Shown piece by piece: positions 1 through 64,000 of a DNA stretch of 64,000 nt (positions are counted from its first letter, which is position 1; every line of letters starts with the position of its first letter). The DNA is taken from the NCBI RefSeq assembly GCF_003664995.1, contig NZ_JFHL01000025.1, positions 26,976 to 90,975 of the forward strand. The letters are read 5' to 3'. The notes under the pieces were generated by a model, which worked only from the letters and a program-made list of their open reading frames with translations, did not search any database and had not been told where the DNA came from. Position numbers and translations under genes: made by a program. The stretch comes from Mesotoga sp. BH458_6_3_2_1. GTDB taxonomy: Bacteria > Thermotogota > Thermotogae > Petrotogales > Kosmotogaceae.

Positions 1-2312
1 ATCTGTACCGACAATACTTGTATGAAGAGAACGCACTTGATTTCTCAAATATTCAATATGAGACATATCAGCTGCTCACTACTCACGATAATGTACTGAA
101 GAATCTTCGAGAGAAGATTTCCTACCTTATGATTGACGAATACCAAGACACAAATACCATCCAAGAGAAGATCTTCTTACTTATTTCTGGAGAAAGGCAG
201 AACATATGCGTGGTTGGAGATGAAGATCAAAGCCTGTATCGATTTCGCGGTGCGACCGTAAGGAATATCCTTGAATTCCAACGGAACTTTGATCCCGGAG
301 AGTGCAAGCTAGTTGTTCTCAATGAAAACTATCGCTCTCATCCCAAAATAATTGACTTCTACAATCGCTGGATGAGCGAGCAACAATGGGAATATGAAGG
401 AAGGAGATTTCGCTTCGAAAAGACGATCTCCCCTCGTGAAGGTGTCTTTGCCAATAATCAGACGGTAATAAAAGTGGCCGGTACAGATTCTGGAAGCCCC
501 TGGCACGAGGAAATTCTTGAGTTTCTACAGCAACTCAAGAGAACTGGGGCGATAGACGACTGGAATCAAATTGTCTTTCTTTTCCAGTCTGTTAAGAACC
601 CAAAAGTAATTGCTTTAGCCAGTTTTCTCGAAGAAAAAGGTGTGAATGTCTATTCTCCGCGATCAAATCTGATCTTTGATAGAGAAGAGTTCAAGCTCCT
701 TATCGGCGCATTCTACTATCTCTTCGCCTGGTATGCAAAAATAAGATCAAAGGACAGCACATTCACGAATCCCATTTGGGCCTATCTTGATGACTGTTTC
801 CATCTGTTTGTTGAAAAGCTCAGGCTAAATGAGAATGCAGAACTTCTTACTTGGTGCCAGAATAAACTGAGGTATCACGACAGCAATTTCGGCACAACGA
901 ACTATGGCTTCTCAGCGCTCTTCTACGAGCTGCTGCAGTTTCCCCTCTTTAGCAAGTTTCTTCATGAGAATCTTGTATCTGGCATGATAGACAGCAGACC
1001 AGCGAGAAACATCGCTCTTTTCTCCCAGCTTCTTGTAAAATTCGAGTATCTTCACAACATAAAGGTATTATCTTCTAGATTCATCGACAAGACCATCATT
1101 GATTTTTTCGATAAGTACCTTAATTTCCTAAAAGAAGGTGGATTGGACGAGTATGAAGATGACTTCGACTATGCTCCGAGTGGGTGCGTTTCATTCATGA
1201 CAATCCATCAGTCAAAGGGCCTTGAGTTCCCTGTAGTTATTGTGGATTCGCTTGGAGCTTCGCCAAGAAAGAATTACACCGACTTAGATGAGTTGCTCCA
1301 ATCTGGTTATTATTTAAGACCCCCTTTCGAGCCAATCAAAGAAACCAAATCTTTCGACTTCAGGAGACAATTTTTCACGGCCTTCTCACGTGCACAGGAT
1401 CTCTTGGTCCTAACGTGTCAAGAAGTTTTACCCGGAAACGGGCGTCGAAAAGTACCGTCTGGGCAGTTCGTGTCACTATATGAGAGTATTCCCTACTGGA
1501 GAGATGACTCTTTTGACTTCAAGCTGCTTTCTTTGCATTCTATAAAAGAGACTTCGATCAAGAGAGAGTACTCATACACTTCTCATATACTGAACTATGA
1601 GGCCTGTCCAAGACAGTATATGTTCACAAAATACCTTGGTTTCGAGCCAGTGAGGGCTAACCCTATTCTGTTTGGAAATCTTGTTCATGAGACAATAGAA
1701 GATATCCACAAAGCAGTTCTTCGCAATGAAACGCACCTTCTAAACAGAGATAATATAGAAAAATGGTTCAGCAGCAATTACAGGAGTCTGAGCACAAAAG
1801 AAAGAGTGTATCTGGCTCCGGAGACACAGAGAGTTGCTCTTGAGCAAGTCATGAAGTACTTTGAGAGGAAGCGAGGCGATTGGTCAGATATTCGAGAAGC
1901 AGAAGTCGATGTATCGCTTGTAAAGGAAGCCTATATCCTTAAGGGGAAGGTGGATCTTATTGCCGGTACTGGTGATACTGTGCAGATAATCGATTTCAAG
2001 GCCGAGAAAAAGCCGGACCTTCAAGGCGAAAGAGAGAGAATTGATCAGTATAGAAGGCAACTGGAGATCTATGCTCATGTTGTCGAACAAAAGATCGGGC
2101 TCAAAGTAAGCGGTATGCAGCTCTACTTCACTGGCGAAATCGATGGCAGTCCGATAATATCTTTCAGAAACGATCAGTCTTCGATAAACCGCACAATCGA
2201 TCAAGTTAATAACGTTGTCGATAACATAGAATCATTGAAGTTCTCAATCGAAACAAGACCGATCAAGCAGTGCTCAAACTGTGATATGCGACACTATTGT
2301 GACCGAAGATGA
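1..2312 (+). CDS. UvrD-like helicase with C-terminal Fe-S nuclease (5' partial)
   Basis: Superfamily I helicase fused to a RecB/AddB-type nuclease, expected to unwind and cut DNA. The frame is open to the left window edge, so the N-terminus with the Walker A loop lies outside. Numbering from the TTG at 18: Walker B DEYQDTN near 40, VGDEDQSLYRFRG near 67, ENYRS near 103, TIHQSKGLEFP near 394 and the arginine-finger region FSRAQ near 455. The tail carries YEACPRQY near 528, GKVDLI near 643, IDFKAEK near 657 and CSNCDMRHYC near 752, the layout of a PD-(D/E)XK nuclease stapled by a four-cysteine Fe-S cluster. It ends 15 bases before the methyltransferase gene and heads the operon visible here. 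The exact role (defence versus repair) is inferred from context. Confidence 0.85.
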   Translation, partial: LYRQYLYEENALDFSNIQYETYQLLTTHDNVLKNLREKISYLMIDEYQDTNTIQEKIFLLISGERQNICVVGDEDQSLYRFRGATVRNILEFQRNFDPGECKLVVLNENYRSHPKIIDFYNRWMSEQQWEYEGRRFRFEKTISPREGVFANNQTVIKVAGTDSGSPWHEEILEFLQQLKRTGAIDDWNQIVFLFQSVKNPKVIALASFLEEKGVNVYSPRSNLIFDREEFKLLIGAFYYLFAWYAKIRSKDSTFTNPIWAYLDDCFHLFVEKLRLNENAELLTWCQNKLRYHDSNFGTTNYGFSALFYELLQFPLFSKFLHENLVSGMIDSRPARNIALFSQLLVKFEYLHNIKVLSSRFIDKTIIDFFDKYLNFLKEGGLDEYEDDFDYAPSGCVSFMTIHQSKGLEFPVVIVDSLGASPRKNYTDLDELLQSGYYLRPPFEPIKETKSFDFRRQFFTAFSRAQDLLVLTCQEVLPGNGRRKVPSGQFVSLYESIPYWRDDSFDFKLLSLHSIKETSIKREYSYTSHILNYEACPRQYMFTKYLGFEPVRANPILFGNLVHETIEDIHKAVLRNETHLLNRDNIEKWFSSNYRSLSTKERVYLAPETQRVALEQVMKYFERKRGDWSDIREAEVDVSLVKEAYILKGKVDLIAGTGDTVQIIDFKAEKKPDLQGERERIDQYRRQLEIYAHVVEQKIGLKVSGMQLYFTGEIDGSPIISFRNDQSSINRTIDQVNNVVDNIESLKFSIETRPIKQCSNCDMRHYCDRR

Positions 2313-2327
2313 TAGGAGGAATTCACC

Positions 2328-4076
2328 GTGGAGAATAATCAGCAAAAACTCGATATTGATATTCAAACGCATGCGACTGATAATGAAAAGTACGAATTTG
2401 AACCATTGCAAGGCAGACCGATGTTGCAATGGCGCGGAAAGAGACCTTTCAAATCAACTCACTACTATCCGGCCCAGCTGAAAGAGAGTTTTGGGGAACC
2501 TGCAAATGACTGGATGAACAAGCTGTACTGGGGTGACAATCTTCAGGTTCTCAGTCACCTTCTCAGGGATTATCGCGGAAAGATACAGCTTATATATATT
2601 GATCCTCCATTTGACTCAAAAGCTGATTACAAAAAGAAAGTAGAACTCAGAGGGAAAGAAATCAACAACGACTACAATTCCTTTGAAGAAAAGCAATACA
2701 CAGACATCTGGACAAATGATGACTATCTTCAGTTTATGTATGAAAGGTTAATCGTTATGCGAGAACTGCTTTCCGAAAATGGTTGCATATACCTTCACTG
2801 CGATTACAGGAAAGTTCATCATCTAAGATGTTTGATGGATGAGATATTCGGAGTGAATAGGTTCCTGAACGAAGTCATTTGGTGCTATAAGTCCGGCGGT
2901 GCAGGTGATCGTGGATATGCAAGAAAGCATGACACAATTCTGCTTTACTCGAAGACGAAGGATTTTGCTTTCAACCAAATAAAGGAAAAGTCGTATATGT
3001 TTCCTTGGTCAGGGCAAAACCCCGCGCAAACATACTACGAAGATGATAAAGGAAGATATACTCTGGTTAATGTTAAGGATTATTGGACCGATATAGGAAT
3101 GATAGCTACTAGCTCTCACGAGCGACAAGGTTATCCTACCCAAAAGCCTGAAGCATTACTTGAACGCATTATAAAAGCCTCATCAAATAAGGGCGACATC
3201 GTTCTTGACTGTTTTATGGGATGCGGTACTACTCAAGCAGTCGCTATGAAACTTGGGAGAAAGTTTATCGGAGCAGATATTAACCTTGGTGCTGTGGAAA
3301 CTACAGTTAAGAGGCTCCTAGGAGTGAGAGAAGAAGTTGAAACTGGTCAAATGAGCCTTGAAGAGTCTGAGAAGCTCTATACAGGCTTCGAGGTATATAA
3401 CGTAAACAACTACGATGTTTTTCGCAATCCCGTTCAGGCTAAAGAACTTCTAATGGAAGCACTCGAAATACAGACACTCCACAATAACCCTATCTTTGAT
3501 GGAGAGAAAGATGGTAGAAAAGTCATAATTATGCCTGTTAATCGAATTGCTGCGCAAGAAGATGTTATAAACCTGGCACGTAATCTTGACTACAAGAGTT
3601 ATGAGAAGAAGAAGAAAGACCACCCACATTCACCGGTCGATCTTATAACTCTTGTCTGCATGGGGCATGAACCAGATATCGCTGCCAAGTTCGTCAAAGA
3701 AACTGGATACAACATAGATGTCGAGGTATTAGACGTTCTAAGAGATAGGAAAGATTTGTGCTTTAAACGAGATTCAGAGGCTGACATCCAAATCGAAAAT
3801 GGGAAACTTGTAATCAGAAGCTTCTATCCGATGAATCTTCTTCAGAAAATCAGCATGTTCAAGGAAGATATCAAAGATTGGCGAGAACTTGTTGATGCTG
3901 TTTATATTGACTGGGATTATGATGGAGAAACGATGAAACCCGCTGAGATAGATATACCTAGAGATAGAGAGCTGGTTAAGGGCCAGTATGATATTCCTGA
4001 GGGAGCAAGGAATATCAAAATAAGGATAGTTGACCTACTTTCTGAGGCTTATGAAGGTGAGATATACAATGGCTAA
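2328..4076 (+). CDS. Adenine-specific DNA methyltransferase, type III Mod-like
   Basis: Predicted N6-adenine DNA methyltransferase of the beta class. The catalytic motif IV (YIDPPFDSK, near residue 92) precedes the SAM-binding motif I (DCFMGCGTT, near residue 293), the order used by type III Mod and MboII-like enzymes. GTG start at 2328 follows AGGAGGA at 2314-2320. The gene overlaps the next one, a Res-like helicase, by 8 bases, which supports a type III modification/restriction pair. The 582-residue length is normal for Mod. The C-terminal 200 residues show no motif I recognise and may hold target recognition or Res contact surfaces. Confidence 0.85.
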   Translation: MENNQQKLDIDIQTHATDNEKYEFEPLQGRPMLQWRGKRPFKSTHYYPAQLKESFGEPANDWMNKLYWGDNLQVLSHLLRDYRGKIQLIYIDPPFDSKADYKKKVELRGKEINNDYNSFEEKQYTDIWTNDDYLQFMYERLIVMRELLSENGCIYLHCDYRKVHHLRCLMDEIFGVNRFLNEVIWCYKSGGAGDRGYARKHDTILLYSKTKDFAFNQIKEKSYMFPWSGQNPAQTYYEDDKGRYTLVNVKDYWTDIGMIATSSHERQGYPTQKPEALLERIIKASSNKGDIVLDCFMGCGTTQAVAMKLGRKFIGADINLGAVETTVKRLLGVREEVETGQMSLEESEKLYTGFEVYNVNNYDVFRNPVQAKELLMEALEIQTLHNNPIFDGEKDGRKVIIMPVNRIAAQEDVINLARNLDYKSYEKKKKDHPHSPVDLITLVCMGHEPDIAAKFVKETGYNIDVEVLDVLRDRKDLCFKRDSEADIQIENGKLVIRSFYPMNLLQKISMFKEDIKDWRELVDAVYIDWDYDGETMKPAEIDIPRDRELVKGQYDIPEGARNIKIRIVDLLSEAYEGEIYNG

Positions 4077-6708
4077 GAAAAAGGTCACAATGGACTTCAC
4101 GTTCTTCAAACATCTGTGGATGTTTTATCAGAAGAATAGAAAGACTATCATTTCCAAGTATAAAGGACCGACAAGGAAATTCCTTCAGTTCAATGGTCCT
4201 GAGAATCCGAATCGTTTTCTAAGAACACCTCAGTTTGAAGCTTTTGAGATGTATGTTTTCCTGAAAGAAGGCCTCAAGAACCTCAAGATGAGTGAGATTT
4301 TCAACGAATGGTACGATAGGACTGACATGTTCAATCTACGCGAGCGAGGTACGATTAACGTTCAGACTGGCCAGATGAACATGCTTGATGAGATGACGAG
4401 AGAAAATTACGAACAAATCTTCGAAACGATAAATGAGTTTGGTTCAGCCAGTGACTATGCAAATTACATCTTTGCGCTCACTATGGGTACAGGAAAGACG
4501 ATTCTAATGGCAACGTGTATCTTCTATGAGTTCGTACTCGCTCACAAGTTGCCAAAAGATCCATTATATTGCCATAACGCACTTGTATTTGCACCAGATA
4601 AAACTGTGCTTTCTTCTCTTCTGGAAATACAAACTTTTGACAAGACGAAAGTGGTGCCAGCAGAGTATGTCAATTTCCTGAACTCAAATATCAAGTATTT
4701 CTTCCTGGAAGACACAGAGACAGATCTCAATACTGTTGATGGATCGGACTTCAATATTGTGATCACAAACAACCAGAAAATCATACTGAAGAAGGAACAC
4801 AAGGAGAAAACTGCTGGAGAAAGGCTCTTTAAGTACATATCGAGTTCAGCAGGAGTATTAGCCGAAGCTGCCGACGTTCTACCAAACGAAGAGCCTGAAG
4901 ACGATAAAGATCTGATAGCAAATAACAGGTTCTACAAGTTGAACAGGCTTCCTCAGCTTGGCATATATGTTGACGAGGCTCACCACGTCTTTGGAAGTCA
5001 GCTTGCAAGGGATTTAGGATTGAATAGAACTAAAACAAGCCTGAAACTGACAATCGACGAAATAGCGAAGAATCTGAATCGCTCTGGGTCGCGTGTTGTT
5101 GCCTGTTATAATTACACAGGAACACCGTATGTCAAGAAGACCATTCTACCTGAAGTCGTTTATGGCTACGGGTTGAAAGACGCAATTGACAATGAGTATC
5201 TGAAAAGGGTTAGACTCAAAACATATAGCGATATTCGAAGTGAGGAGTTTGTTAGAGATGTTATAGAAGATTTCTGGAGAAAATATGGCGAGAACCGTCA
5301 TGAGAATATGTTGCCAAAGATTGCCTTCTTTGCGCCGACAATCAAAGATTTGGAAGAAAATCTGAAGCCTTCCTTAGAAAACGTGTTGAATGGTCTTGGC
5401 ATTTCCTCAGATAAGATTCTTGTAAATCACCAGGGATCTGACAGTGATTCTATTAGAGAATTCAGTCGTTTGGATACTCCTGAATCAGAAAAGCAGTTCA
5501 TCTTGCTTGTGAATAAGGGGAAGGAAGGTTGGAACTGCCGCTCCCTATTTGCAGTAGCACTCTTTAGAAGACCTTATTCGACGATTTTCGTTCTACAAGC
5601 AACTATGCGTTGTCTCAGATCTATAGATAAAGTCCAGCAGACGGCATCTATTTATCTTTCCAGTGAGAATGAAGAGATACTTAAGGCAGAACTAGACAAG
5701 AACTTCAGGATGAGCATAAATGAGCTCAAGAACGCGAAAGGGAAAGAGAAACAGCTTTTCAAGATTTCGGTTACAAAACCTCCGATTGAAATCAAGATAA
5801 CTAGAGTGAAAATGACCTTTGACATTGAGGAGATAAAGGAGCCTGAGAAAATCACTTTTGATTTCGATAAGGTATCCACAGACAGGTACAGAATTCTAGC
5901 AAGAACAATCGAAGATGTGAAGATAGGCAAAGCCTTGGACAAGCAGACTGAGTCTACTGAAGATATAACATCTCTCAGAGAAAAGAGAAAGTTTTCGAGA
6001 ACTACTTTGGTTGCGGAGATTGCGAGATATCTTAACATTTCCTGCTTAAGAGTAGAGAGAATTCTGGAAAGAGCTGAAGAAGAAATGGAAAAGATTCTTG
6101 AGTGTGTGAATGAGTATAACGAAATTCTGTACGATCACGTAATTCCCAAGATCTTCAGATCTATCCATCAGATAACTGAGAGAAAAGAAGAGGAACAGAA
6201 AACAGTTCTTCTAGTAAAAGAGCCAGAATCTGGTTATTATGAAATCTCGGGAGATCCGAAAAAGACAGTTGCTCTTTCTGACTATAAGACTCTTTCTTGC
6301 AAAAGCTTTCATCTTGACACCTATTGCTTTGATTCAAAACCTGAAATGGAACTGTTCATCGATCTTCTAAAGAGCAGCGACATCGAAAAGGTTTACTTCA
6401 CCGGCATGCTAACACATGGACAGACGGAGTTCTATATAAGCTACATCGATCCTGACTCAAAGATGGTCAGACACTATTATCCTGACTTTCTTGTCAAAAA
6501 GGGTGATGATGGCTGGTCTATTCTTGAAGTCAAGGCAGACAACATGATCGATGACGCTATAGTGCAAGCAAAAAAAGAGGCTGCTGAACAGTTCGCCGTC
6601 GAAAATGAAATGACCTATTCGATAGTATCAGAAAGCGAAGTAAGAGATCATTCCTTTGGTACTGAGAAAACGAAGTTAAAGCTATTAGCAGAGGAAGAGG
6701 AGCAATAG
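4069..6708 (+). CDS. Type III restriction Res-like helicase/nuclease
   Basis: DEAD/DEAH-type superfamily II translocase with a C-terminal nuclease, the restriction partner of the upstream Mod-like enzyme. Seen: Walker A MGTGKT near residue 138, DEAHH near 301, YTGTPY near 349, EGWNCRS near 484, QATMRCLRS near 511, and a C-terminal PDFLVKK...LEVKAD block near 806-824 that fits PD-(D/E)XK. The reading frame extends back to a TTG at 4030, but the ATG at 4069 has a GAAGGTGAG ribosome site and gives a short overlap with the methyltransferase stop, so it is preferred. Its stop overlaps the next gene's GTG (TAGTG), so translation is coupled to the Dam-like gene. Confidence 0.85.
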   Translation: MAKKKVTMDFTFFKHLWMFYQKNRKTIISKYKGPTRKFLQFNGPENPNRFLRTPQFEAFEMYVFLKEGLKNLKMSEIFNEWYDRTDMFNLRERGTINVQTGQMNMLDEMTRENYEQIFETINEFGSASDYANYIFALTMGTGKTILMATCIFYEFVLAHKLPKDPLYCHNALVFAPDKTVLSSLLEIQTFDKTKVVPAEYVNFLNSNIKYFFLEDTETDLNTVDGSDFNIVITNNQKIILKKEHKEKTAGERLFKYISSSAGVLAEAADVLPNEEPEDDKDLIANNRFYKLNRLPQLGIYVDEAHHVFGSQLARDLGLNRTKTSLKLTIDEIAKNLNRSGSRVVACYNYTGTPYVKKTILPEVVYGYGLKDAIDNEYLKRVRLKTYSDIRSEEFVRDVIEDFWRKYGENRHENMLPKIAFFAPTIKDLEENLKPSLENVLNGLGISSDKILVNHQGSDSDSIREFSRLDTPESEKQFILLVNKGKEGWNCRSLFAVALFRRPYSTIFVLQATMRCLRSIDKVQQTASIYLSSENEEILKAELDKNFRMSINELKNAKGKEKQLFKISVTKPPIEIKITRVKMTFDIEEIKEPEKITFDFDKVSTDRYRILARTIEDVKIGKALDKQTESTEDITSLREKRKFSRTTLVAEIARYLNISCLRVERILERAEEEMEKILECVNEYNEILYDHVIPKIFRSIHQITERKEEEQKTVLLVKEPESGYYEISGDPKKTVALSDYKTLSCKSFHLDTYCFDSKPEMELFIDLLKSSDIEKVYFTGMLTHGQTEFYISYIDPDSKMVRHYYPDFLVKKGDDGWSILEVKADNMIDDAIVQAKKEAAEQFAVENEMTYSIVSESEVRDHSFGTEKTKLKLLAEEEEQ

Positions 6709-7538
6709 TGGAAAACCCTGCCAATCCAGTCTTCTTGAGATATCCAGGAGGAAAGAAGAGAAAAGTAAAAAGCTTTTTCGATCTCCTGCCGACAAAAGAT
6801 GAGATTAAAGGTCGGTATTTCGAACCCTTTCTTGGGGGGGCAACTGTCTTCTTCCACATAAGACCGAAAAAAGCAACTCTATCAGATCTGAGTGGCGATC
6901 TTATGGATCTCTACCGAGGTGTGAAAAAAGATCCAAAAGGAGTATGGCAGAAGTACAGGACTCTTCCAGAAGGGAGAGATGCATATTATGCGATAAGAAA
7001 TGAAGATCTCTCAAAAGCAAATCTAATAACAAGGGCAGCAAGAACTCTCTTCTTGAACAGAACGTGTTTTAAGGGTATGTGGCGTTACAACAGCGCAGGA
7101 AGATTCAATGTGGGTTACGGTGGCGAAGATAGGAGATGGGTTATCACAGAACACGACCTAGTTATGGTTTCGAAGCTTCTTAAGGGAAAGCACCTTCTTA
7201 CATCGGACTTTGAACAGATTATAGCTTATGCAAATGAAGGGGATTATATATTCCTGGATCCTCCGTATCAGCCGGGTGAAAGTGAAATGCGCAACGATCA
7301 CTTTGGGTACATGTGCTTCTCATTTACCGATCAGATTCGTTTAGCTCGGTGCCTGACGAAAGCCTCAAGTAGAGGAGTGAAGTGGGCACTTACCAACTCA
7401 GGAGCATCAGAAATAACTGAACTATATCAGGACCTTCATTTATTGGTACTCGACTTATCAGTTTTGGAAACAGATAAAGGGGAAAGGTTAGAAACGAGGA
7501 AAGAGGTGATAATGACCAATCTAACTAAGGGGGGGTAA
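6708..7538 (+). CDS. Dam-like D12-class adenine methyltransferase
   Basis: Second DNA adenine methyltransferase in the operon, from a different family than the Mod-like one. Motifs: PGGK near residue 13 and EPFLGGATVFF near 39 (SAM binding), FLNRTCFKG near 120, DPPYQP near 184 (catalysis) and KWALTNS near 224. At 276 residues it has the standard D12/Dam/DpnM size. GTG start at 6708 sits inside the Res stop codon context (TAGTG) behind a GAGGAAGAGGAG stretch. The next gene starts one base after its stop. Two methyltransferases of distinct classes suggest either protection at two sites or at two strands of an asymmetric site (inference). Confidence 0.9.
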   Translation: MENPANPVFLRYPGGKKRKVKSFFDLLPTKDEIKGRYFEPFLGGATVFFHIRPKKATLSDLSGDLMDLYRGVKKDPKGVWQKYRTLPEGRDAYYAIRNEDLSKANLITRAARTLFLNRTCFKGMWRYNSAGRFNVGYGGEDRRWVITEHDLVMVSKLLKGKHLLTSDFEQIIAYANEGDYIFLDPPYQPGESEMRNDHFGYMCFSFTDQIRLARCLTKASSRGVKWALTNSGASEITELYQDLHLLVLDLSVLETDKGERLETRKEVIMTNLTKGG

Positions 7539-7539
7539 C

Positions 7540-9747
7540 ATGGCAAACACAGTCTCAGATATTGTAGAAGAATCAGAAGAGAGCCAAAATCCACTTTCTG
7601 CATTAAGAGATTTTCTTGATAAGGAGAAGAAATACGAGTTGTCAGAGGCCTTCGATAAGATGCGTTTGGTTGGATATGCTCTGAATATTGCTTACGACAA
7701 AATTAGAATAACAACTTGTGATCCTTTCAAGATAAACGTTGGAGGAATTCCCAGAAATTCGCTTCTAGTTATGATTCCCTCAAACTATGAGGAGTTACCG
7801 CCTCATTTCACACTTCTTAGAGTCTTAGAAGCGGCAGATACACCGCTTTCGATGGAGGTTCAGCAAACGTATTTTGAACTTCAGAAGAAATCAATGCCCG
7901 AACTCGATATTTGGACAAGAAATGAGCTTCAGTGGGGTGCACTAGATACAGCTGTCCTAGGAATGTTCTATGCAAATCCAGATAATTACAAAGCAGTTGA
8001 ATTCTCGAGCGATATCAACAACTTTGTCAGCGCAGACAGATATAGGATATACGCTCCAGATGAACAGTTGCTGGACATTATTGTAAACTCATCAGTGCCA
8101 GTGAAGAACCGCTCTGAAATAGGAATACTAAGGCTGACAGAATGCAGGCTTACCGTTGGAGAACGGGTATCTGAAAAAGTTGACGTACGAATCTCGGCAA
8201 ACGACTTTATGGGGACTAGAACTGCTATGTTTGGCAAGACTCGTCTTGGGAAAAGCAACATTGTGAAGTTGATAGCTCAAAGTATTTTGGAAGCCACGGA
8301 TGAAAACAAGACCGAGTTCATTATCGATGACACTTGTATTCACATGCTAAAAGCAAATCCATCTAAAGTACCTCAAGAACTCCTTGAGAAGCTCAATTCA
8401 GTTAAGAATAATGAGTATAAAGGTATTTCTTGCTTTGAAGCAGCTCTAAAATCGTGTCTTTCACTAGAAGACTTCAATAGGCATTCTAAAACAATACTTG
8501 ATCACGCAAGAACTAGAGTTGGTCAGCTGATCTTCGATGCCGACGGAGAATACGCGAACGACAATCCGCAAGATGGCAATGTATCTTTGAGGTCTATATA
8601 TGCAAATAGATGTAACGTTTACGCGCTGTCCAAAAAAGAAGGAACACCTTCTAAATCTTTGAGGCTAAACTTCTATGAGCAGCCTGAACAGTCGATAGAG
8701 ATTCTCAGGGGTCTTCTTGAAGAAGATGGCAGGACGGCAATCTATGTCAAATCATTCACAGGTCTCGAAATGCCGTCATTAGAGACTGTTGAACTCATAC
8801 AAGAGACAAGCGAGAAAATGAGAGCAATACGAAAGCTTCAGATTTTCTGGGCGATTCTCAATAAAGCTGGCTTTGATATTGACGAAAACGAATTGAAAAA
8901 GATTGCTCCCCATGCTTCCCATGTGAATGGCTTTAATCCAGGTATAAACAAAGAAGTAAGGAAGATAATCCACGCTAAACCTGAGACGGATCTCCCGAAG
9001 TCCCCCTCAACGCTTCAAGAAATGCTAAGGGAATACGAATTGGCAGCGGACGCGATAAACGCACAGAAAGAACTCCAAAGTTCTAGCAATAACCCTCTTT
9101 TTGATGCAAATGACATTGCTCTTCTTAGATTCCTGAAACCGCTTTCAGGATCCGGTCCGGAAATGCTCAAAGCTTATAGAATCTACCATGATAAGAATGC
9201 TTCAAAGACATTTGATGAAGTAGTAGATCTTCTGGACAGAGGAGAAACAGTCATACTTGATCTCGGAAACGCCAACGAGAAGGTATTAAAATACTATTCG
9301 AAGAGAATGTCTCAATCTGTATTCCAAAATCAAGTCAAAAAATTCACTGAGAACTCTCTTGGAAAATCATACATCCAGTTGTATTTCGAAGAAGCCCACA
9401 CACTCTTCCCAGTGAGTTCTTCTGATACCACCGATGTTTATCACCGATTTGCTAAAGAAGGGGCTAAGTATCACATTGGAATGGTCTATTCAACACAATC
9501 ACCTTCTTCAGTGAGTAAGGAACTACTAGCACAAACCGAAAACTTCTTTGTAGCTCATATCTCGTCACGTGATGAAGTTAACGCTTTGTCAAAAGTCAAT
9601 TCAGCCTATGAAGATCTAAAGGAAGATATTCTTCGAGCGAAAAGCCCAGGTTACGTTAGAATGCTTACTCGTTCAAATCGATTTGTAATTTCTGTTCAGG
9701 CGAAGATGTTCGGCCTTAATGAAGAAGGTGATTCCAATGCCATATGA
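7540..9747 (+). CDS. HerA-like ATPase
   Basis: Predicted hexameric DNA translocase of the FtsK/HerA superfamily. Walker A region FGKTRLGKSN near residue 228-237, Walker B YFEEAHTLFP near 615-624, and the STQSP sensor-like motif near 652. The region before Walker A resembles the HAS-barrel position of HerA. A long insertion of about 280 residues sits between the Walker motifs, longer than in a minimal HerA. ATG at 7540 follows a GGGGGG tract. It overlaps the following NurA-like gene by 11 bases. HerA and NurA classically form a DNA end-processing complex; here they are embedded among methylases and a Res-like helicase, arguing for a defence role (inference). Confidence 0.8.
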   Translation: MANTVSDIVEESEESQNPLSALRDFLDKEKKYELSEAFDKMRLVGYALNIAYDKIRITTCDPFKINVGGIPRNSLLVMIPSNYEELPPHFTLLRVLEAADTPLSMEVQQTYFELQKKSMPELDIWTRNELQWGALDTAVLGMFYANPDNYKAVEFSSDINNFVSADRYRIYAPDEQLLDIIVNSSVPVKNRSEIGILRLTECRLTVGERVSEKVDVRISANDFMGTRTAMFGKTRLGKSNIVKLIAQSILEATDENKTEFIIDDTCIHMLKANPSKVPQELLEKLNSVKNNEYKGISCFEAALKSCLSLEDFNRHSKTILDHARTRVGQLIFDADGEYANDNPQDGNVSLRSIYANRCNVYALSKKEGTPSKSLRLNFYEQPEQSIEILRGLLEEDGRTAIYVKSFTGLEMPSLETVELIQETSEKMRAIRKLQIFWAILNKAGFDIDENELKKIAPHASHVNGFNPGINKEVRKIIHAKPETDLPKSPSTLQEMLREYELAADAINAQKELQSSSNNPLFDANDIALLRFLKPLSGSGPEMLKAYRIYHDKNASKTFDEVVDLLDRGETVILDLGNANEKVLKYYSKRMSQSVFQNQVKKFTENSLGKSYIQLYFEEAHTLFPVSSSDTTDVYHRFAKEGAKYHIGMVYSTQSPSSVSKELLAQTENFFVAHISSRDEVNALSKVNSAYEDLKEDILRAKSPGYVRMLTRSNRFVISVQAKMFGLNEEGDSNAI

Positions 9748-11053
9748 GAAAGGTCAGAGACTCCCAGCAGAACATGCAAGCAAGATCGGTCATATTGATT
9801 TGACCAAAAGCGAGTTTGTTCGCAAGATTGTGGAAGATCTAGGCCTTAACGAAGAATCAGAAGATTACTCTCAAAGAGACATGCCCATTATATCTGTTTC
9901 TAATCTTGGTAGTACATCCCTAATACCAATGATCTATGGGATTGATGGTTCTATGCAGATTATAGAGGAGAAAGGCAAATGGCCATTCAAGAGATACGCT
10001 TTCATAAAAACCGCAATGCTTCGTATCGATTTTAGAAGTCTCGAGAAGATTGATAAAAACTACCCAAACCCATTTGAACTTGAGAGCTTAATGAAGAAAT
10101 CTGCGATTTATCACTATACAGCTTTCCCTTTGCGAAACATTTCTTATGAAGGGCTGAATATCTATGATGCCATTAGATCAATTGTATTTAAATCACTAAA
10201 GCAAACCCTAGAAGAAGAAGTTTTGGAGACCCTGAAGTGGCTCTTGTATGAGAAATGGGCAGCAACAAAGAAGCAACTCGAGTTCTTTGAATGCCCGCAC
10301 TGTCATAGTCCAAGGGCGACGCTTGAATATGATGCAGAAGTTGGTCCATGTCCTATATGTGGGAGAGAGATATTCATTACTGACTGTCTGGGATTTCATC
10401 AAGACATGAATCAAGATATTGCACGCGATTCAATTATCGGAACGTACATGATTATCCACGAAACTTTGCTCATGCTCACAGGAGTAAGGCTTCTTTGGGA
10501 TAGAAACAAATCTGTTCTGAAAGACTCCCTTTTCATTAAGGATGGTCCCCTTTCTATTAGAGCCCAGTATTCAAAGCTGGTTCAACCAATTCGACGCTTT
10601 TTGTCTCATGCAAGATCATGCGGAATAGAAGTCAATATTCTTGGCCAAGAAAAGACTGGTGCCTTTAGAGACCATTTCGATATGATTTCTCCCTGTATAG
10701 ACGCCGGCTACGCATTCATTCCTTCAAGTTCATACATCATTAGAGAAATTCAAGGTAGAAGTGAAACAGGAGCTCCTTATGGAAAGGATACAAACTATGG
10801 AGCGAAGGTCTTTTATAAGTTCAACAACTATCATAAAATGGTTCTCAATATTCCCATTGGGGACTATTTGAGTGATCCAAAAGAGAACGATTTGATAGGG
10901 TTCGAAAGAATTATGGCCACACTTCCGAGCATCATTAGTAATCGCTTTGAGGGGGCGATATATCCAATTGAACTAGCCAACGGAATAGCCTCCCTCTCAA
11001 GCTATCCATCTGCAAAAGTACTAGAGCTCTTTGCTTCTGAACTGAGGAAGTGA
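9737..11053 (+). CDS. NurA-like nuclease with zinc finger
   Basis: Probable NurA-family 5'-3' nuclease and partner of the upstream HerA-like ATPase. The motif YGIDGS near residue 66 matches the NurA metal-binding Asp-Gly-Ser signature at the start of the RNase H-like fold, and NILGQEKTG followed by DHFDMISP further on fits the later catalytic strands. A CPHC...CPIC zinc knuckle lies near 185-208, which ordinary NurA lacks. The frame extends to 9719, but the ATG at 9737 has AGAAGGTG ahead of it and is preferred. The family call rests on a short motif plus strict synteny with HerA, so it is moderately sure. Confidence 0.65.
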   Translation: MPYEKGQRLPAEHASKIGHIDLTKSEFVRKIVEDLGLNEESEDYSQRDMPIISVSNLGSTSLIPMIYGIDGSMQIIEEKGKWPFKRYAFIKTAMLRIDFRSLEKIDKNYPNPFELESLMKKSAIYHYTAFPLRNISYEGLNIYDAIRSIVFKSLKQTLEEEVLETLKWLLYEKWAATKKQLEFFECPHCHSPRATLEYDAEVGPCPICGREIFITDCLGFHQDMNQDIARDSIIGTYMIIHETLLMLTGVRLLWDRNKSVLKDSLFIKDGPLSIRAQYSKLVQPIRRFLSHARSCGIEVNILGQEKTGAFRDHFDMISPCIDAGYAFIPSSSYIIREIQGRSETGAPYGKDTNYGAKVFYKFNNYHKMVLNIPIGDYLSDPKENDLIGFERIMATLPSIISNRFEGAIYPIELANGIASLSSYPSAKVLELFASELRK

Positions 11054-11126
11054 ACCTAACAGCTCTGAGCAATTTCATCACACAGCTTGTCACGCATCAA
11101 TCTGAGCACATTGGAGGAACGACCAC

Positions 11127-12734
11127 ATGAAGATCACCCATTTCTGTTTTGAAAACTTCAAGGGATATTCCACAAGAACGAAACTCCCATTAGCTCCGAT
11201 AACTGCTATTTACGGGCAAAATAGTTCCGGAAAGAGTTCTATCATCCAAGCAATGCTGTTTCTATCACAGGCTTTTCTTAAAGAGTTTACGCAGGATTCC
11301 TTTACTGAACCATTCGAAGATTATCTCGATTTCGAGAATATTGTTTATGAGCATGATACATCACGAACTATGAAACTCGGCATTCGTGCAGAATTCGAGT
11401 ATAAGAACTACGAAGGCTTAATCGGTACCTTGAGTTCAGATCCTTTCGAAATCTATATAAATTTCGACAAGTTCACTATTTCCTCGCAAAACAGCCATCG
11501 ACGTCTCTCGTTTGAGGTATTCTACGATGAAGAGGAAACACCTCTAATAAAGGGGACATTTTTCGGCGATCATTCCGGATCTTATGGGTTCAGTCCCTCG
11601 GTAAATTTCGTTGACAAAAACTCTAAATACCTTGAAATAATTGCATCTTTCATGTGGACAAAGTGGAAAGAGTTGCTTGATAAAAACGATCTTGATTCGC
11701 CTAATAGTATTATTCGCGGATTAATGAGGGAAACTAAGAAAGACTTAGGTTTATTGGAAACACCTGGGTTTGACCCCTTAAATGTTGCAGAGGAACACTT
11801 CCTGAAGACAGTTCGATATTTCTGGCCTGTTACAACAAAGGAGATATTCGGGTTTTATGACGAGTATGAAGGAGTTGTTGATGAGCATTTATCGGATAAC
11901 GAACAATCAGAACAACAGGTAACTGAACATGCTTCAGGGGACCAATCTGCTTCAGAGGACTCTGGTTTTTTATGGACTATAAACAAGTTCTGTTTTGGCG
12001 AGTCATTTAGCCCTTACTCCAAATTAACACCAGACACGATAGTTCACAATCTTTTTGATAAGTTGCGATATTTCTCGAGAGAACAAATGCGTGTCATCGG
12101 ACCGTTTAGAAGAGTTCTGGATAGAACCCCAAGCAGGCAGCGTTCTTCTGAGGATTATGTCGGATTGGATGGATCAGATGCATTCGCAATTTTAGAATCA
12201 AACCCTGTCCTGGCAAAAAGCGTTCAAAGTGCTTTGGAAGATCTCGACATTCCATACGACATCGCTATCATACCTGGTGATCAAAACAAACGCTTCTTCT
12301 TCGTATCTCTTGAGCAAAGCCGAACAAAACTCAGTACCACGTTCAAAGATGTGGGTGTGGGCATAAGCCAGGTGGTTCCCATTATTGTTCAATTATCTAT
12401 TGGGAAAAACACTGCGGTCGTGCTGCAGCAACCGGAGCTCCATCTTCATCCAAGACTGCAAGGCAATCTTGCCGAGTATATTGGTAAAAGAGTCCTGGAT
12501 CAGAGCAAAGCGGTTGAAAGAGTCATTGTAGAAACACATAGTGAAAGCATGGCTTTAAGGTGGCGCAAACTCGTTCGCAAGGGGAGGATTTCGAAGGATA
12601 TGATCACATTCCTATATGTTGAACGAGTAGGAAATAGATCTACCATTACCGAAATTAAACTCGATGAAGAGGGTGACTTCACGAAATTATGGCCAGAAGG
12701 CTTCTTCGAAGAGAGACTAGAGGAGTTACTGTAA
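11127..12734 (+). CDS. AAA ATPase of the DUF3696/OLD-like group
   Basis: ABC-type/SMC-like ATPase. N-terminal NFKGYS, then Walker A YGQNSSGKSS near residue 29-38; signature-like DVGVGISQVVP near 408; Walker B QQPELHLHP near 434; and a short C-terminal GFFEERLEEL typical of DUF3696. Residues 250-275 form a low-complexity acidic/Gln-rich insert. ATG follows GGAGG at 11113. It lies 73 bases after the NurA-like gene and its stop overlaps the next start (TAATG). ATPases of this group recur in defence loci beside an effector; the adjacent unknown gene is the natural candidate (inference). Confidence 0.8.
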   Translation: MKITHFCFENFKGYSTRTKLPLAPITAIYGQNSSGKSSIIQAMLFLSQAFLKEFTQDSFTEPFEDYLDFENIVYEHDTSRTMKLGIRAEFEYKNYEGLIGTLSSDPFEIYINFDKFTISSQNSHRRLSFEVFYDEEETPLIKGTFFGDHSGSYGFSPSVNFVDKNSKYLEIIASFMWTKWKELLDKNDLDSPNSIIRGLMRETKKDLGLLETPGFDPLNVAEEHFLKTVRYFWPVTTKEIFGFYDEYEGVVDEHLSDNEQSEQQVTEHASGDQSASEDSGFLWTINKFCFGESFSPYSKLTPDTIVHNLFDKLRYFSREQMRVIGPFRRVLDRTPSRQRSSEDYVGLDGSDAFAILESNPVLAKSVQSALEDLDIPYDIAIIPGDQNKRFFFVSLEQSRTKLSTTFKDVGVGISQVVPIIVQLSIGKNTAVVLQQPELHLHPRLQGNLAEYIGKRVLDQSKAVERVIVETHSESMALRWRKLVRKGRISKDMITFLYVERVGNRSTITEIKLDEEGDFTKLWPEGFFEERLEELL

Positions 12735-13777
12735 TGATTAACCTTAGCATAGATGAGTTCTTTTGGCCATTTGTGAGGCTTTCAACTGATGTAGCGAACA
12801 TAGAGAAAAATCCCGAGAAACTCTACATGTTGCTTGTGGATATGATAAGAAACAGTTGTCCAATGGAGAGAAGTAAATTGGCTATTCTTGCGGACGAAAT
12901 CAGGAGACTTCACAAGGAATCAAAGGCTAGAAAAGATGTTAAGAAAGTGGCCTTTTACGAAAAGATTCTGGGATTTCTTGACGGACTGAGAAACACGGGG
13001 CTAGTCTATGACTCGCTGCACTTGACATCACTCGACATGAATGAAATAAGCAACGACAGACACAACTCCTTGAAGTACTATCATGTTCAATGGGACATAA
13101 CGAATCATGCAGATGTAGTCGGCAACAAACGGCTTTGGACCCAAATCGAGCGTGCAGTTACAAATACAGACAAAATTGCCGTGGTGGACAGATACATCAA
13201 TCTTGCGATTCTTGACAAAGCTTGGGATTCTAAGAAAAAGAATGCGAATTGCTTTGATACGCTTGAATGGCTGTCCAAGAATCTCAAAGTCGACAAAGCC
13301 TCAAATCCAAATGATCCCATGATATTCATAATTGCTACTTTTCCTGGCACCTCAGAAGATAGAAATAAACTCCAAGAACTTCTGAGAGACTTGGACAAGA
13401 AAGTAGTATCTTTCAGAAATGATTTTGATTTCCCTGTCTCTATACTTATCCCAACAAGTACTTTCGAAAGCAAAGAGTACTTGCATCTTCACGAACGATT
13501 CCTGATAACTACGCAAGTGATAATGAAATCGGATGGAGGCTTCGGTCTTACAAATACATCCGAAACAACATTGCTAGTTTGGAACTCCCAAAGGGTAATC
13601 AACTTGTTAAGACATCTTGAGGAGCTCAATGATGGGCTTCACGGGAAGCGCACCTTGAAAGTAGCTGTGTTTTCTCCTGATGAGAAGAAATGGCATCTTG
13701 AAAGCAAATTGCCTGACTCATTCAAGGAACTAGTTTGTACAGCCAAAAACAGATGTTACTCGCGACAGAGTAGGTAA
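12734..13777 (+). CDS. Hypothetical protein coupled to DUF3696 ATPase
   Basis: Unrecognised 347-residue protein. The frame opens at 12689, but ATG 12734 shares its first base with the stop of the ATPase gene (TAATG), so translational coupling picks this start. Visible features: a basic N-terminal helical region near residues 55-80, and a C-terminal HLHERFLIT...SDGGFGLTN segment near 250-275 that loosely resembles the second half of a phospholipase-D-like active site (HxR/K plus a glycine turn) but without a clear HKD motif. As last gene of the operon and partner of the ATPase it could be the effector; that is inference only. Confidence 0.7.
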   Translation: MINLSIDEFFWPFVRLSTDVANIEKNPEKLYMLLVDMIRNSCPMERSKLAILADEIRRLHKESKARKDVKKVAFYEKILGFLDGLRNTGLVYDSLHLTSLDMNEISNDRHNSLKYYHVQWDITNHADVVGNKRLWTQIERAVTNTDKIAVVDRYINLAILDKAWDSKKKNANCFDTLEWLSKNLKVDKASNPNDPMIFIIATFPGTSEDRNKLQELLRDLDKKVVSFRNDFDFPVSILIPTSTFESKEYLHLHERFLITTQVIMKSDGGFGLTNTSETTLLVWNSQRVINLLRHLEELNDGLHGKRTLKVAVFSPDEKKWHLESKLPDSFKELVCTAKNRCYSRQSR

Positions 13778-14131
13778 TCGTTTATTGTTGCATATTCAAT
13801 TCGTTGCAAACAATCAGCTATTGATTGAGCGGTTGCTGTTTGCCAAGAAAACTAGCCTATCATTCATGCGAAATGGCAAATACAGAAATAGGAATCTCGT
13901 TCATTATATACGCTGTTATAGTGTTATCTTGAACCTCAATTTCTACTTAGTAAGAGATGATTAACCATTTTGCATGACAGGAAAAACACCTAAACAAGAG
14001 CAACTCTACTTGAAACTAGTTCTCTCAAGAAAGGATCAACTCTAATATGAAGCACCCCTACATTGAGATTGCTGAGCAAACAATCTGGTGCCATTCTCTT
14101 ATAACCAACTGAAATAAAGTTTAGCTCTTGC
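13778..14131. other. Intergenic, end of defence operon
   Basis: About 350 AT-rich bases between the plus-strand operon and a convergent minus-strand gene. I see no open frame of note and no convincing hairpin with a T-run, although a terminator would be expected here. Confidence 0.5.
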
Positions 14132-14782
14132 CTAAATAATAACTCTCGACCTGAGTTCAATGAATCTGAAGTGTTTAATATTCGGCAAATAGTCGTCGCC
14201 AAGAACCCTTTCACTGATCTTGTACAAAAGAGCGGGCGGTATCTTTGCATTGTCCTTATCTGAAGTTGTTTTCCTGCGAATAGCTTCAACTAAAACTGGA
14301 TTGAAGTATTGCAGTATTTCCCTGAAACAGATGTATCTTTCGATTAGATCAAGATTAAACGCTTTGTCATACTCTTCTTCTTCTGCAGCAAAAGCTTCAA
14401 GACTGGGAAGCCTGTCATCGTAGTGCCAATGATCGTCGCTTCCCATGTAGAAGTCCCAATCATAGTCCAGCATTTTTTCTCTCTCAGTCCTTCTTCTCCT
14501 CATAGTCTCTATGTAATCATACCCATCGCGGATTTTTTCCAGAAGCGACTCTGCCTTTCTTCCAAGCATCTTTGGCAATTTACAAATCTTTGATAGCAAA
14601 GGACTCTCTTTATCAGCTAACCCTCCGAGAAAGAAATAGCCTCTCAGATCTTTAATAATCGTGAGTGTGACATTCTCATACAACAATGATAATTTGTGGA
14701 TCAACACAACGTCCACAAAAGGGCCTTTGAAACAAACGGGATACTCTTTTTCGTCCATCGGGATAAATTCATGAATATCCAA
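14132..14782 (-). CDS. Hypothetical protein
   Basis: Unrecognised protein of about 216 residues, rich in charged residues, with an acidic His/Asp/Tyr/Trp stretch (DYDWDFYMGSDDHWHYDD) in the middle. No signal peptide or membrane segment. The longest frame begins at a GTG at 14794, but that codon is nearly on top of the AAGGAGG site; the TTG at 14782 has an 11-base spacing and is the better start. It is convergent with the defence operon and alone on its strand. Coding character (few rare stops nearby, good ribosome site) supports a real gene; function unknown. Confidence 0.65.
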   Translation of the reverse strand: MDIHEFIPMDEKEYPVCFKGPFVDVVLIHKLSLLYENVTLTIIKDLRGYFFLGGLADKESPLLSKICKLPKMLGRKAESLLEKIRDGYDYIETMRRRRTEREKMLDYDWDFYMGSDDHWHYDDRLPSLEAFAAEEEEYDKAFNLDLIERYICFREILQYFNPVLVEAIRRKTTSDKDNAKIPPALLYKISERVLGDDYLPNIKHFRFIELRSRVII

Positions 14783-15433
14783 CCTTGGGGCCACCTCCTT
14801 TCTTCATGATGTGCGTACCTGAATTAACCCATATACATTAATTCTATATTATTATGCAGAACCATGTTTGTCCCTAGCAATGAGAGCCTCTATGTTCTGC
14901 ATCTAATCAGAACTGGGCGTGATATAATCATGTTCCGTGGTATGTCAATACAATCTCCCAAGCCCAAATCAGGTGCTCTGCAAAAGTCAAACCAGATTGA
15001 CTGAACAACAAGCCCCAATAATAGAAGAACTGATACTCGGAAGTAAAACTTATCTCGAGGACAACTCGTTTTCGACAAGCCATCAGTCAGTAAATGTTTA
15101 CGTGAAGCCTGAAAAACGGTACGAGGTAAGAAGCGAAGATAATGCCATCGACGTACAGATTCACGAATAGCACTGCAACTTAACTAGAATCACAATAGGA
15201 CTGGATCCTATTTGTTTCTTAGAGATCTACTGCGTGCTGTGTACATTAATGATACTCCATGTTGAGAATTTCTGTTTCTTGTCTTGTCTGATAGTCTTTG
15301 TCTGAATTCTCTGTTGCCAATGAAAGTCTCTCTTTTAATCAACTGAACTTTGGCAACAAGTAGTTCTTTGATTTCTGATCAGACTTCGGTTCTTGCACTG
15401 TTTTTCCATTAATGCTTCTACAAAGATGGTCCG
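14783..15433. other. Intergenic with gene remnant
   Basis: About 650 bases without an intact gene. It holds the decayed LRR-gene 3' end at 14873-14973 (separate entry); the rest shows nothing I can identify. Confidence 0.5.
14873..14973 (-). pseudogene. Remnant of LRR lipoprotein 3' end
   Basis: About 100 bases align by eye with 18681-18782, the last codons of the LRR lipoprotein gene, in the same minus orientation. The shared reading gives a GLGD.VD...NM segment matching the LRR protein C-terminus, after which a frameshift and base changes break it. Nothing similar to the repeats themselves precedes it, so only the tail survives. It marks a former second copy of this gene family about 3.7 kb away from the intact one. 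Confidence 0.75.
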
Positions 15434-16285
15434 TTATCCCTTCTCCAATCTCCACTTCTTATAGTCTTCAAACTCTTCAGAAAATCTACCGAAAGGATCG
15501 TTTTCTCTATCAATAGAACAAAAATAACACTGAAGCCTGTATTCTCTTCCGATAGTCCAAGTCTCAAACAAATCAACACCACTGCAAAAAAATCTCTCGA
15601 GAAAGTCGAGTGGTTCATCGAACTTACTGCCAAAATGAATTCTCGCTAGGTTGTTGATATACAAGCAGCTAGTCATAGAATGGGGGCTAATATCATATTC
15701 ATCAAACATCTGGTCAAAATACCTTCTGAATCTGTTAAGGGTATTATCCGGCCAGTATCCTCTATACTTAAAATTTTCCTTCATACCGACATCCAAAGTT
15801 CTACAATCTTCCTTGTAAATCTGCGGATCGGAATATTCTTTGATCTGAATGAGTTTGAGAAGGATTTCAAAGTATATGTCAAATCCTATTCCCGCTAGCA
15901 CATGATCCCCTTCCCGGGAAAGACATTTGCATAACCTCTCCAAAGCAGCAGCAGACCATTCTAGATCCAACAAGATGTTTTCAAAAGTAAGCTCGCTGAG
16001 CACACTTGCCAAAACGCACGTTCTGAAGGAGTTTGGAAGAAAACTGAACCTCCTGAAATCCGGGGACTTAGTTGTAATCTGTTCGCGAAATTCATCCGGA
16101 TTTATAAGAAAACCAGTGTAGGATTTGTCAAGATTCTCGATGAATTTTCCGTATTCTTTAGCAATTTTCGCTTTAGCGTCCTCGTAGTCTTTACTTCCTT
16201 CTTTTGCATCAAAGGGGTTCTTGTGATGCTTGTCTCCAAACCACATTTTCATGTCAGCTACACCAACCCAATATGTTTTATACAT
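15434..16285 (-). CDS. Hypothetical protein
   Basis: Unrecognised soluble protein of 283 residues. Mostly helical in appearance, rich in aromatic and acidic residues, with scattered cysteines (CVLAS, CKC, CRTL, CYFCS) that do not form an obvious metal site. ATG at 16285 lacks a strong ribosome site; an AT-rich stretch immediately upstream may hold the promoter, so a short or leaderless transcript is possible. Divergent from the 488-residue plus-strand gene, with about 50 bases between starts, so the two may share a control region. Confidence 0.65.
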   Translation of the reverse strand: MYKTYWVGVADMKMWFGDKHHKNPFDAKEGSKDYEDAKAKIAKEYGKFIENLDKSYTGFLINPDEFREQITTKSPDFRRFSFLPNSFRTCVLASVLSELTFENILLDLEWSAAALERLCKCLSREGDHVLAGIGFDIYFEILLKLIQIKEYSDPQIYKEDCRTLDVGMKENFKYRGYWPDNTLNRFRRYFDQMFDEYDISPHSMTSCLYINNLARIHFGSKFDEPLDFLERFFCSGVDLFETWTIGREYRLQCYFCSIDRENDPFGRFSEEFEDYKKWRLEKG

Positions 16286-16336
16286 AATGTTATCATATTA
16301 AGGATGTATTAAAAAACATGTGCTGCGGGAGTATCG

Positions 16337-17803
16337 ATGATGAAAAGAGATTTTTTTAACAGACTTGCTGATCTATTGGAAGATCTCCTCAACCGTTCTA
16401 CGGATTTAGATAATGAGATTTCAGATGAGATGCTGGATAGGGTGTTTTCAAATGTGATCTACGAGTTATACAACACAGTTAACCTGACTCATGTCCAACG
16501 CCTTAGAAATGAAATCATCAACAATCCTTATATGGACAGGACTCTTGATGATGAGTTGCTTTCTGACATTACTCGTGTAAGAGCTCTTATCGCTTCAGTA
16601 ATCAGAAGACTGCTAGTTGACATCATTGGTGATGGATTGCCTTACGACATTCAAATCGAAAGTGTGCTCGATGCGCTCATCGCCGAATTTTATTTATCCT
16701 ACACATCGAGCCGACCATCATATCAACTAACAACTCCTTCTCGGTGGGCAGAACTCAACTCAAGGGATTCGTCCACTAACAATACAACTTACACTGGCTA
16801 TAAGCTTCTTGAATACTGTTTCGGTGACTCCAGTTCTTTGGAGATTCTGAACATTCTCTGGGACCAGTTAATGCAAGATAAAGCTCTTGAAAACTCTGAT
16901 TCATCCGTGTATAAGAACGCAAAAGAAGTGTACGGTGATTTTGATGCGGACGTTGCAAGCTTTGTTGAAGCCCTGCTTGGAGAAGAGAGTGTAAGTTTGC
17001 TGAACAAATACGCAAAAATGATTTTTGGCGAAGAGAGTATTGACAATGTAGCAATTGGGAAGAGTGCACTGGCTATGCTTGGTGCAACGAGAACTGATGA
17101 AAGCAAATACAGTATAAGCTCTCGTTCACTGAAAACTATACTGGTAATTCTACCCGCGTTCATGAGCACACTAAAGACAAACCTAGAACTCACAAGCCTT
17201 AAGCCAGTAGTAAGCGTATTACAGGCCGAGAAAGAGAACATTCAGAAATCGGCAAATCAGGAAGCAAACAAAATCCGGTTGCAGCTTGACGAGCTTAGCG
17301 GGCAGCTTCTAAAGGAAAAGCAAAAGATCAACAGACTTAGAAACAGAAACACCGATTTGGAAACTTTCAAAGATGCGCGTAGCACACTTATGAACACCCT
17401 GGATGCTCTCGAACGCGAAAGAGAAGAACTGACTAGAAGTCTTCAATTCAAAGAAGATATACTCAAGCTCACTAGTGATGAATTGTTGAAGTTGAAAGAA
17501 ACTATGAGCAAAAACCTCAGAGAATTCGTCTTTTCCCGCCCTGTATATGTAAACTATTTCGGCGCAGAAAAAGAGCTACATACTGCATTGCTAAGATACA
17601 ATGTGATAGTCGAGATCTATAGCCCTTTTGAACCCCCTTCCACGAACTTGAAGAGATCCGATGTAACCATTCTCAATACACAGAGGGCGAGTCATGCAGT
17701 CTACTATTGGTTGAAAAGCCGCATAAATGATCTCGTATTGGTGAATAACAGTAACCCCTATCTAATAAAATCGGAGATCTGCAGAGTAATGGGTATTTCT
17801 TGA
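16337..17803 (+). CDS. Coiled-coil protein with DUF2325-like C-terminus
   Basis: 488-residue protein. N-terminal 290 residues are helical without a recognised domain; residues about 295-400 form a strong coiled coil (repeating Glu/Lys/Leu/Arg); the last 90 residues (VYVNYFGAEKE... DVTILNTQRASHAVYYWLKSR...) resemble DUF2325, a small Rossmann-like domain with a conserved T-x-x-x-SH element. ATG 16337 follows GGGAG. Its stop lies 8 bases from the stop of the convergent TPR gene. Function unknown; DUF2325 assignment is by eye. Confidence 0.7.
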   Translation: MMKRDFFNRLADLLEDLLNRSTDLDNEISDEMLDRVFSNVIYELYNTVNLTHVQRLRNEIINNPYMDRTLDDELLSDITRVRALIASVIRRLLVDIIGDGLPYDIQIESVLDALIAEFYLSYTSSRPSYQLTTPSRWAELNSRDSSTNNTTYTGYKLLEYCFGDSSSLEILNILWDQLMQDKALENSDSSVYKNAKEVYGDFDADVASFVEALLGEESVSLLNKYAKMIFGEESIDNVAIGKSALAMLGATRTDESKYSISSRSLKTILVILPAFMSTLKTNLELTSLKPVVSVLQAEKENIQKSANQEANKIRLQLDELSGQLLKEKQKINRLRNRNTDLETFKDARSTLMNTLDALEREREELTRSLQFKEDILKLTSDELLKLKETMSKNLREFVFSRPVYVNYFGAEKELHTALLRYNVIVEIYSPFEPPSTNLKRSDVTILNTQRASHAVYYWLKSRINDLVLVNNSNPYLIKSEICRVMGIS

Positions 17804-17811
17804 CCCAATAA

Positions 17812-18429
17812 TTACCACGTCCCTATAAAAGGATATCCCCATAATGGATCGTTTTCAGCTATGGAGAAATCATCGCCAAGAGTCTTTTCAAAGAGCTGAT
17901 CAATACACTTCTGAGACAAATCTCTATTGCCCTGTCTTGTATAAACATATGCAAGATCTATGTAAGCCCATTGCAAATTGGGATATAGTGAAATCGCCTT
18001 TTCTAGGTCTCTTGCTGCCTTTTCATATTCGAGCAGCATTATATACACGTTTCCGCGAGCAAAATACGCTAGAGCAAATGTGTCGTTTATCTGTATGGCT
18101 CTTGTGAAGTCTTGAACCGCATAATCGAGATTGTCCATCATGTAGTCGACTCCCCTAACATAGTAGTGCAATTCATTTAGAGGATCTAACTTCAATGAGC
18201 TTCCGCGTATTGCATCAACTCTAGTTACTTCTTGGGCCGAAGAAATTGAACGCCTAAGTTTCTCTTTTGACTCCTTGGAATCAGGCAACGTGAAGTCAGC
18301 TGATTTTTTAGCTAGTACTTCTGAGAGTATTCTTTCCATCTTTTCTGGTTCCAGGCCCATTTCATCTTCTTCTCTGCTCTTAGTACCCTTACCGAGAATT
18401 CTTTCTAGTAGCACGCGCTTTCCATTCAA
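17812..18429 (-). CDS. TPR-repeat protein
   Basis: 205-residue protein. About residues 85-190 contain three tetratricopeptide-like helix pairs with the usual A..Y..RG..Y / A..D...A....P pattern (YAVQDFTRAIQIN, YEKAARDLEKAISLYP and neighbours), so it probably binds proteins. The N-terminal third is charged and helical. TTG start at 18429 with AGGAGG 8 bases upstream. No signal peptide. No operon partner; it converges on the coiled-coil/DUF2325-like gene. Confidence 0.75.
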   Translation of the reverse strand: MNGKRVLLERILGKGTKSREEDEMGLEPEKMERILSEVLAKKSADFTLPDSKESKEKLRRSISSAQEVTRVDAIRGSSLKLDPLNELHYYVRGVDYMMDNLDYAVQDFTRAIQINDTFALAYFARGNVYIMLLEYEKAARDLEKAISLYPNLQWAYIDLAYVYTRQGNRDLSQKCIDQLFEKTLGDDFSIAENDPLWGYPFIGTW

Positions 18430-18659
18430 GATGTTTTCCTCCTATCAACACAAACATTGTCTTGTTAACGAGCCTGATTTCTTTCTTGCTGATGAGCACT
18501 AACGAGATCTAAATTTCCACGGATAGTTGCGTCAAGAAAGTGCTAGGGCTTTCTTCCGGCACATTCCACTAGTTTTCTGGTCTCTTACCAAGAAAAAGAG
18601 TTCCTCACCTTCATTTATTATAGGCATAATCCGGTGGCAGAATTATCCTTCTTTGCTAT

Positions 18660-20618
18660 TCAATAGTTCACTTCTACACCCCGAGCGATGAGAGTCTCAA
18701 TGTCCTGCATATCATCAGAACCAGGCGTGAGATCAAGCATGTTCCATCGCATGTCAACATAGTCTCCCAGACCGAAATCAGGATTGTTGACCAGCGCTGA
18801 GATATCAGAGACTTCGTTGAATATGAAGTCCAAAGATTTCAAGTTGTTAAGCCCCTGGAGCGAAGAGATATCACTAACTTTGTTGAAACTGAAGTTAATG
18901 CCCTCCAAATGCGGTACATTATTAAGTGCCGTAATGTCGCTCACATTGTTGTGTTCAAAATCTAGCCATTTCAAGTTAGTCAACCCTTCCAGACAAGAAA
19001 TGTCACTCACTTGATTGTTCTTCAAATGGAGAGTCTCCAGAGAAACTTGATTTGAGAGATAAGAAATGTCGCTTACTTCATTGGAATCAAAACTCAGGAA
19101 GTTCAGCTTTGTCAGCCCTAAAAGCGATGAGATGTTGCTAACGTTATTCAAAGAGAGAGTCAAAAACGTTAGATTGCTTAGGCCTGAGAGACAAGAAATA
19201 TCGCTCACTTCATTTGAACCAAAAGAAAGAGAATCTAGTAGTGTTAGCTCCGAAAGAGGCGATATATCAATCACTTGATTAGATGTGAACTGCAGTAAGG
19301 TGAGCTTCTTCAGAAACGAAAGGGCAGAAATGTCGGTGACTTCATTAACACTGAAATTCAACCAATTCAGGTTGATAAGATTCTTTAGAGCTGAAACATC
19401 TTTGATTCTGTTGCAGCACACATTCAGGTTCCATAAGTTTGTTAGTTTACGCAGAGGAGATAAATCGACAATGTCATTATTGTCAATCACCAATGTCTCA
19501 AGGTGAATCAGATTCTCGATCGCAGAAATGTCGGATATCTCGTTGCGTGGACATTCCAGACGTCGCAGATAAGTCATTTGCTCCACAACAGATATATCTT
19601 GAACCTCATTGCTAGAAAATCTCAAATCATCGAGATTAACCAGACCCTCCAAAGCAGAAATATCCTCCACTTCATTCTTGTCGAAATATAAATCCCTCAG
19701 ATTTGTCAGGTTAGCCAGAGGAGAGATATCTTTGATCTTGTTTGTGAACAAACTAAGCCACGTAAGATTAGAAAGACCCGAAAGAGGATAGATATCAACA
19801 ATTTCATTCTTCCCAAGATTTAGAGCCGTCACTGCGGTCAAGTTCTCAATGCCATCAAGGCTTCTAACTCCCAAATCATAGACCCCGAGTCCATCAATTT
19901 CCTTAACATCGCTCCAGTATAGTTGCCCACTAAGTTTATCAATTTCCTCTCTAACCGCTTGCTCAAGAACCGAATCTTCAAAATGTACCTCAAAGTCGTC
20001 TTGACTCCCATCATACTCGAAAGTCCATGTAATAGGTTCAGAATAGTCTCCTTCATTGTCTTGAACCCTTATTTGAAAGGTATGGCTTCCCTGGGAATAA
20101 CCACTCCAGACATACTGGGATTCCGACTCATTGACAGTCCATGATCCTCCATCTTTGCGCCGTTCACACTTTACAATGTGCCCATCGACATCACTTGCAG
20201 ACCATGAGAAAGCGTTGGTCCAGTTCGATATTTGGCCCTCAAATCCGCCTTCTTTGATTACCTTTGGAATTATGTTCGGTGGATCATAAACAAAGCTCCA
20301 CATCAGCACATTAGATATTGCGCCCTTATCATCTATTGCTCTCGCTTCAAATGTGTGCGAAGACTCAGAATAATCTTCCCAAACATAAGAAGTATTGCTA
20401 CCATGATTTTGCCAGGTTCCACCGTCTTTCCTGTACTCGTATCTGGCAATAACGCCATCAGCATCGGTACCTATCCATTCAAGAGAATTCGTCGATACTT
20501 GAATGATACCTTGAAGGCCCCCAACTTTGAGCAATATGGGCGCTAGATTGGATGGGATACAGGATGAAAACACTAAGATCAAAACGAAAGTGATTACCCA
20601 CACTGATACTCTTTTCAT
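18660..20618 (-). CDS. Leucine-rich-repeat surface lipoprotein
   Basis: Predicted secreted, lipid-anchored binding protein. From ATG 20618 (behind a GGGGG ribosome site): basic residues, a hydrophobic stretch and lipobox VFSSC give a lipoprotein signal peptide. Then two tandem Ig-like domains of about 90 residues, each built around a DG.I...E.RKDGG.W core and ending in W.F.YD. Residues from about 235 hold 16 consecutive 22-residue leucine-rich repeats of the internalin/SDS22 type (L..L..L....N.V.DIS.L), with no length variation. A short cap (FGLGDYVD...GVEVNY) closes the protein. A decayed copy of that cap lies at 14873-14973. Likely adhesion or ligand capture at the cell surface; ligand unknown. 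Confidence 0.9.
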   Translation of the reverse strand: MKRVSVWVITFVLILVFSSCIPSNLAPILLKVGGLQGIIQVSTNSLEWIGTDADGVIARYEYRKDGGTWQNHGSNTSYVWEDYSESSHTFEARAIDDKGAISNVLMWSFVYDPPNIIPKVIKEGGFEGQISNWTNAFSWSASDVDGHIVKCERRKDGGSWTVNESESQYVWSGYSQGSHTFQIRVQDNEGDYSEPITWTFEYDGSQDDFEVHFEDSVLEQAVREEIDKLSGQLYWSDVKEIDGLGVYDLGVRSLDGIENLTAVTALNLGKNEIVDIYPLSGLSNLTWLSLFTNKIKDISPLANLTNLRDLYFDKNEVEDISALEGLVNLDDLRFSSNEVQDISVVEQMTYLRRLECPRNEISDISAIENLIHLETLVIDNNDIVDLSPLRKLTNLWNLNVCCNRIKDVSALKNLINLNWLNFSVNEVTDISALSFLKKLTLLQFTSNQVIDISPLSELTLLDSLSFGSNEVSDISCLSGLSNLTFLTLSLNNVSNISSLLGLTKLNFLSFDSNEVSDISYLSNQVSLETLHLKNNQVSDISCLEGLTNLKWLDFEHNNVSDITALNNVPHLEGINFSFNKVSDISSLQGLNNLKSLDFIFNEVSDISALVNNPDFGLGDYVDMRWNMLDLTPGSDDMQDIETLIARGVEVNY

Positions 20619-20932
20619 CAATATGCCCCCCATTACGGAACTTGAGCAGGAAACGAGAAAGTCAACATGTTTAGTGAAGATTGCGTATATCTTACAATCA
20701 AATTATAGCACTCTGAGTTGTTCAGTCATAGTAGTTTGTCAAAACTGCGACAAGTAAGTTTTGGCTTGAACTTAATGGAACATTGAAAACCAGTTCGCCG
20801 AAAACAGACAGGGTCAGACTCCAATTTTCACACTCTCTCCCATGCTGTAAGCAGGCGAAGCATGTTTCATTCTGAATTGCTTTCTTTGTTTTAATTTGGC
20901 ATCTACATCAATTATTGTCAACTCGACCTGAC
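20619..20932. other. Intergenic with REP-like motif
   Basis: About 310 bases containing upstream sequence of the LRR gene and one copy of the GGGTCAGACTCC motif (20811-20833). No gene seen. Confidence 0.5.
20811..20833 (+). repeat. GGGTCAGACTCC-type repeat
   Basis: GGGTCAGACTCCAATTTTCACAC-like element; near-identical copy at 46942-46964 and diverged copies at 47097-47120 and 47436-47458. The GTCAGACTC core is commonly seen flanking REP-associated or IS200-like transposase remnants, but no transposase gene is present here. Confidence 0.6.
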
Positions 20933-21691
20933 TCATTCCGATCTCTTTTCAACCCGTACCGACCTCTTCCAGATCCTGAAGTACTTTGCACCGATGTTGA
21001 ATTTCTTGACAAACTCTGAGTATTCCGGCCAGATGGGCGCTCTGTAGAATTCGCTGCGGCCTATGCCTCCGTTTATGACATATTCGGGCAGAGGGTTGGT
21101 CCCGTAGAAGACCGACCGGGCCATTATCTGCCATCTTCTGGTGAAGTCGGTCCAGTTACAGCCGAAGGCTTCCCCTGGCTGGATTATGGCCAGGATCTTA
21201 GGAGCCATCCTGTTCTCTAGATAAAGCGCCTGATAAGCCGCGGCGCCGTCCGCGCATATGAAAAGTAGCGAGAACCTGGACGGATTATGGTCTTCACCGT
21301 ACTCTTCGGTTCTCTCGAATATGAACCATTCGGCGAAGGGCTTCTCGAAGACATCCGAATAATGGTCGGGGCGGTGGTATTCGGCACGGTTTGGGGTGAC
21401 CCTGATCCTCCAGCCGTTCGGCGCTAGCTGGCTCTCACTTATTGGAAGCTGGCGGATAACTCTGTATCCCCTGAATCCCTTGTTGGCGATCTCTTCGAGC
21501 AAGTTCTTCCTGCTTATGGAGTAGTCGACATATACGAAACTATAGACATTTCCCATAAAGTACTCGACCGGATGGCCGTCGTGGCCGCAGGCCGGGTAAT
21601 ACAGAGAGTCTTTCAACACGTCATGAATGTCGAATTCCGCGGGATTCTTTATCCATTCGGGCATTTCGGCCTTCGTCACTTCTTCAAACAT
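20933..21691 (-). CDS. Unnamed-family protein (stand-alone copy)
   Basis: About 252 residues, of the same family as the N-terminal half of the gene at 23549-25213: both begin with a MPEWI.NP.EFDI...L.DSL core, then GHxVxYxMGNVYSFVY.DY.ISR..LL, GYxVIRQ, F.EWF..ERTEEY, RFS...AAYQALYL..RMAPK, and NWT.F. I do not recognise the family. No membrane segment. ATG 21691 has GGGAG 8 bases upstream and overlaps the end of the HsdM-like gene by 8 bases, so it is the third gene of a coupled operon. Function unknown; obligate coupling to the HsdM-like protein suggests a partner subunit. Confidence 0.75.
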   Translation of the reverse strand: MFEEVTKAEMPEWIKNPAEFDIHDVLKDSLYYPACGHDGHPVEYFMGNVYSFVYVDYSISRKNLLEEIANKGFRGYRVIRQLPISESQLAPNGWRIRVTPNRAEYHRPDHYSDVFEKPFAEWFIFERTEEYGEDHNPSRFSLLFICADGAAAYQALYLENRMAPKILAIIQPGEAFGCNWTDFTRRWQIMARSVFYGTNPLPEYVINGGIGRSEFYRAPIWPEYSEFVKKFNIGAKYFRIWKRSVRVEKRSE

Positions 21692-23549
21692 CGGAATCAC
21701 TCCCTTCGTCTGTCGAAATTCTTCTGTCCTGCGATCCGCTCTGTTGAGGTCTGTCGGCCTTGATTGCCTCGACCGGAAGCCTCATGGCCTGAATTGCGTG
21801 CAAGGGCAGAAACTCCATGAAAAGGTGCTTTGTGGCTTCTCCAATGAGAAACTGGCCGTAGTCGCTCCTTAGAATGTTGAAGACCTTTACAGGATCGTAT
21901 TCGCCGGAGACTCTAAAGACTATGTGATTGCCTGAGGGCAGTATCGACGCGTCTGAAGGGATGTCGGTTACCAGCCCTATGGTCGTTATGTCGTCTCTTC
22001 TGTTGAAGATGATGTCGTTCTTTCGTAGAAGGGATTTCTCAGCCGCTTTTGTGAGTTCTCCGGCATGCTCCTTTAGAGAGACCAGCTGAACGATGCCCTT
22101 CTCATCGACCTCCAAGCGAGGGTACTTGTAGATCTTGCCTTTATACTCTTTTTCATCTGGCTCATGACCTTCGGGAAGGTCGGCATTCTTCGACTTCCGC
22201 AAGTATCTGTGTGATTCGAGGAACTCACCGATGGAATCCAGCTCGACGGTCGGGGAAGTCAGGAAGATTTCGTAATCATCGGGCAGCTGATCTTTCTTCA
22301 CGGGGATTATCGAGTAGTCGCCAGGCACCAGGGAATAGCCGCTATTCTTTATCGTATCTATCGGGACCAGCGCGCATACTCCGCTTTCGCCTCTCCAGTC
22401 CCTGAAGTTTCTCATTACTGAACTAAGCAGAAGATTCTCCTCTCTCACTTCGAAGCAGAAAGGCTCTCTGCCGTCGCTCTTGGATACCGACATGAAGACC
22501 TGACCTTTCCTGCCGACGGGCTTCGCCTTGTTAAGGACCAGCAAACAGCAGTCGTCGTTTCCGCCGTGAACGGCTCCAAGGGGGAGTTGTATTACTGCTT
22601 CAAGCCAGTCGTTGTCTATTATTTCCTTATTTCCTTCTCTCAGCTCTCCTCTCGTAATCAGCGTCACGAGCTTGCCGTCATCCTTCATCGAGCGAATTCC
22701 ATGGTTAATGAAGTCCCATTGGCTTATGAGACCGGACGAGATATTTAGAATGTTTCGGAGGAAGAAATCAGTCTTCAACTCCTGCAATACCATGCGCTCG
22801 CCTGTTGGTGGCTCGATAATCACCCTGTCGTACTGTTCTTCCACATAGAGAGTCTCTTTCGTCGGTTTCACGAGGGAATCGCCCCTTACGAGCTTCGAGA
22901 CGTCTATCCCGACAAGGGAAAGGATAATCTTTGTGAGTCGCCATTTCCTAGGGTCGATTTCAAGTCCGGCGAAGGAAGTGTAGTCGAAGCCTTCTCTCCT
23001 GAAGATTGTGTAGAAGGCACGTCCGTAGCCGAAAGCGGGGTCGTAAACGGTCATTCCCGGTTCGATTTCGAGCAGATCGACCATCATATCAAGTATTTCC
23101 ATCGGCACTATCATGTCAGAATAGAGAAGATTGGAGTCGATCGCAAATGAGAACATTCCCGTGTAGAAGGGGCCTATCAAAAGATCTATGTCCCTGATGG
23201 AGAGTCCGTCGATCATGCCGTCGGCGTAAGCGCAGGTTCTGTAGAAGAGGGGCGAGTCTTCTTTGAACGCCTCGCCCAATTCTCCTTTGAAGTCCATGAA
23301 AGCAAATTCCGGGTGCTCGACGATGAGCTCGGATATCGCGCTCTCAATGAGATCGGCCCGTTCCTTCCCGCTCTTTCCGAAGAACACGAACCTCCAGAAG
23401 ACGCCACTGAATTGTACGTTCTGTGAGAGTTTCTTCAACAACAGGGAGCTCCAGAAGTACTCGATCGCCTTTTCCGAGAGCATCTTGTTTTGTTGACCGA
23501 GTTTGGAAAGAAGATACATGAAGTTCTGCACGCTGCCCGGAAAGTCCAT
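21684..23549 (-). CDS. HsdM-like protein with HsdS-like C-terminus, altered catalytic motif
   Basis: Protein of about 621 residues with type I methyltransferase architecture: helical N-terminus, SAM-binding motif I as YDPAFGYGR near residue 171, motif IV as YDRVIIEPPT near 245, and the later HsdM pattern (HGI..., DNDWLEAVIQLPLG, LVLNKAKP). Canonical motif IV is NPP(F/Y); here Asn is Glu and the aromatic residue is Thr, so ordinary N6-adenine methylation is doubtful. Residues from about 435 look like a half HsdS recognition domain (SIGEFLES, LLRKNDIIFNRRD, GNHIVFRV, NILRSDYGQFLI). The ATG at 23549 overlaps the stop of the FGE-fusion gene (TGATG). A paralogue lies at 25877-27676. Confidence 0.8.
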   Translation of the reverse strand: MDFPGSVQNFMYLLSKLGQQNKMLSEKAIEYFWSSLLLKKLSQNVQFSGVFWRFVFFGKSGKERADLIESAISELIVEHPEFAFMDFKGELGEAFKEDSPLFYRTCAYADGMIDGLSIRDIDLLIGPFYTGMFSFAIDSNLLYSDMIVPMEILDMMVDLLEIEPGMTVYDPAFGYGRAFYTIFRREGFDYTSFAGLEIDPRKWRLTKIILSLVGIDVSKLVRGDSLVKPTKETLYVEEQYDRVIIEPPTGERMVLQELKTDFFLRNILNISSGLISQWDFINHGIRSMKDDGKLVTLITRGELREGNKEIIDNDWLEAVIQLPLGAVHGGNDDCCLLVLNKAKPVGRKGQVFMSVSKSDGREPFCFEVREENLLLSSVMRNFRDWRGESGVCALVPIDTIKNSGYSLVPGDYSIIPVKKDQLPDDYEIFLTSPTVELDSIGEFLESHRYLRKSKNADLPEGHEPDEKEYKGKIYKYPRLEVDEKGIVQLVSLKEHAGELTKAAEKSLLRKNDIIFNRRDDITTIGLVTDIPSDASILPSGNHIVFRVSGEYDPVKVFNILRSDYGQFLIGEATKHLFMEFLPLHAIQAMRLPVEAIKADRPQQSGSQDRRISTDEGSDSDV

Positions 23550-25213
23550 CACTGCTCTCCCCCGTCGACCAGCACTGTCTTCGCTACGCGGAAGCCTATA
23601 GATGAGTTTGTGTAACGCTCCCCTGTGAAATCACGAGCCGAAATCGTTACTTCTTCACGGTCTTCACGTACGCTTCCGCCACGAAGGATTTTGAACACAC
23701 CGGTTTCCCCATACGGGTTTATCTCCAGTCCCTCCGAGTATCTGTCGCTGTTGTCGCTGCACAGTTCCCAGACGTTGCCGGACATATCGTAAAGTCCGAG
23801 TTCGTTCGGGCTCTTCAACCCGACCTCTCGAGTTCTGTCGGATGAGTTTTCAATATACCAGGCGACCTCATCGACGTCGTTACTTCCGGCGAAGATATAA
23901 TCTCTGCTCTTGTTACCTCCCCTGGCCGCGTATTCCCATTCTGCCTCGGTAGGCAACCTGTAGCCGGCAACTCTTCTTAAGTCGGTCGTGTGTGAGCCGT
24001 CGCAATCAAGCAGCTTTCCCAATTCATCGTACGCCGGGGGCAGGCCTTCCTTTTCGCTCAACCAGTTGCAGTAGGAGATGGCGTCTAACCATTTCACATT
24101 CGTAACCGGTTTTGTGCCGTTCGGGGATTCTTCATCCACGGGTTCTTCTGCGCCCGTTTCCCTGCAGAACCTCGAGTACTCCTGACACGTGACGGTGTAT
24201 CTGCCGATATAGAAATCATAGGTAAGCATCACATAGAGGGTATTACCTTCGGCAATATCTCGTATTCTCCCTACCTCGCTCATCTCGAACTCGCCGTTCT
24301 CGACAAAGACGAGATCGTTTTCAGATGTTTCCTGCTGATGGTTCCCTCTCTGCTCGGAAACAGGTGGATTGAGCCTTGCGGGGTCTCCCGAGTACCTCCA
24401 GATAGTCACGCAGAAATTATACCCGTTGAAGTACTTCTTCACCCTGTTCGTGTATTCTGGCCAGGGTTCAGTAAAACCTGACATACCGACTATGTATTCA
24501 GGCAGGGGATTGTCGCGGTAGAATATCGTCCTGGCGAGGATCTTCTCTCTGAGGGCGAATTCTGTCCAGTTCAAGCCGAAGCCGTATTGCGGGATTACGA
24601 TGATTTTTGGAGCCATCCGATTTGCGAGATACAGGGCCTGGTAGGCCGCTACCGCCTCGGTGTTGAGAAAGAAGAAGGAGAAGCGTTTCGGATTGTGCGT
24701 CTCGTCGTACTCTTCGGTCCTCTCTAAGATGAACCATTCGGCGAAGGGCTCTTTCTGGATTCTACGCTCCGAGTTAGGGTTGCCATCTCGCTCATCCGGC
24801 AGGACCTTCTTCCACGAAGGATTCAGAATGTCTAGATATCCTGCGAAGTAACCTCTTTCGCGGTCTCCACGGAAGTGGTCGAACCGCCTCTCTCCTCGCG
24901 GATCGTCCTCGCGGTAATACCACGTAAGCGCGTCCCATCCACCCCGATGGAGTCTGTAGGGGTCTATCGATTCTTGTCGGATCACACTGTAACCTGTGAA
25001 CCCGTACTCGGCCATATCCTGCAGCAGATCTTCTCGGCTTATGAAGTAGTCGATGTACACGAAGCTGTAAACGTTTCCCATGTAGTATTTGACAAAATGG
25101 CCGTGAAGGCCGCTGGCAAGGTAGCAGAGAGAGTCCTGCAGAATGTTCCTTATGTCGAACTCCCCTGGGTTTCTGATCCATTCCGGCATTTCCATTGACG
25201 GTAGTTCCGTCAT
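23549..25213 (-). CDS. Unnamed-family domain fused to FGE-sulfatase-like domain
   Basis: About 554 residues. Residues 1-290 are the same unnamed family as the gene at 20933-21691. A linker follows, then a formylglycine-generating-enzyme-like (SUMF1, C-type-lectin-fold) domain near 310-550: F.IGRYTVTCQEYSRF, LDAISYCNWLSEKEGLP, LPTEAEWEYAARGG, SGNVWELCSD, LRGGS and GFRVAKT. The two cysteines needed for formylglycine generation are absent from the RGGS..R segment, so it is probably a binding rather than catalytic domain. AAGGAGGA upstream fits TTG 25216 or ATG 25213; the longest frame starts at GTG 25225. First gene of a three-gene coupled operon. Confidence 0.8.
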   Translation of the reverse strand: MTELPSMEMPEWIRNPGEFDIRNILQDSLCYLASGLHGHFVKYYMGNVYSFVYIDYFISREDLLQDMAEYGFTGYSVIRQESIDPYRLHRGGWDALTWYYREDDPRGERRFDHFRGDRERGYFAGYLDILNPSWKKVLPDERDGNPNSERRIQKEPFAEWFILERTEEYDETHNPKRFSFFFLNTEAVAAYQALYLANRMAPKIIVIPQYGFGLNWTEFALREKILARTIFYRDNPLPEYIVGMSGFTEPWPEYTNRVKKYFNGYNFCVTIWRYSGDPARLNPPVSEQRGNHQQETSENDLVFVENGEFEMSEVGRIRDIAEGNTLYVMLTYDFYIGRYTVTCQEYSRFCRETGAEEPVDEESPNGTKPVTNVKWLDAISYCNWLSEKEGLPPAYDELGKLLDCDGSHTTDLRRVAGYRLPTEAEWEYAARGGNKSRDYIFAGSNDVDEVAWYIENSSDRTREVGLKSPNELGLYDMSGNVWELCSDNSDRYSEGLEINPYGETGVFKILRGGSVREDREEVTISARDFTGERYTNSSIGFRVAKTVLVDGGEQ

Positions 25214-25225
25214 CAAACTGACCAC

Positions 25226-25876
25226 TCCTCCTTATGATATTCCGCGATCGAAATCGCTACCCGTTAAACGGGTCTATTGGCTTATCTGACCTCACTACAA
25301 CCGCACAATGGGATTGTCACTGGATCGGAAACGGGAGAAAGTCTTATGAGTTGATATTCTGTGGAGCTGAGTGATAGTGCTGTTCGGACTGTCCGATGCT
25401 TAAAAAGCTACAAGAAAGATTGCACCGGCTGGATACAACGGAGAACAGAAATGTCCGTGTGGGATTTGGATTCTGAAAGTCGACTTAAGGATACTATGGT
25501 GTCCGTGGTTTCTGGATTCGACATAAGCAATTGATTCGATAGGATTTGATCTACCTTGGAGACCTCAATTAAACGGTTTTTGAGTAGCGGAGTTAATTCA
25601 CATCCTGTTGATTCGAATTGTCTAGAATAACTAAGTTAATTATACAGTAAAGTTCATGCCAGTAAGTTACGGCGTTATATCTATAATAATCATCTATTCA
25701 TTACGAAACACTTACATAATTGAGGGATGAATCCGTTGACTCGTCTATCTCGCCCGAAAGAGACGGCCCTCGTAGATCTCGAACAGTCTCGCAATGCTAG
25801 AGCTGTCAAGTCCGGGGCCGATCGATTCTTCCCCAAGTTTGGCGGGCGTGTTTACGGAAGAGTCTCTGTCAATTCG
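25226..25876. other. Intergenic between the two HsdM-like loci
   Basis: About 650 bases. It must hold the promoter of the three-gene operon downstream. I see no gene, no repeat copy and no clear terminator; a plus-strand open frame running into the next gene is a shadow. Confidence 0.5.
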
Positions 25877-27676
25877 TTACTTACTCCCAAAAATAGCCGG
25901 TATCCTCATCTCTTCCAATGCGTCAAACGACATGCCACCAAAGAACATGTCTGCCTTCGCCTTATGGATCAAATGTTTTCCGTAGTCACTACGAAGGACT
26001 CTCAAGACTTCAAGAGCATCATACTCTTCCCTTACTCTCAGTACTACGTGATCTCTCGAAAGAATCACCGTCTCATCGTCAAGGATATCTCCGAAAATAC
26101 CTACGCTCTCTTCTCCCGACCAGACAGAGATAACGATGTCAGACTTTCTAAGGATCCCGGATTCTGTGACCTCCAACGGTGTCCTGAGTTGACTCGCCGA
26201 GCGATATAAATCTATGACGCCTTCCGAATCGGTCGACACTCTCTCCAGGATATAGATTCTGCCCGATTTCATCTTGCCATGAAGCGGTGTCTCCGAGTTC
26301 AGGCCGTGCTCAGGGCCGTAACCGACTCTATCTGGATTCCTGCCAATAATGAACTCCCCAATCTCTTTAAGCTCTATCATTGGGGCGTTGATGAGTTCTT
26401 CAAAACTCACTTTCTTTCTTCTGGGCATACCCGCAGATATAGCATAGTCTCGCGGTCTCAGGGTGTACCCGTTTGCAGTTATAGTCTGAATCGAGACAAT
26501 GCCGCTTCGATTCGGTTCCGAGAGCCATCCCCTGTACTGCTCTGTGAATCTCGATGGCCAATCGATCGGGTTCCGTATGTCGAACCAGTCGATCTGCCTT
26601 TCCGATTCGGGAACCACAAGCAGCACTTTTTCCTTCCTTTGAGTGGGTTTGGATTTGTTTATTACGAGAATGCTTGTCTCTCTTCGAAGGAAGTTTCCCC
26701 TACCGATGGGAAGCTCTATTACGGCTTCCAGCCAGTCGTTGTCGACTATCTCACAGATCGGGTTTTCAAGTGCTCTTGTCTCTATAAGGCTTACCATTTT
26801 CCCCGTTGGCTTAAGACATTCGATTCCGTGTTTAATGTAGCTCCACTGGCTTCCGGGAACCTTAGATACCTCCAGAATGCCTCTTGTCAGATACCCCGTC
26901 TTGATTCTGTAAGAGAGAAGCTTCTCGCTGGATGGCGGCTCGAGTATCACCCTGTCGTACTGAGAATTCGACAGGAGCGAATAGTCTTCCGGCCTGGTTA
27001 GCGGGTCTCCCTGCTTCATATTCACGGCGTTCAATCCGAGTAGAATCAAAGCTATCTTTCCGATACTGTGTCTGTATGGGTCTGCCTCCAGGCCGGCGTA
27101 TTCGAGGTTTTCGAGGGTATTGTTCTTGAAGATACCGTAAAGGGTCCTGCCGAAGCCCGTTGATGGATCGTATATGCTCATTCCATGCCGGACATCTAGC
27201 AGTTCTACCATTGAATCGATCACCTGCGGGGGAGCATCCGAACCTCCTTCAAGCAAATCGGATTCCATGGATACCGAGAGCAGAGCCTCGTACAGAGAGC
27301 CGCTCTTGTCGAAGATATCCTTCATCGCCAATTGATCGACGAACGAGTCGACGTAAGCGCATGTCTTTTGAAGTAGCTCGGGACCTTCGCTGAAGATCCA
27401 CAAATACTTGCCTTCATAATCGATGAATCTGAACCGGGGATACCTGCTGATTATCTCCTTCAACGCCTTCTCTATCAGCACCGCCCTTTCAATTCCACTC
27501 TTGCCGAAAAGAGCGAACTCTTCGAAGACATCGAAGTAGTTCTCTCGAAACGAGTTCTTTCTGAGCAACATGTTCGTCCAGAAGTACTCTATGGCCCTCT
27601 CCGAAAGGCTTCGGTCTTCTTCTCGCAATTTGAATAGGAGATAGATAAAGTTCTCTGCAAAACTTACTAGATCCAT
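25877..27676 (-). CDS. HsdM-like protein with HsdS-like C-terminus, altered catalytic motif (paralogue)
   Basis: 599-residue paralogue of the gene at 21684-23549, colinear along its length. Motif I reads YDPSTGFGRT near residue 170 and motif IV YDRVILEPPSSEK near 245: again Glu replaces the catalytic Asn and a small hydroxyl residue replaces the aromatic one. HsdM-type strands follow (WSYIKHGIECLKPTGKMVSL, DNDWLEAVIELPIGRG, ILVINKSKP). The C-terminal part (ELKEIGEFIIGRNP, ILRKSDIVISVWSGEE, RDHVVLRV, LRVLRSDYGKHLI) is HsdS-like. ATG 27676 follows GGGGG. Unlike its sister it has no partner gene directly attached. Confidence 0.8.
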   Translation of the reverse strand: MDLVSFAENFIYLLFKLREEDRSLSERAIEYFWTNMLLRKNSFRENYFDVFEEFALFGKSGIERAVLIEKALKEIISRYPRFRFIDYEGKYLWIFSEGPELLQKTCAYVDSFVDQLAMKDIFDKSGSLYEALLSVSMESDLLEGGSDAPPQVIDSMVELLDVRHGMSIYDPSTGFGRTLYGIFKNNTLENLEYAGLEADPYRHSIGKIALILLGLNAVNMKQGDPLTRPEDYSLLSNSQYDRVILEPPSSEKLLSYRIKTGYLTRGILEVSKVPGSQWSYIKHGIECLKPTGKMVSLIETRALENPICEIVDNDWLEAVIELPIGRGNFLRRETSILVINKSKPTQRKEKVLLVVPESERQIDWFDIRNPIDWPSRFTEQYRGWLSEPNRSGIVSIQTITANGYTLRPRDYAISAGMPRRKKVSFEELINAPMIELKEIGEFIIGRNPDRVGYGPEHGLNSETPLHGKMKSGRIYILERVSTDSEGVIDLYRSASQLRTPLEVTESGILRKSDIVISVWSGEESVGIFGDILDDETVILSRDHVVLRVREEYDALEVLRVLRSDYGKHLIHKAKADMFFGGMSFDALEEMRIPAIFGSK

Positions 27677-28100
27677 TCCAAGCCCCCTTTTTCATTTTTA
27701 GTTCAATCAGGTTGTCTTGCTCTGACTGTTTTAACCTGCGTTCCATGGAATCTCCCTTAACATGTTTCCCCGTTCTTCACCTCCTGAAATCTCACTGTTC
27801 ATATCTTCGCAGACTTAGCCATAGGCGACAGCCACCGGAGCAGCCGATTGCTCGCGCTTGACCGATAGATCGATGAAAAAAGCATTTTCACTATATGTGA
27901 ATAGAGAGTTTCGCCGAGAATCAATCTCGGAACCTCACGGAGGATAACCTTCTCTGATGACTCTGGAAATGCAATACGATTCAACTACCGCAAGCCTTCC
28001 TTCGCACAAGAATATATTCGGGTGAGTGACGACAATGAATAAAGTTGCTGGACGTAACGGCAAGACTATTAAATTAATTATATCAGGAGTGAGATACGCA
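27677..28100. other. Intergenic
   Basis: About 420 bases between divergent genes. A 61-codon minus-strand frame at 27799-27984 has no ribosome site and is not called. Near its right end lies the AddB-like promoter. Confidence 0.5.
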
Positions 28101-28128
28101 TTGTTTACGTTATCAAAAACTGTACAAT
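28101..28128 (+). promoter_or_regulatory. Predicted promoter of addBA-like operon
   Basis: TTGTTT at 28101-28106, 16 bases, then TACAAT at 28123-28128. The -10 box covers the first ATG of the AddB-like frame (28127), so that ATG cannot be the translated start if this promoter is used; the TTG at 28166 behind GGGGG then becomes the start. Confidence 0.45.
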
Positions 28129-28165
28129 GGTAGTAAAGTTAAGATCTTTATTTAGGGGGCAGTTC

Positions 28166-31100
28166 TTGAAAGGTGTTCTTGTCTGTGGAAAAGAAGGCAG
28201 AAGAAGAAGCGATTGCTTGCTGCAGAAGATCCAGGAAAGCTACAGCGGAGATCCCTTCTCCTTTCTCTTCGTAGGACCATCTTCTTTCTTTCTGCGAACG
28301 GTGAAAGATTCCTTGGTGAAGAGGGGGCTTTCGATCGCCGCCGGACAGTTCAGTACTGAGAGATCTCTTGCCATGAAAATGGTTAGGGAGATGTTCCCGG
28401 ATCTCAGAGCCGTTCCCGAAAGAGGCGAAAGAATAGAGATCGCGAAGGCCTTCGAAAAGGTCAAGAAGTACTATCCTTCAGAAAAGGCCACGAGCTACTT
28501 TCATGAAGCCATCGTAGTCTTGAAGGAGAATCTCGGAAATTTCGAGACCGCCTTCGGGAGAGAAGACGTCGTTCCCGAGGTTCTGAAGAAAGTCTACGCA
28601 GAGCTTCAAGAACACTTTAAAGAAGGCAAGCTTTTCGATTCATACGATGCCATGAGGCTGGCGGCAGTGCAAACCGATCTCGAAAGAGGCGCTTTCGGAA
28701 AGACTCTGTTCATAGACGGTTTCTACGATTTCAGTCCGGCAACCAGGGCTTTTCTGAAGAATATTATGCGTTGTTTCGACGAGGTTTATCTCTCATGTCC
28801 TGGAGATAGTGATAGAAAAAATCTGTTCAGGGAGAGTCAAACCATTTCAGCTCTCTTCGAGGGCATCGGCTTCGACAAGATAAATGTTGATCGGAGCGAA
28901 ATCGGCCCACTTACAAAAGTGAATGGGATTCTCTTTTCGGATCGGGAAGAGTTCAATGACACCGGGTGTGAAAACGCTGAGATTGTCGAGTGCAACGATC
29001 TGTACGGAGAGGTCGACTTCGTCGCCAGGGAAGTAAAGAGAGCGATAGCGAAGGGAGAACTGAAGCCGGAGGAGATAGAGATTGTAATACCGAATCAGGA
29101 TTACTGGAGGGTATTGAAGAAATCGCTGAACGACTTCGGGATCCCTGTAGTGAGCAAGAATTCGGTTTCCTTGCTCGAATCGAAGAGCATCCAGACCCTT
29201 CTACTGCCGCTTGAAGTGGTATCCGATTCTTTCGAGCCTTGGGGAATCCTCGAAATGATAGATGCCGGCTACGGTGGCGGTACGATAGATTCCGTTCTTT
29301 TCGAGAAAGTAATGGCATCGGCCGGTCTGCAGTTCGAAATGTCTGGAGCCACGACAGAGGATGCAAAGAAGGCATGGCTGGAGAAGCTAGAGACTTACAA
29401 ACGTTTTCTCGGTGCAAAATCTGAAAGCCTAGCCTCCAAAGACGATCTTGACGAGGACTTCTCTGCTCTGTCCCAAATCCAGGAGATAAAAGAAGAGATA
29501 CGGTTCATAGAGTATGCTGCCAAACCCGCTGTCAAGAGGGTCTTTTCACTTCTGAATAGCATTGATAGAAATGTGTCGATGCCTCTTTCGAAATATGAAG
29601 CCTTCTTCCGAGTCTGTGAAGAGAAACTTGGACTAAAAGAGCTTACGGGAAACAAGGAAAAGACATTGGTATCTGAAAACATTGCCTGCGTCGAACAGTT
29701 CATTCAAAGAGCCGTTCCTTCACACGCCGGGATTCTTGAAGCTATGGAAATCACCGAGTACGATCCAGAAAAATACCACAAGTCTCTCATGAAGTATCTG
29801 GAAGGCGAGGATCTGCGGGGCGAGGCCAATATGGGGGGTGGAGTCGAAGTCCTCTCACTGATCGACTCTCGTTACACTTCGAAGAAGGTCAAGTACTTCA
29901 TGGGATTCAACGAGGGAAATTACCCCGTTTTGTCTCTCAATCCACTCTATGCGGGCGCGCAGTACTCCGAGCCCAGAGCCAAGGACATTCTGGGCATTCA
30001 GGAGAACAGGCAGAAACTGGGCCTTTTTCTGGCGATGAGCGGTGCACAGGAGAGGCTCTGCATAACTTTCTCGAACTCCACGGTCGATGGGAACGTGCTG
30101 ATGAAGTCTCCTTACGAAGGATCGGTTCTTGGGGCATTCGGCAAATCTGAGCCCAAACCCCACGGCCGCGTAGAAGGCAAGCGCACCGATCTCGTGTCCG
30201 TGCCGTCGGAGGCTATGAGCCCGGCGGATTACAGGCTTTCGATAGCCAGTCTGTTCAAGGAGAACCCCGAGGAATGGGAGAAACATAAAAACTCGGAAAC
30301 AGTCTCCACTCTGGAGAAGAACCTGAGCTCGATCACAAACGACTTTTCCTTCAAGGTCCCCGGCGTGAAAGCAGCCGAGGAGCTGACGGAGAAATGTATT
30401 AGCTTCTCTACGGTCGGGACCTACTGCAAGTGCAAATTCAAGTATTTCTTGAACTATGTGCTTGGGTTGCAGCCTGTTCCGGAGGAGATACTAGAGCTTT
30501 CTCCCATGGATGCGGGAAGCGTTTTTCATGCCGTTCTCAGCGATCACCTCGGAAGTGGCGTCGCGCTAGATGAGAGCCTCGAGAAGAATCTCCGGAGGTT
30601 TTCTGGCGGCATAAACAAGGCGCTCTTCAAAAGGCGCTACGATCAGATGTTGAAGATACTTACAGAATATATGGATTACGATCAATCGGAGGAGACCAGT
30701 GCCGGAAGGACTGTATTCCGTACGGAGCTCTCCTTTGGGTTCGATACATCCGATTACGGCCCGCTGAAGCTGACCCCCGAGATTTGTGTACACGGAATCG
30801 TAGACAGGATCGACACTTGTGAAGATGGTACGCTATTTGTCATCGACTACAAGAGCGGCAAAAGTCTGGGATCAGCGATGGCCGAACAGCTTATACTCTA
30901 TTCGATGGCAGTCGAAAACGCCTTCTCGGAAGAGAACAAAGTGGTGAGCGGGGGAGAATTCAGGCTCATAAAGGGTAAGAATAAAGCCAACAATTTTTCG
31001 ATCGATTACTCTTCGGGTGAAAGAAAGTGGAAGTTCGACGGCAAACTGAAATTCAAGATTTGCGAGACTGCCGAAAAGGGAAAGATTTCGGACGATGAGT

Positions 31101-31258
31101 TTGTCAGAGCCGTTGAAGAGATAATCAAAAGCGTCCAGTCGGGCGATTTCTCCATCGAAACCTGGAAAGGAAAAGCATCTAATTGCTACAGGTGCGAAAA
31201 CGAAGGAATCTTCAACATTCTGAAGTGGAGACAAAAAGGCGGGCCAAGCGATGAATAA
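28166..31258 (+). CDS. addB: AddB-like helicase/nuclease subunit
   Basis: Probable B subunit of an AddAB-type double-strand-break processing enzyme, about 1030 residues. A degenerate helicase-like fold occupies the first two thirds (LFIDGFYDFSP near 185). The C-terminus carries a RecB-family nuclease: CKCKFKYF near 753, GIVDRID near 875 and VIDYKSGK near 891, then CYRCENEG near 1007. Classical AddB has one cysteine early and three late in its Fe-S cluster; here two appear early and two late. The frame opens at ATG 28127, but TTG 28166 with GGGGG six bases upstream is better supported. It overlaps the AddA-like gene by 8 bases, so the two are coupled. Confidence 0.75.
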   Translation: MKGVLVCGKEGRRRSDCLLQKIQESYSGDPFSFLFVGPSSFFLRTVKDSLVKRGLSIAAGQFSTERSLAMKMVREMFPDLRAVPERGERIEIAKAFEKVKKYYPSEKATSYFHEAIVVLKENLGNFETAFGREDVVPEVLKKVYAELQEHFKEGKLFDSYDAMRLAAVQTDLERGAFGKTLFIDGFYDFSPATRAFLKNIMRCFDEVYLSCPGDSDRKNLFRESQTISALFEGIGFDKINVDRSEIGPLTKVNGILFSDREEFNDTGCENAEIVECNDLYGEVDFVAREVKRAIAKGELKPEEIEIVIPNQDYWRVLKKSLNDFGIPVVSKNSVSLLESKSIQTLLLPLEVVSDSFEPWGILEMIDAGYGGGTIDSVLFEKVMASAGLQFEMSGATTEDAKKAWLEKLETYKRFLGAKSESLASKDDLDEDFSALSQIQEIKEEIRFIEYAAKPAVKRVFSLLNSIDRNVSMPLSKYEAFFRVCEEKLGLKELTGNKEKTLVSENIACVEQFIQRAVPSHAGILEAMEITEYDPEKYHKSLMKYLEGEDLRGEANMGGGVEVLSLIDSRYTSKKVKYFMGFNEGNYPVLSLNPLYAGAQYSEPRAKDILGIQENRQKLGLFLAMSGAQERLCITFSNSTVDGNVLMKSPYEGSVLGAFGKSEPKPHGRVEGKRTDLVSVPSEAMSPADYRLSIASLFKENPEEWEKHKNSETVSTLEKNLSSITNDFSFKVPGVKAAEELTEKCISFSTVGTYCKCKFKYFLNYVLGLQPVPEEILELSPMDAGSVFHAVLSDHLGSGVALDESLEKNLRRFSGGINKALFKRRYDQMLKILTEYMDYDQSEETSAGRTVFRTELSFGFDTSDYGPLKLTPEICVHGIVDRIDTCEDGTLFVIDYKSGKSLGSAMAEQLILYSMAVENAFSEENKVVSGGEFRLIKGKNKANNFSIDYSSGERKWKFDGKLKFKICETAEKGKISDDEFVRAVEEIIKSVQSGDFSIETWKGKASNCYRCENEGIFNILKWRQKGGPSDE

Positions 31259-34148
31259 AAACACATTCATCTCCGCTTCTGCAGGCACCGGCAAGACATA
31301 CAGGCTGGTGGAGGAATACATGGGAATTCTTCGCTCCGACGAAAAGCTGGGCATCGAAAACATCCTGGCGATTACCTTCACTGAAAAGGCCGCTGCGGAG
31401 ATGAAGGAGAGAGTGGCGAAGGCGATACTGGAACAAATAGATAAAGCTGCCAGCGAAGGCGAGCGGAAAAGATGGAAAGAAATCAATTCAAGGGTCATGC
31501 ACGCCTGGATCTCGACTATCCACTCCTTCTGCGCGAGAATACTCAGGGAGTCTATTCTGAATACGAGTTCCGATCTGGATCCTGGATTTTCTATTATTAC
31601 GGGAACGAAGAAGATACTCGAACTTCAGGCCCTTGGAAGGTTCTTCTCGCGCAATCTCGATTCTCTGGATGAAATGATAGACATCTACGGCCTGGACAAG
31701 ACTTACAAGATTCTTGAGGACTGCCTCTCCAAACAGAGACACAACATGTATCTCTACAGCCCCATTGAAAACAAAGATAAGGAAGAGAACGCCGAGAAGA
31801 TCTCCAGAGCGACAGCTGTCTGCCACGAAGCATTCAAGAAGCTAAACAAGGAATACGAGGAACTGACATTGAAGAAGGCTCAGCTCGACTTCGAGCAGTT
31901 GCTGGAAGAGACAAGGAAGATGCTGAACGACAATCCCAAGATAGCAGATGAATATTCCAAGAGGTTCAAGTACATTCTAGTAGACGAGTTCCAGGATACG
32001 GACGAGCTTCAGGCGGAGATTATCAGTAAGTTGACGGCTTCGGGAAATGTGAAGGTGCTTTTTGTAGGGGACGACAAGCAGTCGATTTACCGGTTCAGGG
32101 GAGCGAATGTCGAGATCTTCAATCTGACAAGAAGGAAATTCGAAGAAAGCGACGACGCCACGGACACTCTCGGAAAATCATACAGGTCGCACCCGGAGAT
32201 TGTGAAGTTCCACAACATATTCTTCAAGAAAGTGATGAGCAACCCAACGCTTGAGGCATTTGCGTCGAGGTACGGCAAGAATGTGGAGGCCCTTGAGCCT
32301 CACGGTGACAGGAGAGAAAAGCGGTTAAGAATACTTGAAAGCAAAGATAAAGACCACGCAGGACCCATCGCTGCTCATATACGTTCGCTTCTGGATGAGG
32401 AGCTCGATTTCAGAGAGGGAAAATCTGTTGTAACGCGCAAGATACGGCCAGGAGATATAGCCATACTCCTCAGGAAGTTCAAGAACGTTGAAAAGTATCA
32501 GGAGGCGCTTGAAGCAAATCGGATTCCTTACTATACGGTGGGCTCTAGAAAGTTCTTCCAGCGGCCCGAGATAGCCGGACTTATAGCATTCGTAAGTTTT
32601 CTCGGCAATCCCGCAGACGACAGGGCCTTCCTGTCGTTCTTCCTTTCTCCAGCATGGGGAGGCACGCTTCAGGATGCGGCGAGACTCAAGGAGAAATACA
32701 GTCACTTCTATGATTGCATTATGAGGAGCGAAGACAAATCCTTCGTCGATCTTCGCACGATCATAACAAGGTATTCGCGCCTTGCGAGACTACTTAAGCC
32801 GGGAGAGATTCTCGACTCCTTCGTCGGAGAGACGGACTACCTTCCGAAGATGACGCTCCTTGCAATGCCCGAGCAGTGTCTGGCCAACGTAATTAAATTC
32901 CTTCAAATATCCAAGGAGCTCGACTCTCTCGGGATAAGTTTGAGGGAGTTTTCGAAGAACATTGAATTGTATTCCGAAGAGGCAGACGAGGGTGAAGCGG
33001 CCCTGGAGAACGAGAAGAGCGACAGCGTGAAGATAATGACAGTCCACCAGGCAAAGGGGCTGGAATTTCCCGTTGTGATCGTTGCCGAGATGACGGAGAA
33101 TCCGAGGAAAGAGACCCCTTCAATGCTTTTCGACACAGCTTCGAAAGGCTTCACTCTTTACAGCAAGGAACTGACGACGGACGACCTAGACATGGTGTAT
33201 AGAGCAGATCTGAGAAAACAGGTCGAAGAAGAGAAGAGAACCCTCTATGTTGCGCTTACAAGACCCAGGGAAATACTTGTAATGAATGTCGACAAAGAGG
33301 CCATGGAGAAGGATCTGAAAAAGAAGAGAGACGATACGGCTATCGGCTGGCTTCCTCAGATAGTGATTGGCCTTTACAACGATGAAACCGGGCAGCTGGA
33401 AGATGAGCTCGAGGACCTGGCTACTTTTGTGAAGGCCCCGGCTATCATTGAAGGCGCGGAAATTCGACGTGAAGAAACCCCGTGGGAAGAGCCCGATAAC
33501 GGTTACATGAAGCGCTTCGATCATCTCAAATTCAGGAGAATAGTCTCACCCACTACGCTCGACTTCGATGACAAACAGACAGAGATTCTGGAACTTGACA
33601 GTATCGAAAGAACTTCACGTTCCTCAACGGCCGAAGGGCTGTACGTTCACAGGATCTTCGAGCAGCTCGGAAACCCCGCTGGAAGACCAAAGGGAAAGAG
33701 ACTGAATGAGATCCTGAGCGATCCTGAACTTCTAAGAGAGTCGGCGGCCCCTGAAAGGGCAAAGGAGATCCTGGAGCAACTGAAGGAGCTTGGCCATCAC
33801 GAGATAATTCGCGAAATCGAGGACTCAGAGGTTTGCAGAAGCGAAGTGCGCTTTGAGAGAGCCTTCGACAAGTTCATACTGGCGGGCGTAATCGACAAAC
33901 TCTACAAGACATCTGAAGGCTGGAAGATCGTTGACTTCAAGCTGGCCGAAAAGAGAGCTGACATGCTTGAGAGATACAAGTTCCAGATGGAGTTCTACCT
34001 GTATCTTCTGAAGAATTCTCTCGACCCTGTTTCGGCGACTATTCTGTATCTCAAAGACGGGGATACGGAGACCGTGACTCTCCAAAACACTCGCGACTTC
34101 GAAATCAGACTCGAAAACCATGTGACCCATCAAACAGAAGAAAACTGA
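31251..34148 (+). CDS. addA: AddA-like UvrD-family helicase/nuclease subunit
   Basis: Probable A subunit of the same recombination enzyme, 965 residues. Walker A SASAGTGKT near residue 8-16, TFTEKAAAEM near 44, VDEFQDTDE near 243, VGDDKQSIYRFRG near 272, TVHQAKGLEFPVV near 597 and ALTRPRE near 668 are the superfamily I helicase motifs. The C-terminus has GVIDKLYK near 879 and IVDFKLAEK near 893, the catalytic core of the RecB-type nuclease. AddAB makes recombinogenic single-stranded ends and degrades foreign linear DNA. It could also be a RecB-like enzyme; the pairing with the AddB-like gene decides for AddA. Confidence 0.8.
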   Translation: MNKNTFISASAGTGKTYRLVEEYMGILRSDEKLGIENILAITFTEKAAAEMKERVAKAILEQIDKAASEGERKRWKEINSRVMHAWISTIHSFCARILRESILNTSSDLDPGFSIITGTKKILELQALGRFFSRNLDSLDEMIDIYGLDKTYKILEDCLSKQRHNMYLYSPIENKDKEENAEKISRATAVCHEAFKKLNKEYEELTLKKAQLDFEQLLEETRKMLNDNPKIADEYSKRFKYILVDEFQDTDELQAEIISKLTASGNVKVLFVGDDKQSIYRFRGANVEIFNLTRRKFEESDDATDTLGKSYRSHPEIVKFHNIFFKKVMSNPTLEAFASRYGKNVEALEPHGDRREKRLRILESKDKDHAGPIAAHIRSLLDEELDFREGKSVVTRKIRPGDIAILLRKFKNVEKYQEALEANRIPYYTVGSRKFFQRPEIAGLIAFVSFLGNPADDRAFLSFFLSPAWGGTLQDAARLKEKYSHFYDCIMRSEDKSFVDLRTIITRYSRLARLLKPGEILDSFVGETDYLPKMTLLAMPEQCLANVIKFLQISKELDSLGISLREFSKNIELYSEEADEGEAALENEKSDSVKIMTVHQAKGLEFPVVIVAEMTENPRKETPSMLFDTASKGFTLYSKELTTDDLDMVYRADLRKQVEEEKRTLYVALTRPREILVMNVDKEAMEKDLKKKRDDTAIGWLPQIVIGLYNDETGQLEDELEDLATFVKAPAIIEGAEIRREETPWEEPDNGYMKRFDHLKFRRIVSPTTLDFDDKQTEILELDSIERTSRSSTAEGLYVHRIFEQLGNPAGRPKGKRLNEILSDPELLRESAAPERAKEILEQLKELGHHEIIREIEDSEVCRSEVRFERAFDKFILAGVIDKLYKTSEGWKIVDFKLAEKRADMLERYKFQMEFYLYLLKNSLDPVSATILYLKDGDTETVTLQNTRDFEIRLENHVTHQTEEN

Positions 34149-34245
34149 AAACAGTCTCTGATTGGCTTTGCTGTATGGAACGGACTTGATGACGGAGGGC
34201 TTTATTGCCTGCGCAGTGAGTCTCCGTCTAGAAGGAGTGAGCTCT

Positions 34246-36240
34246 TTGAACGAAAGAGTTAGAGAACAACTCACAGAGCTGGTGAAGACGCACGGTGTAG
34301 ATATACTCGATCAACCGGATAAGATCGAGACCTTGCTCAAAACGTCCTTTGGGGAATCTGAAACCGAGATAATGGCTATCGTAACGGCTCTGAGAGAGGG
34401 TTTGCTCAGAGAGTTACTGAGAAGCGAAGACTCCTCTGCACGGACTGCTGCAATTGAAGGCTTTTCCCGACGACTTAGAAAAAACCGCTCCATGGATGAA
34501 GAGGCCGCGAGCTGGGCTATAGAAAGCATAGCGTTAGCGCTTGGGAAGTTAACGCCGGCCGAAACTGAATCTTCCGGGATGAAGACAACAAATGGAGATG
34601 AACTGGTCTACATCGAGGGCGGTAGTTTTGCCATGGGTGACACCTGGGGAGACGGAGCCGACGCTGAAAGACCGGCGCACAGAGTGAATATCACGTACGA
34701 TCTCTACGTGGGTAAGTATCCAGTGACCTTCGAGGAATACGACAGGTTTTGCATGGAGACAGGAGCCACGGAACCGGAAGATGAGGGACTGGGAAGGGGA
34801 AGAAGACCGGTAATCAACGTGAACTGGTTCCAGGCGACCTGGTACTGCAACTGGTTAAGCGAGAAGGAGGGCTTACCTCCGGCCTACTATGAAGACGGGA
34901 GTCTTCTGGACGAAAACGGGAAGAAGACGAATGACATAGCGAGAGTACGGGGATACAGGTTGTTGAGCGAGGCCGAATGGGAGTATGCGGCAAGGGGCGG
35001 AAGAGAGAGCCGAGGTCACAAATATTCCGGTTCCGATGACCCGAGCCTTGTTGCCTGGTTCGATGAAAAACCCAGTGAAGCTCCGACCGATTTGAGTAAA
35101 GCAAAGAGGCTCGTAGCCCACGAAGTTGGGATGAAGATGCCAAATGAACTTGGCCTGTACGACATGAGCGGCAGTGTTTGGGAGTGGTGTTCAGATCGAT
35201 TCGATGATTATGCCGGTTCGGAACAGACAAATCCACATTCAATAAGCGAAGGCGGCCGGGTCATTCGGGGCGGCTGCTGGTTCAAGCCCGCCAATTTAGC
35301 AAGGATTGCTCACCGAGAAGAACTTTCACCGATGGAAATCCACAATGGCGTGGGCTTTCGAATCTGCAGAGCGGCAGATCGAAAAACAAAAGCAGTTTCA
35401 TTTTCAGAGAGAAATGAAAGACAGGCCGATGAGTCCTCATTTATGCCAGCCGGAGAGGTTCCCGACTTGGTGCTCGTTGAGAGAGGAAGCTTCAAAATGG
35501 GAGACACATGGGGCGACGGATTGATAGACGAAAGACCGGTTCGCGAAGTAAGAATTACGTATGACTTTTACATTGGCAAGCACGAAGTCAGGTTCTCAGA
35601 ATTCGACGTCTTCTGTGAAGCCACGGGAAGAATCCCTCCTTCCGACGAGGACTGGGGGAGGGGAGATTTGCCCGTCATAAACGTAACTTGGTGGGACGCC
35701 GTGGAGTTCTGCAACTGGCTTAGCGAGAGAGAAGGTCTCCCAAAGGCCTATGACGATGACGGACGCCTCCTGGATGCCACGGGAAAGGCTACGGACAAAT
35801 TGGAAAGAGTACCCGGATTTAGGCTGCCTACGGAAGCCGAATGGGAATATGCGGCCAGGGGAGGTAACAAGAGCGAAGGTCATAAGTATGCAGGAAGCGA
35901 CGACGTGGACGAAGTCGCCTGGTACTGCGAAAATTCGGGAATCAAGACGCACGAAGTGGGAAAGAAGGCGCCGAATGAACTGGGAATCCACGATATGTCC
36001 GGCAACGTCTGGGAGTGGTGCTCCGACTGGTACGAGGAAGACTACTACAGGTACAGCCCAAATGTGAACCCGTACAATACCGAAGGCGACTACGAACGGG
36101 TCATGCGGGGCGGCAGCGCGGGACTTAATGAGACTTTCGCCCGGGTAACACATCGCGATTATCTGGAGCCCTCTTCAGCGGGCAACGCTGTCGGCTTTCG
36201 CATATGCAGAACAGCCAAAAACCAATCCGAACTTCCTTGA
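34246..36240 (+). CDS. Protein with two tandem FGE-sulfatase-like domains
   Basis: About 664 residues. The frame opens at TTG 34162, but TTG 34246 has AAGGAG 8 bases upstream and starts exactly at a recognisable N-terminal helical domain (residues 1-105, VKTHGVDILDQPDKIETLL pattern), of the sort placed before varied effector domains. Two FGE-like domains follow (about 115-375 and 395-660), each with GDTWGDG, YCNWLSEKEGLP or CNWLSEREGLP, EAEWEYAARGG, SG(S/N)VWEWCSD, RGG and GFRICR. Neither has the cysteine pair of true formylglycine-generating enzymes, so binding is more likely than catalysis. It follows the AddA-like gene by about 100 bases on the same strand. Confidence 0.85.
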   Translation: MNERVREQLTELVKTHGVDILDQPDKIETLLKTSFGESETEIMAIVTALREGLLRELLRSEDSSARTAAIEGFSRRLRKNRSMDEEAASWAIESIALALGKLTPAETESSGMKTTNGDELVYIEGGSFAMGDTWGDGADAERPAHRVNITYDLYVGKYPVTFEEYDRFCMETGATEPEDEGLGRGRRPVINVNWFQATWYCNWLSEKEGLPPAYYEDGSLLDENGKKTNDIARVRGYRLLSEAEWEYAARGGRESRGHKYSGSDDPSLVAWFDEKPSEAPTDLSKAKRLVAHEVGMKMPNELGLYDMSGSVWEWCSDRFDDYAGSEQTNPHSISEGGRVIRGGCWFKPANLARIAHREELSPMEIHNGVGFRICRAADRKTKAVSFSERNERQADESSFMPAGEVPDLVLVERGSFKMGDTWGDGLIDERPVREVRITYDFYIGKHEVRFSEFDVFCEATGRIPPSDEDWGRGDLPVINVTWWDAVEFCNWLSEREGLPKAYDDDGRLLDATGKATDKLERVPGFRLPTEAEWEYAARGGNKSEGHKYAGSDDVDEVAWYCENSGIKTHEVGKKAPNELGIHDMSGNVWEWCSDWYEEDYYRYSPNVNPYNTEGDYERVMRGGSAGLNETFARVTHRDYLEPSSAGNAVGFRICRTAKNQSELP

Positions 36241-36559
36241 CACAACCAAATAATTTTTTCTCAATACACTTTTAGAATCATTTACTGCTGGACCCGGTTC
36301 CTTAGAAAATGGAGACGGGAAGATGACGACCTACACTGAGCAGTTCTTCTACTGTAGAACGCGCTCATAGAAAGGAGGAATCATATCTGGAGTACAGATC
36401 TTCATTTCGGAAAACAGCAGGCCCGTTCTTGTCATGAGCTTTCATCTCGCTGCATAAAACAGAGATTCTTCCTCTGCAATCACCGTTTCTCAAAGGTCCT
36501 GCTGAAAGCAAGTGAGAGTGTGTCAATTACGGGAACTAAATAACTGGAGGGATCGAATA
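36241..36559. other. Intergenic
   Basis: About 320 bases. Nothing identified beyond the GGAGG ribosome site of the next gene near 36546. Confidence 0.5.
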
Positions 36560-37435
36560 ATGACTGATGTTGAAATGCTTGTGTATGATGGCATAAGGAA
36601 AACGATAAACAGATTCAGAGAGAAGCCTTTCTTTTACTTCACAGAGTCGGACATTCATGCTTCTCTTCAAAGAGATATCATGGAGGGAGGCAGCAAAGAA
36701 CTCGTTCACAGGGAAGATGGGATAGCTGTTTCCCTTGTTCATCTAGAATATCCTACAAATTTCAGATATGAAAAACGCAAACTTCTTGAGGGATATGGAA
36801 ATGATGATATCTCGATTACATCGATCGATAATAAAGCTAAATACGGTGATAGAGGCAATTTCGATCTCGTTGTACTAAACAAGGATTTTGTTCGTTCTGT
36901 ATTCGAAAAACTTCATGATAGCGAAAATTCAGAATTTACCGACCTTGAAATGATTCTGAAGCGTGTGATAAACAAAGATGCTTCGCTTTCGATAGAAAGG
37001 AAGCATAAAGATGATTCAACGTACAAAAGAGAAGTGCAGTATGCCATTGAGGTTAAGTTCATACACCCCTTCAATGCGAGAAATATAAATATGCTCGAAG
37101 AGGTGATCACAGACAATGAGAAACTGAGATTGGCCACCGAACACTCCGATGGTTTCGTTAAAGCCATAAACCTGGTTTTCTGCAGCTCGCAGGAGAAAGT
37201 CAGATCCGATCGTAAAGATCCTGTAATTAATAGAATAAGAGAATACATCAGAAACGGTAGAACAGTACACGAGAACAGAGAGTATAAGGTTCCTGAGGCT
37301 TCACTAAATGTATTTATCGACTCTCATCTGGATGAGTCGAGAAAAAATACCGATAAACCGATTACCTGGCCCGCTAAAGGCACCATGAATTCAGGAGATT
37401 GGAGGAATGAACTGATAAGCACGATAATAAGGTAA
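36560..37435 (+). CDS. PD-(D/E)XK nuclease-like hypothetical protein
   Basis: About 291 residues. The frame opens at 36512, but ATG 36560 with GGAGG upstream is the better start. RGNFDLVVLN near residue 95-104 followed by YAIEVKFIHPF near 161-171 matches the spaced D...ExK active site of restriction-endonuclease-fold proteins. The rest is charged and shows no other domain. No methyltransferase is adjacent, so it is not an evident R-M pair. Function as a nuclease is inferred from two short motifs. Confidence 0.6.
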   Translation: MTDVEMLVYDGIRKTINRFREKPFFYFTESDIHASLQRDIMEGGSKELVHREDGIAVSLVHLEYPTNFRYEKRKLLEGYGNDDISITSIDNKAKYGDRGNFDLVVLNKDFVRSVFEKLHDSENSEFTDLEMILKRVINKDASLSIERKHKDDSTYKREVQYAIEVKFIHPFNARNINMLEEVITDNEKLRLATEHSDGFVKAINLVFCSSQEKVRSDRKDPVINRIREYIRNGRTVHENREYKVPEASLNVFIDSHLDESRKNTDKPITWPAKGTMNSGDWRNELISTIIR

Positions 37436-38486
37436 TTGTCTTTTCAAGACTTCTCTTCTGTGCGAAACTCGCCTTGTTTCTTGAATATGTACTGGATTGC
37501 TGACTTCGTCCTTCCTTCAGGCAGCACAAAAATAATTCTAGAGAGTTATGATAATCGAGGTATTATGCAATCTTATGACAGAGCGAATTGAATTGGATCA
37601 AACTCCCGTTCCTCAGGATTTCTTGATCAGTTACGTCTTGCTGGCCCTCATAAAACCGTTAAATGGTCCTTCCGATATTCCCCTGACGATTATCTACTAA
37701 TGATAGGCTGGCCAACATTTTCTGCCTTCAGCTAGAGGAATCACTCACTCAATATACTCATAAGGTATTATGCTGGCAGATTTGACAGAATTGAGCCGAA
37801 AAAAATGGTTAAGCGGAGCCCTTTGCCTGCTCCGCCCACGGGGCCACCCCCATGCAGTGAAATTATAGCACTTTGCCATCCTTAGGAGAAAGTGATCGAT
37901 AACAGAAGAAGATGCATATTGCTCGACATAAGAAAGCATCACCTGTTTCTTTTCATGGAAAGGAACATACTGGATTTTCCGGATCAATTCAAGTCAGCTT
38001 GCATTGTCTCCATGATTGGAAACAGGTTTGTCATTTGAAGCTCTAAGAAGAGTCAATATGGCAAAAAAACGAAAACAATAATCAGAATGTGGCGACTTGG
38101 AAGCATTGAGAAGCCTAATTCATAAGGCTAATAAACTTGTTTTGGCAACAACGGGGTGAATGAACCACGAATAAGATGGCATTCTATCGCCGGATCGTTG
38201 AAGCTAACTCCTATGTACTCTCATCTGTCCATTCCAATATTGATACTTGTCCAGAAAAAATGGTCTCACTCGCATTCAGGAAAACCAATTCTACGTTCAT
38301 TGAAGAAGAATGCTGATCACTGCTGAAGAATTCTTCGCTTTCTTTCTGTATTTGCTTGCTCAAGCAACGATGGTGATATCCAACATTCACATGGCTTCGT
38401 GCACACTCATTGTCCTATTTTCGCTAGACTCATGATTGGTAGAGATATTTAGAACGAGGCAAGTTATGAACCTTTTGAGTTTCAAC
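37436..38486. other. Intergenic with dispersed repeat
   Basis: About 1 kb without a gene. Copy A of a roughly 225-base dispersed repeat occupies 37807-38031; the rest shows nothing recognisable. Confidence 0.55.
37807..38031 (+). repeat. 225-base dispersed repeat with hairpin, copy A
   Basis: Closely matches 47178-47402 over its full length, with small indels. It begins with a 7-base-pair hairpin (GCGGAGC, 9-base loop, GCTCCGC) followed by a C/G-rich stretch and then ordinary AT-rich sequence. No coding capacity shared between copies. Could be a non-autonomous mobile element or a structured-RNA gene family. Confidence 0.75.
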
Positions 38487-38891
38487 CTAAACCTTAATTG
38501 CTTCTTCTGAAGCCTTTTGTAGAAGGTTCATAAGGAATTCTTTCGGTGAGACATTAGCCTCTTTGCTTAGTTCTTGCAGTTTCTCCGCAGCCGTATCGGA
38601 AAGTCTAATGCAATTATTGGCCTGGGCTGTTAGTATGATCTTTCCTCCAAGAGCATTGACGAGTTTGTACATCATCTGATAAGAAAGATTCTGTTTTCCT
38701 GCCTCTATTCTTGAGATATTTGGGACGCTTATGCCTGTGAGCTCGCTTAGATCCTTTTGGGTCATACCCTTCTCAACTCTTAGTTCGATTAGTTCATCTA
38801 TGAAATCCCTTAATGGTTTTCTCTCGTTGTATAAGCGTTCGAATTCCTCGTTCTTCATCAAGTTGGCTTTCAGTTTATCAAATCCCGTCAT
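38487..38891 (-). CDS. HTH (XRE-type) regulator with RHH-like tail
   Basis: 134 residues. Residues about 37-90 form a lambda-repressor-type helix-turn-helix (GMTQKDLSELTGISVPNISRIE). The tail (RLSDTAAEKLQELSKEANVSP) resembles a ribbon-helix-helix domain of the kind seen in antitoxins, an unusual pairing in one chain. The N-terminus resembles antitoxins of HigA type. No toxin gene lies beside it. ATG 38891 follows a GAAGGTGG site. Two palindromes upstream are candidate operators for autoregulation. Confidence 0.8.
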   Translation of the reverse strand: MTGFDKLKANLMKNEEFERLYNERKPLRDFIDELIELRVEKGMTQKDLSELTGISVPNISRIEAGKQNLSYQMMYKLVNALGGKIILTAQANNCIRLSDTAAEKLQELSKEANVSPKEFLMNLLQKASEEAIKV

Positions 38892-38904
38892 CTATAACAC
38901 CACC

Positions 38905-38918
38905 TTCTAGATCTAGAA
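38905..38918. promoter_or_regulatory. Palindrome upstream of HTH regulator
   Basis: TTCTAGATCTAGAA, a perfect 14-base palindrome 14 bases upstream of the regulator's start codon, where a repressor would block transcription or translation. Operator role inferred. Confidence 0.5.
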
Positions 38919-38939
38919 AGAAACTCACTTACATTATAT

Positions 38940-38957
38940 ATTATCATATATGATAAT
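38940..38957. promoter_or_regulatory. Second palindrome upstream of HTH regulator
   Basis: ATTATCATATATGATAAT, a perfect 18-base palindrome about 50 bases upstream of the regulator start, in the expected promoter zone. Candidate operator; it differs in sequence from the nearer palindrome. Confidence 0.5.
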
Positions 38958-39030
38958 TTCATCAATATCCATCTTACTCTTTCTCTTTTCTATAACTACT
39001 CAAAACAAAACAACATTTCTTTTAGTTCTG

Positions 39031-39145
39031 CTATTACTCTATTTGTCTATGGAAACTAGGAATACAGTATTTGGCCAAATAAAAATCCAGAACCCGGGAT
39101 CAACTGCTTATTCTCTAGTGTTGGAGCATTCAGAATGCGACTTCT
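39031..39145 (+). repeat. 110-base dispersed repeat, copy A
   Basis: Matches 46981-47091, including the shared blocks ACTAGGAATAC, AATCCAGAACCCGGGAT, CTCTAGTGTTGGAG and TTCAGAATGCGACTTCT. Non-coding in both places. Confidence 0.75.
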
Positions 39146-39447
39146 GCCCAAAAGTATAGTTAAATGATGATAATGAACTGGTCTGTCGACTGCGATCGAT
39201 TGATCCCCACATCCCCACATTGCTCAATGTGCTAGACTTACTGTAACTGTACGTCGAATGCGCTACCAAAACGATTGTGATCATTGAGATGGCGAGCCGC
39301 CATCAGTTATGTATTGTTTCAACTGATCATTTCATCTTTTTCCCATGCGTCATACCAACCCAAACCTAACGTCTTGCTCTAGTATGTTTTCGATTATTTA
39401 AATCGGTGTCCAAGTGGCAATTGGCATCCAATTGGGAGGATCCTAGC

Positions 39448-39804
39448 ATGCATGCAATCGACGAAAATGGAAGAGCCGTGATCCTTAACGAAGACGGTAG
39501 CTGGCAGTTTGACAACTCAAAGGAATGGCGAGTTGTAAGAACCTATATGGGAGATTCGGCAACGAAGAAGACTGATCTGTTTCAGATCACTTATCCCCAA
39601 TGGAGGGTACGTGTATCAACAGAAGATAGTGTTTCAATTTACTGGTACGAACCTGAATCCGGTAATGAGGACAGCCTTATAAGTTTAGGATCTCCGACTA
39701 CTGATGAGAGTTACGTTTACTTGAAAGGAACATTCTACCTAGACATTTCTATCTCAAGAGGAAAGTACAGAATCGTAGTTGAAGAGAAGGTTCCGGCAGA
39801 ATAA
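39448..39804 (+). CDS. Small hypothetical protein
   Basis: 118 residues from ATG 39448, which has GGGAGG upstream; the frame itself opens at GTG 39406. It begins with a short DENGRAVILNEDGSWQFD element of the sort seen at the end of small secreted or beta-rich proteins, then about 90 residues of likely beta strands. No signal peptide. Convergent with the DUF4011 helicase. Function unknown. Confidence 0.55.
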   Translation: MHAIDENGRAVILNEDGSWQFDNSKEWRVVRTYMGDSATKKTDLFQITYPQWRVRVSTEDSVSIYWYEPESGNEDSLISLGSPTTDESYVYLKGTFYLDISISRGKYRIVVEEKVPAE

Positions 39805-39919
39805 CTGTTATGCCCTTATTTTGAAACAGCGGAATACCGTAAACGCATGAATTCAGGATTTCCAGCAAATTTGTGTTTGCTCAACACGGCAATCCACATT
39901 GTAGATGGCCCAGGGTCCA

Positions 39920-42900
39920 TTATGCTTTTCTAATGCTCACTTTCCCATCTTGAACCTGAATCTCATGGTTTCGAACTAGCAAGCTGACTTCATTGTCTAT
40001 GACAGTAGAAATGTTCGTTCCCGTCCTCTTGAAACCGAATAGTCTTGCCACATCTGTCTTCAAGTCCTCTCTATCCATTGTGAACGCGTTTTTAAGACAG
40101 AGTTTTATGGCCTCTTGAATTTCCACAGGTGGGATGTGTTCAGGTTTTCTCATATCATTTCTGCTGGCCGATTGTCTTGGAAGGATCCTTTCGTTGCGCT
40201 TGAGCAAGAAATCCCCCTGCAATACGAATGAATCTCTTGGAAATTGTGTCATAACGAACTCTCGTAGAATCTTACGAGAGATATTCCCGGATTTCGTATA
40301 CATATCCCAGTTTACCTGGAGTAGATGAGGGTGAGTATCGAAAAGCATGGAAATCCTCGACACTACTTCATCCAGATGAACCGGAGCCTCTTTTTCAATT
40401 ATTGCTCTTAAAGCGTCGAAAACTTGCACAGCCCTCTTGGATGAAAGCATTCTGGTTAGGTCAAACACCGAGAATTTCTCGTATATAGGGAGAGTCACTT
40501 CTTCTCGTTCAATTGATGGCAAAGGATCTTCGATTATCAGCTCATTATTGATGTGAAGTACTTCGGTGTCTTCTGAAACGGATCTTGCAACTTCTATCTC
40601 TGCAATGACCCTCACCATTTCTGAATTCCTGTCAAATATCCAATCCCTGGACCAGATTCTAATAATCTTCCAACCCAATTTCTCAAGAACCTGCTGTCGA
40701 AGCCTGTCCCTATCTCTTGCAGTTCTCGCGGAGTGATACATGGCTCCGTCGCATTCAATTCCTACGATATACCTTCCAGGATGTTCATCATCAACAATTG
40801 CCAGGTCTATCCTGTAACCGGAGCATCCCACTTGTTTGTGTACGTTGAACCCGCGTGCTGTGAGTTCTTCATATACCTCCGTTTCAAAGGGCGATTCAAA
40901 TTCGCCGCCAGTGTTTTCAGTCTCTCTCAAAAGGAATTCCTTGCTTCCTCCCTGTTCGGCATAGTTCAAGTATTCTCTTAGAGCTCTTACTCCCGGGGTC
41001 TGTATTTCAGCAGAGATGTCTCCTCCCCTTATTGAACTGACGACAGTGACTTTCTTCTTGGCTCTAGTTATTGCAACATTGAGTCGCCTTTCTCCTCCAT
41101 TTTTGTTTAGAGGACCAAAGTTCATTGTCAACTTTCCCGAAGCATCTCTACCATAACCAATGCTGAAAATCATCTCATCTCTCTCGTCACCCTGAACGTT
41201 CTCAAGATTCTTCACGAAGAAAGGTTCAAGTTTATCCTCACCGAAGAAATCCTCGACAGACTGATCCTGGGAACGGAGCTCTTCAATTCGGTCGAGGATT
41301 GCAGTCTGCTGAGCTTCACTGAAGGCAACTACTCCTAATGAAACACCGGGCTCTGTCCTTGCATGGCTCATAACCATCTCAGCAACTTTGCGAGCTTCTT
41401 CAATATTCTTTCTGCTCTTCGCTCTGTCGTAAACTCCATTCGAAACATATTCAAAGCAGATTCCAGAATCAAGCCCATCAAAACTGCTGCTAGGGAAAGT
41501 GCTGAGTCTATTCATGTAAAAATGATAGTTTGAGAAGGCTATTAACGATTCGTGCCAGCTTCGGTAATGCCATAGAAGTTTCTTTTCCGGAAGACCAGCT
41601 GTGCTGCACTCGTCGAGAATGCTTTCAAGACTCTCGAGATCATTCTCTTCATCCGTCAGTTCAGCTTCGTCGGGTTCAGAGATTCTGAAAAAGCTGGTCG
41701 GAGGTAGCTGTTTGTTGTCTCCTACAACAACCACTTGTTTTGCCCTCATGATGGCTCCCACTGAGTCTTCTGGAAATACCTGGGAGGCCTCGTCAAAAAT
41801 GGCGACATCGAATCTGAATCTTTCTGGATTGGTGAATACGCTTACAGATAGCGGGCTCATCATCATGCATGGCTTCAGAACCTGCAGCAGATTTGGTATT
41901 TCCGAGAACAGCCTTCTTATGGACTTATTCCGTCTCTTCTTTGCAATCTCTCTTCTCAGAATAGATGTCTCCGCACTTCCAGAATTTACAAGATTGGAAA
42001 CCGGAACCCTCTGCGCAAGCAAAGAAGCAAGTCTCTTTCTGGCATACAGCTGCTGCTTTGAATCGAGAATCCTGAACTCTTTAACAAGAAGATTGTGGTC
42101 ATTTGTTGAGAATGAGTTCAGAACCTCATCGTTTGCATATAGCTCTGACAATAGCCTGCTGTAAAAACCCTTTAGGAAGACTTTGTCAAGCATATCGGTC
42201 TTCACTTCACTTTCTCTAGCTCTTTCGAGAAAGTCTTCCAGTCCAGCCTTCTCGAGAAAAATGATACTCTTCTTCATTGAAAGCCAGTCATCAAGTTTTG
42301 GAAGCGAATCCTGGAGTCTATGGACAAAATCTTCAAAGCCTTCAAAGTCCAAGAGAGATTTGCCGTCAGAAAATGGTTCCGTGATCACCATGTCGGATAC
42401 TTCCTCTAGATCCTTGAAGAACACATTTGTAGCTGAGATTGCACGCTCCACCCAATCACTCCTGCCTGGGATTGACTGCTGGTTTTGGTTTCCATTCGGT
42501 AACACAGAAAAGAATGAGAAGTATTCAATAAGCTCTCTTAAATCTGATTCACTGTTTCTCAAAGCTTTTTCGAACTTACTATAGCTCTCGTAGAAACTCC
42601 TGATTGTCTTTTTTGACCTTTCGAGAACACTTATCAACTCTTCCTTGTCACAGGCTTTCGTCATTATTCCGCACTGTGAGAGGACTCTTGACGCCTTAGT
42701 CAAATCCTCTACGATAGTCTCGATATCAACAATCCCATCGTATTTCAATGAAGAAAGAATACGAAGATTCTTCTTGTAACCGCCAAACAGCCTCCCAAAG
42801 AAACTATTGTATGATCTCGCGAATTTTTCCTGAAGTCTGGTTAGGTTCAGCTGGAGAATATCTGGTCGATAGCTAGTGAGCAGCGACACTGTTTCTTCGA

Positions 42901-44752
42901 ATGACCTTACGGATTTTAGCATATTGGTGATTCCAAGAAGCGGGCGAAGAGTATTAAACTGACTGGAAACTTCACTGTGAGAGTCCTTGACTTCATCTAT
43001 CGCGCTACTTAGATTCAAGAAAGAATCTCTATAACTTGACGGAAGATCTCTTGTAATTGGCAGAATATGAGAAAGAAGATCCTCTGCTAACTTCAAGGCT
43101 TTATCTTCGGCTGAGCTTTCGGTCTCAAATAAGTCAAGAATCGCTGAAATTCTGGAATTTACATATTCTAGTTCCTTACTGATGGAAGATCTCCATTCGA
43201 GCGATGTATCTTCTCCTATCTCCCTTAGTTTTCCTATCGTGCCTCTTATTTTCGACAGCGATTGACGAACGCGCATTACAAAGACAGCATCGGGGCCAAC
43301 TGCCCTGACTTTGTTAAGAACATCCTTCTTATGGTTTCGATACATTTCGGCGTGCCGCTTAACATTGTCAAGATTGCTGATGATCTTTCCGAGTTGATCC
43401 CGCGTGAGATCTTGCACGTGTGTTAAATCAAAACTCATAAGATCTACATCATGCAGAGCTGCTAGATTGCCGTGAAGCTCAAATGCTGAAATCTCAAGAG
43501 AAGTTCTCTTTTCGTGTAGCCTTCTAACGTAGCTGTTAAGTTTTTCTCTTATCTCCTTGAGTCTAGAGAGTTCACGCTCTAGACTTCGCGTATCTACAGC
43601 ATGGTTGTTAGCTTCATTTAGGACTCGATCCAGTTCGTCCAGAACCACCCTCTTCCCCGTTTTCTTACTGTGGAGCTCCAGACAAAAATCTCCCAATTCA
43701 CAATCATCCAAACGTCTCTTTACAACTTCAAGAGCTGCCATTTTCTCGCTTACGAAGAGGACTCTCTTGCCCTGACTCAGGGACTCCGCGATGATATTCG
43801 CTATTGTCTGACTCTTTCCAGTTCCCGGAGGTCCCTGTATCACTAGGTCTTGACCGCTTTTCACGGCAAGGATAGCCTCTTGCTGACTCGAGTCGGCATC
43901 CAGTATCTGATAACAATGAAGAGGATCGTTTTCGACATCCAAGTCTGCAAGCTCGTCGTTTTCATTATCTGGCACAACCAACGGCTTCCCCTCTGCAATT
44001 GTTCTTAGCACGGCATTCTCATATATCATGTTTGCGTAGTTCTCTAAATCTTTGTACATTGCAAGCTTGGCAAACGAGAAAACCCCTAAAGCCACGTCTT
44101 CGGCAACCGACCAACCCTCGATCGGCTCAATTAGATTTCTGACTTTTACAAATAAATCTCTCAGGGTCGACTCTTCAAGCGATATTTCCTGATCATAAGC
44201 AGACGCCAGGTCAAGGCCAAATTCCTCCAACTTTTCTGAAAGTGTTGGATTAAGTACAATGTCGTCATCGATGATCCTTACGGAATAGGGCGAGGCAATT
44301 GTCTCACGGGTAATGGAAACTGGAACAAGGAGTAAAGGGGAAATCACAAAGCTCTTGTTATAATCTATTTCTCTCCACTTGAGGAAACCGAAAGTCATAA
44401 AAAGGGTATTGATTCCCATTTCCTCGTAAGAAGTCCTGGACTTGAGTTTTAGTCTATTGAGAACAAGATTCATTTCCTTTTCTTCACGGTCAGCCTGTAT
44501 CTGGTTTGCTCTAAGGGAAACAATGCTTCGATATTCTTGCTCTTCATCATCTTCAGGAGGAATCGGAACGAAGTTCATCTCTTTTTCTTGGACGACAATC
44601 TTATTGAAGATCTCACTGCTTGAAGGTTTTATGAGCATCAAATTGCTCGTCTTGCTTGTCCTGAAGTTGATTAATCTGTTTCTCATTGTGAGATCTAGCA
44701 ACGCCTTCTTCCACTTGTCTACCTTAACGGAAACAGCATCATTGTTTTCCAT
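39920..44752 (-). CDS. DUF4011-helicase-Vsr-like-DUF3320 protein
   Basis: 1610-residue multidomain enzyme. N-terminal DUF4011 (KKALLDLTMRNRLINFR); superfamily I helicase motifs GPPGTGKSQ near residue 305, DEASQ near 984, GDNKQLPP near 1010 and AITRAKKK near 1225; a long coiled middle near 370-760; a Vsr/DUF559-like nuclease near 1290-1400 (SPFETEVYEEL, GYRIDLAI, GIECDGAMYH, GWKIIRIWSRDW); and a DUF3320-like C-terminus. This order has been reported as a single-gene anti-phage system, so phage DNA attack is the likely role. ATG 44752 is preceded by a GGAGGGAT site. All motifs appear intact. Confidence 0.9.
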   Translation of the reverse strand: MENNDAVSVKVDKWKKALLDLTMRNRLINFRTSKTSNLMLIKPSSSEIFNKIVVQEKEMNFVPIPPEDDEEQEYRSIVSLRANQIQADREEKEMNLVLNRLKLKSRTSYEEMGINTLFMTFGFLKWREIDYNKSFVISPLLLVPVSITRETIASPYSVRIIDDDIVLNPTLSEKLEEFGLDLASAYDQEISLEESTLRDLFVKVRNLIEPIEGWSVAEDVALGVFSFAKLAMYKDLENYANMIYENAVLRTIAEGKPLVVPDNENDELADLDVENDPLHCYQILDADSSQQEAILAVKSGQDLVIQGPPGTGKSQTIANIIAESLSQGKRVLFVSEKMAALEVVKRRLDDCELGDFCLELHSKKTGKRVVLDELDRVLNEANNHAVDTRSLERELSRLKEIREKLNSYVRRLHEKRTSLEISAFELHGNLAALHDVDLMSFDLTHVQDLTRDQLGKIISNLDNVKRHAEMYRNHKKDVLNKVRAVGPDAVFVMRVRQSLSKIRGTIGKLREIGEDTSLEWRSSISKELEYVNSRISAILDLFETESSAEDKALKLAEDLLSHILPITRDLPSSYRDSFLNLSSAIDEVKDSHSEVSSQFNTLRPLLGITNMLKSVRSFEETVSLLTSYRPDILQLNLTRLQEKFARSYNSFFGRLFGGYKKNLRILSSLKYDGIVDIETIVEDLTKASRVLSQCGIMTKACDKEELISVLERSKKTIRSFYESYSKFEKALRNSESDLRELIEYFSFFSVLPNGNQNQQSIPGRSDWVERAISATNVFFKDLEEVSDMVITEPFSDGKSLLDFEGFEDFVHRLQDSLPKLDDWLSMKKSIIFLEKAGLEDFLERARESEVKTDMLDKVFLKGFYSRLLSELYANDEVLNSFSTNDHNLLVKEFRILDSKQQLYARKRLASLLAQRVPVSNLVNSGSAETSILRREIAKKRRNKSIRRLFSEIPNLLQVLKPCMMMSPLSVSVFTNPERFRFDVAIFDEASQVFPEDSVGAIMRAKQVVVVGDNKQLPPTSFFRISEPDEAELTDEENDLESLESILDECSTAGLPEKKLLWHYRSWHESLIAFSNYHFYMNRLSTFPSSSFDGLDSGICFEYVSNGVYDRAKSRKNIEEARKVAEMVMSHARTEPGVSLGVVAFSEAQQTAILDRIEELRSQDQSVEDFFGEDKLEPFFVKNLENVQGDERDEMIFSIGYGRDASGKLTMNFGPLNKNGGERRLNVAITRAKKKVTVVSSIRGGDISAEIQTPGVRALREYLNYAEQGGSKEFLLRETENTGGEFESPFETEVYEELTARGFNVHKQVGCSGYRIDLAIVDDEHPGRYIVGIECDGAMYHSARTARDRDRLRQQVLEKLGWKIIRIWSRDWIFDRNSEMVRVIAEIEVARSVSEDTEVLHINNELIIEDPLPSIEREEVTLPIYEKFSVFDLTRMLSSKRAVQVFDALRAIIEKEAPVHLDEVVSRISMLFDTHPHLLQVNWDMYTKSGNISRKILREFVMTQFPRDSFVLQGDFLLKRNERILPRQSASRNDMRKPEHIPPVEIQEAIKLCLKNAFTMDREDLKTDVARLFGFKRTGTNISTVIDNEVSLLVRNHEIQVQDGKVSIRKA

Positions 44753-45784
44753 GGGATCCCTCCAAAAGCCTTTCTAACACAGCTGGTCTAAACAGAACGG
44801 ACCAAATATATCCGCGGAACGTTAATTGAAGTTATTGAAGAGACTTTGTCCACTCAGATCAGAGATCCGTCCATTCTGTTGGCAGCACTTACTGGCTTTA
44901 TGAGACACACCACTCAAGATGAACTTCTCCGGAGATCCAGCATTATTCGCTTTGACTTATTAGCTTCATCATCACTGCACCTTGAAGTAACTACATTACG
45001 CATATTTGTCTAAAGAGATTCTATCATTTTGTAAGCAAATGAAACAATGTGAAGAGGGTCTTTGCGGTCACTCAAAATCCCATTTGTTTGACTACTAATA
45101 GATAGAAACGATAGCATGCTACGAGCCCTTATAGGCTTTAAAAAATATCTAAAACCGTGTCTCTCAAGAGAAAATTCTATTCAGATGAGCGAATACAATC
45201 GATTTTGAAGTTTATAACTGATTGATAAAAGATGGTTAGGACATTAATTATACCAGCAATATTACTTGCAACTAGGAGATTTCGCCAGAAACGCAGCAAA
45301 TACAACGGAAGTATTCATGTGCAAGCTTGATCTTGCTTTTGATCTTAGTGCAACAAATGATATACTAACGTTATAATTTACATTTTGGCGTTTAGTTCTC
45401 TTTGTTTTCTGTTCTTTGAGTTTTATGAAGCAACGTTCCGATTGATAGTAAAATAATAGTAGCGAGATTTGATGATTGGCTGAAGTGGCTTCCGTATTTT
45501 TTGCAATACATTATTTTGTACATTTCTGATTCTGCAAGTATATTACTAAGTCAGGAAGAGCTTTGAATTCTATTCAACGCAATTCCTAACAGTGAATCTC
45601 TGAGTTTCTATGTGAGATATTTTGATTTCGTTTTCAGAATTCATGGTTTTTTCGCTTTGGATTTCTAGCAAGAGTATGTGTAAGATCATGTCTCATTTGT
45701 TTGTTTCTCGCCCAAATTGCTATTGCTTGTCAAAAAACGCAAGTACTAAAGAAAGTGCTTGAGTAGAGTGGGGAGGTGGAGAGC
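44753..45784. other. Intergenic, about 1 kb
   Basis: AT-rich, no open frame with a ribosome site, no repeat copy found by eye. It holds the upstream regions of two divergent genes. Confidence 0.5.
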
Positions 45785-45949
45785 GTGAAATGCCCAAACT
45801 GTGGAAGAAAAGTCCCTTATGTTTTGACTTGTCCCAAGTGCGGGTGGATTGGCTGTGAAGCTGAAGTGAAACATGGGATGCTAGGTTTATCAGGCTCTTG
45901 TCCCAAGTGTGGTACAGCTCTCTCAGAAAGAGACCGAAGATCTTGGTGA
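45785..45949 (+). CDS. 54-residue double zinc-ribbon protein
   Basis: Short gene with GTG start at 45785 preceded by a strong GGAGGTGGAG. The product has MKCPNCGRK, TCPKCGW, CEAE and SCPKCGTA: three CxxC knuckles plus a single Cys, enough for one or two zinc ribbons. Small zinc-ribbon proteins bind nucleic acid or protein; function unknown. A perfect 14-base-pair inverted repeat lies about 55 bases beyond the stop, which suggests a self-contained transcription unit. Confidence 0.75.
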   Translation: MKCPNCGRKVPYVLTCPKCGWIGCEAEVKHGMLGLSGSCPKCGTALSERDRRSW

Positions 45950-46003
45950 CTGAGTGTTAGTAACTAATACTGAGATGCAGGCCAAGAAGTTCCGGACTCT
46001 CCG

Positions 46004-46046
46004 ATTAAAAGAAGCTCTCTGTAGCATATTGGGAGCTTCTTTTAAT
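46004..46046. terminator. Inverted repeat, probable bidirectional terminator
   Basis: Perfect 14-base-pair stem (ATTAAAAGAAGCTC / GAGCTTCTTTTAAT) with a 15-base loop. The A-rich and T-rich arms would give a T-run in either transcript. It separates the zinc-ribbon gene from the converging FGE-like pseudogene. Confidence 0.65.
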
Positions 46047-46194
46047 GGTTAACTATACGTGTAAGTGTTCTTCGAATATGTAGTTGTGGAGAACACTAAA
46101 TGACCGAAAATAGCAATGTGGACTCTTTAGTGCAAACAATCCGAAGGGTTCGAAATCTGTTGGGTTTCTCTGCAACGAATTATGACTTACGTTC

Positions 46195-46924
46195 TCAATT
46201 GATTGTCCTGCATATGTGAAACCCGAGATATCTGCTAATGAGTGTTGAGTCTCCGTAGAATCTAGATAATACTCTTACTCCGACAGATTCGTTGTAAGCA
46301 CTGCCACCCCGGCACACACGAAATGATTCACAGCTTGAAAAAAGTGGATTTTCCGTAGTGAATCAGAGTAGGGGCTATACCAATCGGAACACCGTTCCCA
46401 CAAGTTCCCTGACATATCGTAGATTCCAAGTCCGTTCGGTGCCATCTTTCCCACTTCCTGTGTCTTGCCTCCCGAGTTCAAATTGTACCAGGCAACGTAA
46501 CCAACTGAATCGCTTCCGGAATATTCATAACCGTTGCTCTTGTTTCCGCCCCTTGCAGCATATTCCCATTCAGCCTCTGTAGATAACCTATATCCGACCA
46601 CCTTCGATGGGTTTGTAGTTGTCTTTCCATTTTTGTCTAGTAGATTTCCGTCGCTATCGTATGCCTTTGGAAGTCCCTCTTTTTCACTTAGCCAATTGCA
46701 GTAAGCTATCGCACTCCACCAACTCACATTTGTCACTGGCTTTCTTCCCCTTCCCATGCCATCCACCATCCGCGGAAGGCTTGCAACTTCCAGAAGCTTC
46801 ACACTTCACAGAAAGCATCATACTCGTCGAAGGTCACTTCGTACTTTCCCATGTAAAAGTCGTATGTTAAGACCACATTGTGCGCAACCTCACTATGAGT
46901 TCCCCCTCCGTAAGAATCCCCCAT
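46195..46924 (-). pseudogene. Broken FGE-sulfatase-like gene
   Basis: Reading minus from 46924, MGDSYGGG... and YDFYMGKYEVTFDEYDAFCE match the start of an FGE-like domain, then a frameshift near 46800 (a GAAGT/GTGAAG duplication). The middle is open (GRGRKPVTNVSW, YCNWLSEKEGLPKAY, EAEWEYAARGG, SGNLWERCSDW). A second frameshift near 46340 moves the end (CRGGS...GFHICRTIN, stop at 46195) into another frame. The N-terminal partner domain is missing, and a GGGTCAGACTCC repeat begins about 18 bases beyond the break. A decayed member of the FGE-like family. Confidence 0.85.
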
Positions 46925-46941
46925 CGTGGATAGTTAAAATA

Positions 46942-46964
46942 GGGTCAGACTCCATTTTTCACAC
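46942..46964 (+). repeat. GGGTCAGACTCC-type repeat
   Basis: Near-identical to 20811-20833; abuts the truncated start of the FGE-like pseudogene. Confidence 0.6.
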
Positions 46965-46980
46965 TTTATTTAATGTTTGC

Positions 46981-47091
46981 CTATTACTTGTTTTTTGGCA
47001 ACTAGGAATACCGATTCGGCCAAACAAAAATCCAGAACCCGGGATTAACTGTTTTGCCTCTAGTGTTGGAGTAATTCAGAATGCGACTTCT
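46981..47091 (+). repeat. 110-base dispersed repeat, copy B
   Basis: Second copy of the 39031-39145 element, ending directly at a diverged GGGTCAGACTCC-like motif (47097-47120). Confidence 0.75.
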
Positions 47092-47177
47092 AAAATAGGG
47101 CCGGACTCCTTTCTTCACTCTAAACGGGAGATCGAAGATAAAAATCTGTGAGGGCATTTCTTAGGATAGAAAAGAAA

Positions 47178-47402
47178 GGTTAAGCGGAGCCTTTTTCCTG
47201 CTCCGCCCACGGGGACACCCCCATGCAGTTAAATTATAGCACTTTGCCATCCTTAGGAGAAAGTGATCGATAACAAAAGAAGATACATATTGCTCGACAT
47301 AAGAAAGCATCACATCACCTGGTTTTTTTCATTGAAAGTAACATACTGGACTTTCCGGATCAAGTCAGCTCGCGTTTTTTTCACGATCGGAGATAGGTTG
47401 TT
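47178..47402 (+). repeat. 225-base dispersed repeat with hairpin, copy B
   Basis: Second copy of the 37807-38031 element. The GCGGAG/CTCCGC hairpin stem is kept although its loop has changed, a hint that pairing matters. Same orientation as copy A. Confidence 0.75.
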
Positions 47403-47435
47403 GAGTCGTCGGCAAAATTCGGCACGCCATAAGTT

Positions 47436-47458
47436 GGGTCAGACTCTTTTTTCAAAAC
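47436..47458 (+). repeat. GGGTCAGACTC-type repeat (diverged)
   Basis: GGGTCAGACTC followed by a T-run, about 35 bases beyond the 225-base repeat copy B. Another diverged copy lies at 47097-47120. Confidence 0.5.
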
Positions 47459-47703
47459 TTCTTATGCTTTTTTCAGTAGTTTGTCTATCGTTCAATTCAA
47501 ACACTCTTACTTCTCTTCCTTCTGTAGAATCTAGATCACTACTATCCAACAAGTTGAAAGCACTAGTCAAAAAGAGTTTCTGAGCACCATAAATCATATA
47601 TGCAAACAGAAATCATTATCGCTTCAAAAAGAGGTGCCATCCGAAGAAAGCAACTCTAGACCCACCATCTGTCCAAGGCTCAAGGCTTTCTTGCCTCTCA
47701 TGA

Positions 47704-48447
47704 CTAGTCATTTACAATTGCCTTGCTCCAGTCAAATTGAAGAACTTCCGTTAAATCTACATCGACGCCACCGGCTCTGGATATTGTGACTTCAACCTTG
47801 TTTATTCCATATGAACTTGACCAATCATCTGGTGGACAGTGAAGCATCATAATGGTATCGGCTTCTGCCAAGTATGACCCGTTCCCTTCAAAATCCTCTA
47901 TTCTTAGTATCTTTCCAGCATTTCTAAATGCAGAGACTTTAAGCTTTGTCGCAAGGATGAATACAATGCCCAGGTTCATTCCAACTTTCTTCAGAAGCCG
48001 ACAAGCTTTCCTCTTTCCTGACAAGAGGTAAAGGTCGTCGATGACGAAGATTTCAATTCCTCTAGAGTGATGGAGTTCGGTTGCAACATCTATCGCTCTT
48101 TCTAAGCTACGTTCCTTCAAATCCACAATATCTAATGTAAGCTGCTTGAATTCATACAAACTGCGATTCAATTCATCTAATTCATCTGTGGGCAGAATTC
48201 TTGTATCTATTAGCTTTAGCTGTGATTCGAAAATTCTACGCAAAAGTTTTATCTGAAGACTTTTTGAGCGCTCACTATTTGAGAAAAAGGCAACCCGTCC
48301 ACCTTCAAGAGCAAATTTATACGCCAGATTTAGCAGAAGTGTTGTTTTTCCGCTCATATACAGTCCTCCAACCACTATTAGATGCCCACTTGCTATTGGT
48401 TGGAGATTATCAGATAGACCTTTATAAGGCCAGTTCAGATCTTTCAT
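47704..48447 (-). CDS. RecA-fold ATPase, DnaB-C-like
   Basis: 247 residues corresponding to the ATPase half of a DnaB/KaiC-type RecA fold: IVVGGLYMSGKTTLLLNLAYKFA (Walker A near 27-35), FFSNSE, and IFVIDDLYLL (Walker B near 133-142), followed by a late strand pair with HCPP and VTISRAGG. The N-terminal domain of replicative DnaB is absent, and GLYMSGKTT replaces the usual PSMGKT. ATG 48447 lies upstream of a weak ribosome site. It follows the beta-propeller/FGE gene on the same strand by about 175 bases. Probably a stand-alone NTPase of an accessory system, not the replicative helicase. Confidence 0.7.
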   Translation of the reverse strand: MKDLNWPYKGLSDNLQPIASGHLIVVGGLYMSGKTTLLLNLAYKFALEGGRVAFFSNSERSKSLQIKLLRRIFESQLKLIDTRILPTDELDELNRSLYEFKQLTLDIVDLKERSLERAIDVATELHHSRGIEIFVIDDLYLLSGKRKACRLLKKVGMNLGIVFILATKLKVSAFRNAGKILRIEDFEGNGSYLAEADTIMMLHCPPDDWSSSYGINKVEVTISRAGGVDVDLTEVLQFDWSKAIVND

Positions 48448-48621
48448 GAATCACCTCGAAATAGCTTCCATTGTTCTGCTACTCTGCTTAACATTCCACA
48501 ACTAAGATCTATACTAAAGCAGCTCCACTCTTTTTTCATAAAAGCTTGCATGCCGTAAAATTTCGATCTCATCAAACGCTGATTTGCATCATTATTTAGA
48601 AATCGCTTTTCTAAAACCAAG

Positions 48622-51282
48622 TTAGTCGGAGTATTTCACAACGTTTCTTGCCTTTTCTTGCTTTTCCGGTCCGGTAATCGTCAATACAACTCTGAAGCAG
48701 ATATCCTTGTCCTGATAGAAAGGACTTAGTGCACTCCTTATAGAATAATCATTTATGTCCGGCGGAGATATTCTTCTCGCGATTCTCTGAGGATAACCCC
48801 GTTGAAAGCATGGGTTATGGAACATTACTGCTGACGAAGGAGAATAAGCATCTGTACACCAGTTCCAGAGGTTTTCGGTAGATGGATTTCTTCCTGCCAT
48901 GAAATAGCCGGAGGCAAGTTCCCACTCGGCATCAGTCGGAAGTCTGTAACCTTCTACTCTCTCTATGTGAGTTGTAATATTGCCGTTGCCGTCCAACAGC
49001 TCTCCATTTCTGCTGTAGGCTAAGGGCAACCCTTTCAGCTCACTAAGATAGTTGCAATAAGCAATTGCATCCTCCCAGTTAGCGTTTTTCGGACGCGAAA
49101 GTCTTTTCGCAGAAGAAGTGTGATCTTGAGAATTGGTCTTATCATCTCCTTCATCACTCAGAAAGAAATACTGTTCAAAGGTGATTGGCTCGGCGGATAT
49201 TAGGAAACTGTAGTCGAGCTCGACGGCTACAAGAGAATAGTTACTCTCATTTATGTCTGATCCAGGCCTGGTCATGATGAAGAGTTCTCCTTCCACTACG
49301 AATAACCTCACTTTTTCGAAGATTTTCAATCTTCTGTTAAACGCTTCTGTCATCTCTTCAATAGCCAGTCTCGTCGGCCGGTACTCCACTTCACTTCTCA
49401 GGTCCTGTCCAACCTTCTGAATCAGCAACCCCCCACCCAAAACACCAACGGCAATAACATTGTCTGAAAGGGCAAAAGAAGGGCTTATGTAGTCCTCTCG
49501 GGACAATGTGCCTGGCACATCCGGTGCAACAAGACCCACCTGAGCTACAGTGAGCTTTCCCAAGAAAACACCGTGAACGCGGTGACTGTCTTCCAGAACA
49601 CAGACCAACGGGGATTTCGGTTCGTCTATCACTCTCCTGTTTAGCATTGATTGCGATAGAATTTTGAATATGCCTGCTCCTTCACAGGTTTCAACAAAGA
49701 GATATCTCAAATTCCTTCTTAGGAAAGTTGTGCACTCACCACTAACTCCTAAAATTGACTCCGAGATTCCCAGACGGTTTCCGCTTTCACATTCAAAAAG
49801 GGCAATCCTGCCGTTCCAGCCTACTGCAATTATGAAACTTGCGTTGCTGTCTACCGACACTGAAGCTATGGGCCCCATTCTTCCGCTGATTCTTTTCATC
49901 TCCTTGAAATCAAATATATCAAAGATCACTATCTGACCGTCTATTGAAGACGCAAACAACCTGCCATTACCGCAGGTAAGATATGTTACACATCTCTCAA
50001 AGGATTGCACTTCATCTTGCAGTTTGAAAGACCTTGAATTGACTTCTAACAGCTTGCCATCATGAGTTCCAATAAAGAGCCTATGATCTCCCTGAAAAGT
50101 CATGCAGCTTACTCGGCAACCTACGTCTAGCTGATTTTCAATTGTTAGTGTTGGGATCCTCACTTTGTAGATAAGATTCTTGATGCTAAATATCAGGGAC
50201 GAAGTCCCTTTTTCGAAGATCATCGCTTCTACCGGTTCTTCCACTGAGTTCTCTATATTGAAAACATCACCACTTTCGGTGTCAAAAACCATTATTCTGT
50301 TATCGAGATGGCGTGAAGCCACATATCTTTCGGAGTCGCTTATCGCTATTAAGGTTGAAGCTCCAATAACGGGAAAGCGTGATAGTATCTCCCCATTCGA
50401 AAGATCACGTAATTCGAATTTGCCATCTGAGACGATCAAAACTCGCTCACCGTCCGATGAGAATTCATACTCGATAGCTCCGATTTCTCGAAAGTCGATC
50501 TTGTTTCGCCAAAGAACTCTTCCGTCAATCAAATCAAGTGAGATAAGCTCTTCCCTCGCCTCATTGACAAAGAGAACTGATCTACCTAGATTGCTCACTC
50601 CCAGCAACCTGTCGCATATGTGTTCCTCGATACTCCATTTTTCCTCTCCAGTTGCCGGATCAATTGCAAACAGGCATCCTCCGATCCCTGCTGCGATCAG
50701 ATTTTCTGAGCTTCTACTAATTTCCAGTTCATATAGGTCGCATCCCAAATCTGCCCGAAATAGCAGTGAGCATTTCTTTTCTCCCGCTTCGAACTTGAAG
50801 ATACTACCTTCTTCCGTTGCGGCGAACAGACTCATTCTAAATGAGTCGAATGCAAAAGCCGATACTACTTCATTGCACGAAACGTCAGAAAGTATTCCTG
50901 TGTGATCCTGAATCGAAATTACAGTGAGAAAATTTCCGCGGCTGACAAAGGCAAGGTAATTCCCGGTTTTATCAATCGACAGAGAGAGAATCTCTTTCCC
51001 ATAAGGGATTCTATCAACTATTCCAAATTCCTCTGTATCGACAATAAGAATGTATTCGATATTTGCTATCGCAGCAAACAGCCTTCCATTACGTAAAAAG
51101 AGAACACCGGGACAGATATCAAGACGGCCGAAGGGTTTTGAGATTCTTAGTAGTTTCCTGGAAGTCAAATCATACTTCGCTATAGTACCGAAGTGATCAA
51201 GAGACACTAGAGTCTTCTCATCATCCGAAAACCTTATCGATACAGGTCTTGAGCTGAAGGCAAATACCGGGTCAGAAAACAT
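48622..51282 (-). CDS. Beta-propeller/FGE-like fusion protein
   Basis: About 886 residues. The first 660 or so show repeated WD40/PQQ-like blades (patterns such as F.SRPVSIRFSDDEKTL, LAFVSRGN, VSVDSNASFIIAVGWNGRIALFE), likely two propellers. Residues from about 690 are a shortened, diverged FGE-like domain (ANWEDAIAYCNYLSELKGLPLAY, GYRLPTDAEWELA, LWNWCTD), with the RGG/GFR end altered to FRVVL. The GTG at 51288 is too close to AGGAGGT; ATG 51282 has 7-base spacing. No signal peptide or membrane helix. Likely a sensory scaffold. Its start lies inside the run-on end of the TIR-FGE pseudogene. Confidence 0.8.
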   Translation of the reverse strand: MFSDPVFAFSSRPVSIRFSDDEKTLVSLDHFGTIAKYDLTSRKLLRISKPFGRLDICPGVLFLRNGRLFAAIANIEYILIVDTEEFGIVDRIPYGKEILSLSIDKTGNYLAFVSRGNFLTVISIQDHTGILSDVSCNEVVSAFAFDSFRMSLFAATEEGSIFKFEAGEKKCSLLFRADLGCDLYELEISRSSENLIAAGIGGCLFAIDPATGEEKWSIEEHICDRLLGVSNLGRSVLFVNEAREELISLDLIDGRVLWRNKIDFREIGAIEYEFSSDGERVLIVSDGKFELRDLSNGEILSRFPVIGASTLIAISDSERYVASRHLDNRIMVFDTESGDVFNIENSVEEPVEAMIFEKGTSSLIFSIKNLIYKVRIPTLTIENQLDVGCRVSCMTFQGDHRLFIGTHDGKLLEVNSRSFKLQDEVQSFERCVTYLTCGNGRLFASSIDGQIVIFDIFDFKEMKRISGRMGPIASVSVDSNASFIIAVGWNGRIALFECESGNRLGISESILGVSGECTTFLRRNLRYLFVETCEGAGIFKILSQSMLNRRVIDEPKSPLVCVLEDSHRVHGVFLGKLTVAQVGLVAPDVPGTLSREDYISPSFALSDNVIAVGVLGGGLLIQKVGQDLRSEVEYRPTRLAIEEMTEAFNRRLKIFEKVRLFVVEGELFIMTRPGSDINESNYSLVAVELDYSFLISAEPITFEQYFFLSDEGDDKTNSQDHTSSAKRLSRPKNANWEDAIAYCNYLSELKGLPLAYSRNGELLDGNGNITTHIERVEGYRLPTDAEWELASGYFMAGRNPSTENLWNWCTDAYSPSSAVMFHNPCFQRGYPQRIARRISPPDINDYSIRSALSPFYQDKDICFRVVLTITGPEKQEKARNVVKYSD

Positions 51283-52559
51283 CGCCACACCTCCTCTTTT
51301 TTAGGTGAAGGATGTCTCTAGAAAACACTTTTGAAAGATACAACGCAATACGAAAACCAAGACGGTTACACTTGCAAGTAGGGATGCTACAGTTGCGGCC
51401 ACTCACAAACAATCCCGCCGCACTGTGGCTCCAGCTGTCACCACGTCTAAGCCTCCTGGAGCCGTTTGAACCGTTGTATAGATTGATTGTTGGGCTTTCA
51501 CCGTGGAATTCTTCGTCACAAAAGTCGCTGCACCATTCCTCCACGTTTCCACTAATGTCATACATTCCCAGTTCATTGCACTTCAACTGACCGACTTCGT
51601 GAGTCTTGCTCCCTGAGTTGGAATCATACCAGGCAACAGAGTCCAGGTTGTCAGATCCGGCGTAATTGTACCCCATACTCTTTTTCCCACCCCGTGCAGC
51701 GTATTCCCATTCAGCTTCAGTCAGCAATCTGCATCCCTTCACTTTCGTTATGTCCTCCGTCTTTCTCTTATTCACGTCTAAAAGACTTCCATCTCCGGAA
51801 TAGGCTATTTGAAGCCCTTCCTTTTCACTCAGCCAGTTGCAGTATTCCATTGCATCAAACCAGCTAACATTTATAACTGGCCTTCTTTCCCTTCCCCATC
51901 CCGAATCTTCTGGTTTAGTTGTTCCCTTCTCCATGCAATAACCGTCATATTCATCGAATACTACAAGAAACCTCTCTGTGTAGATGTCAATGTAAGTTCT
52001 ACTTCGTGGAGGGATTTTTAACCATCAAAATCATTTCCCCATGTGTCCCCCATAACAAAGCTTCCGCCTTCTACACACACTAACGCGTCGCCGTTTGCTA
52101 AAGTCAGACTCTTCAAAGTCGATATTATGATATTGACAAGACTGCTCTTTCAGAAATATCAAAGCTTATTCTATTCCTGAGCCGTCGAGACATTTCACTT
52201 TTTCTAATGTTCTCAACGAATGTGAAGATTTGGCCGTTCCTTTTTATGCCCTTGACTATATCATTATGGAAGCCTTTCCATTCATGCTTAACACATTTCG
52301 AATTCAGATTTTCCTTACTCGAAGCAACCACTACCATTACGCGGGTCTTATTAAGAGCGTCTTCAATGTGTTTCTTGTAAGCAGCCTCTCCTATCTCATC
52401 AATCGAAAGATTGCTCAAAAAGGCTCTTATCGATTGCACTTCAAGTAAATCGTAAAGTTCCTTAGCAAGACGCCAGTCTCTTGTGTCTACACCTCTTTTT
52501 CCATTCGAGACTTTGCATGATATGAATACCTGCCAGTCCTTCGAAGCGTCCCGAGCCAT
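51272..52559 (-). pseudogene. Decayed TIR-FGE gene (copy 2)
   Basis: Tandem paralogue of the intact gene at 52986-54332. The TIR part (52125-52559, ATG 52559 behind AAGGAGTGAGG) ends at a stop where the intact copy continues. The linker is shortened. The FGE part resumes in another frame (LANGDALVCVEGGSFVMGDTWG), has an in-frame TAA near 52020 and a frameshift near 51990, then stays open from about 51960 to 51272. The normal stop after GFRIA is lost, so the frame runs into the next gene's start. Its C-terminal region retains a highly divergent set of codons (see variable-region entry). Confidence 0.85.
51359..51430 (-). other. DGR-like variable region in TIR-FGE pseudogene
   Basis: Codons between the conserved TGG and GGT-TTT-CGT of the FGE-like domain. 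Fixed codons (GCG, CGC, CCT, AAG) are shared with the intact paralogue. Between them, 16 codons differ almost throughout at positions 1 and 2, and most end in C or T, the trace left when AAC/AAT template codons are randomised. Hand alignment; template not found. Confidence 0.4.
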
Positions 52560-52985
52560 TCCCTCACTCCTTGCTTTCCTGGCTTTTTGTCTTACTATCC
52601 GGTAATCTTCTGACCTTTTCCTGTCAACCGGATCTTCGGTTGACTATTATTCAATGTATTCAATAGCGCACAGGCAAATTTCTTGCCGTTAAGGTGCCTC
52701 CAGGGCTTTGGATATGATCCTCGAGTTGAGAGGGGTATTTCAACTAGAAGAGAGATCGGACACATTCCTTTCCTGAATTGTCATGCTCGTCGTTTCAATT
52801 CCTAATCCACATTTGTCTAAAAAGTCTTCAGACTTTTCTGTTCGTCTCAACTCATCTATTCGATAAGGTCTCCAATACTCTCAAGAAGTATTCTATACTT
52901 TCGAACAAAAATCTTCCGTATCTTCTGCGGTTCCTCAGTATCCGTCGCTCGAAACCACATCAAAAGAGCAAATGAAAAAGTGTAA

Positions 52986-54332
52986 TCAGAACACCGTCCT
53001 TGCAATACGGAACCCGAAGTCGAAGTACTTGTAATCAGGAGTGTCGTCTAGGCGAAACGCTACCCGTACGCACAACGCATAGTCGAGCCAGCTACCACCA
53101 CGTTTCACCCGGGAGGAACCATCTGTACTGTTGTACGGGTTGATTGATGGACTCCTGCTGTAATACTCACTGTCATAACAGTCACAGCACCACTCCCACA
53201 CGTTTCCGGACATATCGTACAGACCAAGTTCATTGCACTTCTTCTGCCCCACTTCGTGTATCATTCTTCCAGAGTTCGAATCGTACCAGGCAACTAAATC
53301 AGGGCTGTTAGATCCGGCGTACTTGTACCCCATACTCTTTTTCCCACCCCTTGCCGAATATTCCCATTCAGCTTCCGTAAGTAACCTGTATCCCTTTACT
53401 TTCGTTATGTCCTCTGTCTCTTGCTTGTTCCTGTCTAATAGACTTCCATCTCCGGAATAGGATATTGGAAGCCCCTCCTTTTCACTCAGCCAGTTGCAAT
53501 ACTCAATGGCATCGAACCAGCTCACCCACATTACCGGCTTTCTTCCCCTTCCCAAGCCTGAATCAGATGGTTCCTCTGTCTCGATCTCCCTACAGAATCT
53601 GTCATATTCATCAAATGTCACAGGACACTTCCCAATGTAGAAGTCATATGTGAGCTCTACTTCGTGGGGGGGTTTTTCTTTGTCAAAACCATCTCCCCAT
53701 GTGTCTCCCATTATGAACACTCCACCCTCAACATAAATTAGCTCATCACCGTTTCTCGAGGTTATGCTTTTTATCGCCAGTTCGCTTTCGGTTTTTTGCT
53801 GGAGGGAGATAGAGTCATGTCCGGTCGAGGTTGCTATTTTTTTTTGCTCACTTTCACTCTTTGGTGTGAGGTTCGTGGAATCAAGTCCCAATGCCGATAT
53901 TACAAAACTCACAAGACTGCTTCTTTCAGAAACATAGAAACTCTGGTTGTTCCTGAGTGGCCGAGGCAGTTCATGAATTCTAAGAGTTTCAACGAACGCG
54001 AATACTCTTCCTCCCTTTTTTATGCCACTTATTATTTCATTGTGAAAGCTATTCCATTCATACTTAACATATTCCGAATTAATGTTCTCTTTGCTTGTCC
54101 CAACGACTACCATTACCTGGGCTTGTTCAAGTGCTTCTTCTATTACTTGTTTGTAGTCAGATTCTCCTAATTGCCCCAAAGAAATACTGCTCATGAAGAC
54201 CTTTATCGAATTCGCTTCAAGTAATTCGTAAAGCTCCTTCGCAAGATGCCAGTCTCTTGTGTATCCACCTTTTCCATCTGAAACCTTGCACGATATGAAT
54301 ACCTGCCAGTCCTTTGAAGAATCTCGAGTCAT
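52986..54332 (-). CDS. TIR-domain protein with FGE-like C-terminus
   Basis: 448 residues. N-terminal TIR domain, about 8-150: DWQVFISCKV, AKELYELLEANSI, QAQVMVVVGTSKENINSEYVKYEW, with Glu92 where TIR NADases keep their catalytic glutamate. A polar linker follows, then an FGE-like C-type-lectin-fold domain near 185-448: VEGGVFIMGDTWGDG, YCNWLSEKEGLP, EAEWEYSARGG, SGNVWEWCCD, RGGSW and GFRIART. The formylglycine cysteine pair is absent. ATG 54332 follows AAGGAGTGAGG. The natural reading is a sensor (FGE-like) and effector (TIR, NAD cleavage or signal production); that is inference. Next to a decayed copy of itself. Confidence 0.85.
   Translation of the reverse strand: MTRDSSKDWQVFISCKVSDGKGGYTRDWHLAKELYELLEANSIKVFMSSISLGQLGESDYKQVIEEALEQAQVMVVVGTSKENINSEYVKYEWNSFHNEIISGIKKGGRVFAFVETLRIHELPRPLRNNQSFYVSERSSLVSFVISALGLDSTNLTPKSESEQKKIATSTGHDSISLQQKTESELAIKSITSRNGDELIYVEGGVFIMGDTWGDGFDKEKPPHEVELTYDFYIGKCPVTFDEYDRFCREIETEEPSDSGLGRGRKPVMWVSWFDAIEYCNWLSEKEGLPISYSGDGSLLDRNKQETEDITKVKGYRLLTEAEWEYSARGGKKSMGYKYAGSNSPDLVAWYDSNSGRMIHEVGQKKCNELGLYDMSGNVWEWCCDCYDSEYYSRSPSINPYNSTDGSSRVKRGGSWLDYALCVRVAFRLDDTPDYKYFDFGFRIARTVF
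53016..53087 (-). other. DGR-like variable region in TIR-FGE gene
   Basis: Between the conserved TGG and GGG-TTC-CGT codons near the gene's end. Against the neighbouring paralogue, the changed codons match the positions that are Asn (AAC/AAT) in typical DGR templates for FGE-like proteins; 13 of 16 end in C or T here. No reverse transcriptase or template repeat is seen in the window, so a distant DGR would have to act in trans. Confidence 0.45.
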
Positions 54333-55579
54333 ATCCTCACTCCTTGCTTTCCTGGCTTGCTATCTTTCTCTCCAACAATCTCCTGTCATTTTCCCATCAA
54401 CCGGATCATCATTGAACTATTATTTAAGATGTTCGATATCGTTTATTATACAATTTGTCATCTCTATCCCGATTCAGTTAGCAGTGTTCACACTCTAGCT
54501 TCTAAAGAGATCCCATCGTTTTTTAGCCTTTAGGTGACACTCACTTTAGACTCAACTATTACAGTAATAAATCTGAAAATAGCTAGACAAGCGGAGAAAT
54601 CAGAAGAGAACCAGACGAACTTCCACTACAAAATCTGATTTGCCCCAATGGAATTGAATGCGAGAGTCCCCGGCGGATCAAACAAGGGATTCTAGTAGTG
54701 ACAACGGGAATGATATGAGCAGAAAGAATAAATTTTTGCTCGTTTTGGCATTTGCATTCACAAACGAAGAAAAACCCGTTTTTCTCGCTTGCTGATGCAA
54801 TCCTTCTGTTTCGACTGCCATTTGACTTTTTTCAAAACTCTCAAACTGCAGATAAAATTGAATTCAGCTTCACCAGATACAGCCTGTTCGAGATACACAA
54901 AAGGCCTTCTTCTCAATTGATAAAATTGCCAATTGCTGAAGAGAAAATTTGTTCTTCCGAAAGCGTTTTCCCGTATACTATTCTCTCTTGTTCATAAGGT
55001 ATTCCAAAACCGAAAATCAGTTCTGACTAATATTTTACTTACAGAATTCTGATCACCAAGAGCTCTTTGCAGACGAGGTCCTTAATATTGATCTCCCAAA
55101 AAGCAATCTAATTTGAAGTACCCATTAATGTAAGCTTGACGCGAATAGTTTTGGGGAGAGAACTCCTCGTTGTTCTTGGGTTATAGATTTAAGCATTACT
55201 TACAATCATCGTCAAAGAAGAATTCTGCAGTCAATAATCCGCAATAATTTTCCCTTTTGAAAGCACGTTGATCATTTGTTGGAGAGTACGATTGACCTCT
55301 TCTGCATTCTAAAATGTTTGCTTTCACATGAAGAAATAGTATAATAACATAAACAAGCTTTAGTCGTCCTCAGATTAACTCCTCTTCCTCAGAATAAGAT
55401 ATTCGTTTTGCATAAAGGAATTGACTTATTGGGGGTATGGATGTTGTCGATTATCTGTTATCAATCGGACGAACTACTCATTAAGGAAAAGCTCCTACTT
55501 AGCTTTTATCACCCTCTGAAGCATTGTCATTGTGTTACGAAAGAAAACAGACATCTTTTCTCGGTTGGAGCGTGATTTC
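54333..55579. other. Intergenic, about 1.2 kb
   Basis: AT-rich region between divergent genes. A short frame at 54717-54797 (MSRKNKFLLVLAFAF...) looks like the start of a secreted protein but stops after 26 residues; a small AAAAAC/GTTTTT hairpin lies at its end. No DGR template, repeat copy or RNA gene recognised. Confidence 0.5.
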
Positions 55580-58063
55580 ATGAAAATGAAACCGTTTGTG
55601 TTTCTCATGCTCTTACTTACCATTTTGTGCTCTGAGTCTCCATTGCTGGGTCAGGTTATGACTGTTACTCAGCAGAAACCTCTGGCTTTAGTTACAATAG
55701 TCGACAATTCAGGCTCCATGGACTGGGATAATCGAGACCCCGAAAACATAAGATTCAAGGGGATGGAGTTTTTAATTGGAAGACTACAGGATCAAGAAGC
55801 CTTTTCTTATGTAAGTTTCGATACAAACGCAGATATTGTCATACCCATAACGGAGGTTACCAACAGCAATAGAACTCGGCTTGTTCAGGATGCCTATAGG
55901 ATTCCTGGAGATCGTGACTGGACGAGCTACACCGATGGATTCATAAAGGGTCTGCAGGTTTCTTTGGAAGCAAAGGAAAGAGGATTCTTTCCCGTAGTTT
56001 TGTTTCTTACAGATGGAGAGCTGAATGTCTCGGCTATCGATGAAGAAGACCTCGATGAACTGGAGAAGCTTGTCAAAGACGTAATTCCTCAGTTCTTGAA
56101 GGAAGGAATTCCGATTTTCACGATTGGGCTGGGCGACTTCAAGAAGGAGATCTTGATAAACATCTCGGACGCTGCAAAGCTTTTCGAGAACTCAAATCAG
56201 TTCTACGAGGTCGTCGATGGAAGCGAGATCCCCTTTGTCATGAACGACATTCTTTCCGTTATTAGAGGCGAGGAGACGTATCAAAGCTACTCGATTTCAT
56301 CTGGGAAGTCAGAGACGACTTTCGAGATTAGCCCCAATACTCGAAAAATGTCCGTCGAACTCACCTCTCTCGATGAATACATAGACGTAAGCATTTACGA
56401 TCCAGAAGGAAATGTTCTGACAACAAAGCCTGAGGAATCCTTTGCCTTTCTGAAGTGGGTTGTTGAGAATCCCAAGTCAGGTACCTGGAGAGTAGTCATA
56501 GATTCAACAACAGCTTCCAAGATCGCCATTTCCCTTGAACAGGAGTATAGCGTTGAGCTGCTGGTTGACAGATACATCCCGATCGGCAATACATCGGAAG
56601 CCCTTGTCAAGCTTACAAAAACCGATCAGACCCTTATTGTTCCCGGGAAGAAATTGTCTGTTGACGGTAAGGAACTGGACGTAAAGACAATCAAAGGATT
56701 CTTGACCGTACAGGGAGCCGGGATAGATACCATTGTTGATTTGAAATGGGATGGCTCGAACCTCGTTGGAACCGTCCCGAAGGTTTCGAAGGCAGGAATT
56801 CTAAAGATATATGGAGAGGTTCTCATAGAATGCGGCGATAAAAAGGACAGTGTCACAGTTGAACTTGCTGTCCCGCAAAAGACTGCGCGTGTAATAAGCG
56901 CAGAAATCGTCAAACTTGAAGCAAGTCCTTCCAAGGGAGCAGTTCGTAACAGCGAAGTAATCGTAAGCGCTAAGGCTGAGAATGCTGTCCTAGATTCTGT
57001 AGAGGTTCAGATTTTCTTTCCCGATGGCCTGACTGAAGTGCATAAGTTCACAAGGGATTCTAACTCTCTCTTCAAAGTCGCATTTGTTCCGCCCATCGAA
57101 GGTAAATACATGGTTTACCCGGTGCCGACTGAGGATTTCGTTTTCTCAAGTGCTTCGCGTGAGATAGTTGTTCAGGAACCTTACATGACTCTCAAACGAA
57201 AGGAACTTGTTATTAGAGGTGCCTTCCCCAACCGAGATTACTGGGTCGAAACGCCTATGATAACGGAGTTCTATGAGCCAGACGACCCAAAAGTGGTCAT
57301 CACAGCCGATGAGAACGATGCTTTTCTTATTGAAACGCCGGGAAATGTAACTCTCATGCCGGAGAAAAGCGAGACTTCTCTGAAGTTCCTTGTTTCGCTA
57401 GAAGAACGCTTTTCGTCAGTTGACAAGATTCTCAGAAAGAGAAGAGAGGGTCTCGTCACCATAAGTGATGTTTCTGGCACTTTGAAACCTTCAGAAGAAT
57501 CAATAGCGATTAGGGTCATAGCACCGCTTCCAGCTGTGGAAGCTGCCATTGCTTCGGCCATAGTGGCACTCATATTCCTGATTCCGGCTCTCGCCAGAAA
57601 AAAGCGGCAGATCCCGGCAGGCCGCATACTAAAGCTTGATGAACTAAATGAAACAACATTTGGTAGAGCCTCCGACGTGCGCTATAGATTCGAACAGAGC
57701 AATTTTCCGCTCCATGGTTTCACGATTTTTCATGCAAAACCTGAAGAAGAGAATGATCCATTCTCGACCGGAGAGGAATGGGTGACAAAGTCTGACGATG
57801 CTGCAGGAACAATATTCGTCGATGAATACCCGTTGGCTATTGGGGAATCGGCTAGGCTCAATGACGGTTCTCGCATTTCCGTGAGGAAAGGACGAAAGAA
57901 TCTCTTCGCCTTTTCCTTTGAAACGAGAGAGGATCAAGCTGTCCTTCACGTGAGAAGCACGAAGTATAGATTGAACAAAGCAGCTGTAGCTTCTACCTTG
58001 TTCTCCATAATATGTATCTTGACGATTCTTTGGTGGACAATAATCCAAAAATTCGGAATATAG
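55580..58063 (+). CDS. Membrane vWA protein with FHA-like tail
   Basis: About 827 residues. The frame opens at 55532; ATG 55580, with TTGGAG upstream, starts exactly at a signal peptide (MKMKPFVFLMLLLTILCS). vWA domain about 35-240 with a complete MIDAS (DNSGS, then T in TSYTDG, then TDGEL). Beta-rich domains follow to about 640. A membrane helix lies near 654-675. An FHA-like domain follows (TFGRASDVRY... GTIFVDEYPLAIGESARLNDGSRISV), with a final helix near 800-822. The FHA-like part would be cytoplasmic between the two helices. The stop lies 14 bases before the tubulin-like gene, so the two are probably co-transcribed. Confidence 0.8.
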   Translation: MKMKPFVFLMLLLTILCSESPLLGQVMTVTQQKPLALVTIVDNSGSMDWDNRDPENIRFKGMEFLIGRLQDQEAFSYVSFDTNADIVIPITEVTNSNRTRLVQDAYRIPGDRDWTSYTDGFIKGLQVSLEAKERGFFPVVLFLTDGELNVSAIDEEDLDELEKLVKDVIPQFLKEGIPIFTIGLGDFKKEILINISDAAKLFENSNQFYEVVDGSEIPFVMNDILSVIRGEETYQSYSISSGKSETTFEISPNTRKMSVELTSLDEYIDVSIYDPEGNVLTTKPEESFAFLKWVVENPKSGTWRVVIDSTTASKIAISLEQEYSVELLVDRYIPIGNTSEALVKLTKTDQTLIVPGKKLSVDGKELDVKTIKGFLTVQGAGIDTIVDLKWDGSNLVGTVPKVSKAGILKIYGEVLIECGDKKDSVTVELAVPQKTARVISAEIVKLEASPSKGAVRNSEVIVSAKAENAVLDSVEVQIFFPDGLTEVHKFTRDSNSLFKVAFVPPIEGKYMVYPVPTEDFVFSSASREIVVQEPYMTLKRKELVIRGAFPNRDYWVETPMITEFYEPDDPKVVITADENDAFLIETPGNVTLMPEKSETSLKFLVSLEERFSSVDKILRKRREGLVTISDVSGTLKPSEESIAIRVIAPLPAVEAAIASAIVALIFLIPALARKKRQIPAGRILKLDELNETTFGRASDVRYRFEQSNFPLHGFTIFHAKPEEENDPFSTGEEWVTKSDDAAGTIFVDEYPLAIGESARLNDGSRISVRKGRKNLFAFSFETREDQAVLHVRSTKYRLNKAAVASTLFSIICILTILWWTIIQKFGI

Positions 58064-58077
58064 AGGGAGGGATTTCC

Positions 58078-60876
58078 GTGGCAAAGCACAAGACACCCAC
58101 CATTGTCTTCGGACTTGGTGGTTTCGGAGTTCAAGTAATCGAGAAGATACTCAAGTTCGAAGAAGAAAGAGGTCGAAGCGACAACATTAGAATTCAGGCA
58201 TTCGACACCGAAGCAAATTCAAAGTCCCCTGCGGTAAGGAACATCGAAGTCATGAGATTTCCACCGAGCATGAAAGTCTTTCTAAGAGAAAGATTCATAC
58301 CGAATAACAATTGGTTTCCTTCATTGGACGGGGAGTACAAACGTTTCTTCGACGATGTGCTTGGAAAAGACCAGGATTCCATAAGGGCAGCTCAACAGAC
58401 AAGAGTTTTCGGCAGATTTGCATTTCATTACAACTTCAACTCAATATACCAAAAAGTATTCCATGCCTTTCAAGGATTCGAGGGAACGAAAGACAGAATC
58501 GACGTATTCGTTGCCGTCGGCTTGGCAGGAGGAACTGGAAGCGGCATGTTCCTTGATTTCTTGGCGCTAGTTAGGCACATTGCGGCAAACTTGCAGCTTG
58601 CGGCCATGGAAATGCATTTGATAATGACCCTGGGGGATATTATCTACGCCCAAGTAGGCGATGCAGCTCTGAAAAGAGTGTTAGACGCGAACTCTTATGC
58701 CGCCTTGAAGGAACTGAATTATTTCGTCCAAGACACTAGGCAGTTCAGATTTGAAGTGAAAGATGCAAAACAGACTATTCCCCTTTCAAAGGCCGAATCC
58801 TCACCGGCAGACTATGCACACCTGCTAACATACAGCAACCATAAAGGCTTTGCATATTCCAGCAGAGAAGAACAAGCGGCAATGACGGCAAAGTTTGTCG
58901 TTTCACTTACAAATGACAACATCATGCCCAGTTTGAGAAACATCCGAAATCTGGAAATAGATGAGAAGACCGGTTTCAAGCAGTTCATTCTGTCTTTTGG
59001 TCTCGGATCGCTCGTGATAGATGTAAATGAAGCGCCGCTTTTCGCTGCCCAGCGGATTTTCCAGTCACTTCTTAAGGAGAAACTGCAAAATCCAGAAGGG
59101 GAAAAGACACGTGGGGAGTTGTTCGAGAAACTACAAAGAGTTTTATCCGGTGTCAGTTCGAAACTCATAGGCGGGGTGGAAAAACCCATTCTGAAAAACC
59201 TTTCGCCATTAGTTAGTCAAAAGTGGATACTCGGTCTTAGTATCGATCGCGTAGATGACAATACGCTCGAGTCTCTTCTCCGCAGAATGCTTACCGACAA
59301 CGATTCATCTCCTGCAATCAGGGACTACAGAAACGTCATAGAGAAATACCTGGATAGGTTTGCAAGAGGGGATATTGGTATAGTTCCTCTTGCTTCTGAA
59401 GTCAAAGCTCAAATATCTGAGGCAAAAACAATTCTCACTGAATTCATGAGGAATTCTGTCAAATCTATCGGTGGGCTTACTCAAATGAAGGATTTCGTTG
59501 AGTTGACAAACGTGGTATACAATAACCTTGTTTCAAATCTAGATAGAGCTCTTACCGAGATCTCTACACAGAAGAAGGATTGGAATACGAGAGTTGACGG
59601 TTATGACGCTCAACTGAAAGAATTAGTAAACGATTCGATCGATGATTTGGCTTTTATGGTCAGCAAGAAGGGAAAACAAGACCGTCTCAATTCCGTGGAC
59701 CAGCTTCTCTTCGCTCTGGCAAAATGGACCGATTTTTCGTTGAGAGAATCTCTGATTAGGAAGTCAATAGAATGGCTTCATGAGCAGTTTGATAACGTAA
59801 GAATTTCGGGGGATCTTATCGGATCGGTCAATGAGCTTCTCTCAAAGAAGGAACTGGAAATCGTAAATATTGCAAGTGATGAAGTAACGCAAATAACCTG
59901 TGAGGAACATGTCTTTTCTAAGAAGATGATCCTCGAGATGGTAGATAGGATAATGAGTAGAGGCGTCGAAATGATAAACGACATTATGGACGGTCAGAAA
60001 TATAGACTGGAGGAAATAATCAAGACCATTCCTGATGCAATAGAAAGGAATACTTGGATCAACTCCGAGATTGTTATTGAAGAACTCAGGAGGTTCTACG
60101 ACTCTATTCACGAAGTCATAAGAACACGTTCTACAGAGCTAAACAGCATCCTCGTTGAGGGATTCGACCAGAAAGAGGTAGAAAACATATTCAGTCTGAA
60201 AGAACTTGAAAAAATCTCCGAAGCTTTCTTCACTTACACAAATCTACCAACAAAAACTCTAACCCAGTTGATAAGCGATCTACCAGAGTCTGTGAAAGTG
60301 AAACTCAAGAAGACCGGAGCCTACAACAACATGGAAGAATGGATAGATACCGGAATAACGAAAAAGCCCAACCTCACAAGGATAAGTATGTATGTTGGAT
60401 TGTCGAGCGATCAGGTTTTGTTAAACAACATGAGAGAGAATTACGAAAGTGCTATTGAGGAAAGACCCCTTCACGTTTTCAATAATCTCGATGTGGAAAA
60501 GATGCGAGAGCTGAACGGCAAGTCCTCCTTGACCTTCGTCGATCAAGAAAAGCTTTACCGCACGGCGTTGGCCGCCGGAATCATAAGGAAGGAGAAAAGC
60601 TACCACTATTTGGCTGGCGAAAATGAACCTATTACCAAAATCGTTGATGGCAAGAAAGTCTGGGCAAAGAAATACATAGTACAGCTTCTGAACGAAGATG
60701 AGCGACTAAGAGACAGTGTTATTAACGGAATAAGAAGTCTGATAAAGGAAACTGAAATTGCTCGCCTTACCGAAATATTCTTCAAAAAATCCCGAAGTGG
60801 GCTGACAGAAGTTCGTGACGACATTGAGGTTGAACTCTTCAGAAAAGATCTCACTGATAGAGGAGTAAACATCTGA
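58078..60876 (+). CDS. Tubulin-like protein (Tubulin_2 type)
   Basis: About 932 residues. N-terminal tubulin/FtsZ-like nucleotide-binding domain: TIVFGLGGFGVQVIEK near 8-22 and GLAGGTGSGMFLD near 148-160 (the tubulin G-box GGTGSG). The C-terminal 550 residues are long and helical, without a known fold. The frame reaches back to 58012, but GTG 58078 follows GGGAGGG and is preferred. Proteins of this group are found beside vWA proteins in bacteria; a filament or GTP-switch role with the membrane vWA/FHA partner is inferred. Followed by a strong terminator. Confidence 0.75.
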   Translation: MAKHKTPTIVFGLGGFGVQVIEKILKFEEERGRSDNIRIQAFDTEANSKSPAVRNIEVMRFPPSMKVFLRERFIPNNNWFPSLDGEYKRFFDDVLGKDQDSIRAAQQTRVFGRFAFHYNFNSIYQKVFHAFQGFEGTKDRIDVFVAVGLAGGTGSGMFLDFLALVRHIAANLQLAAMEMHLIMTLGDIIYAQVGDAALKRVLDANSYAALKELNYFVQDTRQFRFEVKDAKQTIPLSKAESSPADYAHLLTYSNHKGFAYSSREEQAAMTAKFVVSLTNDNIMPSLRNIRNLEIDEKTGFKQFILSFGLGSLVIDVNEAPLFAAQRIFQSLLKEKLQNPEGEKTRGELFEKLQRVLSGVSSKLIGGVEKPILKNLSPLVSQKWILGLSIDRVDDNTLESLLRRMLTDNDSSPAIRDYRNVIEKYLDRFARGDIGIVPLASEVKAQISEAKTILTEFMRNSVKSIGGLTQMKDFVELTNVVYNNLVSNLDRALTEISTQKKDWNTRVDGYDAQLKELVNDSIDDLAFMVSKKGKQDRLNSVDQLLFALAKWTDFSLRESLIRKSIEWLHEQFDNVRISGDLIGSVNELLSKKELEIVNIASDEVTQITCEEHVFSKKMILEMVDRIMSRGVEMINDIMDGQKYRLEEIIKTIPDAIERNTWINSEIVIEELRRFYDSIHEVIRTRSTELNSILVEGFDQKEVENIFSLKELEKISEAFFTYTNLPTKTLTQLISDLPESVKVKLKKTGAYNNMEEWIDTGITKKPNLTRISMYVGLSSDQVLLNNMRENYESAIEERPLHVFNNLDVEKMRELNGKSSLTFVDQEKLYRTALAAGIIRKEKSYHYLAGENEPITKIVDGKKVWAKKYIVQLLNEDERLRDSVINGIRSLIKETEIARLTEIFFKKSRSGLTEVRDDIEVELFRKDLTDRGVNI

Positions 60877-60885
60877 GATCGAAGG

Positions 60886-60909
60886 GCGGCCAGAAGTATT
60901 TCTGGCCGC
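60886..60909 (+). terminator. Rho-independent terminator
   Basis: Perfect 10-base-pair stem GCGGCCAGAA / TTCTGGCCGC with a 4-base loop, followed by TCTCTTTG, 10 bases after the tubulin-like gene's stop. It ends the vWA/tubulin-like operon. Confidence 0.85.
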
Positions 60910-61046
60910 TCTCTTTGTGGAGATTCATATGTCTTTCTGGGATTCTCTGAAAAGGGTTTTCACAAGTCTTTCAATCACGCTTACGGACTGTCTGACTGCG
61001 TGGATCGCGTAAAATATCTCTTATCATATGCAAATAGGAGGTCAGG

Positions 61047-62297
61047 ATGGAAGTAGATTTCGGAAAGCTACAACTGACAGAAGAAAAAACTCTTGAGAGT
61101 TTCTTTGAAGAATCCATCAACTTGAAGCTAATAAACTCTCTTATAATCGCGAAAGAAAAGGAGAATTTTCGAGGGAATGAGCTTTCCTCTTATTTCAAAG
61201 GTTATCTTCTGCCCCTTTATAAAGACTTCGGCGGGGAATTGTTTGCCAGGTGTCACGGCATTCTAGATAGACTGGAAATAGACAGCTCGATGATCGAGTT
61301 CTACATCTCCAACACTCCGGAATTCAACTGCAGCTCAATAAACATACCCGACAAGGCTAAACCGGACATCATAGTGATCAACAGGGGACTACTCGAAAAG
61401 CTATCCCTTGACGAGATGGAGTTTGTCATCGGTCACGAAATAGGCCACATACTCTTTGGCCATTCTTACGTCACCAAAGCGATCCAGTATGTATATCCCG
61501 AATATGAAAAGCTCCCTCCATTCCTCATGAAGCTCTATGAAGTCTGGAGAAAGCTGGCCGAGATATCATGCGACAGGATCGGATTACTGGCCTGCAACGA
61601 TTACGAAGTCTCCGTGAGAGCTCTCTTCAAGCTCTCTTCGGGTCTTGAAGACAACTACTTTAACCTCACAACTGAGAATATGTTGAGCATTACCGATAAG
61701 GCCTTCGAAGAGATGAAAGAGAACCCCAGTTATCTAAATATCTCTCATCCGGCGAATCCCCTGCGAATAAAAGCGATAAAGGCTTTCTATAATTCCGAGA
61801 GCTGGAAGAGGATAAGCGAAGGAAAAGACGTAGACAAAGACGAATCACTGGAAAAGGAGATGGAGAACATAAAGAGCCATATACGAAGGGCTCCGCTAAA
61901 TGAGCTAGAAACGCTTGAGTTGCAGTTTATCTCTTCGGCAGGACTGATACTTATGTTAGCCGACAAGGAGGAAATAGAAGAGAAGGAACACACCTACCTA
62001 ATAAACATCCTTTCCGAATACATTCACTGGCCCCAGGAATATTTCTCTACACTCACAGAGGGCGCCGTAGTCAAGAAAATGCAGGAAGCCGTGAAGACGA
62101 TAAAGGAAAAGGCACCCTGGAAGACAAGACAACTGGCTGGAAAACTCCTCCCCATAATAATCAGAGATAACAAACTCTACGACAACGAGGTAAACATTTA
62201 TATCAAAATATGCGTAGAAGAACTGGGAATAAACATTTCAGAAGTCGTTGACAGCATTCTGGCAGGAATAAGGCAGATGTACAGTCCGCTTTCGTGA
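61047..62297 (+). CDS. M48-like metalloprotease with TerB-like tail
   Basis: 416 residues. Zinc site HEIGHILFGH near 130-139, with a third ligand in EISCDRIG near 172 (ExxxD as in M48 peptidases). No membrane helices, unlike HtpX. C-terminal about 290-405 is helical, with ADKEEIEEKE and a second RDNKLYDNEV element, resembling the tandem acidic turns of TerB-like domains. ATG 61047 behind AGGAGGT. Own transcription unit after the terminator. A stress- or defence-linked protease role is inferred from the TerB-like part, which I assign with moderate confidence. Confidence 0.7.
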   Translation: MEVDFGKLQLTEEKTLESFFEESINLKLINSLIIAKEKENFRGNELSSYFKGYLLPLYKDFGGELFARCHGILDRLEIDSSMIEFYISNTPEFNCSSINIPDKAKPDIIVINRGLLEKLSLDEMEFVIGHEIGHILFGHSYVTKAIQYVYPEYEKLPPFLMKLYEVWRKLAEISCDRIGLLACNDYEVSVRALFKLSSGLEDNYFNLTTENMLSITDKAFEEMKENPSYLNISHPANPLRIKAIKAFYNSESWKRISEGKDVDKDESLEKEMENIKSHIRRAPLNELETLELQFISSAGLILMLADKEEIEEKEHTYLINILSEYIHWPQEYFSTLTEGAVVKKMQEAVKTIKEKAPWKTRQLAGKLLPIIIRDNKLYDNEVNIYIKICVEELGINISEVVDSILAGIRQMYSPLS

Positions 62298-62338
62298 TCC
62301 TTATTGCACACTAGATTAGATTATACGGGAGGTAGAGT

Positions 62339-62776
62339 ATGAAAGAGAGTGCGAGGGAGATCAAGACATCGATCTTGAGCGAGTTGAAGGAAGAGGAAAG
62401 GAACAGGTATGAGCAGGTGTTCGATTCGAATGAATTCAGCCAGGCAGTCTTCGAGGAGAAATATCTCCCACTCCTAGTGTCGAGCATCGAGTTTCTACCC
62501 CGCCTCCGCTCTGCCCTTCTGGTATCCATCGCGATCGACTCTCTCCCTGAAAGTAGAGAGGAGCTGCTCGTCGCTTATCTTAGAACGTGGAGACCGGAAG
62601 AAGTGATCTCCTTCCATAAAGTCTTCTACAAAGACAGGAAACTCCTTCTTGAATACGGAGAGCTTGGAGAGTCCGCCCTTTTTGAAAGGTTTGCAGATAC
62701 TGAAGTCTTGAAGTTAATTATTAGTCATGCAGTGACGAAGACTTTTTTTGCCCTGAATATTGGAATGTCTTGCTAA
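62339..62776 (+). CDS. Hypothetical protein
   Basis: 145 residues from ATG 62339 behind GGGAGG, 41 bases after the protease gene and likely in its operon. Helical, highly charged in the first half (SELKEEERNRYEQVF). The last 15 residues (KTFFALNIGMSC) look out of character, and the frame may have been truncated by a recent change: downstream sequence to 63060 holds no gene. No recognised domain. Confidence 0.55.
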   Translation: MKESAREIKTSILSELKEEERNRYEQVFDSNEFSQAVFEEKYLPLLVSSIEFLPRLRSALLVSIAIDSLPESREELLVAYLRTWRPEEVISFHKVFYKDRKLLLEYGELGESALFERFADTEVLKLIISHAVTKTFFALNIGMSC

Positions 62777-63068
62777 TAATACAGCGGTTGCTAGTTGATG
62801 AAAGCAAAACAGCTGAGAGTGCATTGCTCCTGTATGGAATAATAGTCTCATTTCAAACGGTTGTGAGGAACGGTGTCTCACGGTTAGTGACGATTCTTAA
62901 GATCGTAGTTCGGAAGATTGTATGGATTGTGCGTTATCGCGGAGATTACTAGATGATCGGCATGAATTCCGCCCTTAACTAGAATGAGGGTTAAGTTGAA
63001 GAAGTAGGCATTTCGATTCTCTTTACCAGCAATATTCAACTCAGTGCGGAACCAAGGTGGTGATCTCA

Positions 63069-63917
63069 TTGGGTGAAGTCCAGTTGCTCGATGGTATTCT
63101 GTTCGCTATTCAGAACACCGCGAACCTGATTTTCGGGATTATTGGGCCTTGCATCGTTTTGATAATTCTCATCTACGTTTTTGCAAGGTTGTTGAACCAG
63201 GCCACTCAGACTGCCCTGGGAAGGGTTTATTGTGTATTGTACTTTCCCGGTTGTGTTATTCATGAACTCAGCCACGCCTTCTTTGCATTGATTTTCGGCC
63301 ATAAGATTACCAAGATTGTTCTCGTTCCTTCAGTATTTGATCCGCAGCCAAGAGTAGAACACCGTTTCAATCCCAGAAACATTATCCATATGATCGGGGC
63401 GTTTTTTATCAGCACGGGCCCCATAATAGTCTCGTCTGCGTTGATCTATTTACTGGTTAGGTTCTTGCTGGATGGAGATATCTTTGCTCCGATCTCCGAA
63501 ATGAATTTTTCCGTGAATCTAATAGAATCCGAAAGAGAGATTCTTCAGCTACTTACATCGCTTTTCGATGGCACCAAGAAGGTTATCGCCAATTTGATCA
63601 ACCCGGAGAATTTTCTTAACTGGAGATTTTACATAGTATTTTATGCTGGCGCAGTTCTAGGAACGGCAGCGGAACTCAGCTGGGAGGATATCAAATTCGG
63701 TTTCTTCGGCTTTCTCTTCCTTCTGCTGATCACGTTCGTGCTGAATCTTCTCCTTTTTCTTACTTACAATTTTGAAATGAAGGATGAGATTTTTGAATAT
63801 GCGGGAAGGTATAGTGCGTCCATTAGTTCGATTATGGTTTTCACAGTTGCAATCCAGTTCTTTCTATGGTCCATTTTCAAAGTATTCGCGGCAATCAGGA
63901 GCTTTTTCAGACGGTGA
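63069..63917 (+). CDS. M50-like membrane metalloprotease
   Basis: About 282 residues. A hydrophobic N-terminus precedes an HELSH motif near 64-68 (HExxH), and about four further membrane segments follow (near 115-140, 190-210, 215-240 and 255-280). This is the layout of intramembrane zinc proteases of the M50 type, although the second conserved motif (NPDG-like) is not clear, so it might be an inactive relative. The frame opens at GTG 63057, but TTG 63069 has AAGGTGG 8 bases upstream. Substrate unknown. Confidence 0.6.
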   Translation: MGEVQLLDGILFAIQNTANLIFGIIGPCIVLIILIYVFARLLNQATQTALGRVYCVLYFPGCVIHELSHAFFALIFGHKITKIVLVPSVFDPQPRVEHRFNPRNIIHMIGAFFISTGPIIVSSALIYLLVRFLLDGDIFAPISEMNFSVNLIESEREILQLLTSLFDGTKKVIANLINPENFLNWRFYIVFYAGAVLGTAAELSWEDIKFGFFGFLFLLLITFVLNLLLFLTYNFEMKDEIFEYAGRYSASISSIMVFTVAIQFFLWSIFKVFAAIRSFFRR

Positions 63918-63981
63918 AAAATAGATCGTTATAAATCTTGTTTTCTACCACGGCAATAACGATTAAAAAGGAGGACAACAA

Positions 63982-64000
63982 ATGCTAAAAAGAAAGGTCT
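63982..64000 (+). CDS. Start of a gene cut by the window edge
   Basis: ATG 63982 preceded by AGGAGG at 63969-63974; first codons read MLKRKV. Too short to identify. Confidence 0.55.

Follow-up and report, generated by a model that had tools for sequence, protein, structure and literature searches.

The last 36 codons of a TIR-FGE gene of Mesotoga sp. BH458_6_3_2_1, here called gene A, were probably written by a diversity-generating retroelement (DGR) that then left the gene behind. Their changes are biased toward the adenines of an inferred template, a search of ten genomes of the genus found no matching writer, and in the sister species the encoded protein has this region unchanged. We analyzed a 64,000-nucleotide stretch of contig NZ_JFHL01000025.1, referred to throughout as the window. 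Its genome, a 36-contig assembly, is labeled G000; the sister species is G006, and G001 to G004 are further genomes of the genus. Gene A and, downstream of it, its decayed neighbor, copy B, lie in the window as follows.

52986..54332, minus strand: gene A, TIR-FGE protein of 448 amino acids (ORF; Pfam TIR_2 at 31.1 bits, with a cut-off of 28, and FGE-sulfatase at 180.3 bits)
54018..54257, minus strand: TIR domain of A, residues 26-105 (Pfam stretch)
52998..53747, minus strand: FGE-type C-type-lectin-like domain of A, residues 196-445 (Pfam stretch)
53004..53111, minus strand: variable region of A, 36 codons, R408-I443, of which 13 are AAC/AAT in the inferred template
51272..52559, minus strand: copy B, decayed TIR-FGE neighbor, its frame broken between its two ORFs
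52125-52559, minus strand: TIR ORF of B (ORF, Pfam)
51272-51934, minus strand: FGE ORF of B (ORF, Pfam)
51345..51436, minus strand: variable-region equivalent of B, identical to the sister species at 90 of 92 bases

The ORF and Pfam results bear out the coordinates and domains that an earlier note had assigned to this gene, and the stretch singled out there falls inside the last 36 FGE codons of A. With its TIR_2 match above the cut-off, A has the TIR domain of a TIR effector. The C-type-lectin/FGE fold of a DGR target is indicated by the FGE-sulfatase match and by TvpA, a variable protein of Treponema denticola that is closest to A in sequence among solved structures (2y3c, E 4e-29); a structure model of A is weak, with a mean pLDDT of 56.8 and values under 50 over most of the TIR part. 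Aligned with 6muj and 2q17, A has a gap and an alanine at the sites where these proteins carry two cysteines in the loop that follows RGGS. We take these cysteines to be the active-site pair of true FGE, and A is accordingly unlikely to have FGE enzyme activity. Within the KYEW stretch of the TIR domain, the glutamate is presumably the candidate NADase residue. A PADLOC search with the A protein gave no match at E 1e-5, and a first scan of the TIR-FGE protein against genome_contigs found no relative in that set, from which near genomes may be absent.

The earlier note had argued from the alignment of A with B, in which fixed codons frame variable ones whose third bases were said to agree in about half, as adenine mutagenesis of a template would leave them. 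Fixed codons do frame variable ones in both copies; the RGGSW...GFR frame is also the ordinary frame of the FGE fold. Over the 36 variable-region codons, the two copies disagree in 18, 17, and 16 cases at codon positions 1, 2, and 3, compared with 36, 44, and 70 in the 190 codons of the body. Third-base differences are as frequent in the region as in the body; the agreement claimed for third bases is thus no better than elsewhere in the gene, and we rejected the pair as DGR evidence. Taken alone, the missing third-base conservation between A and B speaks for an alternative in which the binding surface of the FGE fold diverged in the ordinary way, under relaxed or positive selection and with no retroelement involved. 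The same alternative draws on the solved relatives, which vary in the same part of the fold.

We therefore compared the region across the FGE family of the genus. The genome of A itself has 17 FGE matches. From the window and the genus loci, 51 distinct FGE C-termini were aligned by codon after a motif search with 85 raw hits, a set that excludes FGE matches without an extracted locus or without the motif. In several pairs whose bodies share about 75-82% identity, the variable regions diverge at positions 1 and 2 and far less at position 3. Twelve genes yield the consensus CGG GTG nnT CGT GGC GGT AGC TGG nnC nnC nnT GCG nCG nnC ... CTn GGn TTn CGT ATT, and the inferred template is this consensus with n read as A, a few positions (e.g., the last bases of framework codons) being set by the commonest base. 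In 36-codon windows across ten of these twelve genes, the ratio of third-base differences to the mean of those at positions 1 and 2 is 2.4-5.9 in the body, falls across the border of the region, and reaches 0.55-0.66 at the end; these ten genes, like the twelve of the template, were picked after the pattern had been seen, so the small p-values of the ten-gene group are inflated.

Pairs chosen on body identity alone (0.75-0.80) behave in the same way. Their third-base differences drop from 0.44 in the body to 0.27 in the region, with a lower regional value in 30 of 32 pairs, and the differences at positions 1 and 2 rise from 0.14 and 0.12 in the body to 0.36 and 0.30 in the region. The third-base effect is weaker in disjoint pairs with body identity of 0.70-0.85 (132/396 versus 800/2023, p 0.011; 7 of 11 pairs have the lower value in the region) and is gone over wider identity ranges (264/610 versus 1424/3211 and 431/847 versus 2219/4550). 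We read this fading as a mixture of templated and untemplated genes. Two ortholog clades carry no footprint, showing mostly third-base differences and a region like the body, and in ten pairs with bodies at least 0.90 alike, region differences are 0.05 at positions 1 and 2 each and 0.20 at position 3. As we read these alignments, some genes of the family would be templated and others not, with little or no rewriting between the nearest genomes compared. Many family members have no template footprint, a point in favor of ordinary divergence. Two G000-G006 ortholog pairs differ at all codon positions of the region, in 15, 11, and 14 of 25 codons and in 14, 12, and 13 of 26 codons (positions 1, 2, and 3), in one of the pairs as a sharply bounded block of about 115 bp. 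They depart from this reading, and the inferred template gives no explanation for them. Two further FGE genes of the window belong to this family.

34162..36240, plus strand: FGE gene with two FGE domains; template footprint absent in the first (p 0.16) and weak in the second (p 0.006)
23549..25225, minus strand: FGE gene beside a type I methyltransferase-like gene; variable region almost wholly different in the sister species

In the protein of 34162-36240 and in several database relatives, P0078 among them, the FGE domain is preceded at the N terminus by more than 100 residues that match no Pfam family; this stretch could be an unnamed adaptor domain.

The DGR signature in A becomes visible only when the gene is set beside a template inferred from other members of the family in the genus. 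Relative to the one derived from twelve other FGE genes, A is changed at 19 of 32 adenines and at 11 of 76 other bases (Fisher 5e-6), and it keeps the template third base in 11 of 13 AAC/AAT codons; in the body of A, the third base is C or T in 93 of 199 codons. Framework codons point in the same direction: in the variable region, 13 of 15 carry the synonymous base of a consensus built from ten related genes, versus 56 of 106 in the body (p 0.011). Against this inferred template, A thus shows what is expected of a DGR target, a C-terminal variable region changed at template adenines. For B, 19 of 32 A sites and 27 of 76 others are changed (p 0.019), and its framework synonymous bases match the ten-gene consensus no differently in the region (6/12 codons) and in the body (47/91). 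Five other regions of the own genome, that of B included, reach p 0.006-0.022 in the same template-A test because the template A sites are naturally variable sites of the fold; part of the A-site enrichment is therefore expected without any DGR. Yet ordinary divergence is hard to reconcile with a subset of the genes in which silent framework bases are conserved while positions 1 and 2 carry excess changes.

Protein relatives of A bear on the same question. We took the best 120 of 6963 hits, 107 of which have the 33-residue region, and counted pairs without hand selection. Among the relatives listed with body identity of at least 98%, 29 of 51 template-A codons differ, along with 2 of the region's 48 remaining codons and 1 of 539 residues in the body, in a set of three disjoint pairs, two of them mutual duplicates in the variable stretch (14 identical-region pairs were set aside). 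Among those listed with bodies at least 90% identical (16 disjoint pairs, with 15 identical-region pairs set aside), the counts are 148 of 272 template-A codons, 18 of 256 others, and 170 of 2858 body residues. Changes almost limited to template-A codons between near-identical bodies argue against ordinary divergence; at the same time, different variable regions on nearly identical bodies are what would be seen if an active DGR served A in the living population, with its reverse transcriptase and template on DNA missing from the assemblies (a plasmid, a phage, or a gap). The TIR-FGE relatives P0003, P0012, and P0019 have ends of the form found in A. A further relative, P0004, listed as unclassified Mesotoga, has 450 residues and 65% identity to A, and viral FGE relatives have at most 45% identity.

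The inferred template has counterparts outside the phylum. Among plasmid records, it gave one match at E 1e-5, in Prosthecochloris pPAES01 (89.7% over 68 bases, E 2e-16), located in an unannotated stretch immediately after a DGR reverse transcriptase gene; at E 10 there were six further matches, the best with E 0.08. A 27-base template pattern searched against genome_contigs found 19 loci outside the phylum, 15 of which have a DGR-type reverse transcriptase (SQ/YxDD) in the extracted stretch. Compared with 18 of these 19 template-like stretches (one is incomplete; 15 of the 18 have the reverse transcriptase), A has a mean mismatch of 0.64 at A and 0.32 at non-A bases and ranks sixth of the 51 family members by fit at the non-A bases. 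That the inferred template matches DGR templates elsewhere further weakens the case for ordinary divergence, which we regard as a very improbable account of the region. The pPAES01 match also means that a plasmid-borne DGR with such a template is known, a circumstance favorable to an active element beyond the assemblies.

We searched for a writer of the region in the genome of A and across the genus. In the own genome, three RVT_1 pieces were found: one is intact, with TPQGG and YADD (group II type), and the other two make up one broken gene, so that no DGR-type reverse transcriptase with an SQ motif is present among the RVT_1 profile matches. Across ten genomes of the genus, SQ-type enzymes occur only in G002 and G004 among RVT_1 matches with extracted loci, and the matches in G001 and G003 that have no extracted locus score like group II copies or are fragments. 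A DGR reverse transcriptase query against 103 Thermotogota genomes at E 1e-30 likewise returned G002 and G004 only. For the accessory protein Avd there was no match in G000; clear matches are confined to the prophage DGRs of G002 and G004, with a weak one in G003 (E 7e-4). A search for relatives of a similar DGR reverse transcriptase gave 2746 hits, and none of the 120 listed carries a Mesotoga name; most are unnamed, so this is no proof of absence.

Searches for a template in the genus had the same outcome. The inferred template gave 16 matches at E <= 5e-5, all of them inside FGE genes, plus 4 short weak ones, in a BLAST search that could overlook a diverged template. With the end of A as the query, we recovered A itself, two paralog ends, and two short weak matches. 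A scan of the window and the extracted genus loci for a template near the gene found none, nor did two exact template patterns in viral contigs or a template query in phage records (E 1e-5). The check proposed in the earlier note, for a DGR reverse transcriptase and a template matching A, thus returned neither from the genome; SQ-type reverse transcriptase, template repeat, and Avd, which together make a complete DGR, were all missing from what we found there. The DGRs of the genus (2 of 10 genomes) are of prophage type and have another template. Those at L026 (G002) and L030 (G004) each consist of a variable protein, an Avd-like protein, a template, and a reverse transcriptase, and their variable regions differ from their own templates by 15 A and 1 other mismatch (L030) and by 12 A and 7 others (L026). 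We rejected them as the writer of A because the templates differ. By sequence comparison, templated genes appear in six genomes of the genus, and a writer matching them was not found.

The comparison with the sister species shows a region at rest. The G006 copy of the FGE part of A is 97.9% identical over 728 bases, and a single base, silent, differs within the variable region. In this one comparison there is no hypervariation at the A locus, and it is among database relatives only that hypervariation is seen. B is split into two ORFs in the sister species as well. The earlier note had described a DGR-like variable region. Its reading survives as to origin, given the adenine-template footprint, and current diversification is not supported, with no element found and the region frozen; both results that it had named as counting against it were obtained in part, in that no DGR reverse transcriptase was found in the genome and the comparison with G006 showed no diversification. 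The freeze of A, and likewise of B, between G000 and G006 also tells against an active DGR serving the gene. Some FGE genes do lie near contig ends or on short contigs of the 36-contig assembly, where such an element could have been missed; against this, the single-contig G001 has templated genes and no DGR reverse transcriptase was found in it, a plasmid outside that record being possible. We consider an active element quite improbable. Since no cognate reverse transcriptase or template was found and the region is frozen, we read A as left behind by its DGR.

Another possibility is that variable-region cassettes spread between paralogs or species by recombination, with only a distant source having been written by a DGR. 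The FGE gene at 23549-25225 (minus strand) speaks for this: relative to G006 (L083), its flanks are 92-100% identical and about 115 bp of the variable region are almost wholly different, and the version found in the window recurs in G004 at 98%. The alignment has the appearance of a clean exchange of the variable region only. Recombination of this kind would not readily produce changes nearly restricted to template-A codons between near-identical bodies, and as a general explanation we find it unlikely.

The preferred reading, a region written by a DGR and then abandoned, can be laid out in steps. A cellular-type DGR, probably arriving on mobile DNA, would have copied an AAC/AAT-rich template with adenine errors into several FGE-domain genes in the genus, at their 3' ends, the TIR-FGE gene A being one of them. 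The footprint of this step is observed, and a DGR is its likely agent. The element would then have been lost from the lineage, or would lie on DNA outside the assemblies, leaving a variable region that is fixed and inherited; the freeze between two species is observed, and the departure of the element is its likely cause. By analogy with the protein families, the lectin-like face formed by the variable region would likely bind a ligand, perhaps a phage or other foreign protein, and binding would gather TIR domains to act on NAD+. A is likely an orphan DGR target in Thermotogota and a receptor fixed after retroelement diversification, that is, a TIR effector with a DGR-written and now fixed lectin domain that would serve as its sensor. 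It is also possible, although we would sooner doubt than assert it, that Mesotoga maintains on its chromosome a set of lectin-type receptors, bearing TIR or other N termini, and that a mobile DGR passing through occasionally rewrites their faces, which are afterward inherited as fixed; such hit-and-run diversification would leave a germline-like repertoire in genomes without the retroelement.

If the reading of A is correct, the mark of a DGR can outlive the element, and receptors can be hypermutated, retained if useful, and inherited unchanged. It would also mean that TIR is combined with a DGR-written lectin in Thermotogota. Orphan target genes of this kind would escape surveys that begin with the reverse transcriptase, and fixed variable regions would be easier to test for ligands than hypervariable ones.

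Several known systems resemble A in part. For Thiohalocapsa and other multicellular bacteria, passages of Dore et al. (2024, PMC10907252) report FGE-type DGR targets, some of them linked to TIR or other effector domains. Some of the targets have no intact reverse transcriptase or matching template in the reference genome, and antigen sensing by such targets is put forward there as a hypothesis. Like A, these targets have a C-terminal FGE-type lectin domain with a DGR variable region, and the target of DGR 2 has CHAT and TIR. In contrast to the targets as described in those passages, A has its TIR joined to FGE with no NTPase domain found, its host belongs to Thermotogota, and across ten genomes of the genus no reverse transcriptase, Avd, or template was found to match its family. 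TvpA of T. denticola and TaqVP of Thermus aquaticus share with A the FGE-type C-type-lectin fold and a variable region at the extreme C terminus; both are given as single-domain proteins in the relevant part of PMC6328139, whereas A has an additional N-terminal TIR. In the DGR of Prosthecochloris aestuarii pPAES01, the stretch after the reverse transcriptase matches the template inferred for Mesotoga, and genes of the FGE family whose ends vary adjoin it. Unlike the case of A, that DGR has annotated Avd and reverse transcriptase on a plasmid typed as conjugative, and its FGE proteins end in GFRLVRQP, whereas A ends in GFRIARTVF. DGRs move on phages, plasmids, and transposons, according to the portion of the DiGReF report drawn on here (PMC3521204). 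Finally, an excerpt of Kaur et al. (2020, PMC7159879) proposes FGS/FGE domains and TIR effectors as parts of ternary/STAND conflict systems, some with DGRs; A differs from the systems in that excerpt, as no MoxR, VMAP, or STAND domain was matched in Pfam.

Three elements appear to be new: the minimal TIR-FGE form, the Thermotogota host, and a templated gene set in six genomes without a matching writer. The open-licence literature yielded no paper on Mesotoga with DGRs or formylglycine, and papers on Thermotogota and DGRs concern other subjects, judging by title and the start of the abstract.

Further features around A in the window are listed here; with the last two of them, the surroundings could be a conflict island.

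48622..51288, minus strand: beta-propeller protein with a partial FGE domain, 888 amino acids, a neighbor (Pfam)
39920-44752, minus strand: PADLOC candidate defense protein PDC-S37, a very strong match (1408.9 bits)
21684-23552: type I methyltransferase-like gene (PADLOC)

The TIR-FGE array has three FGE copies in G006 (L078 2223-10328) and two in the window (47091-54349). Over its first ~230 bases, A shares 85-92% identity with the middle G006 copy, and its FGE half matches the third copy, near a contig end; these mixed matches may reflect shuffling within the array. Elsewhere in the own genome, and part of the same conflict-island picture, an FGE-TIR-TIR-FGE protein (L089 5019-8123, minus strand) is encoded near two others: a TPR protein that matches AAA_16 weakly and a protein whose TrkA_N match is sub-threshold.
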